Shown piece after piece: positions 1 to 42,822 of a DNA stretch of 42,822 bases. The stretch lies in NCBI RefSeq assembly GCF_027484505.1, contig NZ_JAIXSV010000080.1:1-42822 (forward strand), written 5' to 3'. Position 1 is the stretch's first letter. Every line of letters starts with the position of its first letter. Both the position numbers and the translations under genes were made by a program. The notes under the pieces are model-generated. The model was not told the origin of the DNA. It was given only the letters and a program-made list of their open reading frames with translations, and made no database searches. Source of the DNA: Asticcacaulis sp. (GTDB lineage Bacteria; Pseudomonadota; Alphaproteobacteria; Caulobacterales; Caulobacteraceae).

Positions 1-2589
1 GCAGCGGTGAACGCTGCCGTGGCGCAAGACCAGACTCAGACCGCTGCCGACCAGCCGGCGGAAGCCGCCACCGGCGATTCCAACGCCAGCCCGGCCAACG
101 AAGTCACCGAAGTCGTCGTTCGCGGCAAAAACCTGCCCAAGACCATGCGTCGCACGGCCGAAGTCACCTCGATCCTGACCACCGAAGACCTCAAGCGCAC
201 CGGCGACGATAACGCCGCCACGGCCCTGACGCGCGTCGCGGGCCTGTCGCTGGTCGAAGGCAAATTCATTTATGTGCGTGGTCTGGGCGAGCGCTATTCC
301 TCGGCCCTGCTCAACGGCGCGCCCCTGCCGTCGCCGGAGCCGCTGCAACGCGTTGTGCCGCTCGACCTGTTCCCGGCGTCGCTTCTGGGCCGCGTCTCGG
401 TGCAAAAGACCTATTCGGCGGAATATCCGGGTGAATTCGGCGGCGGTGTCGTCGATCTTCAGACCGTGGCCCTGCCGCGCGACAACTTCCTGAACCTCGG
501 CATCGGCACCGGTTACAACAGCGAAACGACCGGCAAGAAGACCGTCACCTATTTCGGTTCGGCCACCGACTGGCTGGGTTATGATGACGGTGCCCGCAGC
601 CTGCCCGATCCGCTGCGCGATGCGCTGGCCAAGGGCAAGCTGGTCAATCCGAACAACTACCCGGCGACGGGCACGGGCGCGACCAACGAACTGCAAAAGA
701 TCGGTCATTCCTTCACCAATGCCGACCTCAACCTGCTGCAAATCGGTCGTCCGACCCCGAACTTCAGTGTGAACGGCAGCGCCGGTCAGACCTATGACGT
801 TCTGGGTGGCAAGTTCGGCGTCGTCGCCGTGGCCGACTTCTCCAACAGCTGGTCGGTCAAGAACGGCATCCACTACGAGGACGACTATACGAACTCGGCC
901 AACAATGTTTCGCTGAACAGCCTGCTGTCGCTCGGCTATACGCGCGGTGCCCACACCCTGAAGTGGACCGGCATGTATATCCGCAAGGCGACGAAGTTCG
1001 CTTCGACGCGTGACGGCTTCAATTCCAACGGCTTCTTCTACCGCAAGGACCGCACCGGCTGGTATCAGCGCGAGCTGGGCCTCAGCCAGCTGACCGGCAC
1101 ACACGCCCTGACGCCGAAGCTGGTGCTCGACTGGACGGCCTCCTACGCCGTGACGGTGCGCGATACGCCGTATGACAAGTTCATCAACTATCAGCTTGAT
1201 GAGTCGAATGCGGCGACCAAGGGTCTCTATTTCACCGACCTGCGTAACGGCGGTGGCAACGAAACGGCCTTCTCGAACCTGAAGGATGTGGCCAAGTATC
1301 TGGGTGCCAACCTGACCTGGGACTACAGCCTCGGTGAAGGGCGCGATGGCAAGCTGATGGCGGGCGTCTCGGTGCTCGACAACCAGCGCGACTATCAGCG
1401 CCGCGCCTTTGAGTTCAAGTCGGTGAACGACTCGCTGGCCAAATATACCCGCGTCGATTACCTCTTCTCCGACTACAATATCCGCCCGGACTTCCTGCAA
1501 CTGTGGGAAACCGGTTCGGACTCGCCGCAAGCCTATAAGGGCGGCCTGTTCGTCTCGTCCTACTACGTGAAGACCGATCTGGAAGTCATTCCGCTGGTTC
1601 GCGTCGCCGCCGGTCTGCGCTACGAAATCGGCAAGGAGCGTAACGACCTGCGTTACCTCTATCAGACGAACACCAAGCCGGAGCGTGCCGCGACCCAGAT
1701 CAAGGAGACCTACCTCCTGCCGTCGGGTACGGTGACCTGGAACTTCAAGGACGACATGCAGCTGCGCTTCGGCGCGTCCAAGACGATCGGCCGTCCGCAG
1801 TTCCGCGAACTGGCCGAGCCGACCTTCCGCGAAGCCGACAGCGACCGCTCCTACACGGGTAACCCGCTGCTGAAGGACACCGAGATCACCAACCTCGATG
1901 CCCGTTATGAGTGGTACTACGGCGCGGGCGAATACGTGACCGCCGGCCTGTTCCACAAGACGCTCGACAAGCCTGTCGAAACCATTTCGACCGGCACCCA
2001 GCTCCAGCAGACCTTCGTCAACGCCCCGGAAGCCAATATCCAGGGCTTCGAAGTGGACTATAAGGGCCTGTTCGAGAGCCCGATCAAGGGCGCCTTCTTC
2101 GAGAGCAAGCAGTGGCTGGTGCAGGCCAACTACACCTTCACCGACTCCAGCGTGAAGGTGAAGGCCGGCGACAAGATCGCCTTCAGCCGCACCACCTTCC
2201 AGCCGGTCGAAGCCAGCCTGTACATCAAGGACGGCTCCAAGCTGCAAGGTCAGTCCGACCACCTCGCCAACGTGCAGTTCGGCTGGGAAGACACCGAAGC
2301 CAAGTCGCAGGCCACCCTGCTGCTCACCTATGTCAGCGAGCGTATCTCGGTCCGCGGTTCGGGCATTGTCGGCGACCCCGACATCATGCAGGAGCCGGGC
2401 ACGCAGGTCGATTTCGTGTGGCGCAAGGGCTTCGACGCCTTTGGCCGCGGCCTGAACTTCCAGCTTGAGGCCCGTAACCTGACGGGCACCGAGTACAAGG
2501 AATATCAGACCATCAACGACAAGCGCGTCTATGTCGATCGCTACGATCCGGGCACGTCCGTCTCGGTCAGCCTTTCGACGCAGTTCTAA
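1..2589 (+). CDS. TonB-dependent outer-membrane receptor (5' end outside window)
   Basis: Outer-membrane active transporter that takes up a ligand using energy from TonB. The window opens inside the signal peptide: codons read AAVNAAVAQDQ in frame from base 1, with a plausible cleavage after AVA, so the GTG at 7 is not a credible start. The plug domain follows (EVVVRGKNL near the TonB box, then VAGLSLVEGKFIYVRGLGERY and the GEFGGGVVDLQT segment). The rest is a beta-barrel of alternating aromatic strands ending in the classic C-terminal signature SVSLSTQF. About 860 residues are visible, a normal length for the family. The gene is followed at once by an intrinsic terminator. The ligand cannot be read from sequence; the neighbouring kduD-lacI pair makes a uronate-containing sugar possible, but this is inference. 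Confidence 0.93.
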   Translation, partial: AAVNAAVAQDQTQTAADQPAEAATGDSNASPANEVTEVVVRGKNLPKTMRRTAEVTSILTTEDLKRTGDDNAATALTRVAGLSLVEGKFIYVRGLGERYSSALLNGAPLPSPEPLQRVVPLDLFPASLLGRVSVQKTYSAEYPGEFGGGVVDLQTVALPRDNFLNLGIGTGYNSETTGKKTVTYFGSATDWLGYDDGARSLPDPLRDALAKGKLVNPNNYPATGTGATNELQKIGHSFTNADLNLLQIGRPTPNFSVNGSAGQTYDVLGGKFGVVAVADFSNSWSVKNGIHYEDDYTNSANNVSLNSLLSLGYTRGAHTLKWTGMYIRKATKFASTRDGFNSNGFFYRKDRTGWYQRELGLSQLTGTHALTPKLVLDWTASYAVTVRDTPYDKFINYQLDESNAATKGLYFTDLRNGGGNETAFSNLKDVAKYLGANLTWDYSLGEGRDGKLMAGVSVLDNQRDYQRRAFEFKSVNDSLAKYTRVDYLFSDYNIRPDFLQLWETGSDSPQAYKGGLFVSSYYVKTDLEVIPLVRVAAGLRYEIGKERNDLRYLYQTNTKPERAATQIKETYLLPSGTVTWNFKDDMQLRFGASKTIGRPQFRELAEPTFREADSDRSYTGNPLLKDTEITNLDARYEWYYGAGEYVTAGLFHKTLDKPVETISTGTQLQQTFVNAPEANIQGFEVDYKGLFESPIKGAFFESKQWLVQANYTFTDSSVKVKAGDKIAFSRTTFQPVEASLYIKDGSKLQGQSDHLANVQFGWEDTEAKSQATLLLTYVSERISVRGSGIVGDPDIMQEPGTQVDFVWRKGFDAFGRGLNFQLEARNLTGTEYKEYQTINDKRVYVDRYDPGTSVSVSLSTQF

Positions 2590-2594
2590 AAAAG

Positions 2595-2624
2595 AGGCCG
2601 CCCGGTTCGCCGGACGGCCTTTTA
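2595..2624 (+). terminator. Intrinsic terminator of the TonB receptor
   Basis: An 11-bp GC-rich stem (AGGCCGCCCGG with CCGGACGGCCT, one mismatch), TTCG-type loop, then TTTT. It starts 5 nt after the stop codon. Confidence 0.85.
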
Positions 2625-2631
2625 CCAAACA

Positions 2632-2665
2632 AGAATGCCCTCCGGAGCGATCCGGAGGGCATTCT
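2632..2665 (-). terminator. Perfect hairpin with GCGA tetraloop, likely lacI-side terminator
   Basis: A 15-bp perfect inverted repeat (AGAATGCCCTCCGGA and its complement) around a GNRA-type loop GCGA. It lies between the convergent TonB receptor and the lacI-like gene, downstream of the latter. The T-rich stretch on the minus-strand side (CTTGTTTG) is short, so it may act together with the preceding hairpin as a bidirectional barrier. Confidence 0.6.
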
Positions 2666-2714
2666 CTTATCTTGAATGGTCACTGAACCCCCGACGCTAT
2701 CGGGGGAACGGAGA

Positions 2715-3323
2715 CTATTTCGCTGCCTTGGCTTTTTCGTCTTCGCTGAGGCGCTGGAACAGCAGATCGACCATCTCCTCGGCGTTTTCGTCTGTTGCGG
2801 TCGAGGCTTCGACGCCGCAATAGCTCTGGTCCGGCAGGCGGCCCCAGACGACCAGCGGCGCGTAGTAGCGGGCGAGGTCGCTTAAGGCTTCGTGCTGATC
2901 CTGTGCGGCGGTGTCGGGCAGCACCAGCATGCCGTCAAAGCGCTGCGAGCGCACGAGGTCTTTCAGCGCGCCCTGACGCTTGGCCGGGGTCTTGAGCACC
3001 AGCAATTCATAGCCGCGCTTGAAAACGGCCTGGGTGAGGGCGCCCATCATGCTGAGCAGGTGCGGGTCGCGCAGCTTGCGGTCGCCGTCGTCGGGCAGGA
3101 CGAGGCCGATGGTGCGGGTGCGCTTCAGACGGAGATTACGGGCGGCCTGATTGACGACGTAGCCATGTTCCTCGGCAATCGCCGCGATCTTGTCACGCAG
3201 CGGCTTGGGGATCAGGGGGCTTCCGGCCAGGGCCCGCGAAACGGTGGACACCGAAACGCCGGCCATGCGGGCGATATCGGCCATCTTGAGCGGCGCGGTG
3301 GTCGAAAGAGTCTCTGTGGTCAT
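2715..3323 (-). CDS. Half-length LacI-family transcriptional regulator
   Basis: DNA-binding regulator of 202 residues. The N-terminus carries a typical LacI helix-turn-helix (ADIARMAGVSVSTVSRAL, about residues 15-33) and hinge (YVVNQAARNLRLKRTRTIGLVLP). The first half of the sugar-binding fold follows (DPHLLSMMGALTQAVFKRGYELLVL, then FDGMLVLP). Usual LacI proteins have about 330-350 residues. This one ends after VVWGRLPDQSYCGVEAS with a short charged tail (LLFQRLSEDEKAKAAK), so most of the C-terminal subdomain is absent. The start at 3323 is chosen for a GAGGAG Shine-Dalgarno 5 nt upstream; earlier in-frame codons overlap the end of kduD. It is the second gene of a kduD-lacI pair (40-nt gap), suggesting control of that pathway. 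No frameshift remnant follows before the hairpin at 2632-2665. Confidence 0.85.
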   Translation of the reverse strand: MTTETLSTTAPLKMADIARMAGVSVSTVSRALAGSPLIPKPLRDKIAAIAEEHGYVVNQAARNLRLKRTRTIGLVLPDDGDRKLRDPHLLSMMGALTQAVFKRGYELLVLKTPAKRQGALKDLVRSQRFDGMLVLPDTAAQDQHEALSDLARYYAPLVVWGRLPDQSYCGVEASTATDENAEEMVDLLFQRLSEDEKAKAAK

Positions 3324-3363
3324 TGTCTCCTCAAGGGGTTCGGACGGGGCCGGAGCAGACGCA

Positions 3364-4125
3364 TTAGCGCGCCAGCCAGCCCCCATCGACGGGGATAATA
3401 ACTCCGTTTACGTAATTTGACACGCGGGAGGCCAAAAAAACCGTCGCGCCGCCCAAATCTTCTGGCGTGCCCCAGCGCGCGGCGGGAATCCGGTCCAGAA
3501 TTGCCTTGGCGCGTTCGGGGTCGTTTTGCAGCCCTTCGGTCAGTTCCGTGGCCATATAGCCCGGTGCGATCGCGTTGACATTGATGCCTTTCGCTGCCCA
3601 TTCGTTGGCCAGAAGCCGCGTAATGCCCGCTACGCCCGACTTTGAGGCCGTATAGGAGGGGACGCGGATGCCGCCCTGAAACGACAGGAGGGAAGCCGTA
3701 TTGATGATCTTGCCGTGGCCCTGCGCGATCATGTGGCGGCCGGCGGCCTGACACAGGAAAAACAAGGTCTTCAGGTTGAGGTTCATCACCGCGTCCCAGT
3801 CTTCTTCGGTGAATTCCGTGACGTCGCCGCGGCGGATCGACCCGGCATTGTTGACGAGGATGTCGAGCCCGCCCATGACGTTCAAAGTTTCGGCGACAAT
3901 ATCCTCTATGGGCGAAATGGAGGTAAGATCGGCGCGGATGAAGTGAAACCGGCGACCCAGGGCCGTCACCTTTTCGGCGGTGGTGTCCGCTCCCGACGAG
4001 CCCACGGCGCAGATATTCGCCCCGGCTTCGGCCAGAGCCAGCGCCATGCCCTGACCCAGACCGCGATTGGCCCCGGTGATCAGCACAGTTTTTCCGGAGA
4101 GGTCGAACATCGAGGCAGCGGACAT
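3364..4125 (-). CDS. kduD: 2-dehydro-3-deoxy-D-gluconate 5-dehydrogenase (SDR family)
   Basis: Cytoplasmic NAD(P)-dependent short-chain dehydrogenase of 253 residues, the standard SDR length. KduD interconverts the 2,5-diketo and 2-keto-3-deoxygluconate intermediates of pectin/hexuronate breakdown. Visible motifs: TGANRGLGQG (cofactor loop, residues 17-26), NNAG (about 92-95), Ser145, and the YTASK pair Tyr158/Lys162. Long stretches match the remembered E. coli KduD: VTALGRRF, LSFQGGIRVPSYTASKSG, INVNAIAPGYMAT, DRIPAARWG, and the C-terminus VDGGWLAR. The start at 4125 has AGGAA about 9 nt upstream. Usual partners (kduI, kdgK, kdgA) are not in the window, so a related sugar-acid substrate remains possible. 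Confidence 0.88.
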   Translation of the reverse strand: MSAASMFDLSGKTVLITGANRGLGQGMALALAEAGANICAVGSSGADTTAEKVTALGRRFHFIRADLTSISPIEDIVAETLNVMGGLDILVNNAGSIRRGDVTEFTEEDWDAVMNLNLKTLFFLCQAAGRHMIAQGHGKIINTASLLSFQGGIRVPSYTASKSGVAGITRLLANEWAAKGINVNAIAPGYMATELTEGLQNDPERAKAILDRIPAARWGTPEDLGGATVFLASRVSNYVNGVIIPVDGGWLAR

Positions 4126-4278
4126 GGCATTTCCTGAGTAAAAGGGCGGATGATTAATTTTGATCCATGATGATTGAATGGGATTGTCCACGCATTGTCA
4201 TCAGGCTTGGCCCCATGCTAGAGCAACAGACATTGCTTTTCCATCCTTTGCGTTCCGCCTGCTGTTGCTGAGTCTGCC
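4126..4278. promoter_or_regulatory. Divergent intergenic region kduD / lldD
   Basis: 153 bp between two divergent genes must carry promoters for both. No strong -35/-10 pair or clear LacI-type palindrome was identified by eye. Confidence 0.4.
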
Positions 4279-5415
4279 ATGATCATCTCCGCCTCGACCG
4301 ATTACCGCGAAGCCGCCCGGCGTCGGCTGCCGCCCTTCCTGTTTCACTATATCGACGGCGGGGCCTATGCCGAGCGCACGCTGGCGCGCAATGTGTCGGA
4401 CCTGGGTGACGTGGCCCTGCGCCAGCGGGTGCTGAAGGACGTGTCGTCGCTCAGTCTGGAGACCGAGCTGCTGGGCGAAAAGCTGTCCATGCCTATCGCT
4501 CTGGCCCCCGTCGGCCTGACCGGCATGTATGCCCGTCGCGGTGAGGTGCAGGCGGCGCGCGCAGCGCAAAAGGCCGGCATCAACCTGACGCTTTCGACCG
4601 TCAGCGTCTGCCCCATCGAGGAGGTGCAGGGCAGGTGCGACAAGCCGATCTGGTTTCAGCTTTATGTGCTGAAAGATCGCGGCTTCATGAAGAACGCGCT
4701 GGAACGCGCCTGGGCGGCCGGTATCCGCACGCTGGTCTTTACCGTCGATATGCCGGTGCCGGGGGCGCGCTACCGCGACGCTCATTCGGGCATGAGCGGG
4801 CCAAACGCCGAAATTCGCCGCCTGTGGCAGGCGGTGACGCACCCGCACTGGGCCTTTGATGTCGGCCTGATGGGGACGCCGCACGACCTCGGCAATGTGT
4901 CGAAATATCTCGGTAAGGCCACGGGTCTGGCCGACTATATCGGCTGGCTGGGGGCCAATTTCGACCCGTCGATCTCGTGGAAGGATCTGGAGTGGATCAG
5001 AGACTTCTGGAAGGGGCCCATGGTCATCAAGGGCATACTCGACCCGGAAGATGCCAAGGACGCGGTCAGCTTCGGCGCTGATGGCATTGTGGTGTCCAAC
5101 CACGGCGGGCGGCAGCTCGATGGCGTGCTGTCGTCGGCAAGGGCCTTGCCGGCCATTGCCGAGGCCGTCAAGGGCGATCTGACCATACTGGCCGACTCCG
5201 GTATCCGCACGGGCCTCGATGTGGTGCGCATGATCGCGCTGGGGGCCGACGGGGTGCTGCTGGGGCGGGCCTTTGTCTATGCGCTGGCCGCCGGGGGGGA
5301 GGCGGGGGTGACCAACCTGCTCAGCCTGTTTGAGAAGGAAATGCGCGTTGCCATGGCGCTCACCGGCGTCAAGTCGATCCGTGAAATCGGCCCGCAGTGT
5401 CTGGTGCCCGCCTAG
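4279..5415 (+). CDS. lldD: L-lactate dehydrogenase (FMN-dependent, membrane-associated)
   Basis: Oxidises L-lactate to pyruvate with FMN and passes electrons to the respiratory chain at the inner membrane. The protein has 378 residues and runs almost collinearly with remembered E. coli LldD from its first residues ([24 protein letters not shown]). Key family motifs are present: [71 protein letters not shown], and [10 protein letters not shown], in which the catalytic base His falls at residue 275. It also has [27 protein letters not shown]. No lactate permease or lldR-type regulator lies beside it, so it appears to be a single-gene unit ending in a terminator. Confidence 0.95.
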
Positions 5416-5457
5416 ATCATTATGTTTTCTGGTAGAAACATAATGATCTAGATTTTT
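5412..5457 (+). terminator. Terminator hairpin of lldD, also a member of a palindromic repeat family
   Basis: A 16-bp perfect stem (CTAGATCATTATGTTT and its complement, arms 5412-5427 and 5436-5451) with loop TCTGGTAG, followed by ATTTTTGTTT. The lldD stop codon lies inside the left arm. The GGTAGAA loop edge resembles the palindromes at 5517-5550 and 42349-42392. Confidence 0.75.
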
Positions 5458-5516
5458 GTTTGGCCCCTCGCCGGGTACGGGCTGCGCCACCTTGGCCGCC
5501 GCCTCAATGGCGGCTT

Positions 5517-5550
5517 GAGCGGAATGATTCCAGTAGAAATCATTCCGCTC
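5517..5550. repeat. Extragenic palindrome, GAGCG...AGTAGAA...CGCTC family
   Basis: A 13-bp perfect inverted repeat (GAGCGGAATGATT and its complement) with loop CCAGTAGA, just upstream of the parDE promoter. Related copies are at 42349-42392 and, more diverged, at 5412-5451. Confidence 0.7.
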
Positions 5551-5556
5551 TAAAAC

Positions 5557-5611
5557 TGTCAAAGATTGACAATTTTGGGGGTGGGCGTATCCTTTATTCA
5601 GGAGATACGCC
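5557..5611 (+). promoter_or_regulatory. parDE promoter with two palindromic operator candidates
   Basis: TTGACA (5566-5571), 16-nt spacer, TATCCT (5588-5593). The -35 lies in a perfect palindrome TGTCAA-AGA-TTGACA (5557-5571). A second inverted repeat, GGCGTATC (5584-5591) and GATACGCC (5604-5611), overlaps the -10, spans the GGAG Shine-Dalgarno and ends at the ATG. ParD proteins usually repress their own promoters, so these are plausible operators; this is inferred. Confidence 0.6.
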
Positions 5612-5860
5612 ATGACCCTGAATGTAAACCTGACGCCGCGTCTCGAAGATATGGTGCGTGAGAAGGTCGCAGGCGGCCTGTATAATAATGCCAGCGAAGT
5701 GATCCGCGATGCGCTGCGCCTGATGGAGGCCAATGACCGGCTTCAGGCGGCGAAGCTGGAGGCGTTGCGCGAGGCCATCCGTGAAGGCATCGACAGCGGT
5801 TCAGCGGGGGAGCTGGATATTGAAGCCATCAAGGCAAAGGGTCGTACCAGAGCGGGATGA
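5612..5860 (+). CDS. parD: ParD-family type II antitoxin
   Basis: An 82-residue antitoxin. The N-terminal ribbon-helix-helix (MTLNVNLTPRLEDMVREKVA, then YNNASEVIRDALRLMEA, about residues 1-42) binds operator DNA as a dimer. The C-terminal part (RLQAAKLEALREAIREGI, then a short acidic tail) is the segment that in this family wraps and neutralises ParE. The start is set by GGAG 8 nt upstream. The stop overlaps the toxin start (ATGA), indicating translational coupling. Transcription is probably autoregulated through the palindromes overlapping the promoter and ribosome-binding site. Confidence 0.92.
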   Translation: MTLNVNLTPRLEDMVREKVAGGLYNNASEVIRDALRLMEANDRLQAAKLEALREAIREGIDSGSAGELDIEAIKAKGRTRAG

Positions 5861-6150
5861 ACCGGATTCTTAAGACAGCACGGGCGGAAGACGATCTCGA
5901 GGCCCTGTGGCTCTATATTGCCAAAGATCGTCCTGACGCCGCGGATAAGATGCTTGATCGCATCGCTGAAACGCTGAGAAAGTTGTCTTTGCATCCCGAC
6001 ATGGGGCGGCCCCGACCGGAACTCTACGCCGAGCTGCGCAGCTTTCCGATCCGGCCCTATGTGCTGTATTATCGTCCTGTAGAACAGGGGATTGAGCTGG
6101 TACGGGTACTGAACGCCGCCCGCGACCTGCCCGCCGCCTTTGAAGCTTAA
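5857..6150 (+). CDS. parE: ParE-family type II toxin
   Basis: A 97-residue member of the RelE/ParE fold, the usual size. ParE toxins typically inhibit DNA gyrase. Family features seen: N-terminal [16 protein letters not shown], then [30 protein letters not shown], the core strand [13 protein letters not shown], and a C-terminal strand [12 protein letters not shown]. It overlaps parD by 4 bp. Its TAA stop overlaps the TAA stop of the convergent pstB by two bases (shared TTAA), so no terminator separates the two operons. Toxin and antitoxin both look intact. Target specificity is inferred from the family. Confidence 0.92.
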
Positions 6151-6947
6151 CCGAACCGGCCGCCGATATAGTCGGAGGTGCGCTCGACCTTTGGCTTGAC
6201 GAACAGCTCTTCGGTCGGGCCGTATTCGACCATCTTGCCCAGATACATGAAGCCCGTATAGTCCGACAGGCGCGCCGCCTGTTGCAGGTTGTGGGTCACG
6301 ATGATGATGGTCAGGTCGCGCTTCAGCTCTTCGAGCGTGTCTTCCAGCTTGGCCGTCGAGATGGGGTCAAGCGCCGAGGCCGGTTCGTCGAGCAGCAGGA
6401 TTTCCGGCTCGACCGCGATGCCGCGGGCGACGCACAGACGCTGCTGCTGACCGCCCGAAAGCGACAGGCCGGACTTTTGCAGCTTGTCCTTCACCTCGTC
6501 CCACAGGGCGGCGCGGCGCAGGGCCTTCTCGACCACCTCATCCATCTGCGACTTCGACTTCTTGTGGTACAGCTTCACGCCAAAGGCCACATTGTCGTAA
6601 ATCGACATGGGGAAGGGGGTCGGCTTCTGGAACACCATGCCGACGCGGGCGCGAAGCGCCGTCACATCGACCTTGGGGCCCAGAATATTCTCACCATCGA
6701 CCAGAATTTCGCCTTCGGCGCGCTGACCCGGATAGAGGTCATAGATGCGGTTCATGGTGCGCAGCAGGGTGGACTTGCCGCAACCCGACGGACCGATCAG
6801 GGCGGTGATACCGTTGCGCTTGACCGGCATGGAGACGCCGAACAGCGACTGATTGCTGCCGTAATAGAAGTTGAGGTTCCGCGTTTCCAGCACAAGCTGA
6901 TCGGCCGGGGGCGGGGTGATGACGCTTTGGAAATCGGTGTCGGACAT
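6147..6947 (-). CDS. pstB: Phosphate ABC transporter ATP-binding protein
   Basis: ATPase of the PstSCAB high-affinity phosphate importer, on the cytoplasmic face of the inner membrane. At 266 residues it is normal length. Walker [10 protein letters not shown] (52-60), Q-loop [18 protein letters not shown] signature LSGGQQQR (163-170), Walker B ILLLDEP (183-189), then the D-loop and switch His ([11 protein letters not shown]). The PstB-specific feature [11 protein letters not shown] is present. It is the last gene of pstS-pstC-pstA-pstB, 9 nt from pstA. A phoU gene usually follows pstB in such operons. Here parE converges on it instead, with overlapping stop codons. Confidence 0.97.
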
Positions 6948-6956
6948 GGCGGAGCC

Positions 6957-7796
6957 TTACTTGTGATCTTTGTCGCGGGCGAGCCAGCGCCCCAGAATGT
7001 TGACGCCCAGAACGGCCAGCGTAATCAGCAGCGCCCCGGCCCAGGCGAGGGTGTTCCACGTCTCGTAGGGGCTCATGGCGAAGGGATAGATGGCGCCCGG
7101 CAGGCTGGCGAAGGGCTTCGACATATCGAAGCTCAGGAACTGGTTGTTGAGAGCGGTAAACAGCAGCGGCGCGGTTTCACCTGAGATACGGGCAAAGCCC
7201 AGCAGACCGCCGGTCAGCATGCCGGCCCCGGCCGCCTTCCAGATGATGCTGCGCACCGTGACCCACTGCGAGGCCCCCAGCGCCATGCCGGCTTCGCGCA
7301 GGGCATTGGGCTGAAGGTTCAGGATGTCTTCGGTGGTGCGCGTCACGATGGGGGTGGCGAGGATGCCGAGCGCAATCGCCCCGGCCCAGCCGGAGAAGCC
7401 GCCCATGGGTACCACGACCCACCAGTAGACAAACAGGCCGATCAGGATGGACGGGGCCGACAGCAGCACGTCATTGAGGAACCGCACGACGTGGCCATAG
7501 GGGGTATCGCCGCCGATTTCGGCCAGCCACGTCCCGGCCAGCACGCCGATGACCACGGCGATCATCATGGCGACGCCGCACATCAGGATCGAGCCGATGA
7601 TGGCGTTGCGCAGGCCGCCCGGCGAGTCGGGGGCCGGGGTGTCGGCGGTGAAAAGCATCAGGTCCACCCCGCCGACGCCCTTGGTCAGCAGCGAGAACAT
7701 GATCAGGGCCAGCGCACCGAGCGCGACCAGCGCGGCCCCGGTACAGATGACGACGAAGGCCTGATTGGCGAATTTGCGGCGAAGGGCGCGATCCAT
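6957..7796 (-). CDS. pstA: Phosphate ABC transporter permease PstA
   Basis: Inner-membrane permease subunit, 279 residues, about six membrane segments (first at FVVICTGAALVALGALALIMF). It pairs with PstC to form the phosphate channel. The EAA-type coupling loop is EAGMALGASQWVTVRSIIWKAA, preceded by TPIVTRTTEDILNLQP. LLGFARISGETAPLLFTAL is characteristic of PstA. It lies 13 nt downstream of pstC and 9 nt upstream of pstB, so co-translation is likely. Confidence 0.96.
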   Translation of the reverse strand: MDRALRRKFANQAFVVICTGAALVALGALALIMFSLLTKGVGGVDLMLFTADTPAPDSPGGLRNAIIGSILMCGVAMMIAVVIGVLAGTWLAEIGGDTPYGHVVRFLNDVLLSAPSILIGLFVYWWVVVPMGGFSGWAGAIALGILATPIVTRTTEDILNLQPNALREAGMALGASQWVTVRSIIWKAAGAGMLTGGLLGFARISGETAPLLFTALNNQFLSFDMSKPFASLPGAIYPFAMSPYETWNTLAWAGALLITLAVLGVNILGRWLARDKDHK

Positions 7797-7809
7797 GCTC
7801 TTTCCTCCC

Positions 7810-8739
7810 TTAGTAACGCTGCGAGGACAGGAGCGCCCTGGCGATGGCCAGAACGGTGAAGGTAATCAGGAACAGCACCAGACCCAGCGCGATCAGCGAG
7901 GCAAGGTGGACGCCCGAGGCTTCGTTGAACTCATTGGCGATGGTCGAGGCGAGCGTCGAGCCCGACGCGAACAGCGAGTCCGGGAAGCGGTGTGAATTGC
8001 CGATGATGAAGGTGACGGCCATGGTCTCACCCAGAGCGCGGCCGAAGCCCAGCATGACCACGCCGATCATGCCCTTCTTGACGTAGGGGATCAGGACCGA
8101 GCCCACCACTTCGTAGGAGGTGCAGCCGAGGCCGAAGGCGGCTTCGCGCACCTGCGGCGGGATCGAGCGGAACAGCTCACGGAAGACCGCCGACATATAG
8201 GGCAGGATCATGATGGCCAGCACGATGGAGGCCGTGAAGATATTGGCGCCGTTGGGCACACCGGCCAGCAGCTTGCCCCAGAAGCTTTCCGGGTCGAGGC
8301 TGGTCAGGATGGGCAACTGCACCGTGCGTGCAAACCACGGCGCGAAGACGAACAGGCCCCACATGCCATAGACGATGGAGGGGATACCGGCCAGAAGCTC
8401 AATGGCGGTCGAAACCGGCTGGGCGATGGCCTTGGGGCAATACTGGGTCAGGAAGACCGAGACGCAGACGGCGATGGGCAGGGCAATGGCCAGAGACAGC
8501 ACCGCGGTGATCAGCGTGCCGACGATGGGACCGGCGGCCCCATAAACCTCGGTGACCGGGTTCCAGGTGCTGGAGGTCAGGAAGCCGAAGCCGAACTTGG
8601 AGATGGCGGGCCAGCCGCCGATCATCAGGGCGACGATCAGGCCGCCCAGAGTCAGGAGCAGGGTCGTCGCCGCCGCGAAGGCGAGGCCGCGGAAGATCGG
8701 GTCAACGGGATCAGGGTGGCGGGCGCTCTGAAGAGACAT
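7810..8739 (-). CDS. pstC: Phosphate ABC transporter permease PstC
   Basis: Inner-membrane permease, 309 residues from the chosen ATG (MSLQSARHPDPV) with GGAAA about 10 nt upstream. An ATG four codons earlier at 8751 is possible but has no visible Shine-Dalgarno. Membrane segments start at GLAFAAATTLLLTLGGLIVALM. PstC landmarks: GAAGPIVGTLITAVLSLAIALPIAV, ELLAGIPSIVYGMWGLFVFAPW, the EAA-type loop REAAFGLGCTSYEVVGSVLIP, and GFGRALGETMAVTFIIGN. It sits about 16 nt after pstS in a tight operon. Confidence 0.95.
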   Translation of the reverse strand: MSLQSARHPDPVDPIFRGLAFAAATTLLLTLGGLIVALMIGGWPAISKFGFGFLTSSTWNPVTEVYGAAGPIVGTLITAVLSLAIALPIAVCVSVFLTQYCPKAIAQPVSTAIELLAGIPSIVYGMWGLFVFAPWFARTVQLPILTSLDPESFWGKLLAGVPNGANIFTASIVLAIMILPYMSAVFRELFRSIPPQVREAAFGLGCTSYEVVGSVLIPYVKKGMIGVVMLGFGRALGETMAVTFIIGNSHRFPDSLFASGSTLASTIANEFNEASGVHLASLIALGLVLFLITFTVLAIARALLSSQRY

Positions 8740-8755
8740 CGGGGTTTCCATAAGC

Positions 8756-9874
8756 TTACTGAGCGGAGGCGGCAGAGGCCGCCACGGCGGGCGCGGGGGT
8801 GGCCGGGGCATAGACCGGCTTACCGTCCGGACCGGTGATCTGCGACCACTGGGCGCGCATCATCTGCTTCACCTCAGGGGGCAGGGGGACGTAGTGCATC
8901 CTGGTCGCCAGCGCGTCGCCATTGGTATAGGCCCAGTCGAAGAAGGTGAGGGCGGCGCGGCCGCTGGCCGGCTTGTCCTGCTTCTTGTGCATGACGATGA
9001 AGACGGTGCCGGTGATCGGCCACGCCTGAGCCCCCGGCTGATCGAGCAGCAGAAGCTGGTTGCCCGGCGCGTTGGCCCAGTCGGCGCCAGCCGCTGCTGC
9101 GGCAAAGGCTTCGATGGACGGGGCGATCATGTGGCCGTCGTGGTTGCGCATATTGGCGACAGCGGTGCCGGTGCGCGCGGCGACGGCGAATTCGACATAG
9201 CCGATGGAGCCAAGAGTCTGCTTGACGAAGGCGGAGACGCCCTCATTGCCCTTACCCCCAAGGCCTGCGGGCCATTCCAGCGCGTCGGCGGCCCCGACCT
9301 CTGCCTTCCACGTCGGGCTGACCTTGGCCAGATAGTTGGAGAAGAGGAAGGTGGTGCCCGACCCGTCGGCACGGTGAATGACCGTGATGGGCAGGTGCGG
9401 CAGTTTCAGGCCCGGATTGAGGGCGCGGATGGCCGGGTCGTCCCAGCGCTTGACCTTGCCCATATAGATATCGGCCAGCAGCGGGCCGGTCAGGTTCATC
9501 TGACCGCTCTTGACGTCGGGCAGGTTGACGATGGGTACGATGCCGCCCATCACGATGGGGAATTGCAGCAGGCCGGTTTCGTCGAGGTCGGCGGGCTTTA
9601 CCGGCTTGTCCGTGGCACCGAAATCGACCGTCTTGACCTTGATCTGACGCACGCCGCCGCCGGAGCCAATCGACTGATAATTCAGGCGGACGCCGGTGGT
9701 GTCCTTATAGGTTTCGGCCCACTTGGCCCCCAGCGGCGCGAAAAAGGTCGAACCTGCGCCAGTGATGTCGCCCGCCGCCGGCGCGTCCTTGCCCTCAGCC
9801 GTCGTGGCACCCTTATCCGAGCACGCGGTCAGCATCAGCAGCGCGCCAAGCGCCAGGGCGAAGGGTTTGAACAT
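8756..9874 (-). CDS. pstS: Phosphate-binding lipoprotein PstS
   Basis: Phosphate-binding protein that delivers phosphate to PstCA. At 372 residues it starts with a lipoprotein signal peptide (FALALGALLMLTAC, lipid-modified Cys18). Ligand-binding family motifs: GAGSTFFAPLGAKWAETY, IGSGGGVRQI, VDFGATDKP, IYMGKVKRWDDPAI and HRADGSGTTFLFSNYL. The C-terminus adds a low-complexity Ala/Pro tail after PDGKPVYAP that is unlikely to be part of the fold. It is first in the operon, with a candidate Pho box upstream, consistent with induction during phosphate starvation. Confidence 0.96.
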   Translation of the reverse strand: MFKPFALALGALLMLTACSDKGATTAEGKDAPAAGDITGAGSTFFAPLGAKWAETYKDTTGVRLNYQSIGSGGGVRQIKVKTVDFGATDKPVKPADLDETGLLQFPIVMGGIVPIVNLPDVKSGQMNLTGPLLADIYMGKVKRWDDPAIRALNPGLKLPHLPITVIHRADGSGTTFLFSNYLAKVSPTWKAEVGAADALEWPAGLGGKGNEGVSAFVKQTLGSIGYVEFAVAARTGTAVANMRNHDGHMIAPSIEAFAAAAAGADWANAPGNQLLLLDQPGAQAWPITGTVFIVMHKKQDKPASGRAALTFFDWAYTNGDALATRMHYVPLPPEVKQMMRAQWSQITGPDGKPVYAPATPAPAVAASAASAQ

Positions 9875-10011
9875 CTACTCGTCTCCGATGATCCGACGAA
9901 CACGTTTCCGGGGGGAAACTCGTATCCGAATCCAACCACCGGTAAAGCACCGCTGCGTTAAACAAATATGACGCAAGGGTAAACGGCAGGCGGTGCTGTG
10001 AAGCTGACGCG

Positions 10012-10033
10012 GCATTACAACAGTTTTGTGACA
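10012..10033 (-). promoter_or_regulatory. Candidate Pho box upstream of pstS
   Basis: Read on the minus strand, TGTCAC and TGTTGT begin exactly 11 bp apart in an otherwise A-rich context. This matches the 11-bp direct-repeat spacing of PhoB sites (TGTCAT-like halves). It lies about 140 bp upstream of the pstS start. Only two half-sites are convincing and the second is imperfect. Confidence 0.45.
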
Positions 10034-10064
10034 CTTGTGTGAAGGTCGCCGACCGTGGATTGCC

Positions 10065-11693
10065 TTAAGCGGCGCGCACCGCGCGCAGGAAGCTGTCCAC
10101 GGCGCCGTTGAGGCGTGCGGTTTCTTCGGCCAGATGCGCCGATTCTTCGCTGACGCAGGCGGCGGTCTGATCGGTTTCGTCGGCCGAACGGTGCACCTGT
10201 TGCAGGGTGCGACCCACTGCCTGCGCGTCGGCGGCGGTCTGTTCGATGGTTTCGCCGATGCGGGCGGTGAGGCCCGTCTGCGCCTCGACGGCCTGAGCGA
10301 CGTCCTGAGCCGTGCGGCCCATGTCTTCGATGATGCTGCGGATGGCCCCGACGCTGTCCACGGTCTCACGCGTCGCCGACTGGATGTCCTGAATCTGGGT
10401 GGTGATGCGGCGGGTGGCTTCGGCGACGCGGCCGGAGAGGATCTTGACCTCTGAGGCGACGACCGCAAAGCCCTTGCCGGCGTCTCCGGCGCGCGCCGAT
10501 TCGATGGTGGCGTTGAGCGCCAGCAGATTGATCTGGGACGCCACGTCGTCGATCAGGCTGATAATATCGGTGATCTGTGCCGACCGGGCCGACAGCGAGT
10601 CGAGCTTGGCCGCCGCGTCGGCGGAGCGGTGCGCCGCTTCGTGGGCGATGGCGTCGGAGCGGGCGCTGCGTTCGGCGATATCGCGGATGGCGAGGCTGAG
10701 GGCCTGCGCGGCTTCGGAGACGTGCCGGGCGCGCTCCTGCGTATTGCGCGTCGCCGTGGCGGCGGTTTCGACGCCTTCGCGGGTACGGATGGCGATTTCC
10801 GAGACATCGGCGGCGCGTTCGTGCAGACCGCCGACCGACTGCTTCACCCGGTCGAGAATGCGGCAGGCGGTCTGTTCAAAGGCCGCGGCAGCGTCTGACA
10901 TGGCGGCACGGCGGCTAGCTTCGGCCTGAAGCGCCTCATGTTCGGCGCGCAGCCGGTCGTGCTCCATGGCCTGCAATTGCTGCGAGCGGGCGGCGTTTTC
11001 CTGACGCACACGCTCAGCGGCGTGGCGGTGACGCCCGACGATCAGCCCGGCAGCAATGGCTGCCAGGGCGGCGACGCCCAGACCGGTCAGCAGCGCATTG
11101 CGGATGCCCTCCAGCCGTTTCAGATAGGCGTCCACGCGGATATCGACGCCGACCAGGCCGACAAAGCGGCCCTTGTCCACCAGCGGCGCATAGCCCGACA
11201 GGAAGGTGCCCCATTTGTCTGTATAGGTGTCGGCCTCGACCTGCGGGGCCTGGGTTTCAAAAGCCTTTTCCAGCACAGGCGTGCTGTTCTCATAGGTTTC
11301 CATCACGCCCGTCGGCACGACGGCTTCGCCCGGCTTGGGGATGGAGGCGTCCATGATGAAGTGGGTCTTACCGTCCACCCGGACCATGGTGTAGATGTAG
11401 GCGAGATCGGGATTGCCGCGCAACAGGGCGAAATAGGGGGCGCGCACGTGCTCATAATCGGCATTACCCTGATCTTCCGGGCGGGTGATGCGGGCGTGGG
11501 CGGTGATGTCGGTCAGCTGCGCCGCGCTGACGGCGACGCGCATCAGATTGGTGCGCACCTCGTTTTTCAGCGCAGACGAAGCGGTGAGATAGACCGCCAG
11601 ACCGGTGACGGCAGCGGCGGCAAACAGAGCGCCCCCGGCGATCAGCCCGTCGCGCCAGCCCACGCCTAACCGGATGCCCAAACGCTCAAGCAT
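10065..11693 (-). CDS. Methyl-accepting chemotaxis protein
   Basis: Membrane chemoreceptor of 542 residues. Transmembrane segment 1 is about residues 16-38 and segment 2 about 200-220. The periplasmic domain between them has PDC/Cache-like features ([47 protein letters not shown]). A coiled coil (residues about 225-270) follows directly; a recognisable HAMP domain is not evident. The signalling tip [30 protein letters not shown]-type block lies at about 387-416. The C-terminus (FLRAVRAA) has no NWETF-type CheR/CheB tether. The ATG at 11693 was chosen because GAGG lies upstream; a GTG four codons earlier would sit on the Shine-Dalgarno. It transcribes toward pstS but is separated from it by 190 bp with a Pho-box candidate. 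The ligand is unknown. Confidence 0.93.
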
Positions 11694-11847
11694 AGTCGCC
11701 CCCACCTCTTGCCGGCACCTGTCTGAGCCGACTCGTTTTCTGAACTGAACGTCCAGTAACGCTTCGTTTTTTAATGGAGGGTTAACCGTGGGGGCGGCGG
11801 CGGATAAAAGCTGTTTATGGTGCTATCTTGCCGTGCCTGCAGCCGGC

Positions 11848-12483
11848 CTATTTCAGGATGAACAGCACCTTCATCACCTCGCGTAAATCGTTGGCGAGGG
11901 CCTCACGGTCGATGTCCGGATGGGTGATGGCGCGGATCATCATGCCGTCGAACAACATGCTGATGATTTCACCGCGCGCGTCCAGACGCCGGCGGTCACA
12001 CCCCGGATTGAGGCGATCACAGAGGCTGCGGCCCAGTTCGCGTTCCTGCACATCGGCGGCCTGCACAATGGCGGCGACGCGCGGATTGCGTGCGGCTTCG
12101 GCTAGCACTTCGAGCGCCAGCGCGCTTTTGTCCGGGCCGTATTTGTGGTCCAGTGCGAAGTCGATGGTGTTGAGAAGGGTATCCAGCAACTGATCGTCCG
12201 GCGTGTCGTCCCATTCGGCGAACTTGGCGCGCATTTCGGCCAGATCGCTGGCGACGATGGCTTCAATAATGGCTTCTTTATTCGCAAAGTAGCGATAGAT
12301 AACGCCGACACTCATCTTCGCTTCGGCGGCGATGTCGGCCATGGAGGCGCCATGAAAACCGGAGCGTCTGACGCAGCGCAATGTGGCGTCCAGAATCTGC
12401 TGGCGTCGCTCCTCGCGGCTTTGACGCGCACGGGGCAGAATAGGGGTAGTATTATGAGGGGACTTCAAAGCTGTACTGGTCAT
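11848..12483 (-). CDS. TetR-family repressor of the divergent RND efflux operon
   Basis: A 211-residue regulator. The N-terminal HTH is typical of TetR proteins: REERRQQILDATLRCVRRSGF, then GASMADIAAEAKMSVGVIYRYFANKEAII (about residues 20-70). The remaining helices form a ligand-binding/dimerisation domain (LLDTLLNTIDFALDH; ALALEVLAEAARNPRVAAIV). The start at 12483 is the first ATG before the conserved domain; upstream in-frame codons run through the promoter region. It is divergent from the membrane fusion protein gene, the common arrangement for AcrR/TtgR-type repressors that sense pump substrates. The palindrome at 12579-12604 is a likely operator. Confidence 0.9.
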   Translation of the reverse strand: MTSTALKSPHNTTPILPRARQSREERRQQILDATLRCVRRSGFHGASMADIAAEAKMSVGVIYRYFANKEAIIEAIVASDLAEMRAKFAEWDDTPDDQLLDTLLNTIDFALDHKYGPDKSALALEVLAEAARNPRVAAIVQAADVQERELGRSLCDRLNPGCDRRRLDARGEIISMLFDGMMIRAITHPDIDREALANDLREVMKVLFILK

Positions 12484-12527
12484 CCGCGGTGGCAAACCCT
12501 TCGTGGATAAGGGGTTAACATTTTTTA

Positions 12528-12604
12528 ATATTATCTCTGCGCTTGACATACACCAAAAAGCCGCGTAATGCCAGAAAAAATGAGAATGATCGTTCACTCT
12601 CATT
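12528..12604. promoter_or_regulatory. Overlapping divergent promoters and palindromic operator (tetR / efflux operon)
   Basis: Plus strand: TTGACA (12543-12548), 17-nt spacer, TAATGC (12566-12571). Minus strand: TTGGTG (12551-12556), 17-nt spacer, TAATAT (12528-12533). The two promoters interleave. A 26-bp imperfect palindrome at 12579-12604 (left half AATGAGAATGATC; 11 of 13 positions symmetrical) begins where efflux transcription should start. Repressor binding there could block both directions. Its AATGAGAATGAT half also resembles Fur-type sites, so metal control is an alternative. Confidence 0.6.
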
Positions 12605-12734
12605 TCGTGCTGACACTTTCTTGCACATTCGTGCGACAGGTGTAGGGCGTGTTTTGCGTTGCACACTTTGATCTGCGCCGACGTATAAGGCGGCATTTAC
12701 AAGTGACTGACATTTCGTTCCGGAGAGAACCCGC

Positions 12735-13931
12735 ATGAGATCGCAATTTCCCTTTATGAAATCCGCAGCGGTGGTGCTGGCGCTTGGCCTCACCCTCACG
12801 GCCTGCGGCAAGAAGGAAGGCGGCCCCGGGGCGGGCGGCATGGGCATGGGCGGGCCGACCGAAGTGGGTATCGTCGTCGTGGCCTCTGAGCCGGTCAATC
12901 TGACGACCGAGTTGTCAGGCCGCACCTCGGCCTATCTGCTGTCGGAAGTGCGCCCGCAGGTCAGCGGCATCGTCAAGGCCCGCCTGTTCACCGAAGGCAG
13001 CTACGTCAAGGCGGGTCAGCCGCTGTATCAGATCGACGCCGCGCCGTTTCAGGCGTCCTACGCTCAGGCGCAGGCCACTGTCGCTCAGGCCGAAGCCAAT
13101 CTGACGGCGGCACGCCTCAAGGCCGAACGCTATGCCGAGCTGGTCAAGATCAATGCCGTGTCCAGGCAGGACAATGACGACGCACAGGCGCAGTACGCTC
13201 AGGCCAGGGCGACCGTCGCTGCCGGTCAGGCCGCGCTGCAAACCGCTGGCATCAATGTCGGCTACACCAGGGTCATGGCACCGATTTCGGGCCGTATCGG
13301 CAAGTCGAACGTCACGCCAGGCGCTCTGGTCACGGCGGCGCAGGCCACCGAGCTGACGCGCATCCAGAATATCGACAATATCTATCTCGACATCAATCAG
13401 TCGGTGACCGAGCTGATGGCGCTGAAGCGCGCCGTGGCGGCGGGTCAGATCGGTGAGGCCGCCACGGCGGATGTCGAGCTGGTCCTCGAAGACGGCACGG
13501 TCTATCCGATCAAGGGCAAGCTGCAATTCTCCGACGTCAGCGTCGATGAATCGACCGGTACGGTGACGCTGCGCGCCCTGTTCCCCAACCCCAACGGCGT
13601 CCTGCTGCCGGGCATGTATGCCAAGGCGCGCATCGTGTCGGGCGTGGTCGGCAACGGCATTCTGGTGCCGCAGCCGGCGGTGACGCGCGATCCGAAGGGC
13701 AATGCCACGGTCATGGTGGTGTCGAAGGACAGCAAGGCTGAGATGCGCCCGATCAAGGTGGCGCAGACGGTCGGTGACAAGTGGCTGGTGACCGAAGGTC
13801 TGCAAGCCGGTGACAAGGTCATCGTCGAAGGTCTTCAGAAAATTCGCCCCGAAGCCCCGGTCAAACCCGTCAGCGTCGGTGCGGCCAAGGAAGCCCCTGC
13901 GGCTGCGGCGCCTGCGCAAAAAGCCAAGTAA
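12735..13931 (+). CDS. RND efflux periplasmic adaptor (membrane fusion protein), AcrA/MexA type
   Basis: Periplasmic adaptor of 398 residues linking the inner-membrane pump to the outer-membrane channel. Lipoprotein signal with lipobox LTAC (Cys24). The barrel-sandwich half motif is SGRTSAYLLSEVRPQVSGIVKARLFTEGSYVKAGQPLYQID. An alpha-helical hairpin rich in Ala/Gln follows (about residues 100-175). The second lipoyl half is YTRVMAPISGRIGKS, then beta-barrel and membrane-proximal domains (LPGMYAKARI; GDKVIVEGLQKIRP). The start has GGAGAG 7 nt upstream. It is first of three genes, adaptor-pump-channel, controlled by the divergent TetR protein. Confidence 0.95.
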   Translation: MRSQFPFMKSAAVVLALGLTLTACGKKEGGPGAGGMGMGGPTEVGIVVVASEPVNLTTELSGRTSAYLLSEVRPQVSGIVKARLFTEGSYVKAGQPLYQIDAAPFQASYAQAQATVAQAEANLTAARLKAERYAELVKINAVSRQDNDDAQAQYAQARATVAAGQAALQTAGINVGYTRVMAPISGRIGKSNVTPGALVTAAQATELTRIQNIDNIYLDINQSVTELMALKRAVAAGQIGEAATADVELVLEDGTVYPIKGKLQFSDVSVDESTGTVTLRALFPNPNGVLLPGMYAKARIVSGVVGNGILVPQPAVTRDPKGNATVMVVSKDSKAEMRPIKVAQTVGDKWLVTEGLQAGDKVIVEGLQKIRPEAPVKPVSVGAAKEAPAAAAPAQKAK

Positions 13932-14049
13932 ATCAAGCGTTTTAATTCATGGCTGATGACGCGACGCCCGAAGTGTGTCCGTCGTCAGCCCCAGACCTCT
14001 ATCTGCCAGACCTCCATCTGACTGCATCCGTTCCTGCAAAGGCATCGTC

Positions 14050-17000
14050 ATGATCTCGCGTTTCTTTATCCACAGACCGATCTTTGCCTGGGTGGTGGCC
14101 ATCGTCATCATGATGGCGGGCCTTCTGTCCATCGCCAACCTGCCGATCGCCCAGTATCCGCAGATCGCCCTGCCGCAGGTGTCGGTCAGCGCCTTCTATC
14201 CGGGCGCTTCGGCCAAGACCGTCGAAGACTCGGTCACCCAGATCGTCGAGCAGCAGATGAAGGGCATTGACGGTCTTTTGTACATGAACTCGACCTCGGA
14301 TTCGAGCGGGGCCGCCTCGATCACCCTGACCTTCAAGGCGGGAACCGATCCGGACATCGCGCAGGTTCAGGTGCAGAACAAGCTGCAATCGGCCACGCCG
14401 CTCCTGCCGCAGGAGGTGCAGCAGCAGGGCCTGACGGTGGCCAAGGCTACCTCCAGCTTCCTGATGGTGGTCGGTCTGTATGCGGAAGACCCCAGCGTTT
14501 CCGGCTATGACCTTGGCGACTACATGTCCTCGACTCTGGTCGATCAGCTCAGCCGCGTCGATGGCGTCGGCACCATCCAGAACTTCGGGGCCCAGTACGC
14601 CATGCGTATCTGGCTCGATCCGGCCAAGCTGACCAGCTACAGCCTGACGCCGACCGACGTGATGAACGCCATCCGCGCCCAGAACACGCAGGTCTCCGCC
14701 GGGCAACTGGGCGGTCTGCCGGCCGTCAAGGGCACCGTGCTCAACGCCACCATCACGGCGCAGTCGCGCCTCACCCGCATCGAGCAGTTCCGCAACATCA
14801 TCCTCAAAAACACCTCCGGCGGGGCCGTGGTGAAGCTGGAGGATGTGGCGCGCGTCGAGCTGGGGGCCCAGCAATATACCGGGACGGTGAAGTTCAACGG
14901 CCGTGAGGCGACCGGTGTCGCCATCAGCCTGGCCACCGGGGCCAATGCGCTCAACACCGCCAATGCGGTGAAGGCCAAGATGGCCGAACTGGAAAAGAAC
15001 TTCCCCAAGGGTTACCGCTATGTGGTGCCGTTCGACACGACGCCGTTTATCGAGCTGTCGATCCATGAGGTCGTGAAGACCCTGATCGAAGCCGTGGTGC
15101 TCGTCTTCGTCGTCATGTTCCTGTTCCTGCAAAACTGGCGCGCCACCATTATCCCGACCATCGCGGTGCCGGTGGTGTTGCTGGGGACGTTTGGGGTGCT
15201 GGCGGCCTTTGGCTATTCGATCAATACCCTGACCCTGTTCGGGCTTGTGCTGGCTATCGGTCTGCTGGTCGATGACGCTATCGTCGTGGTCGAAAACGTC
15301 GAGCGCGTCATGCACGAGGAAAAGCTGCCGCCCATGGCGGCCACTATCAAGTCGATGGAAGAAATCACCGGGGCGCTGATCGGCATTGCGCTGGTCCTGT
15401 CGGCGGTGTTCATCCCCATGGCCTTCTTCGGCGGGTCGCAGGGCGTCATCTATCGTCAGTTCTCGATCACCATCGTTTCGGCCATGGTCCTGTCGGTGGT
15501 CGTCGCCCTGATACTGACGCCGGCCCTGTGTGCCACGCTTCTGAAAGCCTCTGATGCCGAACATCAGGACAAGAAGGGCTTTTTCGGCTGGTTCAACCGC
15601 AACTTTGACCGCATGGCCAATGGCTACCGCAACACGGTGGGCAAGATTCTGGGGCAGGGCGGTCGCTACATGATTGTCTTCGCGGTGATCGTCGGCCTGA
15701 TGGCCTTCCTGTTCACCCGTATCCCGACCTCCTTCCTGCCGGAAGAGGATCAGGGCATCATGTTCTCGCTGGTGCAATTGCCGCCGGGGGCCACGGATGA
15801 GCGTACCGGTCAGGTCATGGATCAGGTCGCCGCGCACTTTGCCAAGGACCCGGCCGTGGAATCGAACTTTACGGTCAGCGGCTTCTCTTTCGCCGGTGTG
15901 GGGCAAAATGCCGGTATGGCCTTCGTCCGCCTCAAACCCTTTGAGGAGCGCAAATCGCCGGACCTGAAAGCCCCCGCTGTCGCCGGGCGCGCCATGGGTG
16001 CCTTCAGCCAGTTCCGTGACGCCATGGCCTTTGCCATCGTGCCGCCCGCAGTGTCCGAACTCGGCAACTCGTCAGGTTTCGACCTTCAGCTGAAGGACGT
16101 CGGGGGTCTGGGCCACGAAGCCCTGCTCAATGCCCGTAATCAGGTGCTGGGTATGGCGGCGCAGAACCCGTCGCTGATGGCCGTGCGTCCCAACGGCATG
16201 GAAGACACGCCGGAACTGAAGCTCGACATCGATCAGGTCGCCGCCGGGTCGATGGGCGTGAGCCTCAGCGATGTCAATGCCACGCTTTCGACCGCTATGG
16301 GCGGGGCCTATGTCAACGACTTTATCGACCGCAACCGCGTCAAGAAGGTCTATGTGCAGGCCGATGCGCCCTTCCGCATGAAGCCGGAGGATCTGAACCA
16401 GTGGTATGTGCGTAATACTCAGGGTCAGATGGTGCCTTTGTCGGCCTTCACGACCGCACACTGGGCCTATGGCTCGCCGCGACTGGAACGCTATAACGGT
16501 GCGCCGTCGATGAATATTCAGGGTATGGCTGCGCCGGGCAAGTCGTCGGGTCAGGCCATGGCCGAGATGGAGAAGATCATCGCGCAACTGCCCCCCGGCA
16601 TCAGCTATGAATGGACCGGCCTGTCGCTTCAGGAGAAGGCGTCAGGGGCCGAAGCGCCGATGCTCTACGCCCTGTCGATCTTCGTCGTCTTCATTCTGCT
16701 GGCCGCCCTGTATGAGAGCTGGTCGATCCCGGTGGCCATCGTCATGGTTATCCCGCTAGGTGTGCTGGGGGCGCTGATTGCCACCCTGCTGCGCGGCCTG
16801 TCGAACGACATCTATCTTCAGGTAGCGCTGCTGACCATCATCGGTCTGTCGGCCAAGAACGCCATCCTGATCGTCGAGTTTGCCAAGCACAACCACGAAA
16901 ACGGCATGGGTCTTATTGAGGCAACGCTTCAGGCCGCCCGCGTCCGCCTGCGCCCGATCATCATGACCTCGATGGCCTTCACCTTCGGCATCCTGCCGCT

Positions 17001-17226
17001 GTTCTTCGCCAATGGCGCGGGGTCGGGTAGCCAGAACGCCATCGGTACGGGTCTGGTCGGCGGTATCCTGTCGGCCACCTTCCTGGCGGTGTTCTTTATC
17101 CCGCTTTTCTTTGTCATCATTGAAAAGATGTTCAAGGCGGACGAAAAGCACCTTAAGACTCTGGCGGCGGAGCGCGAAGCTCTGGCGGCGCTGGAACAGT
17201 CGCGTCACAACCGTGAGGACCACTAG
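14050..17226 (+). CDS. RND multidrug efflux pump, HAE1 family (AcrB/MexB type)
   Basis: Inner-membrane proton-driven pump of 1058 residues, the usual length. The start is the ATG of [19 protein letters not shown], preceded by AAGG 7 nt upstream; the in-frame codons before it do not belong to the family. The proton-relay residues are Asp408-Asp409 in [18 protein letters not shown] and Lys936 in [15 protein letters not shown]. The twelve membrane segments fall into two groups separated by large periplasmic loops (porter and docking domains). Family stretches include [31 protein letters not shown] and [19 protein letters not shown]. Substrate range cannot be read, but the HAE1 family exports drugs, dyes and solvents. 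Confidence 0.97.
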
Positions 17227-17269
17227 AGCCTTGCCGATCTGATTTCATCAGATCGGCGCTCTGTATTTT
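17225..17269 (+). terminator. Terminator-like hairpin after the RND pump gene
   Basis: The stem pairs AGAGC with GCTCT and GCCGATCTGAT with ATCAGATCGGC (loop TTC), followed by GTATTTTT. The left arm begins at the pump stop codon. Because the outer-membrane channel gene follows within 100 bp, it may only attenuate expression of the third gene. Confidence 0.65.
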
Positions 17270-17275
17270 TGATTT

Positions 17276-17320
17276 GACGCACTTTTAATCCGAAAAGTGC
17301 GTCACACTTTTCGGAAAGTG
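17276..17320 (+). repeat. Alternative overlapping hairpins before the outer-membrane channel gene
   Basis: Three mutually exclusive pairings: GACGCACTTTT/AAAAGTGCGTC (17276-17303), CCGAAAAGTG/CACTTTTCGG (17290-17314), and CACTTT/AAAGTG (17305-17320). The last covers the GGAAAG Shine-Dalgarno (17313-17318) of the next gene. Similar CACTTTTCGG-rich palindromes recur at 42406-42474. Confidence 0.6.
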
Positions 17321-17325
17321 CTCTT

Positions 17326-18696
17326 ATGAAAAGCTCGTTTAAACTCGGTCTGATGCTTCCGGCCACGGCTCTGGTCCTCAGCGCCTGTACGCTGGCTCCG
17401 AAATATGAGCGCGGTACCCTGCCGGTCGCCGATCAGTTCCCGACGCTCGCCACGGCGCAGGGAGAGTCGGCGGAAACCCTGCCGTGGCAGAAGGTCTTCC
17501 TTGATCCGCGCCTGCAAAGCGTCATCTACGAGGCGCTGGTCAATAACCGCGACCTGCGCATCGCCACGCTGAATGCCGAGCGCGTGCGCGCCCAGTACAG
17601 CGTGCAGCGCGCCAGCCTGTTCCCTGGCGTCAATGGCACGGTCAGCGGCCGCCGCGGGGATACCGGCACTGGTACGGACACCGAGTCCTATAGCGCCGAC
17701 ATTGGGGCCTCCTGGGAACTCGACCTGTTCGGGCGGGTGCGCTCTTTGAGCAATGCCGCGCTCAACACCTATTTCGCCTCGGCCGAAAACCAGAAGGCGG
17801 CCAAGCTGTCGCTGATCTCGTCCGTGGCGACCGCGTGGCTGACGCTGGGCGCCGATCAGGAGCAGTTGCGCCTGTCGCGTGAAACCCTGCGTCTGCGCGA
17901 AGAGAGCCTGTCGCTGACGCAAAAGCGCTTTGACCTTGGGGCCACCGATGCGCTGGGCCTGCGTCAGGAGCAGACCCTGACCGAACAGGCGCGCGCCGAT
18001 GTGGCGCAACTGGAAGCGCTGGTGCAGCAGGACAAAAACGCCCTGCGTCTGCTGGTGGGCGTTGAGGTCGAAGCCGCCAATCTGCCGAATGCGCTGCCGG
18101 AAAACGCGGTGCTGAGCGACCTGCCGGTCGGCCTGCCGTCGGAGGTGCTGCTGAAGCGTCCGGATGTGGTGGCCGCGGAGTTCGACCTGAAGGCCGCCAA
18201 TGCCAATATCGGGGCCGCGCGCGCCGCCTTCTTCCCGCGCATCTCGCTGACCGGCGCGGTGGGCAAGGCCTCTACCGACCTCAACAAACTGTTTGACGGC
18301 GCCGACACCTGGAGCTTTGCGCCGTCGATCTCGGTGCCGATCTTCGCCGGCGGGGCCAATATCGCCGGGCTGGAAAGCTCGAAAAAGGCGCGGGATATTG
18401 CGCTGGCGACCTACGAAAAGTCGATCCAGACGGCGTTCCGCGATGTGGCCGACGCGTTGGCCGTGCGCTCGACGATCGACACGCGCCTGACAGCCCAGAC
18501 CCGCGTGGTCGAAGCCGCCAGCGAAACCGAAGCCCTGTCGCGCGCCCGCTTCGATCGCGGCGTGGATTCGCGCCTGACCCTGACCGACGCCCAGCGCACC
18601 CTCTATGGCGCGCAGCAGGGCCTGATCACCACGCGCCTGACGCGGGCGCTGAACCTGACGCGACTGTACGCGGCCACGGGCGGCGGCCTGCAATAG
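17326..18696 (+). CDS. Outer-membrane efflux lipoprotein, NodT/OprM family
   Basis: Trimeric outer-membrane channel component of 456 residues that completes the tripartite pump. Lipoprotein signal peptide with lipobox LSAC (Cys21). Typical NodT-family blocks: WQKVFLDPRLQSVIYEALVNNRDLRIA, ASWELDLFGRVRSLSNAAL and the LLKRPDVVAAEFDLKAANANIGAARAAFFPRISL-type block (about residues 279-311). The repeat-half equivalent near the C-terminus is RFDRGVDSRLTLTDAQRTLYGAQQGL. GGAAAG lies 7 nt upstream of the ATG. It ends the efflux operon, with a terminator hairpin about 25 nt downstream. Confidence 0.95.
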   Translation: MKSSFKLGLMLPATALVLSACTLAPKYERGTLPVADQFPTLATAQGESAETLPWQKVFLDPRLQSVIYEALVNNRDLRIATLNAERVRAQYSVQRASLFPGVNGTVSGRRGDTGTGTDTESYSADIGASWELDLFGRVRSLSNAALNTYFASAENQKAAKLSLISSVATAWLTLGADQEQLRLSRETLRLREESLSLTQKRFDLGATDALGLRQEQTLTEQARADVAQLEALVQQDKNALRLLVGVEVEAANLPNALPENAVLSDLPVGLPSEVLLKRPDVVAAEFDLKAANANIGAARAAFFPRISLTGAVGKASTDLNKLFDGADTWSFAPSISVPIFAGGANIAGLESSKKARDIALATYEKSIQTAFRDVADALAVRSTIDTRLTAQTRVVEAASETEALSRARFDRGVDSRLTLTDAQRTLYGAQQGLITTRLTRALNLTRLYAATGGGLQ

Positions 18697-18721
18697 ATTT
18701 GTTGCGACGCTTTGCGCTTTG

Positions 18722-18765
18722 ACCGCCTGAGGGAACCGGAATATCGTTCTCTCAGGCGGTTTTTT
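18722..18765 (+). terminator. Intrinsic terminator whose 3' arm holds the next gene's Shine-Dalgarno
   Basis: The stem pairs ACCGCCTGAG with CTCAGGCGGT and a few inner bases, followed by six T. The ATG of the next gene begins two bases after the T-tract. AGGCGG in the 3' arm lies 8 nt before that ATG. Confidence 0.85.
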
Positions 18766-18767
18766 GT

Positions 18768-19433
18768 ATGATCTCTCTCAATCCCCATCTCACCCTGACG
18801 GTTCAGTCTCTGGGCCATGAGGCGCAGCCCCTGATCATCGTCGATGAGGTGCTGAGCGACCCGCAGGCCCTGATTGCCGAAGCCGATGCGGCGGCCTTTC
18901 GTAAGCCCGCGCCCGGATCGCGCTATCCCGGCCTCAATGCCCCCTTGCCACAGGCCTATAAGACGCTGGTGGCAACGGCGCTTCTTCCCCGTCTGTTGCC
19001 GCATTTTGGTGTGACGCCGCAGCCTTTGCCGCTGTTCGGCTTTTTCGGTGTGGCCACGCAGGCCCCAGACGATATGGACGTGCGGCAGGCCGCCCCGCAT
19101 ATCGACGCCTTCAGCCTCAACAGCTTTGCCAGTGTGCATTATCTGTTTGAGGGGGATCTGGGCGGCACGGCCTTTTTCCGCCATCGGGCCAGCGGGCACG
19201 AACTGATCACCCCCAGCCGCAGCTATGGCTTTGAGCGCGCCAAACGGCAGGAACTGGATGGTTTTGACGGCAGCGGCGAGGCGGCACGGGCGCAGTTTTT
19301 TGAGCCCATTGCCGCCATTGAACCGCGCTTCAACCGGCTGATCTTTTACCGGGCGGGACAAATTCACTACGGTCAGGTGCAGGCCGGCAGCCCGCGCCGC
19401 CTGACGGCCAATTTGTTCTTTGGTATCCGATAG
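18768..19433 (+). CDS. DUF6445-family protein, possible 2-oxoglutarate/Fe(II)-type oxygenase
   Basis: A 221-residue protein recognised as DUF6445-like, a family often found near tryptophan-halogenase and TonB-receptor genes in Caulobacterales and Xanthomonadales. No function is established. The N-terminal block PLIIVDEVLSDPQALIAEAD leads into SRYPGLNAPLP. The centre contains PHIDAFSLNSF (His111-x-Asp113), then VHYLFEGDLGGTAFFRHR. The C-terminal block is RLIFYRAGQIHYGQV (His200) and RRLTANLFF (Arg210/211). An HxD...H...R order with GGT.FF is what 2OG-Fe(II) oxygenases show, so such a fold is inferred. The start codon follows a terminator U-tract by 2 nt; the only Shine-Dalgarno-like bases are in the hairpin. 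It converges on the cupin/halogenase operon. Confidence 0.78.
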   Translation: MISLNPHLTLTVQSLGHEAQPLIIVDEVLSDPQALIAEADAAAFRKPAPGSRYPGLNAPLPQAYKTLVATALLPRLLPHFGVTPQPLPLFGFFGVATQAPDDMDVRQAAPHIDAFSLNSFASVHYLFEGDLGGTAFFRHRASGHELITPSRSYGFERAKRQELDGFDGSGEAARAQFFEPIAAIEPRFNRLIFYRAGQIHYGQVQAGSPRRLTANLFFGIR

Positions 19434-19480
19434 CTACTATTAAGGTGGGATGATTTTAGGTGGAAACGGTTTAGCCCTTT

Positions 19481-19510
19481 AGCGCCTCCCCTGATTTCAG
19501 GGGAGGTGCT
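19481..19510. terminator. Hairpin between convergent DUF6445 and cupin genes
   Basis: A 14-bp stem (AGCGCCTCCCCTGA with TCAGGGGAGGTGCT, one wobble pair) and a TT loop. No strong T-tract on either side, so it may be a weak bidirectional terminator or a fragment of the GGGGAGG-type extragenic repeat seen at 42195-42330. Confidence 0.5.
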
Positions 19511-19554
19511 TGAATTACGATTCCATCAAAAGTCATACCGATCTAGTTTTGGAC

Positions 19555-20544
19555 TCACTTAAAGGCCGCCGCGATTTCGGCTTTCAGCGCTTTCAGCCGT
19601 TCGGGGGTCAGTTCGCCATAGGCCCCACGCACCTGAGGCGGCAGATGCGCCATGGCCGCTTCGCTGTCGCCAAAGATAAACAGATCGAACATGTGACGCC
19701 AGACGGCCTTTTGTTCGTCCGGCAGGTCCCTCAGCGCCACCAGCGCCGCCTTGAAGGCCAGTCTCGGCAGGGGACGGGTAGCGTCCGCGTCGTTCCACCA
19801 GTAATTGATGAGGGCATTGAAGGGGGCCAGTGACTGCACCTGATGCCACCAGCCATAGGGGATGTAGAGGGCGTCGCCGGGTTCTAATTCCGCCACCTGC
19901 GCACTGTCCAGCGCCGCCCGCAGCCGGGGCCAGCGCGCGAAATCCGGGGTGCGGATGTTGGGCAGGCTGAGCGGCGCGCCGCCGGGGGTAAAATCGTCCG
20001 GGCCGGGGTAGAGATTGACCTGCTGATCCGGTGGGAACAGGGTGAAGCGGCGGCGTCCGGCTACGACGCAGGCGATATTGTGCATCAGGTCGTAATGGGT
20101 CTGCGTGGCCACATCGGTGCCCAGCCACAGGCGCGGCTGCACCTGCGGTGGCAGCAAGGGCATGATATGCGCCTCGGCAAAACGCGGCAGGTAGGTTTCC
20201 GTGGGCAGGGACTGCACGTAATAGCCGCTGCCGTCGGTCGGCGGGGACAGCAGCCTTGGCCAGATGTCTTCGAGCCATTGCGACGTGGTGCGAAAATTCA
20301 CGCCGGTCAGGGTGGCGTCATAATGGCAAAGCCCGTTCGCTTCGGGGGGCAGGATGGACAGCGGCACCTTCAGCCCGGCATCCAGATCGGCCAGCAGCGC
20401 CGTGACGGCCTGATCCGACTGCCGGGCGGCGGCCACGATGGGCCAGTCCGCCACCAGTTGCTTCAGGACGACCGGTTGTGCCGCCGCTTGCACAGCCGTA
20501 AAGGCTTCTGCCGTCACGGCCTCTATCGTGCGGACGGGTGTCAT
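19555..20544 (-). CDS. Cupin-like JmjC-fold protein (cupin_8), putative hydroxylase
   Basis: A 329-residue member of the cupin_8/JmjC group of Fe(II)/2-oxoglutarate oxygenases, some of which hydroxylate protein or peptide side chains. The metal site is visible: His150-Tyr-Asp152 in TQTHYDLMHNIACVVAGRRRF and the distal His234 in YIPYGWWHQVQSL. Other family features: N-terminal PVVLKQLVADWP, PRLWLG before the HxD, and FTLFPPDQQVNLYP. It is the last gene of the halogenase operon; its start overlaps the halogenase stop by 4 bp (ATGA). A paralogue with the same order of motifs lies at 29210-30214, at the opposite end of the cluster. Substrate unknown; a shared substrate with the halogenases is inferred from the operon only. 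Confidence 0.88.
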   Translation of the reverse strand: MTPVRTIEAVTAEAFTAVQAAAQPVVLKQLVADWPIVAAARQSDQAVTALLADLDAGLKVPLSILPPEANGLCHYDATLTGVNFRTTSQWLEDIWPRLLSPPTDGSGYYVQSLPTETYLPRFAEAHIMPLLPPQVQPRLWLGTDVATQTHYDLMHNIACVVAGRRRFTLFPPDQQVNLYPGPDDFTPGGAPLSLPNIRTPDFARWPRLRAALDSAQVAELEPGDALYIPYGWWHQVQSLAPFNALINYWWNDADATRPLPRLAFKAALVALRDLPDEQKAVWRHMFDLFIFGDSEAAMAHLPPQVRGAYGELTPERLKALKAEIAAAFK

Positions 20545-22067
20545 CCGGCGCTGGCCAGGCGCATCTTCAGGTCGGCGGAGGGCGCGAAGCGGCGCACATA
20601 GTCTTCGTGGGCGGGCAGGCTGTCGGCGCGGCTTTCCAGCATCTTGCGCCAGCGGCTCATGTGCAGGCGCAGATCGGCGGCCTCGATCGTCTCCACAATC
20701 GGGTGACTGGTTTTCGGCAGCAGTCCTTGCCCCATCATGACGGCCAGCCAGCTCGTCTCCCGGAACAGTTCTGGTTCGCGCGCGATCAGAAGCGCCGTTT
20801 CGCGGAACATCTCCAGCCGCTCTTTCAGGCTGTCTGGCATCTCCATGGCCTGCACCCAGCGCCAGAAGGGCGTGTCGTCGCGTTCGCTGATCTTGTAGTG
20901 GGCGATCAGGAAGTCTTTGATATTGTTGTAATCGAACAGGACGTCGCGATTATATTGCGCCACGACCGAAGGCACGATCCCCGTCCGGGGGAAGAGGGCC
21001 AAAAGGCGGGTAATGCCCGATTGCACCAGATGGATGGCCGTCGATTCCAGCGGTTCGAGGAAGCCGGAGGCCAGACCCAGCGCCACTACGTTCTTGTCCC
21101 ACACGCGCTTGCGGTGACCGGTGACGAATTTCAGCAGACGCGGATCGGCCAGAGGTGCGCCATCGAGGCAGCCGAGCAGACGCGTTTTGGCGTCTTCGAC
21201 GCTAAGGAACTGATCGGAGAAGACATAGCCGTTACCGGTGCGGTGTTGCAGCGGAATACGCCACGTCCAGCCCGCTTCGCGCGCCGTGGCGCGGGTATAG
21301 GGGGTAATGTCGGCGCCGCGTTCGCAGGGCACGGCCACGGCGCTGTTCATCGGCAGCCAGCGCGACCAGTCTTCGTAACCGCAGTTCAGCGTCCCTTCGA
21401 TCAGCAGGCCGCGGAAGCCGGAGCAGTCGATAAACAGATCGCCCTCAAGGCGACGCCCATCGGCGGTGACGACTGCCGTTACAAAGCCACTTTCGGGGTG
21501 CTGTTCGACGCTAACGATACGGCCTTCGTGGCGGGTCACGCCGCGCTCAGCGCTGTAATTGCGCAGGAATTTGGCATAGAGGACGGCGTCGAACTGAAAC
21601 GCATAGTTCAGACCGGGCTTGTCGCCATCGGCCGGCAGATGTCCGAAGCGCCCCTTATAGGCGGCGACGGTTTCCAGATTGAACTGCGTGTAGTCATACT
21701 CACCGCCCCGGCGGCGCCAGTCGGCCAGCCAGTAATGATGGAAGGGGAAGCTTTCGATTTCCCGCCCGCTGTGGCCAAAGGGGTGGAAATAGCTGTGCCC
21801 TTTGGCGCGCCAATCGACGAACTCGATCCCCAGCTTGTAGGTGGCGTTGGTTTCGCGCACGAAGGTGGCTTCGTCGATCCCCAACAGGTCATTGTATTTG
21901 AGGATGGGCGGGATGGTGGCTTCGCCGACGCCGACAATGCCGATTTCCTCTGACTCGATCAGATGGATATCGAGCGATTCCCCCAGCGTCTTGGCCAGGG
22001 CCGCGGCGGCCATCCATCCGGCGCTGCCGCCGCCAACGATCACGATCTTCCTGATGGTCTGTTGCAT
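20541..22067 (-). CDS. Flavin-dependent tryptophan halogenase-family protein (intact motifs), third in tandem
   Basis: A 508-residue FADH2-dependent halogenase-family enzyme. Family members form hypohalous acid at a flavin site and pass it through a tunnel to an aromatic substrate. Motifs: FAD loop VGGGSAGW (11-18), GEATIP (49-54), catalytic Lys78 in TNATYKLGIEF, WTWRIP (267-272, the WxWxIP halogenase signature) and Glu341-Ser342 in FLEPLESTAIHL, equivalent to PrnA Glu346/Ser347. The start at 22067 was chosen because the FAD motif begins 10 residues later; upstream codons fall inside the preceding gene. Spacing to that gene is 10 nt and it overlaps the cupin gene by 4 bp. No flavin reductase is nearby, so FADH2 must come from elsewhere. 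Related bacterial enzymes (BrvH, Xcc halogenases) act on free indole in vitro. Confidence 0.92.
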   Translation of the reverse strand: MQQTIRKIVIVGGGSAGWMAAAALAKTLGESLDIHLIESEEIGIVGVGEATIPPILKYNDLLGIDEATFVRETNATYKLGIEFVDWRAKGHSYFHPFGHSGREIESFPFHHYWLADWRRRGGEYDYTQFNLETVAAYKGRFGHLPADGDKPGLNYAFQFDAVLYAKFLRNYSAERGVTRHEGRIVSVEQHPESGFVTAVVTADGRRLEGDLFIDCSGFRGLLIEGTLNCGYEDWSRWLPMNSAVAVPCERGADITPYTRATAREAGWTWRIPLQHRTGNGYVFSDQFLSVEDAKTRLLGCLDGAPLADPRLLKFVTGHRKRVWDKNVVALGLASGFLEPLESTAIHLVQSGITRLLALFPRTGIVPSVVAQYNRDVLFDYNNIKDFLIAHYKISERDDTPFWRWVQAMEMPDSLKERLEMFRETALLIAREPELFRETSWLAVMMGQGLLPKTSHPIVETIEAADLRLHMSRWRKMLESRADSLPAHEDYVRRFAPSADLKMRLASAG

Positions 22068-22077
22068 CCGATAAACC

Positions 22078-23571
22078 CTATACAGTCGCTGCCCGTGATA
22101 CGGCATCCGGGGTGGGCATGGCCTCGACCTGCTTGCGCACATAGCCGAGGACCGTCTGAAAGTGGCGGATCAGGTCGGGTTCCGCAAGCTGATCGGCACG
22201 CACGTCATGGGTGGCGGGAAACAGCCCGTGGCCAAGGCCCGCGGCGATCCACCACGCCTCGTCGAAGGTTTCGTCATCATACACCGGCAGGTGACCACAG
22301 GCGGCAAACACCTCGCGCTTATAGGCCAGTTCCGGCGGCAGGCTGACGCTGCGCAGATGGTCCCAGACCGGCTGATCGCGGCGTTTGTTGAGGCTGTAGA
22401 GCCAGATCTGCGCATCGCGCAGACGCTCATAGGCCTGACCCACGGTGCGGTTGTACACAGCACGTTCCAGCCCGGCCGTATCCAGCGGGAACAGGGCCGT
22501 CAGGTGTGACAGACCGAGCAGCAGGGAGGGCATCCGCGCGCTGCCCAAAGGATCGAGCACGGTGGCGGCTTCGCCCAGCCCGATGACATTGCCCGACCAG
22601 GCCGGGCGGCGGCCCGCTTCAAAAGGCGTCACCGTCGCCTGCGGATGCAGGCTCATCTTCACCACCATGGCCGCGGCTTCGAAAGCCTCATCGTCAGACA
22701 GCTCGTCGCGGGTGTACACCTGCTGCACGGCGGTATAGTCGCGCAGCGGGAACAGTCCGGCCCAGCCTGACCGGAAGGCGGTGATCTGCGCATAGGCCGG
22801 AAGCGGCGTCGCGGGGGCTGTATAGGTGGTCAGCAGGCGATTAAAGGGCAGCCATTGCCGCCATGAGGTAAAGCCTGTCTCCGGCATCTGGCTGAGCAGG
22901 CGTGCGTCGCTGCCGGTGGTGTCGATAAACAGATCGCCCTCAACCGTTTGCCCATCGGACAGGACCACAGCGGTCATCTGGGGGCCCGTCACGACCGGTG
23001 ACACGTGCGCGGCGGGCAGATGCCGCACCCCCCGCTTCACCGCCACCTGCCGCAGCATTTCGGCATAGGGGGCGGCGGGCAGGTGAAAGCCGCGATCGGC
23101 GTCGGCAAAGCCGCTGAGGTCGGCGTCGGGGGTCAGCAGACGCCCCTGCTTGGCACAGGCGGCATTGATGGCGAAGTCCTCAAACGCCACGTTCATGCCT
23201 GAGGCGCGGGCCCGCAGCCACAGGTGGTGGAAGGGTACGTTTTGCAGGGCCACGCCCGTACTGGAATAGCCCACAAAGACCGGCGGCGCGGACTTCGCCC
23301 AGCCGACATATTGCTGACCCAGCGTAAAGGTCGCGCCCAGAGCCCGCATCAGCACCGCTTCCTCCAGCCCCAGACGGGCGTGGAAGCCGGCCTGACTGCC
23401 CAGCGTCGGCAGCACTTCGCCGGGGCGCAACAGGGACGGCAGCTCGACGGCGGTGAAGCTCAGATCGCTGCGGGCAAAGGTGCGTTGCAGCACCGCAGCG
23501 GTCAGCCACAGCGCCTCGTCGCGGCCGACGATGACGACCTTGCGCACCGGTCTGACGGGGGTATCAGTCAT
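22078..23571 (-). CDS. Tryptophan-halogenase homologue lacking catalytic motifs (putative pseudoenzyme)
   Basis: A 497-residue full-length homologue of the two flanking halogenases but without their active site. The FAD loop GGGxSGW is VGRDEALW (15-22). The catalytic Lys in NAT(F/Y)KLGIEF is Thr83 (GATFTLGQQYVGW). WTWRIPL is WAGLFPL. EPLEST is DPLGSA, so the catalytic Glu is Gly. Scaffold segments are kept: FHHLWLRAR, VEGDLFIDTTGSDARLL, NVIGLGEAATVLDPLGS and a family-like C-terminus (DEAWWIAAGLGHGLFP). The frame is open throughout, so it is not a decaying gene. It overlaps the upstream halogenase by 8 bp and is 10 nt from the downstream one, so all three should be co-translated. A structural or regulatory partner role is inferred; FAD binding looks unlikely. 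Confidence 0.85.
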   Translation of the reverse strand: MTDTPVRPVRKVVIVGRDEALWLTAAVLQRTFARSDLSFTAVELPSLLRPGEVLPTLGSQAGFHARLGLEEAVLMRALGATFTLGQQYVGWAKSAPPVFVGYSSTGVALQNVPFHHLWLRARASGMNVAFEDFAINAACAKQGRLLTPDADLSGFADADRGFHLPAAPYAEMLRQVAVKRGVRHLPAAHVSPVVTGPQMTAVVLSDGQTVEGDLFIDTTGSDARLLSQMPETGFTSWRQWLPFNRLLTTYTAPATPLPAYAQITAFRSGWAGLFPLRDYTAVQQVYTRDELSDDEAFEAAAMVVKMSLHPQATVTPFEAGRRPAWSGNVIGLGEAATVLDPLGSARMPSLLLGLSHLTALFPLDTAGLERAVYNRTVGQAYERLRDAQIWLYSLNKRRDQPVWDHLRSVSLPPELAYKREVFAACGHLPVYDDETFDEAWWIAAGLGHGLFPATHDVRADQLAEPDLIRHFQTVLGYVRKQVEAMPTPDAVSRAATV

Positions 23572-25081
23572 GGGAAATCCCGCTGTTCGGATCGTAGCAA
23601 TGGGCGGCCACAAACTCGGCGTGTGAGGGCAGAACGGCCAGATTGCTGTCGATCTTGCGTTTGAGGTCTTTCAGATAGCCCGTCAGGGCCTCTTCGCTTA
23701 AGCTATCGGCCTGCCGGTCGTAGGCTTGCGGCATGACGTCCTGCCCCATGAAGACGGCGATCCAGCTGGCCGGGGAAAACAGGCCATCCTTGTACTGCTG
23801 AACGTGGCCGCGGTGGCGGAACAGCGCCATCTTTTCTTTCAGGCTGTCCGGCACGGGCATGGTGCGCACATAGTCCCACAGGGGGCCTTCGCGCGCCGAA
23901 TTGGCGTGATAGTGCAGGATCAGGAAGTCGCGCACCCGCTCATACTCGATGTCGATCAGGCGGTTGAATTCCCGCGCTAGGGCCGGGTCAAAGCGCGTGT
24001 CCGGCATCAGGCGCATCAGGAAGGTCAGGGCGATCTGCGACAGGTAGATGCTGGTCGATTCCAGTGGCTCCAGAAAGCCGGAGGCCAGACCGAGGGCGAT
24101 GACGTTTTTGTGCCATGACGCCGTGCGGCGGCCGGCCTGAAAGCGCAGCAGGCGCGGCTCGGCCTGAGCGGGGGCATCCAGCGCACCCAGCAGCACCTCA
24201 CGCGCGCGCGCCTCCGTGGTGAAGCGGCTGGAAAACACATAGCCATTGCCGGTGCGGTGTTGAAGCGGGATGCGCCACGTCCAGCCGGCTTCGCGGGCGG
24301 TGGCGCGCGTATAGGGCGTCAGGTCGTCGGTACGTTCGCACGGCACGGCCAGCGCCCGGTCGCACGGCAGCCACGGCGTCCAGTCTTCCCAGCCCAGATT
24401 CAGGGTCTGACCGGCGATGACGGCGCGAAAGCCGGAGCAATCGATAAACAGGTCACCGCCGACGCTTTCACCACTGGCGAGCGTCAGTGTTTCAACAAAG
24501 CCGGTTTCAGCGTTCTGATCGACGCCGGTGACCTGCCCTTCGATGCGCTGCACGCCGCGCGCCTCGCACCATTGGCGCAGATAGCGGGCATAGAGGACGG
24601 CGTCGAAATGGTAGGCATAGGCATAGGCGGAACGGATCGACTTGGGGTCTTCGACCGGAAAATCGAAGCGGTTTTCGCGCGCCAGCCGGATGGGGAAGGC
24701 ATAGTCCTCGATGGAGCCGGGGTCCATGAAGGTGCGTGCCTTTAGCCACAGCTGATGGAAGGGGATGCCACCGGCCGACTGACCGTGGACGCCGAAGGGG
24801 TGGTGATAGCTGCCCGACGTGCCCCAGCCGCAGAATTCAATCCCCAGCTTGAAGGTGGCGTTGGTCGCGCGCATGAACTCGGCCTCATCAAGGCCAAGCC
24901 AGGTGTTGAAATCGCGCACCTGCGGCAGGGTGGCTTCGCCCACGCCGACAATGCCGATCTCTTCGGACTCGATCAGGCGGATGGTGCAGGCATCGGGTGT
25001 GAAGGCGCGGCTCAGCACCGCCGCCGCCATCCAGCCGGACGTGCCGCCGCCCAGTATAGTGATGTTGCGAATGGGGGTCAT
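23564..25081 (-). CDS. Flavin-dependent tryptophan halogenase-family protein (intact motifs), first in tandem
   Basis: A 505-residue halogenase-family protein, first gene of the four-gene operon. Motifs: LGGGTSGW FAD loop (10-17), VGVGEATLP (46-53), Lys78 in TNATFKLGIEF, WTWRIP at 267-272 and Glu341-Ser342 in FLEPLESTSIYL. The spacing of these residues is identical to that in the third gene, so the two are close paralogues. They diverge in the 90-150 region and at the C-terminus, which may reflect different substrates. GGGG and AGGG stretches lie within 15 nt of the start. The upstream 318 bp contain the terminator of the TonB receptor gene, so expression needs its own promoter or read-through. 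Halide and substrate preference cannot be read from the sequence. Confidence 0.93.
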   Translation of the reverse strand: MTPIRNITILGGGTSGWMAAAVLSRAFTPDACTIRLIESEEIGIVGVGEATLPQVRDFNTWLGLDEAEFMRATNATFKLGIEFCGWGTSGSYHHPFGVHGQSAGGIPFHQLWLKARTFMDPGSIEDYAFPIRLARENRFDFPVEDPKSIRSAYAYAYHFDAVLYARYLRQWCEARGVQRIEGQVTGVDQNAETGFVETLTLASGESVGGDLFIDCSGFRAVIAGQTLNLGWEDWTPWLPCDRALAVPCERTDDLTPYTRATAREAGWTWRIPLQHRTGNGYVFSSRFTTEARAREVLLGALDAPAQAEPRLLRFQAGRRTASWHKNVIALGLASGFLEPLESTSIYLSQIALTFLMRLMPDTRFDPALAREFNRLIDIEYERVRDFLILHYHANSAREGPLWDYVRTMPVPDSLKEKMALFRHRGHVQQYKDGLFSPASWIAVFMGQDVMPQAYDRQADSLSEEALTGYLKDLKRKIDSNLAVLPSHAEFVAAHCYDPNSGISHD

Positions 25082-25399
25082 CCCTGCTTCCCCTTTTTAG
25101 CTTCTGATGGGTGGGGTCTTTTTTTCAGAACGGCGATCTTAGAGGGTATTTTGAAAACTGTGAGGCCCTTTTTGGATAAAAAAGCGCGTCACTGTGTCTC
25201 ATCCCCAGAAGAATTGGCCCAGAAAAAAACTGGCCCAGATAAAAACAGGACGCACCACGTGTGATGCGTCCCGCAAGGGTTTCCGTGAATGACGGAGGGA
25301 GAGGCGCGCAGGGGTCGGAACCGCTGCGCGGGAGACGGGTCGTCCGGGAAAGAACGCCTCCCGGACAACCTCATCCTACCGTTTGGAACGCTGCACCGA
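25082..25399. promoter_or_regulatory. Intergenic region between TonB receptor and halogenase operon
   Basis: 318 bp without a credible gene. It holds the receptor's terminator (25241-25271), A/T-rich runs and one ATTTTGA heptamer (25148-25154). That heptamer also occurs in symmetrical pairs in the receptor's own upstream region. No clear -35/-10 pair was recognised. Confidence 0.5.
25241..25271 (-). terminator. Intrinsic terminator of the TonB receptor gene
   Basis: On the minus strand, GGACGCATCA pairs with TGGTGCGTCC (one wobble pair) around a small CACG loop, followed by TGTTTTTATC. It separates the receptor from the halogenase operon transcribed in the same direction. Confidence 0.75.
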
Positions 25400-28300
25400 T
25401 CAGAACTTCAGGCGGACCTGAGCCTGAATGCGGCGATCGTTCTGGAACCAGGCGTTCGGCAGCAGCAGGCGCGTATCGTTCGGGCTCGAATTGGTCGGGC
25501 CGTCAACCTGTTGCAGAAGAACGGTTTCGGTGTTGAGCAGGTTGGTGCCTTCGATCGACATTTCCACGTGATCGTTGAAGCGGTAGGCCAGACGGGCATC
25601 GAGATAGCCCGCCGACTTTTGCCAGATAGGCAGAGCGATACAGCAGTCCTGCGAGGTGACAAGATACGACGAGCGCCAGTTGTAGGCCAGACGCGCCGAC
25701 CACGCACCCTTTTCGTACATACCGACCAGGTTGAAGGTCTTGTCAGACAGGCCTTCCAGCGGCAGGTCGATAAAGGAGTTGGCCGCCACCGACGTACCGC
25801 CACCCGTTTGACCGGAGGTGCCGTCACCCGAGTTCACCACCACGTTCGTGGACTTGATGCCCGTATTGTTGAGCATGGTGTAGTTGAAGTCGATGCCGAG
25901 ACCGTTCCACGGGGAGGGCAGGTTGTCGAAGAAGCGCTTATAGGCCAGTTCCCAACCCTTGATGGCCCCACCGTCGCCATTGACCGGACCACGCATACGC
26001 ACCGAGCGGGTCACGCCCTGATTGGTGAAGTCGCGGAAATAGGTGCCGTAGGTGATGTAGTCGTGGAACTGCTTGTAGAACAGCGAGAAGGTGAACGAGC
26101 CGGTCGAGGAGAAGTAGTTTTCGAACGACAGGTCGAACTGATCCGCCGTCACCGGCTTCAGATAGGGGTTCTGGGCATCACCGGTATAGGTCATGACGAC
26201 CGACTGGATCTGACCGGCAGAGTTACACACAAAGCCCTTACCGCAGACGCGATCCGCTTCGTTCGGGAGAGCGGCATTAACGGAGGTATAAGCCTTCAGG
26301 TTACCGATATCCGGACGCGACATGGCGCGTGAGGCGGCCACACGCAGATACCAGGTGTCATCCAGCGTAATGCGCGCGTTGAAGCTCGGCAGCCAGTTCT
26401 TGTGCGTGATGCTGTAAACACTACGGGTATTGTTGACCGTCATGAAGTTACGATCAGCCTGCGGCACGTAGTACGATGCGTTGATAACCGTGACTTCACC
26501 GGCGGGGGTCTGCTGTTTGGACGTCGGCTCAGTTGCGTAGGCAATCTGGTTACCGAAGTTGATACCACCCGTGCTTTCGTTCTTCGTCTCGACGTAGCGG
26601 ACCCCGATGTTACCCGTCACCGGGAACTTGCCAAACAGCATCGCATCATCGCCCCCAAACTTCAGCTGGAGGTAGGCGGCGTTGGTGATTTCGGACACTT
26701 CGGCAATTTCAGACGGGCGGAAGCACCCATCCACCCTGCCCGAACGGCGGCAGACCGGAACCCAGACGTTCGACACGTTCCCATCCGGATCATATTTCGG
26801 ATTCGGGATCATCTTGGTCGGATCATTCGGGTCCGGAATAGTCTGGGGTTCGAGCGCGGCAGTGGTCCGCGGCTTATAGCTCGCACGACCAAACATATTC
26901 GCCAGACCTTCCTGATCCCTCAGGAGGTCCATGTTCAGGTAGACGGCCGTATTGGCATTGGTCAGACCACCACCATAGAAATCTTCGTCGAAGGAACGAA
27001 CACCATAGGCCGAAGCGCTGGGGAACTTGGCGCCTGTGATGAAGTAGTTCTCAGCGGTATACCCGGACCACGTGTTCACAACGTTAGCCCAGTTGTAGGT
27101 AGACCAGCGCACCGTCTGCTCACGCTCAGCATGGCGCACGCCGAACTTGATCATATTCAGCCAGGGCGAATCGAAGCTGTAGGCGGCGTCCGCACGCACG
27201 GCAAACTCATTACCGTCCGAGTCCGTGACGTGATCCATCAGATCGTTCAGGCGGTAGTTTTGCGGGTTGGCAACGTCGCCGGGCATCGTGACGAAGCTGG
27301 TCGGCTTTGCCAGCGTGAAGGTGGGATGTTCGCCCGTCATATCCCAGGTGACATCGGCAAAGGTCGAAAGCGTCCCGGCGATGTCATAGTTGGTCTGAAT
27401 GGCATCAACATACTGAACGTCGAAGCTGGTGAACAGCTTGTCCGTCACTTGCCACTTCAGGTTAAACGAGGCGTCCTTGGTGTCGTTGACGCTGTCGCTG
27501 AAGCGGGTCGAGGTGGCGTAAGACGTGCCCCGTTGTGAACCGCCGCAGCTTTCCCAAGAATAACAGACAAGGTTACCGGTCGGCGAGTTTGCACCGGGAT
27601 GGGCACCGATATTGCCATACCAAACATCAGACGAAGCTAAGAGCGTGCCCTTTTGCAGGAAACCGCTGGAGTCGAAGGTACAGGTGGTGCCGGTCTTGCA
27701 CTGGGTTTCATTTGCACCCGTGGCGAAGTACTCGATATCCTTGGCCCACATGTCGGTGCCGGTCGAAGCCGTCGAGACGTACTCTTCCCACTTTTCTTGC
27801 TTCTTCGACTGGTTGTACTGGAAGGTGGCGGTCATATTGCCGTCATTGCTCTTCCATTGGGCGGCAAAGGCCACGCCGTCACGAATGCGATTATAGATAT
27901 TGTCGCGCAGCGAAATCGAGGTCGGGTAGTAACGCTTGGCGGTCGTGCCCCAGGTGGCGGCGTTCGAGTGGATCGCCATACGACCCAGTTGCACGCCTTC
28001 CGAGTTGGTGAAGACTTCCGAATGAGCGGCGTTGATCATCACGCCGAATTCACCCAGCTCCGTGTCCCAGCGGTCGGCATAGATGCCCGACACCGAAGCG
28101 GCACCCTTACCGACGAGGTCGCCATAGGTATATTCAGCGGTTGCGGCCAGAACGCGGCCCTTCTGGTCGAACGGCAGGCGGGTACGCAGATTGACCGTAC
28201 CGGCGATACCGCCTTCGATCAGCTCAGCCGTCTGGTTCTTATAGACGTCCACGCCACCCATCAGTTCCGGCGACACGTCCGACCACGACAGACCGCGGTT

Positions 28301-28696
28301 GGAGTCGGCGGTGAAGATGTCGCGGCCGTTAAATTCCGAGCGCACCTGTTGCAGGCCGCGGACGACGACGCCCGACGGTTCAGCCGAGAAGTGCGCGGTA
28401 TCGCCGGTGGCGGCGAAGCGGTTGACCGTGATGCCGGCCACGCGTTGCAGCGCTTCGGCAACCGACTTGTCCGGGAAGGCCCCGATGTCATTGGCCGTGA
28501 TCGAATCGACGACCGTGTCGGCGTTCTTCTTGATCTGCTGGGCGCTCTGCAAGGCCTTGCGCGCGCCGACGACGACGACTTCCTGCGGTTCGCCTTCTGC
28601 AGGCGCGGTTTGCGCCTGTGCCGCGCCGGCCATAGCCACGCCGGCGGAAATCAGAAGCGCCATAGCCGAAACGCCGTGCTTCAACTTAACTGTCAT
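25400..28696 (-). CDS. TonB-dependent receptor with five cysteine pairs, halogenase cluster
   Basis: An outer-membrane receptor of 1098 residues. Signal peptide with cleavage after AQA (residues 1-28), then a TonB-box-like EVVVVGARKAL. Plug domain: DKSVAEALQRVAGITVNRF, VVVRGLQQVRSEFNGRDIF, PELMGGVDVYKNQTAELIEGGIAGTV-type block. A long barrel follows, ending QAQVRLKF. Ten cysteines occur as five close pairs (QCKTGTTC; VCYSWESC; VCRRSGRVDGC; VCGKGFVC; DCC), all in predicted loop regions, suggesting disulfide-stabilised extracellular loops. The start at 28696 has GGAGG 10 nt upstream; an ATG three codons earlier is possible. It is divergent from a JmjC/cupin gene and precedes the halogenase operon on the same strand, the usual context of such clusters. 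The ligand is unknown. Confidence 0.94.
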   Translation of the reverse strand: MTVKLKHGVSAMALLISAGVAMAGAAQAQTAPAEGEPQEVVVVGARKALQSAQQIKKNADTVVDSITANDIGAFPDKSVAEALQRVAGITVNRFAATGDTAHFSAEPSGVVVRGLQQVRSEFNGRDIFTADSNRGLSWSDVSPELMGGVDVYKNQTAELIEGGIAGTVNLRTRLPFDQKGRVLAATAEYTYGDLVGKGAASVSGIYADRWDTELGEFGVMINAAHSEVFTNSEGVQLGRMAIHSNAATWGTTAKRYYPTSISLRDNIYNRIRDGVAFAAQWKSNDGNMTATFQYNQSKKQEKWEEYVSTASTGTDMWAKDIEYFATGANETQCKTGTTCTFDSSGFLQKGTLLASSDVWYGNIGAHPGANSPTGNLVCYSWESCGGSQRGTSYATSTRFSDSVNDTKDASFNLKWQVTDKLFTSFDVQYVDAIQTNYDIAGTLSTFADVTWDMTGEHPTFTLAKPTSFVTMPGDVANPQNYRLNDLMDHVTDSDGNEFAVRADAAYSFDSPWLNMIKFGVRHAEREQTVRWSTYNWANVVNTWSGYTAENYFITGAKFPSASAYGVRSFDEDFYGGGLTNANTAVYLNMDLLRDQEGLANMFGRASYKPRTTAALEPQTIPDPNDPTKMIPNPKYDPDGNVSNVWVPVCRRSGRVDGCFRPSEIAEVSEITNAAYLQLKFGGDDAMLFGKFPVTGNIGVRYVETKNESTGGINFGNQIAYATEPTSKQQTPAGEVTVINASYYVPQADRNFMTVNNTRSVYSITHKNWLPSFNARITLDDTWYLRVAASRAMSRPDIGNLKAYTSVNAALPNEADRVCGKGFVCNSAGQIQSVVMTYTGDAQNPYLKPVTADQFDLSFENYFSSTGSFTFSLFYKQFHDYITYGTYFRDFTNQGVTRSVRMRGPVNGDGGAIKGWELAYKRFFDNLPSPWNGLGIDFNYTMLNNTGIKSTNVVVNSGDGTSGQTGGGTSVAANSFIDLPLEGLSDKTFNLVGMYEKGAWSARLAYNWRSSYLVTSQDCCIALPIWQKSAGYLDARLAYRFNDHVEMSIEGTNLLNTETVLLQQVDGPTNSSPNDTRLLLPNAWFQNDRRIQAQVRLKF

Positions 28697-29209
28697 GTGT
28701 TCAAGTCCTCCCTGACCGCTCTTCATCTCAAAAAAAGATTTCGGGGAGGCAAACAGCACGAAGGCGTCATCGCGCCTTGTGCACCTACTCTGGTGAGCTT
28801 CCCGAAACCTGCATCCACTTTTTTATTGCCCGCCAGTCACACGACCAGACGGGATTACACCACAGGCCTATGCCTGACAGCGCTGACAATTACAGAATTA
28901 TATCAACTCTGCGATTTTGAAAACGCATTAAACCAATTTGATTTCAAAATTATTGACCAGCGTTGTCATGAAAATCCGGTATCAGCCGAACTCCACGTAA
29001 AAAGGCCATAAATTACATTTGTTTAATCTTCAATATCGTTGATATTTTTTTAAAGTGAAGTGACGCATGTGTGCTTTTTGTGTCGCATTTCTTTTTTTCA
29101 GATGCGTCTCAAAATGCACATTTTGAACGATAAAAAGCCGCGCAGCCTTGACTTGCGGGGGTAGCGGGGTCGAATCTCCACGCCTTTACATGCGTATTCA
29201 GGAGGCCGG
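28697..29209. promoter_or_regulatory. Large AT-rich divergent control region (TonB receptor / cupin B)
   Basis: 513 bp without a credible gene, noticeably more AT-rich than its surroundings. It contains an inverted repeat with 9-bp arms ATTTTGAAA/TTTCAAAAT (28914-28950), AATATC-GTT-GATATT followed by a T-run (near 29032-29047), GACGCAT/ATGCGTC arms, and a perfect palindrome at 29109-29126. A TTGACT near 29148 could be a -35 element for the plus-strand cupin gene. Confidence 0.6.
29109..29126. promoter_or_regulatory. Perfect 18-bp palindrome, candidate operator
   Basis: TCAAAATGCACATTTTGA is fully symmetrical. It lies about 80 bp upstream of the cupin B start and within the receptor's upstream region. 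The binding protein is unknown. Confidence 0.6.
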
Positions 29210-30214
29210 ATGAGCCGCGAAGTGGAGGCACTGAGAGCTGCGGATGAGGCTGAGATACGCGCACGTATCCGCCGGGCAACCGCGCCGTTTGTCGTGCGTG
29301 GTCTGGTGGCGCAATGGCCGGCGGTTCAGCGGGCGCGGGAAGGGACCGCGGCGCTAGCGGCTTATCTGCAAGGGCTCGACAACGGTCGTCCCGCCGGAGT
29401 GCTGACGGCCAGTGCGCACCTGAAAGGCCGCTTCGGCTACACGCCCGATCTCGAAGCCCTGAACTTCAGTCACGCGCAGCAGACCCTGTCCGAGGTCATG
29501 GCGACACTGGTGCGCCTGAGCGGCCATCCGATGCCGCCGGGCCTCTATCTGCAATCGGCCCCGGCTCGCGACCATGCGCCTGAGTTCGCCGTGCAAAACC
29601 CTATGCCCTTGCTGCCGCCAGAGATCGGGCCGCGCCTGTGGATCGGCAATGCGACGCGGGCCGCTCTGCACAATGATCACGACCTCAACCTGGCCTGTCT
29701 GGTGGCCGGACGGCGGCATTTCCTGCTGTTCCCGCCGGAACAGGTCGGTAACCTGTACATCGGGCCTCTGGGCTACACGCCCTCCGGACGGCCGATCAGC
29801 ATAGCCGACCTCGATACGCCGGATTTTGAGACCTTTCCGCGCCTGCGTGAGGCTTTTGAACACGCACAGGCGGTGACGCTGGAGCCGGGAGATGTTCTGT
29901 TTATCCCGCGCTACTGGTGGCATCAGGTCACCGCCGAAGGGCCGGTGGGCGTGCTGGCCAATTTCTGGTGGGGCGGCTATGCGAATCCGCTGGAAGACCC
30001 GGCGGTGGTGTTCAATCAGGCGTTGGGCATTATGGCCGGGCTGAGCGAGGCCGATCGGGCCTACTGGCGCGAAATGTTCCGGCTGCACATTGCCGATCCG
30101 CGTCCGGCGCATTTTGAACATCTGCCTCCGGACGCGCGGCAGATGACCGAGGCGGAGCGTCGCGCGCTGGTTGCCAGCGTCGAACAGGCCGTGCGCGGTT
30201 ATATTTGTAAGTAG
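29210..30214 (+). CDS. Cupin-like JmjC-fold protein (cupin_8), paralogue of the 19555-20544 gene
   Basis: A 334-residue putative Fe(II)/2-oxoglutarate oxygenase. The metal site is His154-Asn-Asp156 in ALHNDHDLNLACLVAGRRHF and His238 in FIPRYWWHQVTAEG. The order PFVVRGLVAQWP, PMPLLPPEIGPRLWIG, HxD, FLLFPPEQVGNLYIGP, DTPDF, EPGDVLFIP, WWHQV matches the other cupin of the window block by block, so the two arose by duplication. AGGAGG lies 4-9 nt before the ATG, a strong Shine-Dalgarno. It is divergent from the cysteine-rich TonB receptor across a 513-bp control region. A role in hydroxylating the same substrate the halogenases act on, or a component of the receptor system, is inferred only from position. 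Confidence 0.88.
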   Translation: MSREVEALRAADEAEIRARIRRATAPFVVRGLVAQWPAVQRAREGTAALAAYLQGLDNGRPAGVLTASAHLKGRFGYTPDLEALNFSHAQQTLSEVMATLVRLSGHPMPPGLYLQSAPARDHAPEFAVQNPMPLLPPEIGPRLWIGNATRAALHNDHDLNLACLVAGRRHFLLFPPEQVGNLYIGPLGYTPSGRPISIADLDTPDFETFPRLREAFEHAQAVTLEPGDVLFIPRYWWHQVTAEGPVGVLANFWWGGYANPLEDPAVVFNQALGIMAGLSEADRAYWREMFRLHIADPRPAHFEHLPPDARQMTEAERRALVASVEQAVRGYICK

Positions 30215-30221
30215 CCATAAA

Positions 30222-30251
30222 AAAACGGCAGGCCCGCAAGCCTGCCGTTTT
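30222..30251. terminator. Bidirectional terminator between cupin B and mucR
   Basis: A perfect stem AAAACGGCAGGC / GCCTGCCGTTTT with loop CCGCAA. It carries T-runs when read on either strand and sits between two convergent genes. Confidence 0.88.
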
Positions 30252-30272
30252 CTTGGACCCTTTAAAGATGTC

Positions 30273-30698
30273 TTACGCCTTGCGCGGCTTGCGGGCGGCC
30301 TGACGACCACCGGTGCCGAGGCCCATCTGCTTGGCGAGGTTCGAGCGCGCCGCGGCATAGTTGGGGGCGACCATCGGATAATCCTTCGGCAGGTTCCACT
30401 TGGCGCGGTATTCTTCGGGGCTCATATTGTACTTGGTGCGCAGGTGACGCTTCAGCGACTTGAACTTGCGGCCGTCTTCCAGACAAATGATGTAGTCGTC
30501 CGATATCGACTTTTTGATCGACACGGCAGGGGTCTTGGCTTCTTCGACCTTTGCTTCCGGTTCACCGGTCAGACCGCCCAGCGCCTTGTGCACCGAGTGA
30601 ATCAGAGCGGGCAATTCAGATGCGGGCACCGAATTATTACCGACATAGGCGGTGACAATATCGACAACCAGATCGGTCAGCTTGTTTTGTTCTTCCAT
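30273..30698 (-). CDS. mucR: MucR/Ros-family transcriptional regulator
   Basis: A 141-residue global regulator family of alphaproteobacteria that binds AT-rich DNA and often represses its own gene. Family core: DDYIICLEDGRKFKSLKRHL (residues 67-86), then YNMSPEEYRAKWNLPKDYPMVAPNYAAARSNLAKQMGLG. Only one cysteine (Cys72) is present in the finger region, so a classic two-Cys zinc site is not complete. The N-terminal half (TDLVVDIVTAYVGNNSVPASELPALIHSVHKAL) is the oligomerisation segment. The ATG at 30698 has AAGGA 9 nt upstream; a TTG two codons earlier is less likely. The lysine/arginine-rich tail (GRQAARKPRKA) may aid DNA contact. Confidence 0.93.
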   Translation of the reverse strand: MEEQNKLTDLVVDIVTAYVGNNSVPASELPALIHSVHKALGGLTGEPEAKVEEAKTPAVSIKKSISDDYIICLEDGRKFKSLKRHLRTKYNMSPEEYRAKWNLPKDYPMVAPNYAAARSNLAKQMGLGTGGRQAARKPRKA

Positions 30699-30825
30699 AA
30701 CCAAGAATCCTTGTTACCTTTCCTTCCCCAAAACAGCAGTTTGCCCGCGAAGTCAACTGAGCTGACATAAAAAATTGAAATAAATGCCGATATGGCGAAG
30801 TTTCCAGTGCGTGAAGCCCCGGATA

Positions 30826-30839
30826 ATTGTGTTCACAAT
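30826..30839. promoter_or_regulatory. Palindrome upstream of mucR
   Basis: ATTGTG-TT-CACAAT is a 14-bp symmetrical element about 130 bp upstream of the mucR start, inside a 228-bp gap. The rest of this gap is AT-rich next to the gene and holds no ORF I can support. Confidence 0.4.
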
Positions 30840-30926
30840 AGTATAGAGAAACAGACATTACTGCACCGCAGTGTCTATCCTTACGTGTGGCCGGATCGAT
30901 TTTGACTTAAGGGAAGGTGGCGGGCC

Positions 30927-32036
30927 TCAGGGGCGCGGCTGTAGCCCCCGCAGCGGATTGGCACGCGCCGCGACGCCGTCGGGCAGGCGGACCTGATAGG
31001 GGCTCCATTCGGTGCGCGGGGTGGGATAGTCGGTGGAAATATACTGCGCGCCCGAGGCCAGCGCTTTGGCGAAACGGCTGAGATCATTGCGGCGCGCCTC
31101 AATTGTCGAGTCATCGGCGCGGGTGCGCACCACAAAGCCCGCCTTCACCGCCGCCTGAATGCGCTCGAACTGTTTCACCGGGTCGTTAAGGGTGAAATAG
31201 GCGGCGTGGTCGGCGTCTTCTGAGACGGAATTGACGAAGACCGGCAGGCCCTCCAGCGAGGCATGGCCGCGCATATAGACGGCGACCTTTTGCGGGCCTT
31301 CGTCCAGCGCGAAGAAGACCTTGCCGCGCGCGGACTCAAGCGTAGGCCATCCGCCGGCCATCGCCCCTTCGCGCAGGGTTTTATGCCCGCCGCGCACCTG
31401 ATCCGGCGTGATCAGGCGCTCCGGCCCGAAGACCGAGCGGATTTCGGCGTCCAGCGCGTCGAAGGCCTTTGCGTCGTAATCGAGCGGTTTCACGCCGCCG
31501 TCGAGGCTGGGGGGACCATCCTTGGCGTTCATCATGATCAGCAGGGGGACGTGATCGGGGTGGGCGTCAGACCAGTCGCGGATCTGCTTCAGGCACTGCA
31601 CAAAGGTTTGGCAATGGCTGCGCACATCGGCATCGGGCATATGCAGCACCTTGAAGCCCGGCTTATCCATATCCGTGGCGTCATAGGGCGCGCCGCTGAT
31701 CTGCGGCAGGCGCGGGTGGGCGTAGCGCCCGCCGTCCGGATCGTATAGGAAGTCGATCTCAAGCTGACGCATCCCCAGATCGAGCTGCGTCGCCAAAGGC
31801 AGATGACCATAGTCGAGCGCCTTCGCCCCCTGTGCATTGCGCGCAGCGATCAGGGCCAGTTCCTTCGGCGGAATGGCGATTTTGTAGCTGTTGTGCGTGC
31901 CCACAGCCTGAAGGTCGTTCATGTGCAACCCGGCGGGTGCAGACGGTTCCAGCGACGGCTCTGCCGCGAGGACGGGCAGGGCGGTCACAGCCGCGACAAG
32001 CGCGACAATGGGCCACAGGTTCGGGCGACGGGTCAT
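30927..32036 (-). CDS. Secreted Ca2+-dependent phosphoinositide phospholipase C-like protein
   Basis: A 369-residue exported protein with a signal peptide (WPIVALVAAVTALPVLAAEP). The TIM-barrel PLC catalytic pattern is visible: general-acid/base His48 with the Ca2+-ligand Asn in VGTHNSYK, Glu93-x-Asp95 in QLEIDFLYDPDG, and the second catalytic His132 in FKVLHMPD. Downstream, VPLLIMMNAKDGP and GAQYISTDYP fit the bacterial Ca2+-dependent PI-PLC group. It would release inositol phosphates or related head groups outside the inner membrane. The start at 32036 has AAGGTG upstream. It is divergent from a TonB receptor (207 bp), suggesting coordinated degradation and uptake. Substrate is inferred from family. 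Confidence 0.86.
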   Translation of the reverse strand: MTRRPNLWPIVALVAAVTALPVLAAEPSLEPSAPAGLHMNDLQAVGTHNSYKIAIPPKELALIAARNAQGAKALDYGHLPLATQLDLGMRQLEIDFLYDPDGGRYAHPRLPQISGAPYDATDMDKPGFKVLHMPDADVRSHCQTFVQCLKQIRDWSDAHPDHVPLLIMMNAKDGPPSLDGGVKPLDYDAKAFDALDAEIRSVFGPERLITPDQVRGGHKTLREGAMAGGWPTLESARGKVFFALDEGPQKVAVYMRGHASLEGLPVFVNSVSEDADHAAYFTLNDPVKQFERIQAAVKAGFVVRTRADDSTIEARRNDLSRFAKALASGAQYISTDYPTPRTEWSPYQVRLPDGVAARANPLRGLQPRP

Positions 32037-32243
32037 GGGTTCACCTTCTCGGTTGTCAAAAGCCTCTGTAGCGCCCGTACCACGCCCGCATGACAAAATG
32101 ACGAGAAAACGCAACCGAACGGCATTAGGTGGGGGGTGTCATAAAACCGTATTTTTAGTGACAATACGCTTTCACAAATAAAACATACCTGCGCCTCAAT
32201 CCGCCGCGTCCTCCCCCTTTGCGGTGGCTATGGGAGCTATTTC
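32037..32243. promoter_or_regulatory. Divergent region PI-PLC / TonB receptor
   Basis: 207 bp, AT-rich in the centre (about 32140-32190). Promoters for both genes must lie here; none stood out clearly by eye. Confidence 0.4.
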
Positions 32244-35027
32244 ATGTCTGTTTCGCAAAAGACGCTGCTGGCGGGGGTCGCCTGCGGCGTTCTCAGCCTG
32301 TCGCTTATCCACGCCGCGCCGGCCCTGGCGCAAACCCCGGCCTTGACGCAAACCGAAGACGCCGCCAAGGAATCGCCCGCCGCCGACACCGAAGAGGTCG
32401 TTGTGCGTGGCTTCCGCAAGTCGCTGGGTCAGGCCCGCGCCCTGAAGCGCAATTCGGATATCGTCTCCGACGTCATCGTCGCCGAGGATATGGCCAAATT
32501 CCCCGATCTGAACCTGGCGGAATCGCTGCAACGTCTGCCCGGCGTCGCCATCAACCGCGAAGGCGGCGAAGGCCGTCGGGTGTCCCTGCGCGGTCTGGGG
32601 CCGGACTTCACCCGCGTGCAGCTCAACGGTATGGAAGTGCTGGGCAATGTCGATTCGCCGATGGATTCGCGCGGTCAGACCTCGCGCGACCGCGCCTTCG
32701 ACTTCAACCTGTTCGCCTCCGACCTGTTCAACAAGGTTGATGTGAAGAAGTCCTTCTCGGCCGAGCAGGACGAAGGCGGCATGGCCGGCACGGTCGGCCT
32801 CTATACGGCCAAGCCGTTCGACTACAAGCCGGGCCTGAAGGGCGCCTTCTCGCTGCAGGGCGGCACCAACTCCAACACCGAAGACTTCCAGAAGCGCGGC
32901 GCCGCCATGCTGTCGTACAATCACGACGGCAAGTTCGGGGCCCTGATCTCGGTCGCCTATGGCGAGCGTCAGACGCAGGAGCAGGGCTATAACACCTATG
33001 GCGCGGGCAATCAGAAAGCGCTGGCCGCCAATGTCAGCAAGCTGAGTGCTGCTGATCAGGCACTGGCCACCGCCGGCCTGCTGGTCTTCCAGCGCGGTAA
33101 CCGCCTGTCGGTGTGGGGTTCGGACCAGACGCGCCTTGGCATCACTACGGCACTGCAATGGCGTCCGGTGGAAAGCCTGACCCTGACGCTCGATGCGCTG
33201 CACGGTGAATTCACCAACAAGCGTGACGAACTGCATCTGGCCACCCGCGCCAGCGTCGGTTCGACCGTCCTCGGCACGGCCATGACCCATTCGGGCATCC
33301 CGGCCTCGGCGCAGAAGGCCCCCAGCCTGAATTCGATCCAGTACGATCCGTACTATAGCGTCCTCTATGCCGACGTCGATAACACGGTCTTCGCCACCGA
33401 AACCCGCCGTCAGAAGGCCGAAAACACCTTCGATCAGGTGGTCCTGACCGCCAACTGGCAGGTTTCAGATTCGCTGAACCTGAACGGCCATATCGGCAAG
33501 GAAAAGTCCACCTACGACCTGCCTTATTCGGACAAGTTCTATATGGAAGCCTTTGGCGGCCTGATCACCGACTACACGCAGGACGCCTTCTACGGCCGTA
33601 ATACCTATAAGTGGGACACGACCGACCCGAACAACTACCGCGCCCACGAAATCGACTTTTTCAGCAGCTATCAGACGACCGAGCTGGAAAACGCCGAACT
33701 CAACGCCGTCTATGCCTATAGCGACAACCTGACCTTCAAGGGCGGCCTGTCCTATCGCAGCTTCGCCAATTCGGGCCGTCAGTACACCAATGACGACCTG
33801 CTGAAAGCCGAGTGGGAAAACGGCACCTGGGGCACGCGCCCGGACGACAAGGTCAACAGCTATTACAAGCTGTTCACCGGCCATAAGGATCAGTCGTGGG
33901 TCATCGCCGACTTTGACAAGGCTCTCAACTATTACGGCGTGACGCGCACCGTGAACTGGGTGCGCAATGCCGATTACAGCGTCACCGAAGACACCAACGC
34001 GGCCTATGCCCAGATCGATTTCAAGAGCACGCTGGGTGGCCGCCCGGTACGCGGCAATGTTGGTCTGCGCGGTTATGAGACCGAGCTGACTTCCGAAGGC
34101 TTTATGAGCGTCAACGGCACGACGAAGCCGGTGACGACGTCCAAGACCTATTCGGGCACCCTGCCGGCCTTCAACCTTGTGGTTGAGGCGTCCGACAATG
34201 TGCAGGTACGTCTGGCAGCGTCGCAGAATCTCAACCGTCCGTCGCTCACGGCCTATGCCATGAACGGCACGGTCAGCAATGACACCACCACCAACACCAT
34301 AACCGTCTCAACCGGTAACCCCAACCTCGAACCCTATACGTCGGACGAATACGATCTCGGCGTCGAATGGTATTTCGGTCGCGTCGGCATGGTCACCGGC
34401 GGTGTCTTCCATAAGGACATCGACAATCTGGTGGTGTCCAAGAAGGTCACCAATGTCTCCTACGCCTCGACCGGCCTGCCGGAAGGTCTGAGCACCGGGG
34501 TGACGGCCAACAGCACGGTCAACGAATATACGCGTCCGATCAACCTCAACAACGTCAAGCTGACGGGCTTTGAGCTGAGCGGTCAGACGGATTTTGTCTT
34601 CCTGCCCGCACCGTTCAACAATCTGGGCATGGTCGCCAATGTCACCTTCATCGACACCACGACGATCAATTCGGTGCAGGGCGTCGATGTAAAGGGGCCG
34701 CTGTGGGGCGTGTCGGACGTCAACCATAACCTGACGATCTACTATGAAACCGCCAAGTGGGGCGCGCGCGTCTCTGAAAACTTCCGCTCGGACTATCCGA
34801 TCGACGGCGGCGGTTTTGCCTCGACCACCTATGTGGACGCTGCGGCCTTCTGGCAGGTGACGTCCAGCCTGCGCCTGACGCTGGACGGTATCAACCTGAC
34901 CGACGAGAAGGAAATCCAGTACAACAGCTTCTGGCCGGGCGGTAATGCCGCACGCGGTGCCAAGCGTCTGTGGAACACCACGACGTCGGGCCGCACGGTG
35001 TTTGTCGGCCTGAACTGGCAGTTCTGA
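32244..35027 (+). CDS. TonB-dependent receptor next to PI-PLC gene
   Basis: An outer-membrane receptor of 927 residues. Signal peptide ending in PALAQ (about residues 1-30), then TEEVVVRGFRKSLGQARALKRNSD. Plug domain landmarks: DLNLAESLQRLPGVAINREGGEGRRVSLRGLGPDF-type block, VQLNGMEVLG and KSFSAEQDEGGMAGTVGLYTAKPFD. The barrel ends with RTVFVGLNWQF, a typical C-terminal aromatic. GGGAG lies 7 nt before the ATG. A strong terminator follows. Its neighbour is a divergent secreted PI-PLC-like enzyme, so uptake of the released product is a reasonable inference. The VVVRGFRKSL style is the one common in Caulobacterales carbohydrate receptors. Confidence 0.94.
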   Translation: MSVSQKTLLAGVACGVLSLSLIHAAPALAQTPALTQTEDAAKESPAADTEEVVVRGFRKSLGQARALKRNSDIVSDVIVAEDMAKFPDLNLAESLQRLPGVAINREGGEGRRVSLRGLGPDFTRVQLNGMEVLGNVDSPMDSRGQTSRDRAFDFNLFASDLFNKVDVKKSFSAEQDEGGMAGTVGLYTAKPFDYKPGLKGAFSLQGGTNSNTEDFQKRGAAMLSYNHDGKFGALISVAYGERQTQEQGYNTYGAGNQKALAANVSKLSAADQALATAGLLVFQRGNRLSVWGSDQTRLGITTALQWRPVESLTLTLDALHGEFTNKRDELHLATRASVGSTVLGTAMTHSGIPASAQKAPSLNSIQYDPYYSVLYADVDNTVFATETRRQKAENTFDQVVLTANWQVSDSLNLNGHIGKEKSTYDLPYSDKFYMEAFGGLITDYTQDAFYGRNTYKWDTTDPNNYRAHEIDFFSSYQTTELENAELNAVYAYSDNLTFKGGLSYRSFANSGRQYTNDDLLKAEWENGTWGTRPDDKVNSYYKLFTGHKDQSWVIADFDKALNYYGVTRTVNWVRNADYSVTEDTNAAYAQIDFKSTLGGRPVRGNVGLRGYETELTSEGFMSVNGTTKPVTTSKTYSGTLPAFNLVVEASDNVQVRLAASQNLNRPSLTAYAMNGTVSNDTTTNTITVSTGNPNLEPYTSDEYDLGVEWYFGRVGMVTGGVFHKDIDNLVVSKKVTNVSYASTGLPEGLSTGVTANSTVNEYTRPINLNNVKLTGFELSGQTDFVFLPAPFNNLGMVANVTFIDTTTINSVQGVDVKGPLWGVSDVNHNLTIYYETAKWGARVSENFRSDYPIDGGGFASTTYVDAAAFWQVTSSLRLTLDGINLTDEKEIQYNSFWPGGNAARGAKRLWNTTTSGRTVFVGLNWQF

Positions 35028-35048
35028 TCCGACTTTCGGGTCTGAATG

Positions 35049-35081
35049 AAAACCCCGGAGCGAAAGCTCCGGGGTTTTTTT
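35049..35081. terminator. Bidirectional intrinsic terminator
   Basis: A perfect stem AACCCCGGAG / CTCCGGGGTT with loop CGAAAG, followed by seven T on the plus strand and GGTTTTCATT on the minus strand. Serves the convergent TonB receptor and GGDEF-EAL genes. Confidence 0.9.
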
Positions 35082-35090
35082 ATGCCTCTT

Positions 35091-37064
35091 TCACGCCGCC
35101 GTTTCGCTGAGCTTATCCGCGCCCAAAATGTCGCTCAGGCGCTGCGGACGGCCCAGCAGATAGCCCTGAAGCTGATCCACCCCCAGCGTGCGCAACATGT
35201 CGCGTTGTTCAGCCGTTTCCACCCCTTCGGCGACGATGGTCAGGCCGAAGGCGCGGGCGATCAGTATGGTGCTTTCGATGATCACACGGCTTTGACCACT
35301 CAGATCGGCGACGAAAGACTGGTCGATCTTTATGCCGCTGACATTGAGGTGACGCAGGCGCGACAGCGACGAATAGCCTGTGCCGAAATCGTCGATATGG
35401 ATGTGTACGCCCAGCGCCTTGAGGTGCTTGATGGTGTGGGTGACCTGCTCGATATGGCCGTCATCGAAGACGCTTTCGGTTACTTCGATTTCCAGGCAGG
35501 CAGGCGAAAGACCCGTGCGCGACAGGATCGACACCAGATGCAGGGCGAAGGTGTCGAGCGTCAGTTGCTTGACCGAGACATTGACGGCCACCTTGGCCGT
35601 CACGCCCTGATGGCGCCAGTACATCGCGTCGGTGCAGGCGCGCTCCAGCACCCAGTTGCCCAGCGCAACGATGCGGTCGGTATCTTCGGCCAGACGGATG
35701 AACTCGTCCGGGCGGATGGTCCCCAGCTCCGGATGGTCCCAGCGACACAGAGCCTCATAGGACAGAAGCGCGCCGGTGCGGGCGCAGACGATCGGTTGAT
35801 AGGCGACGTAAAGGGCGTCGCTGCCGATGGCCTCGCTGAGGGCGCGGCTTAGGTTGAAGCGGCGGCGTAGGCTTTCGGCAAAGGTTTCGTCAAAGGCGAG
35901 CGTCCGCCCGCGTCCGCTGCGCTTGACCTCGGTAGTGGCCAGATCGGCGGCGTGGACGATGTCCGAAAAGGTCTTGTCGTGGTCGGGATGGCAGGCCCAG
36001 CCGATACTGACGCCCAGTTTGAGATCGGTGCCTTCGATGTTCAGCGGGATATCGACGGCACGCGATACGGCCTCAGACACCGCATCGACCAGCGCATTGA
36101 CATCGCCGGTGACGGGACAGGCCAGAACAAACTCATCGCCGCCCCAGCGGGCCAGACGGGCCTGCGGCGGGGCCACGGACTCGATCTGCTGGGCGATGGC
36201 GGTCAGCACCTTATCGCCGGCCTCGTGGCTCAGGGCGTCATTGACCTGCTTGAAACGGTCGAGATCGAGGAAGAAGACGACGGTACGAGTCTTGGGTTCG
36301 GCCTCGATCCGCTTCTGGTGCCAGTCGAACAGGCCGTAGCGGTTGAACAGGCCGGTCAGTTTGTCGGTATGGGCCAGCCGCGCCAGCCGCTCGGTGCGTT
36401 CGCTGACCTTGGCCTCCAGCACCTGATTGACCTCGCTGAGCTGTTTGATCAGGCTGAGATTGCGGTCTTCGAGGGTGAGATTGCGCACCAGAAGACGATG
36501 ATTGCCACGCAGCGTCACCAGCATGACGCCGCAGAAGATCAGGCCCAGACAGCCCAGGGTGCGATGCGTATCGTCGTGGGTCAGGAGGGTCAGGGAGGCG
36601 GGCAGCAGCAGCAGGCCAATATAGACGCTGCCGGCGCGTGCAAAGCTGGAGGTAACGCCCGTGGCCCCGCCCGCCAGTGCCGACAGGATGATCAGGATGG
36701 CATACTGCGCTTCGACAGACGCGGTTTCAGGGTGTTTGGCAAACAGATAGACGGCAAGAGCTGACCACAGGCTGCCGGAGACCAGCAGGCCCGCCGCGTA
36801 ACTGGCCTTCCAGAACTGATAATCGCTCTTACGCCGCCAGTTGCGCTTGTCCTGATGAAAGCGCGCCCATGAGCCGCCGCGGATCAGGATGACCGTCACG
36901 TGTACCACCACCCAGCCGGACAACAGGGGATGGTTCGCTATCTCGAGCAGGAAGCTGGCCCCGACTACGCAGGCCAGATTGACCAGCAGCATCGGCCCAA
37001 GGGTGCGATAGGCCTGACGCAGCAGGTGCGGGTGATACGAAACAGGATGAAACAGGGTCGGCAT
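35091..37064 (-). CDS. Membrane GGDEF-EAL protein (cyclic di-GMP turnover)
   Basis: A 657-residue inner-membrane protein. The N-terminus has about six hydrophobic segments (residues 20-195) without a named sensor domain that I recognise, then a short coiled coil (LEDRNLSLIKQLSEVNQVLEA). The GGDEF domain has the intact motif GGDEF at 308-312 plus FFLDLDRFKQVNDALSHEAGD. The inhibitory I-site RxxD is absent (sequence QARLARW just before). The EAL domain has Glu437-Ala-Leu439 in SYEALCRWDHPELG, NVSVKQL, EVTESVF, HIDDFGTGYSSLSRL, KIDQSF and AEGVETAEQ, so the phosphodiesterase site looks complete. Both activities are possible; many such proteins act mainly as phosphodiesterases. A TTG two codons upstream of the chosen ATG is a minor alternative. 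Confidence 0.94.
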   Translation of the reverse strand: MPTLFHPVSYHPHLLRQAYRTLGPMLLVNLACVVGASFLLEIANHPLLSGWVVVHVTVILIRGGSWARFHQDKRNWRRKSDYQFWKASYAAGLLVSGSLWSALAVYLFAKHPETASVEAQYAILIILSALAGGATGVTSSFARAGSVYIGLLLLPASLTLLTHDDTHRTLGCLGLIFCGVMLVTLRGNHRLLVRNLTLEDRNLSLIKQLSEVNQVLEAKVSERTERLARLAHTDKLTGLFNRYGLFDWHQKRIEAEPKTRTVVFFLDLDRFKQVNDALSHEAGDKVLTAIAQQIESVAPPQARLARWGGDEFVLACPVTGDVNALVDAVSEAVSRAVDIPLNIEGTDLKLGVSIGWACHPDHDKTFSDIVHAADLATTEVKRSGRGRTLAFDETFAESLRRRFNLSRALSEAIGSDALYVAYQPIVCARTGALLSYEALCRWDHPELGTIRPDEFIRLAEDTDRIVALGNWVLERACTDAMYWRHQGVTAKVAVNVSVKQLTLDTFALHLVSILSRTGLSPACLEIEVTESVFDDGHIEQVTHTIKHLKALGVHIHIDDFGTGYSSLSRLRHLNVSGIKIDQSFVADLSGQSRVIIESTILIARAFGLTIVAEGVETAEQRDMLRTLGVDQLQGYLLGRPQRLSDILGADKLSETAA

Positions 37065-37152
37065 GGGCAATCGGATCGCAGGGAACTTAGCCCATTGATA
37101 ACATTGTCATGTTAACGAACCGAGAAGATGGCTCTGCCCCTGTCGTGAAAAC

Positions 37153-37353
37153 CTACGACCCGGCCTTGATCGCCATGCTGAGGATCAGGATGCCGATGGC
37201 GATGATCTGGGTACGCACGCGCCATTCCATCGCCTTGTTGAGCTTTGCGCCCGCTTCCTTGCCGTTTTGCGCAAAGGCGAACATGCCCATGATAAAGGTC
37301 GCCAGCACGACCAGCAGCGACAGGCCGATAGCAATATTGACGATGATATCCAT
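37153..37353 (-). CDS. Small twin-transmembrane HIG1-like protein
   Basis: A 66-residue inner-membrane protein with two hydrophobic helices (about residues 4-26 and 45-63) joined by a polar loop (QNGKEAGAKLNKAMEWRVRTQ). This matches the alphaproteobacterial twin-transmembrane/HIG1-type family. HIG1 proteins in mitochondria support respiratory complexes; the bacterial role is not settled. The start at 37353 has GGAAAG 8 nt upstream; longer in-frame readings run through the terminator of the fasciclin gene. It follows that gene on the same strand but is separated by a terminator. Confidence 0.8.
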   Translation of the reverse strand: MDIIVNIAIGLSLLVVLATFIMGMFAFAQNGKEAGAKLNKAMEWRVRTQIIAIGILILSMAIKAGS

Positions 37354-37377
37354 AGCGTGATCTTTCCGGGCGGACGG

Positions 37378-37410
37378 TAAAAGAGGCCCGGAAGGGGGAC
37401 CGGGCCTCTT
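37378..37410 (-). terminator. Intrinsic terminator of the fasciclin gene
   Basis: On the minus strand AAGAGGCCCGG pairs with CCGGGCCTCTT (11 bp), followed by TTTACC. It lies 14 nt beyond the fasciclin stop codon and upstream of the small membrane protein gene. Confidence 0.85.
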
Positions 37411-37423
37411 TAAGCGGTACAGA

Positions 37424-37972
37424 TTATTTCGGCAGAACGACCTTGTCGATGACGTGAATGACGCCATTCTTCTGATACAGGTCGGTGGTGGTGACGGTGG
37501 CGACGCCGCCCGATTCATCGGTTAGCAGCACCTTGCCGCCCGACAGCGAGGCGACCAGCGTATCGCCGCTGACGGTGGTGATCGTGTATTTGCCATTGTG
37601 GGCATTGATGGCGGCGATCAGGTCGGCGGCCTTCACCTTACCGGCGACGACGTGATAGGTCAGAACCTTGGTCAGCTTGGCCTTGTTTTCCGGCTTCAGC
37701 AGCGTCGGCACCGTGCCCTGCGGCAGGGCGTCAAAGGCGGCATTGGTCGGGGCGAACACCGTGAAGGGGCCCGGACCGGACAATGTACCCACGAGGTCGG
37801 CGGCCTTAACCGCAGCGACCAGCGTGCTGAAGTTCGGGTTGCCGGCGGCGGTTTCAACGATGGTGGTGGTGGGCTTCATGGCATTGTCGCCGGCCAGAGC
37901 GGCGGCCGGCAGGGTGAGGCTGGTGGCCAGCACAGCGATCGTCAGCTTATGCAAAAGATTGCGCTTAATCAT
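37424..37972 (-). CDS. Secreted fasciclin-domain (FAS1) protein
   Basis: A 182-residue exported protein with a signal peptide (LTIAVLATSLTLPAAALAGDN). One FAS1 domain follows with its two conserved boxes: H1 GPGPFTVFAPTNAAFDALP and the YHV(V) motif in LTYHVVAGK, then VIHVIDKVVLP at the C-terminus. FAS1 proteins are cell-surface or periplasmic adhesion modules. It is a single-gene unit with its own terminator. Confidence 0.94.
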   Translation of the reverse strand: MIKRNLLHKLTIAVLATSLTLPAAALAGDNAMKPTTTIVETAAGNPNFSTLVAAVKAADLVGTLSGPGPFTVFAPTNAAFDALPQGTVPTLLKPENKAKLTKVLTYHVVAGKVKAADLIAAINAHNGKYTITTVSGDTLVASLSGGKVLLTDESGGVATVTTTDLYQKNGVIHVIDKVVLPK

Positions 37973-38073
37973 GGGTTTAGTCTCCGTCTGTTGGGGGATG
38001 CCGAACGTGGCGATAAACTCGAAATCAGAAGCGCTTCTGAATACCTATACGGCGGGTGGCGGCGTTTAGATTA

Positions 38074-38194
38074 TACCAAGGGTCATTGAAAATGACTCTT
38101 GGTATTCCATTCGAGAATTTCTCATGTCATTGACACATATGAGAAATTCTCGTTTCTTCAACGGCCGGATGCGGCCAGCATCTTAGGCCGTTGG
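38074..38194 (+). repeat. Three-hairpin extragenic repeat, copy A
   Basis: Three consecutive hairpins. H1 is at 38074-38106 (ATACCAAGGGTCATT / AATGACTCTTGGTAT). H2 is at 38113-38153 (CGAGAATTTCTCAT arms). H3 is at 38160-38194 (CAACGGCC / GGCCGTTG with inner stem GATGC/GCATC). The same three hairpins in the same internal order occur in reverse orientation at 40134-40253. It ends 13 bp from the DCC-protein stop codon, filling most of a 234-bp gap. The outer stem of H3 could also help terminate that gene. Confidence 0.85.
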
Positions 38195-38206
38195 TATTTG
38201 ACAGCG

Positions 38207-38653
38207 CTACGGCTTACGCATGGGTCTGGCCCCCAAAGCGCGGGCGAGGCGCGACAGGACAGGGCGCACGGGCAGGAAGGCGCGGTAGGCGCGCTCAAGC
38301 CACCAAGCCACGCCGGGCAGGCGAGCCAGCCGTGCCAGCCAGCGCCAGCCGGGCACCTGCGACCAGATGGCGATAAAGGCCTGTGCCCCTGATACCAGAG
38401 TGCCATCGGGCTGACGCACATGCAGGCGGTTCAGGGCGGCCTCGCGCGGCAGATCGGGTTCTGGTGTCACCGCGCTGTCGGCCACATCGACAAAGCGCAG
38501 GGCGTCTCCGGCGCGTACCGAATAGTAGCGGATTTCGGTGGAACAAAGGGCGCAGGACCCGTCGAAATAGACGGTCAGGCCCTCACGGCAGACCGTGCCG
38601 CAGGCGGCGATTTCAGGGTCGGGTGTTTCGGATTCATCGGGCGTATGGGTCAT
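38207..38653 (-). CDS. DCC-family thiol-disulfide oxidoreductase-like protein (DUF393)
   Basis: A 148-residue protein with the family motif VYFDGSCALCSTEIRYY (Cys34-x-x-Cys37, DGxCxxC). Downstream it has LRFVDVADSAV, NRLHVRQPDGTLVSGAQAFIAIW, and a C-terminal amphipathic/hydrophobic part (WLARLARLPGVAWWLERAYRAF). DUF393 proteins are predicted thiol-disulfide oxidoreductases of unknown substrate. A second cysteine pair (Cys18 and Cys22, ACGTVC) just before the domain is an unusual addition. The ATG at 38653 has AAAGG very close (3 nt); a GTG five codons earlier at 38668 is an alternative. It follows the PHP gene by 36 nt on the same strand, so they likely form an operon. Confidence 0.85.
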   Translation of the reverse strand: MTHTPDESETPDPEIAACGTVCREGLTVYFDGSCALCSTEIRYYSVRAGDALRFVDVADSAVTPEPDLPREAALNRLHVRQPDGTLVSGAQAFIAIWSQVPGWRWLARLARLPGVAWWLERAYRAFLPVRPVLSRLARALGARPMRKP

Positions 38654-38689
38654 GCGCCTTTTACGCACGAGACCGCTATTTAGACGGGT

Positions 38690-40060
38690 TCATCGCACCT
38701 TGATATAGACCGGGCTGCCATAGACCCACAGGTCCGGCCACGGGTTTTCGCCAAGCGGATCGGGCATGGGCTCGGCCTCATCGGTCGCCGTGCCGCGTAG
38801 ACGCAGATAGGCGTCGGTGGTGGCAGTAAAAGCCCAGTTGAGGGTGATGATCTCGCCATCGCGCGTCCAGTCGGCGGGTGTGAAGGTCTTCACCACCTGC
38901 GTCGTCGCATTGCGCTCAGCCAGCTGTCCGGTCACCTCACCCATGATCAGGTCCACGCGCCTCAGTTCCGGGTGGTCGCCGTGGGCGTTCGGCCCGGCGG
39001 GATCGCGCAGGCGCACCGACACCTGCACCGTTTCGCCTTTCTTGACTGTCGTCGTGTCGCCCAGATTGGCGCCAGCGACGTCCATATCCAGTTCGCTGAC
39101 CAGATCGCCGGTGGCCACAAAGACGCGGCCTTTGCGCAGGCCATCCAGAATATCCGCCGGGTCCTTGCGCGCCTTGACCCAGGTCTTGGCGTACTGACCG
39201 GGCCAGAAGTCCTCGCCGCCATCGGCGACATTGCGGTGCGAGTCCGAGGTGGCGGTGACGACGAAGTGGCGGCCTTCGCCCAGCAGCGCGTCCCACACGC
39301 CGCCGAGGCGCGCCGTCATGGCATCAAACCCGCCATAGGTCGGTGACTGCTCGTAATAGCCGCGCTTGCGCAGGGTGTCGGGCGTCGCCCCGCTCTTGAG
39401 ACTGGCGCCCTGATGGCCCGGCGCGCCTTCCATGCCGATGGCGACGTCGGGGGCGGTGTCCATCCAGCGGCGCAGGGATTGCGGCGTATGGCGGCCATAA
39501 CCGTCGGGCGATTTCGCGCCGCGCGACGGGTGGTTGGCGATGACGAGCGGTTGGGGGTTCAGCCCCTGCATCTCAGCCAGCGCGGCGATCATGCGCGCCG
39601 GGTCGTCACGGGCCGGGTCGCGGGTTTCATGGGCGTCATAGCTGCGCTCCAGATGACGCAGGGTCTCGGCCTCGTGCGGGTCGATGGCCATGATCAGGCT
39701 GGAATGGTCGCCGCCCGGTGTATTGAGTTCCAGGCCGAAAAACTGGATCAGGTCGGGCACCGCCTGACGCGCCTGCAAAAACTCCGGATAGGCCTGTTCG
39801 TAACGCAGTTTCGACAGGCCTTCGCCGCCGTGGTCGATCAGCACGACCCAGTTCAGGCCGTACTGTTGGGCGCGGCGGGCGTTTTCGGGCAGGGTGTAGA
39901 TGCCGTCCTTGCCCAGCACATAGGTGCCGTCTTCGGCGCGCTTGCCCGAAAAGCGACTATGGACATGGTGATCCCCGGCCAGCCAGGTTCGTGCCTCTTC
40001 GGCATGCGCGTGGCCGGTGAGAGCCACCAGTGCAGTGAAGGCAAAACAGGAAAAGCGCAT
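38690..40060 (-). CDS. Secreted CehA/McbA-type PHP-domain metallohydrolase
   Basis: A 456-residue exported protein (signal peptide FAFTALVALTGHAHA). PHP metal-binding motifs: AGDHHVHSRFSG (Asp30, His32, His34), VVLIDHGGEG, FFGLELNTPGGDHSS, NHPSRG and TATSDSHRN. The C-terminal third (TTTVKKGETVQVSVRLRDPAGP onward) is beta-rich, as in CehA-type proteins that cleave carbamate or phosphoester bonds. Substrate cannot be named. Its Shine-Dalgarno (GGGAG, 8 nt from the ATG) lies in the 3' arm of a hairpin with a T-run, so translation may depend on RNA folding. It is likely co-transcribed with the DCC gene, and the pair is bracketed by inverted three-hairpin repeats. Confidence 0.86.
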   Translation of the reverse strand: MRFSCFAFTALVALTGHAHAEEARTWLAGDHHVHSRFSGKRAEDGTYVLGKDGIYTLPENARRAQQYGLNWVVLIDHGGEGLSKLRYEQAYPEFLQARQAVPDLIQFFGLELNTPGGDHSSLIMAIDPHEAETLRHLERSYDAHETRDPARDDPARMIAALAEMQGLNPQPLVIANHPSRGAKSPDGYGRHTPQSLRRWMDTAPDVAIGMEGAPGHQGASLKSGATPDTLRKRGYYEQSPTYGGFDAMTARLGGVWDALLGEGRHFVVTATSDSHRNVADGGEDFWPGQYAKTWVKARKDPADILDGLRKGRVFVATGDLVSELDMDVAGANLGDTTTVKKGETVQVSVRLRDPAGPNAHGDHPELRRVDLIMGEVTGQLAERNATTQVVKTFTPADWTRDGEIITLNWAFTATTDAYLRLRGTATDEAEPMPDPLGENPWPDLWVYGSPVYIKVR

Positions 40061-40061
40061 G

Positions 40062-40088
40062 AAAAAAGCTCCCGGAAACGGGAGCTTC
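40062..40088 (-). terminator. Terminator-like hairpin covering the PHP gene's Shine-Dalgarno
   Basis: On the minus strand AAGCTCCCG pairs with CGGGAGCTT around loop TTTC, followed by TTTTC and then the ATG. It could terminate gntR transcripts or act as an on/off element for the PHP gene, because GGGAG is within the 3' arm. Confidence 0.7.
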
Positions 40089-40133
40089 TTACCGTTCGAG
40101 TGTGACGGTTTTGCTGCGCTGGGGGTTCATACT

Positions 40134-40253
40134 AACGGCCGAAGAGGCTGACCGCCTCCGGCCGTTGAAAACTCGAGAGGGTCTCATATGTGTCAGAGAC
40201 ATGAGACAGTCTCGAAAGGCATACCAAGTGTCATTTTCAATGACCCTTGGTAT
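40134..40253 (-). repeat. Three-hairpin extragenic repeat, copy B (inverted relative to copy A)
   Basis: H3' at 40134-40166 (AACGGCC / GGCCGTT, inner stem GAGGC/GCCTC), H2' at 40174-40214 and H1' at 40221-40253 (ATACCAAGTGTCATT / AATGACCCTTGGTAT). Read on the minus strand the order is H1-H2-H3, as in copy A. Inner-stem bases differ between copies but stay paired. H1' touches the gntR stop codon and may serve as its terminator. Confidence 0.85.
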
Positions 40254-40912
40254 CAGCCGCGCTTGTCGTTCTCGAATTCCTTGCGCAGGTCGTAAAGCGT
40301 TTCGGCGATGTGCGCGTGCATCAGCTCGGACGCCTCTTCGCCCTTGCCACGCATCCACAGGTCCAGAAGCGTGGAGTGTTCCTTGTGCGCGCGGTCGTCG
40401 CGGCCGGCGGGCTCAAGGTGTTTGGAGACGTAGCGTTCGGCGATGATGTTCAGCCGCTCGATGATCTGCAAGGTGACCTGACGGCCCAGCGGGCGCACCA
40501 GCGACAGGTGGAAGGCGCGGTTGAGCTTACCCACCTCGCTCTTGTTATCCTCGGCGGCGGCACGGTCCAGCGCATCCAGCGCGTCACGCGCGGCCTTGTG
40601 GTCGGCGGGCGTCGCCAGGGCGGCGGCGCGGGCCACGGCTTCGGGCTCGATCTTAAGGCGCAGGGCATAGACCTCTTCGGCTTCGGACGCCGTCATCGGG
40701 CGGACAAAGAAGCCGCGATTGGCCTGAGAGGTGAGGAGGCCTTCTTGCTCCAGCCGCACCAGCGCCTCACGCAAAGGAATCTTGCTGACCCCCAGCTCCG
40801 CCGCCAGAGCGTCCTGACGGATGGCGACCTCGACGGGCAGGGAGCCGGAAATGATCCGATCCCGGACGAGGGTAAAGATCTGTTCAGAGAGGGTTTGGAC
40901 GACCAGCGCCAT
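40253..40912 (-). CDS. GntR-family (FadR/FCD) regulator, likely of hydroxyproline use
   Basis: A 219-residue regulator. The winged helix is in LSEQIFTLVRDRIISGSLPVE, then AAELGVSKIPLREALVRLEQEGLL (about residues 8-60). The FCD ligand-binding domain follows: EAEEVYALRLKIEPEAVARAA, LNRAFHLSLVRP, HKEHSTLLDLWMRGKGEEASELMHAHIAET, with the metal/ligand His residues expected of the group. The start at 40912 begins MALVVQTLSEQ; longer readings cross the promoter region. It lies downstream of the 4-hydroxyproline epimerase gene on the same strand, a common arrangement for hydroxyproline regulators. Ligand inferred from context. Confidence 0.9.
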   Translation of the reverse strand: MALVVQTLSEQIFTLVRDRIISGSLPVEVAIRQDALAAELGVSKIPLREALVRLEQEGLLTSQANRGFFVRPMTASEAEEVYALRLKIEPEAVARAAALATPADHKAARDALDALDRAAAEDNKSEVGKLNRAFHLSLVRPLGRQVTLQIIERLNIIAERYVSKHLEPAGRDDRAHKEHSTLLDLWMRGKGEEASELMHAHIAETLYDLRKEFENDKRG

Positions 40913-41016
40913 GCGAAACTCTTGTTTGGGTTTATATGTTATACGCTTTTTGTAACACTGTGCTGCTAACGCTAACAAGTCAACATGTGTAACCTGATTC
41001 TGCGGACATCTGATAG

Positions 41017-41050
41017 CAACGGTTGAAGAGGCTGACGCATCCGGCCGTTG
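41017..41050 (-). repeat. Partial copy C of the extragenic repeat (H3 hairpin only)
   Basis: CAACGGTTG...CGGCCGTTG with internal GAAGAGGCTGACGCATC, clearly related to H3 of copies A and B and in the same orientation as copy B. H1 and H2 are missing. It lies in the 222-bp gap between gntR and the epimerase gene. The outer stem retains pairing; the inner stem mixes the two versions seen in A and B. Confidence 0.75.
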
Positions 41051-41077
41051 AATCGCAAACCCTTTGTCACAAACGCC

Positions 41078-41111
41078 CGCAGCGGGCAACGGCTGTGCGT
41101 CGCCCGCTGCG
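41078..41111 (-). terminator. Hairpin downstream of the hydroxyproline epimerase gene
   Basis: 10-bp arms CGCAGCGGGC / GCCCGCTGCG, 24 nt after the stop codon. The minus-strand side has only GGCGTTTG, so termination strength is uncertain; the better T-run (TTTCTTTT) is on the other strand. Confidence 0.5.
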
Positions 41112-41134
41112 TTTCTTTTGAGGACGAGACCGCG

Positions 41135-42154
41135 TTATACGACCTGAAAACCGTCCCAGAACTGATCTTCGCGGTCGATCCAGATGGTGTTGAAACCGGT
41201 CGAGATCGCCGAGCCTTCGATGGACGGGATGATGGCCGGCTGACCGTTGAGATCGACCTCTTTCGTCACCACGCCGGTAAAGCGGCTACAGATATAGCTC
41301 TGGTGGATGAAGGGCTCGCCCACCTTCAGGCGGCCCGTGGCGTGCAGGTGTGCCAGCCGCGCCGAGGTGCCGGTGCCGCAGGGTGAGCGGTCGATGGCGC
41401 GTTCGCCGTAAAAGACGGCGTTGCGGCCGTGGGCGGGGTTCGTTTCCCCTTCGGCGTTTTTGGGCGCGTCGGCCCACAGGACGTGGCTGACGCCGCGAAT
41501 GGTCGGGTCGAGCGGATGCACAGGCTCATAGACGTCGCGCACAAGGGTGCGGATGGTGCGGCTCAGTTCGATGATGCGTGCCGCGCCCAGAGCGTCGAGA
41601 CCGGTATAGGGGCCGTCTTTGGTCGGCTCGATAATGGCGTAGTAGTTGCCGCCGTAAGAGACATCGAGCGTGATCGGTCCGAAGTCCGGCACGTCTATCT
41701 CAATGCCGGTTTTGGCCAGATAGGCCGGGACATTGGTGATCTTGACCGCCGTCACCCTGGGTCCATGGGTCTGGTAGTCGATGTCGATAAGCCCGGCAGG
41801 CACTTCGAGCTTCAGCTTGCCCGGTGTACGCGGCGTGATCAGGCCATTTTCCAGCGCGAAGGTCACCATGCCGATGGTGCCGTGGCCGCACATGGGCAGA
41901 CAGCCGGAGGTCTCGATAAACAGGATACCGGCGTCGGTGTCGGCGCGCGTCGGCGGATAGAGGAAACCGCCTGACATCATGTCGTGGCCGCGCGGCTCAT
42001 AGCACAGGCCGGTACGTATCCAGTCAAAGCGCGTCAGGAAGTCCTGCCGCCGCTCGGACATGCTGGCACCGCTGAGCAGCGGCGCACCGCCCGCCACCAA
42101 ACGCACCGGATTACCGGCGGTGTGACCATCAATACAGAAGAAGGTATGACGCAT
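41135..42154 (-). CDS. 4-hydroxyproline 2-epimerase (proline racemase family)
   Basis: A 339-residue cytoplasmic enzyme that interconverts trans-4-hydroxy-L-proline and cis-4-hydroxy-D-proline without cofactor. Both catalytic cysteines are present: Cys89 in PMCGHGTIG and Cys259 in DRSPCGTGTSARLA (Asp255 nearby). This excludes the dehydratase subgroup, which replaces the first Cys. Other family blocks: FFCIDGHTAGNPVRLV, EPRGHDMMSGGFLYPP and GVVTKEVDLNGQPAIIPSIEG. The start at 42154 begins MRHTFFCIDGHTAG. The 3' end of a DapA-family gene upstream and a GntR gene downstream support hydroxyproline catabolism. Plain proline racemase activity is the main alternative. Confidence 0.9.
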   Translation of the reverse strand: MRHTFFCIDGHTAGNPVRLVAGGAPLLSGASMSERRQDFLTRFDWIRTGLCYEPRGHDMMSGGFLYPPTRADTDAGILFIETSGCLPMCGHGTIGMVTFALENGLITPRTPGKLKLEVPAGLIDIDYQTHGPRVTAVKITNVPAYLAKTGIEIDVPDFGPITLDVSYGGNYYAIIEPTKDGPYTGLDALGAARIIELSRTIRTLVRDVYEPVHPLDPTIRGVSHVLWADAPKNAEGETNPAHGRNAVFYGERAIDRSPCGTGTSARLAHLHATGRLKVGEPFIHQSYICSRFTGVVTKEVDLNGQPAIIPSIEGSAISTGFNTIWIDREDQFWDGFQVV

Positions 42155-42194
42155 GGGGCAACTCACGGACAAAGTTTTGCGGCAAAGCCGCTTT

Positions 42195-42330
42195 TCTCCT
42201 CCCTACGCTTTGCGTGGGGAGGTGGCAGCGAGCGAAGCGACGCTGACGGAGGGGTACACTTACCCATTAAGATACCCCTCCGCCTCGTAAACTCGGCACC
42301 TCCCCATAAAATGGGGAGGAGAAAGATCGC
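42195..42330. repeat. Complex structured extragenic repeat (GGGGAGGTGGC ... GACGGAGGGG type)
   Basis: Nested inverted repeats: CTCCCTACGC/GCGTGGGGAG, GCGAGCGAAGCG, GGAGGGGTA/TACCCCTCC and CCTCCCCAT/ATGGGGAGG. This layout resembles extragenic elements common in Caulobacterales genomes (from memory). It begins about 40 nt upstream of the epimerase start, inside the hydroxyproline gene group. Confidence 0.75.
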
Positions 42331-42348
42331 AACCGTTAATGGGTCGCC

Positions 42349-42392
42349 TTAGAGCGAGATGATTTCAAGTAGAAGCATCATCCCGCTCTAAA
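42349..42392. repeat. Extragenic palindrome, GAGCG...AGTAGAA...CGCTC family
   Basis: Arms TTAGAGCG-A-GATGATT and AGCATCATC-C-CGCTCTAA around a TCAAGTAGA loop. Shares loop and arm bases with the copy at 5517-5550. Confidence 0.7.
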
Positions 42393-42405
42393 TTTCTGTT
42401 TTGTC

Positions 42406-42474
42406 GCGCACTTTTTCCGAAACGAAGTTCGGCGAAGCCAAAAGTGGTTTCCACTTTATCGGATTGCGCTCTAG
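42406..42474. repeat. Extragenic repeat, GCGCACTTTTTCCG ... CGGATTGCGCTCTAG type
   Basis: Outer arms GCGCACTTTTTCCG and a degenerate complement ending ATTGCGC, with inner arms AAAAGTGG/CCACTTT. It resembles the CACTTTTCGG palindromes at 17276-17320. With the two preceding repeats it fills nearly all of the 365-bp gap 42155-42519, which has no supported gene. Confidence 0.6.
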
Positions 42475-42519
42475 CCTGTTTGAAAGGGGTAAATGGAGGG
42501 AACTCTGTTCCCCCCTGAA

Positions 42520-42822
42520 TTACGCCGCCTTGTTGATGCTCAGCGACGGGCGCGAGGCCGCAGCGTCTTCGACCATTTTGATGATCTGGGCGCGGCGCTC
42601 ACCGATGAGCAGCAGACGCGGCATACGCACGCGCTCTGAGCCACGGCCCATGACCTGCTCGGCCAGCTTGATCGACTGAACCAGATCGTGCTCGGCGTCG
42701 AGGTGCAGCAGCGGCAGGAACCAGCGGTAGATTTCCAGCGCCGTCCGGGTGTCACCGGCTTCCAGCGCCTTGACCAGCATGACGGATTCGTGCGGGAAGG
42801 CCGAGGTCAGGCCGGACACCCA
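42520..42822 (-). CDS. DapA-family (dihydrodipicolinate synthase-like) enzyme, C-terminal part only
   Basis: The gene runs off the right edge; about 100 C-terminal residues are visible and the GTG at 42819 is an internal codon, not a start. The segment GLTSAFPHESVMLVKALEAG, then EIYRWFLPLLHLDAEHDLVQSIKLAEQ and GRGSERVRMPRLLLIGERR is typical of the C-terminal helices of DapA-family class I aldolase/lyases. Next to a 4-hydroxyproline epimerase, the likely role is 1-pyrroline-4-hydroxy-2-carboxylate deaminase, the step after oxidation of cis-4-hydroxy-D-proline. The catalytic Lys lies outside the window, so this rests on context. Confidence 0.82.
   Translation of the reverse strand, partial: WVSGLTSAFPHESVMLVKALEAGDTRTALEIYRWFLPLLHLDAEHDLVQSIKLAEQVMGRGSERVRMPRLLLIGERRAQIIKMVEDAAASRPSLSINKAA

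Follow-up and report, generated by a model that had tools for sequence, protein, structure and literature searches.

Gene organization of the locus

The window, by which we mean the whole stretch of 42,822 nucleotides analysed, carries seven neighbouring genes at positions 18768–30214. Open reading frames together with Pfam and TIGR assignments give the order DUF6445, Cupin_8, H3, psi, H1, TonB-Xanth-Caul receptor and a second Cupin_8. All seven genes of the original prediction were recovered where it had placed them, with the expected families (DUF6445, two Cupin_8, three Trp_halogenase and TonB-Xanth-Caul). The features are as follows.

18768..19433, plus strand: DUF6445 protein (PF20043), predicted Fe(II)/2OG oxygenase; Pfam 170 bits; convergent with the halogenase operon
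19555..20544, minus strand: Cupin_8/JmjC protein B, last in the H1-psi-H3 run; Pfam 198 bits; 4-nt overlap with H3
20541..22142 (likely start around 22067), minus strand: H3, intact flavin-dependent halogenase; Trp_halogenase 615 bits
22078..23613 (likely ATG around 23571), minus strand: psi, pseudo-halogenase; Trp_halogenase 285 bits; motifs lost
23564..25081, minus strand: H1, intact flavin-dependent halogenase, BrvH/Xcc4156-like; Trp_halogenase 610 bits
25245..25274, minus strand: terminator-like hairpin in the gap from receptor stop to H1 start; stem of 13 bp followed by a T tail
25400..28759 (likely ATG around 28696), minus strand: TonB-dependent receptor, TonB-Xanth-Caul type; TIGR01782 576 bits
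27068..27091, minus strand: codons for W557 (in YNW) to W564, subfamily-specific Trp residues; start of a long predicted loop
29210..30214, plus strand: Cupin_8/JmjC protein A, divergent from the receptor; Pfam 204 bits

The genes for H1, psi, H3 and one Cupin_8 protein nearly abut and lie 3' of the receptor gene, past the hairpin. The seven genes do not make up a single transcription unit: the minus strand carries the receptor and, behind it, H1-psi-H3-Cupin_8, whereas the other Cupin_8 gene (divergent) and the DUF6445 gene (convergent) are on the plus strand. The predicted absence of a flavin reductase and of a biosynthetic core was borne out among the 21 window proteins scanned with Pfam; the single match to PF01613 (flavin reductase) in the genome is on another contig. 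An outer-membrane efflux gene ends 71 bp before the DUF6445 gene on the same strand. The observation of the grouping is confirmed, and its interpretation as a whole is partly supported.

Two intact halogenases flank an inactive one

Two apparently active halogenases and an inactive one had been predicted, and this agrees with the motif analysis. H1 and H3 keep GxGxxG, the catalytic Lys, WxWxIP and EPLEST and pass the motif test for flavin-dependent halogenases (PF04820), their activity itself being predicted from sequence; the middle protein keeps fragments only. The catalytic Lys was located via K83 of BrvH, and the Glu of EPLEST presumably has a catalytic role. All 13 motif positions checked are intact in the H1 homologues (49 of 49) and in the homologues at the H3 position (40 of 40), and dN/dS values for H1 and H3 are 0.03–0.20. 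The halogenases lack an obvious signal sequence, as judged by eye.

The PDB entries closest to H1 are 6frl (BrvH), 9luq and 6y1w (Xcc4156), and H1 shares with these enzymes all of the motifs checked. BrvH brominates free indole at C3 with low activity, and its authors doubt that indole is the natural substrate (PMC5945002). Its gene also lies beside a second halogenase gene, with 42.7% identity (PMC5945002). The nearest relatives have no known native substrate (PMC7336383). Enzymes of this type differ from the present case in that they were studied as lone enzymes on free indoles, and the accessible parts of the reports (PMC7336383, PMC5945002, PMC8269204) mention no inactive partner. Free-tryptophan halogenases have their own motif of Trp-binding, YYEN-type residues (PMC8269204). 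A peptide-bound Trp is the substrate of MibH, also an enzyme of the Trp-halogenase fold (PMC8269204); MibH differs in serving a lanthipeptide, and our reading of the window covered ORFs of at least 100 aa.

The middle protein, mentioned in passing in the original prediction, turned out to be the most distinctive part of the locus. It has lost the catalytic Lys, WxWxIP, EPLEST and most of GxGxxG and fails the PF04820 motif test. The loss is general among its 49 homologues: five keep the catalytic Lys, eight the third Gly of GxGxxG and three the second Glu of EPLE. Judged by its motifs, psi is a PF04820 member by descent and not an enzyme of the flavin-dependent halogenase kind. Its dN/dS values against three relatives (0.10, 0.17 and 0.34) indicate that it is under purifying selection.

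In the halogenase tree, which comprises proteins of 430–720 aa and leaves out loci L001–L018 and proteins with identical C-termini, the 49 psi proteins form a single clade (support 0.986) nested in a clade of 67 members (support 0.996). Ten further halogenase-family proteins without WxWxIP sit outside the psi clade, so that motif loss by itself is not special. All 49 psi genes are located directly behind an active halogenase gene, and 40 of them are followed by H3. Cupin_8 is found within 8 kb of psi in 27 of the 49 loci and is lacking within that distance in 22. Of these 49 loci, 22 came from outside the picks of the halogenase scan.

A psi census by profile was dropped because the scores of psi and active enzymes overlap, with at most four candidates scored per genome, and was replaced by a search with the psi protein of the window. 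This search found psi in 23 of 119 family genomes, 22 at 287 bits or more and one as two pieces; the next single-piece match has 257 bits, and weaker psi relatives (e.g. L077, L203) are outside the count. Each of the 23 psi genes is located 1.6–1.9 kb behind a receptor gene of the window type. The psi gene is broken in two of the 23 genomes, by division into two pieces (G249) and by one TGA (G239).

Alternatively, the halogenases might produce a small diffusible compound, a halogenated indole or another aromatic, that serves as a deterrent or signal tied to feeding, with the receptor as a regulatory anchor only. The indole bromination by BrvH points in this direction, as do the 3-haloindoles made by other bacterial and metagenomic halogenases (PMC8269204); several halogenases per genome could give overlapping products, and a role in competition has been suggested for halogenase transcripts from seawater (PMC11337851). 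We consider this explanation unlikely. It is at odds with the low and doubted indole activity of BrvH and with the lack of a biosynthetic core among the 21 window proteins scanned, though an efflux gene is close by, and it leaves unexplained why psi is fixed behind H1, why a single receptor subfamily is involved and why FIH-like cupins (see below) are present.

Halogenase genes are linked to TonB-Xanth-Caul-type receptors

In this genome, which has 35 TonB-Xanth-Caul-type receptors, eight of nine halogenase loci lie less than 2 kb from such a receptor. The chance of linkage is p = 0.071 per locus at a limit of 2.5 kb, and that of at least eight out of nine is 5e-9. A scan of public genomes found a receptor within 2.5 kb at 63 of 80 halogenase loci; of the 17 misses, six are at contig ends and 11 away from them. 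Conversely, with up to six candidates scored per genome, a halogenase adjoins 36 of 40 close receptor homologues among the matches listed (the window, L038, L039, L047 and 32 of 36 stretches fetched). The four receptors without an adjacent halogenase all come from genomes with an H1-psi locus elsewhere. This receptor search replaced a class-level search that proved too strict (2 of 142 genomes).

The original prediction had named a lack of conserved co-occurrence in other genomes as evidence against it. The order receptor-halogenase-psi-halogenase is present in contigs of Caulobacter, Asticcacaulis, Aquisalinus, Sphingomonas, Sphingopyxis, Steroidobacteraceae and Cellvibrio, and is thus kept across Alpha- and Gammaproteobacteria. 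The evolutionary distances of receptor, H1, psi and H3 correlate (r = 0.88–0.91, 35 loci), as shared descent would also bring about, and partial distance correlations picked out no single partner. Of 74 gaps between receptor and halogenase genes, 33 contain a terminator-like hairpin, where shuffled sequences would give 1.2; the count includes loci of identical DNA or close kin (e.g. L069/L196, L071/L200, window/L047).

These data bear on a further explanation, in which halogenation has no specific target and the proteins act as flavin oxidases, produce hypohalite, or have hitchhiked for a long time in mobile loci for sugar uptake. It would fit the lack of a known native substrate among the nearest relatives, and a single linked halogenase per locus is indeed common (40 of 145 distinct receptors were classed as single, with some stretches stopping before a possible psi). 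The intact motif positions, the conserved gene order and the dN/dS values (0.03–0.20 for H1 and H3, 0.10–0.34 for psi) argue against it and make it quite improbable.

The bare linkage of receptor and halogenase genes may already be in print. Sugar-regulon papers on Shewanella, Xanthomonas and Caulobacter reportedly list ‘tryptophan halogenase’ genes near receptors. Papers containing both ‘tryptophan halogenase’ and ‘TonB-dependent’, in the accessible text of a search that covered subscription journals to a small extent, treat pyrrolnitrin genes or seawater transcripts rather than this linkage. The term ‘TonB’ does not occur in the main text of the halogenase papers examined (PMC7336383 and PMC8269204 among them).

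The receptor and its tryptophans

The receptor belongs to the TonB-Xanth-Caul family (TIGR01782) with 576 bits against a curated cut-off of 310. Its structural model has a mean pLDDT of 82.0; Foldseek matches it to siderophore and transferrin receptors at about 10% identity, which says little on the ligand. The original prediction had suggested Trp side chains of the receptor itself as targets. They are possible targets, but a comparison of 73 halogenase-linked receptors with 34 unlinked ones, a few of which (L040, L085, L093) are truncated at the end of a contig or stretch and may be linked after all, revealed no aromatic position that sets all linked receptors apart. What the linked receptors share is a mostly non-aromatic signature (S99, R146, N433, D447 and mostly Y173). 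Their Trp content is slightly higher than that of unlinked receptors.

Two tryptophans, W557 (30 of 30) and W564 (29 of 30), are conserved in the triad-linked receptors and mark the window-type subfamily; a further count for W557, 74 of 74, is not independent since sequence selection used W557 in part. The model places them at the base of a long and probably outer loop, where they would equally suit sugar stacking. Both residues persist in four of four close relatives without an adjacent halogenase and are for this reason not claimed as the modification target.

Cupins and the DUF6445 protein

Up to three Fe/2OG-type oxygenases had been predicted, and motif and fold are consistent with this. 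Both window cupins align with FIH over the HxD..H metal triad, that is, over the FIH residues which we take to bind the metal, and HxD..H, loosely defined, occurs in all of the 47 cupin homologues. The nearest solved structures are FIH, JMJD5 and JMJD7 for cupin B and FIH for cupin A. FIH and JMJD5 are protein hydroxylases; they differ from the cupins in being animal enzymes, about 110–130 residues are aligned, and the substrates are unrelated as far as known.

In the DUF6445 protein, H111, D113, H200 and R211 are invariant among 32 sequences. Its model (pLDDT 93.9) has PolD, HygX, OGFOD1 and NO66 as top PDB matches in Foldseek, with TM-scores to the query of 0.34–0.60 among the best 50. By motif and predicted fold it is a Fe/2OG oxygenase. 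Its place in the group is less firm: 15 of 23 DUF6445 genes are within 6 kb of a halogenase gene, but the gene is outside the operon, and the other eight have no halogenase gene within 6 kb, so that it is the weaker member. These counts come from 20 stretches fetched for 26 matches, after partial matches in G069 and G041 had been dropped. The chance estimate for this proximity is a rough one, as it takes genomes to be independent and to have ten halogenase clusters each.

Sugar-related surroundings

Receptor-linked loci elsewhere sit among genes for unrelated glycans: GH2, GH29, GH95, GH127, GH10/GH43, GH18/GH20, GH3 and GH97. By family name, enzymes at the linked loci include fucosidase, mannosidase, melibiase, chitin, xylan and GH97 families. 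Of 22 neighbour clusters shown for the psi loci, each of which is near only 3–6 of the 49, ten were scanned with Pfam (the six largest and four chosen for their sugar-gene appearance).

The window resembles the CUT loci for sugar uptake in Xanthomonas and Caulobacter (Blanvillain 2007) in its TonB receptor gene, and glycoside hydrolases, sugar kinases and LacI/GntR regulators occur at further halogenase loci of the genome, another resemblance to CUT loci. A CUT locus should combine a degradative enzyme, an inner-membrane transporter and a regulator beside its receptor, but the 21 scanned window proteins include neither a degradative enzyme nor a sugar transporter of the inner membrane. The window does not qualify as a CUT locus, while six of the seven other receptor-linked halogenase loci of the genome do so in part. 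The word ‘halogenase’ does not occur in the main text of the CUT-locus paper (Blanvillain 2007).

The enzymes could act on an imported ligand, either an aromatic or peptide cargo, as the original prediction had proposed, or phenolic groups on plant polysaccharides. In its favour, the 21 scanned window proteins include no glycoside hydrolase, and receptors linked to a triad exceed single-linked ones in size (mean 1120 versus 974 aa). The proposal is weakened because other copies neighbour genes for unrelated glycans, many of which are not expected to have an aromatic part, and the halogenases have no obvious signal sequence. We rate it as very unlikely.

A possible receptor-coupled modification module

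As the glycan genes differ widely among the linked loci and the receptor is their common element, we infer a receptor-coupled module for protein modification, most likely acting on the receptor polypeptide (probability roughly 0.38). H1 and psi would form a cytoplasmic hetero-complex in which psi recruits or positions the substrate. With the hypohalous acid that they generate, H1 and H3 would halogenate an aromatic side chain exposed on this substrate. The likeliest candidate for the substrate is the receptor chain prior to export, because the receptor is the partner common to the linked loci. The FIH-like cupins and, where present, the DUF6445 protein may hydroxylate the same target. The full proposal is that nutrient receptors of the outer membrane are halogenated (and hydroxylated) before export by the very bacteria that make them, through a hetero-complex in which an active halogenase is paired with a dedicated pseudo-halogenase; we regard it as rather doubtful.

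For BrvH/Xanthomonas-type enzymes, the fixed partnership with one receptor subfamily offers a concrete candidate for the substrate, and the conserved dead paralogue one for a subunit that is missing. These enzymes have no known natural substrate, and the receptor is a target that can be tested; the low activities of H1-type enzymes might in part be due to assays from which psi was absent. If true, the proposal would reveal a novel class of protein modification in bacteria and give the BrvH/Xcc-type halogenases their native role. Halogenation would then join the modifications of outer-membrane proteins, and the presence of many halogenase genes outside biosynthetic clusters in some Proteobacteria might be accounted for.

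The hairpin behind the receptor gene would allow for few enzyme copies per receptor. The purpose of the modification could be ligand affinity, stability, or evasion of phages or toxins that use the receptor; a halogenase role in virus-receptor redox has been raised as speculation (PMC11337851).

Organization of the halogenase locus

The contig carrying the locus (C35) is part of a 4.66 Mb genome. The coordinates and families of the seven predicted genes were both confirmed, by ORF positions and profile matches, respectively. The features are:

18768..19433, plus strand, DUF6445 protein
19555..20544, minus strand, Cupin_8 B
20541..22142, minus strand, intact flavin-dependent halogenase H3
22078..23613, minus strand, pseudo-halogenase psi
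23564..25081, minus strand, intact flavin-dependent halogenase H1
25274-25245, minus strand, strong hairpin with a T tail
25400..28759, minus strand, TonB-Xanth-Caul type receptor
29210..30214, plus strand, Cupin_8 A

The minus-strand order is receptor, H1, psi, H3 and Cupin_8 B, with the hairpin in the ~320 bp gap between receptor and H1. The likely start of psi and the start of Cupin_8 B each overlap the preceding stop and the likely start of H3 lies ~10 bp past psi, a spacing typical of a single operon. Cupin_8 A and the receptor gene point away from each other.

Of 74 gaps separating a receptor gene from the halogenase gene behind it (some of them near-duplicates), 33 contain a terminator-like hairpin, compared with an expectation of 1.2 after dinucleotide shuffling. 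Should this element work as an attenuator, more receptor than enzyme would be made, which would fit enzymes serving an abundant protein.

Linkage of halogenases and receptors

The genome encodes 11 halogenases in nine loci, and 35 of its proteins score above the cut-off for TonB-Xanth-Caul receptors. At eight of the nine loci a receptor is less than 2 kb away (P ~5e-9 for a 2.5-kb limit). The ninth (G000:C96:6182-7552, L026) encodes a protein without the WxWxIP motif, which falls outside the psi clade described below. Public genomes were scanned with an alignment of active halogenases; at 63 of the best 80 loci a receptor lies no more than 2.5 kb away, and of the 17 loci without one, six sit at the end of a contig. 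The original prediction had been tied to co-occurrence in other genomes, and the receptor–halogenase grouping proved to be general. Of 107 distinct receptors compared, 73 were linked to a halogenase, 57 of these being on the same strand as the halogenase. The H1-psi-H3 triad behind a receptor was found again in Caulobacterales, Sphingomonadales and some Gammaproteobacteria. Tandem runs of 4–5 halogenase genes occur beside or near a receptor in L046, L080, L084, L087, L097 and L134.

A maintained pseudo-halogenase

Thirteen motif positions were checked in an alignment of 267 halogenase homologues. All are kept in the proteins at the H1 position (49/49) and the H3 position (40/40); psi proteins have the catalytic Lys in 5/49, the third Gly of GxGxxG in 8/49 and the second Glu of EPLE in 3/49. 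This agrees with the prediction of two intact halogenases and one inactive one.

In the tree of these 267 proteins, 48 of the 58 without WxWxIP, together with one that has it, form a single clade (support 0.986). All 49 members, 22 of which come from loci outside the halogenase-scan picks, are encoded directly behind an active halogenase, always from one 67-member clade (support 0.996), and 45 have a receptor within 5 kb. A separate census of 119 family genomes with the psi protein as query found psi at 287 bits or more in 22 genomes, and in two pieces (262 and 261 bits) in G249; in all 23, a gene closely related to that of the window receptor is 1.6–1.9 kb away from psi. In the reverse view, 32 of 36 further receptor homologues have an adjacent halogenase, and the genomes of the other four (L194, L195, L207, L211) carry an H1-psi locus elsewhere. 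Psi is tied both to an active halogenase and to a single subfamily of receptors.

Within the genus, psi identity falls to 38% at nearly full length, and comparison with three relatives gives dN/dS values of 0.10, 0.17 and 0.34 (0.06, 0.10 and 0.11 for H1). Psi is thus old and maintained, despite the loss of motifs. It is broken in two relatives, by two overlapping frames in G249 (L186 4902-6403) and an internal TGA in G239:C11:75121-76647; sequencing error is possible.

Associated oxygenases

Among solved structures, both cupins are nearest to FIH, followed by JMJD5 and relatives, all of them protein hydroxylases. A sequence search of the PDB gave no significant match to DUF6445. H111, D113, H200 and R211 are invariant in 32 homologues and its confident model (pLDDT 93.9) matches 2OG oxygenases, which argues for the predicted oxygenase function. 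The gene is present in 15 of 80 family genomes, and of 23 genes examined, 15 have a halogenase no more than 6 kb away: a common but not invariable partnership. In other genera (L030, L034, L147) it overlaps a same-strand halogenase gene, suggesting a two-gene unit there.

In the window, DUF6445 is convergent and may be co-transcribed with an efflux pump, as it starts 71 bp behind the outer-membrane efflux gene on the same strand. The stretch 11848-19433 holds this efflux system together with DUF6445; the system comprises an outer-membrane factor (by homology), an RND pump (by the look of its sequence) and a divergent TetR regulator. The pump gene was found again near psi in L047, L182 and L143.

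Glycan genes and a possible common substrate

From the other linked loci of this genome, 18 neighbour proteins were chosen for a family scan. Individual loci have a ROK kinase and MFS; LacI and GH2; a mannosidase-type GH2 and BadF kinase; GH95 and GntR; GH127, GH27-type and GH97; or two GH29, GH5 and GH39. One extra neighbour, beside the C34 cupin, gave no family match. At another locus, SapC and Cupin_8 genes separate the receptor from the halogenase. Near psi in other genomes, ten recurrent families were scanned (the six largest clusters as they came, four picked because they resembled sugar genes): GH10, GH43, GH18, GH20, GH3, GH1, GH97, LacI, GntR-UTRA and one efflux protein. Five of the six largest clusters are glycoside hydrolases, and each cluster is near only 3–6 of the 49 psi loci. 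Because the glycan genes vary while the receptor stays, the receptor, or something of a general kind, is a likelier candidate than the cargo for a substrate shared by these loci.

The receptor as a possible target

Linked receptors share S99, R146, N433, D447 and mostly Y or F at 173 (window receptor, numbered from GTG 28759). No aromatic position specific to all linked receptors emerged from comparison with unlinked ones. Among close homologues of the window receptor linked to the triad, W557 is present in 30/30 and W564 in 29/30; most other receptors lack them. In the receptor model, a long and probably extracellular loop begins with them. They are kept in 4/4 relatives without an adjacent halogenase, which is compatible with modification in trans but no proof of it; the two residues could simply bind sugar.

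The module joins a receptor, an active halogenase and a pseudo-halogenase, in most cases with a second halogenase and often with an FIH-like cupin; it is old and conserved in varied glycan contexts. We assign a probability of about 0.38 to the joint reading of a hetero-complex and receptor-directed modification. The main rival, a diffusible halogenated aromatic whose production is tied to feeding, appears somewhat less likely.

In the text available to our literature search, no report of receptor–halogenase linkage or of psi was found. In the accessible parts, 'TonB' has 0 occurrences in halogenase papers (PMC5945002, PMC7336383, PMC8269204), as has 'halogenase' in receptor and sugar papers (PMC1790865, PMC2996990, PMC11897816, PMC11658791, PMC7142613, PMC3400609); PMC11337851, PMC3377617 and PMC3684763 contain both words in other contexts.

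Other genes of the window

At 30273-35027, a second TonB-Xanth-Caul receptor gene and a gene for PI-PLC-C1 (Ca-dependent phosphoinositide phospholipase C) are arranged divergently. A ROS/MUCR regulator adjoins this pair, and recurs with a ~397 aa protein beside the triad in L180-L182. The LacI-family protein at 2715-3386 has just 223 aa, is apparently shortened and adjoins SDR and FMN-dehydrogenase genes.
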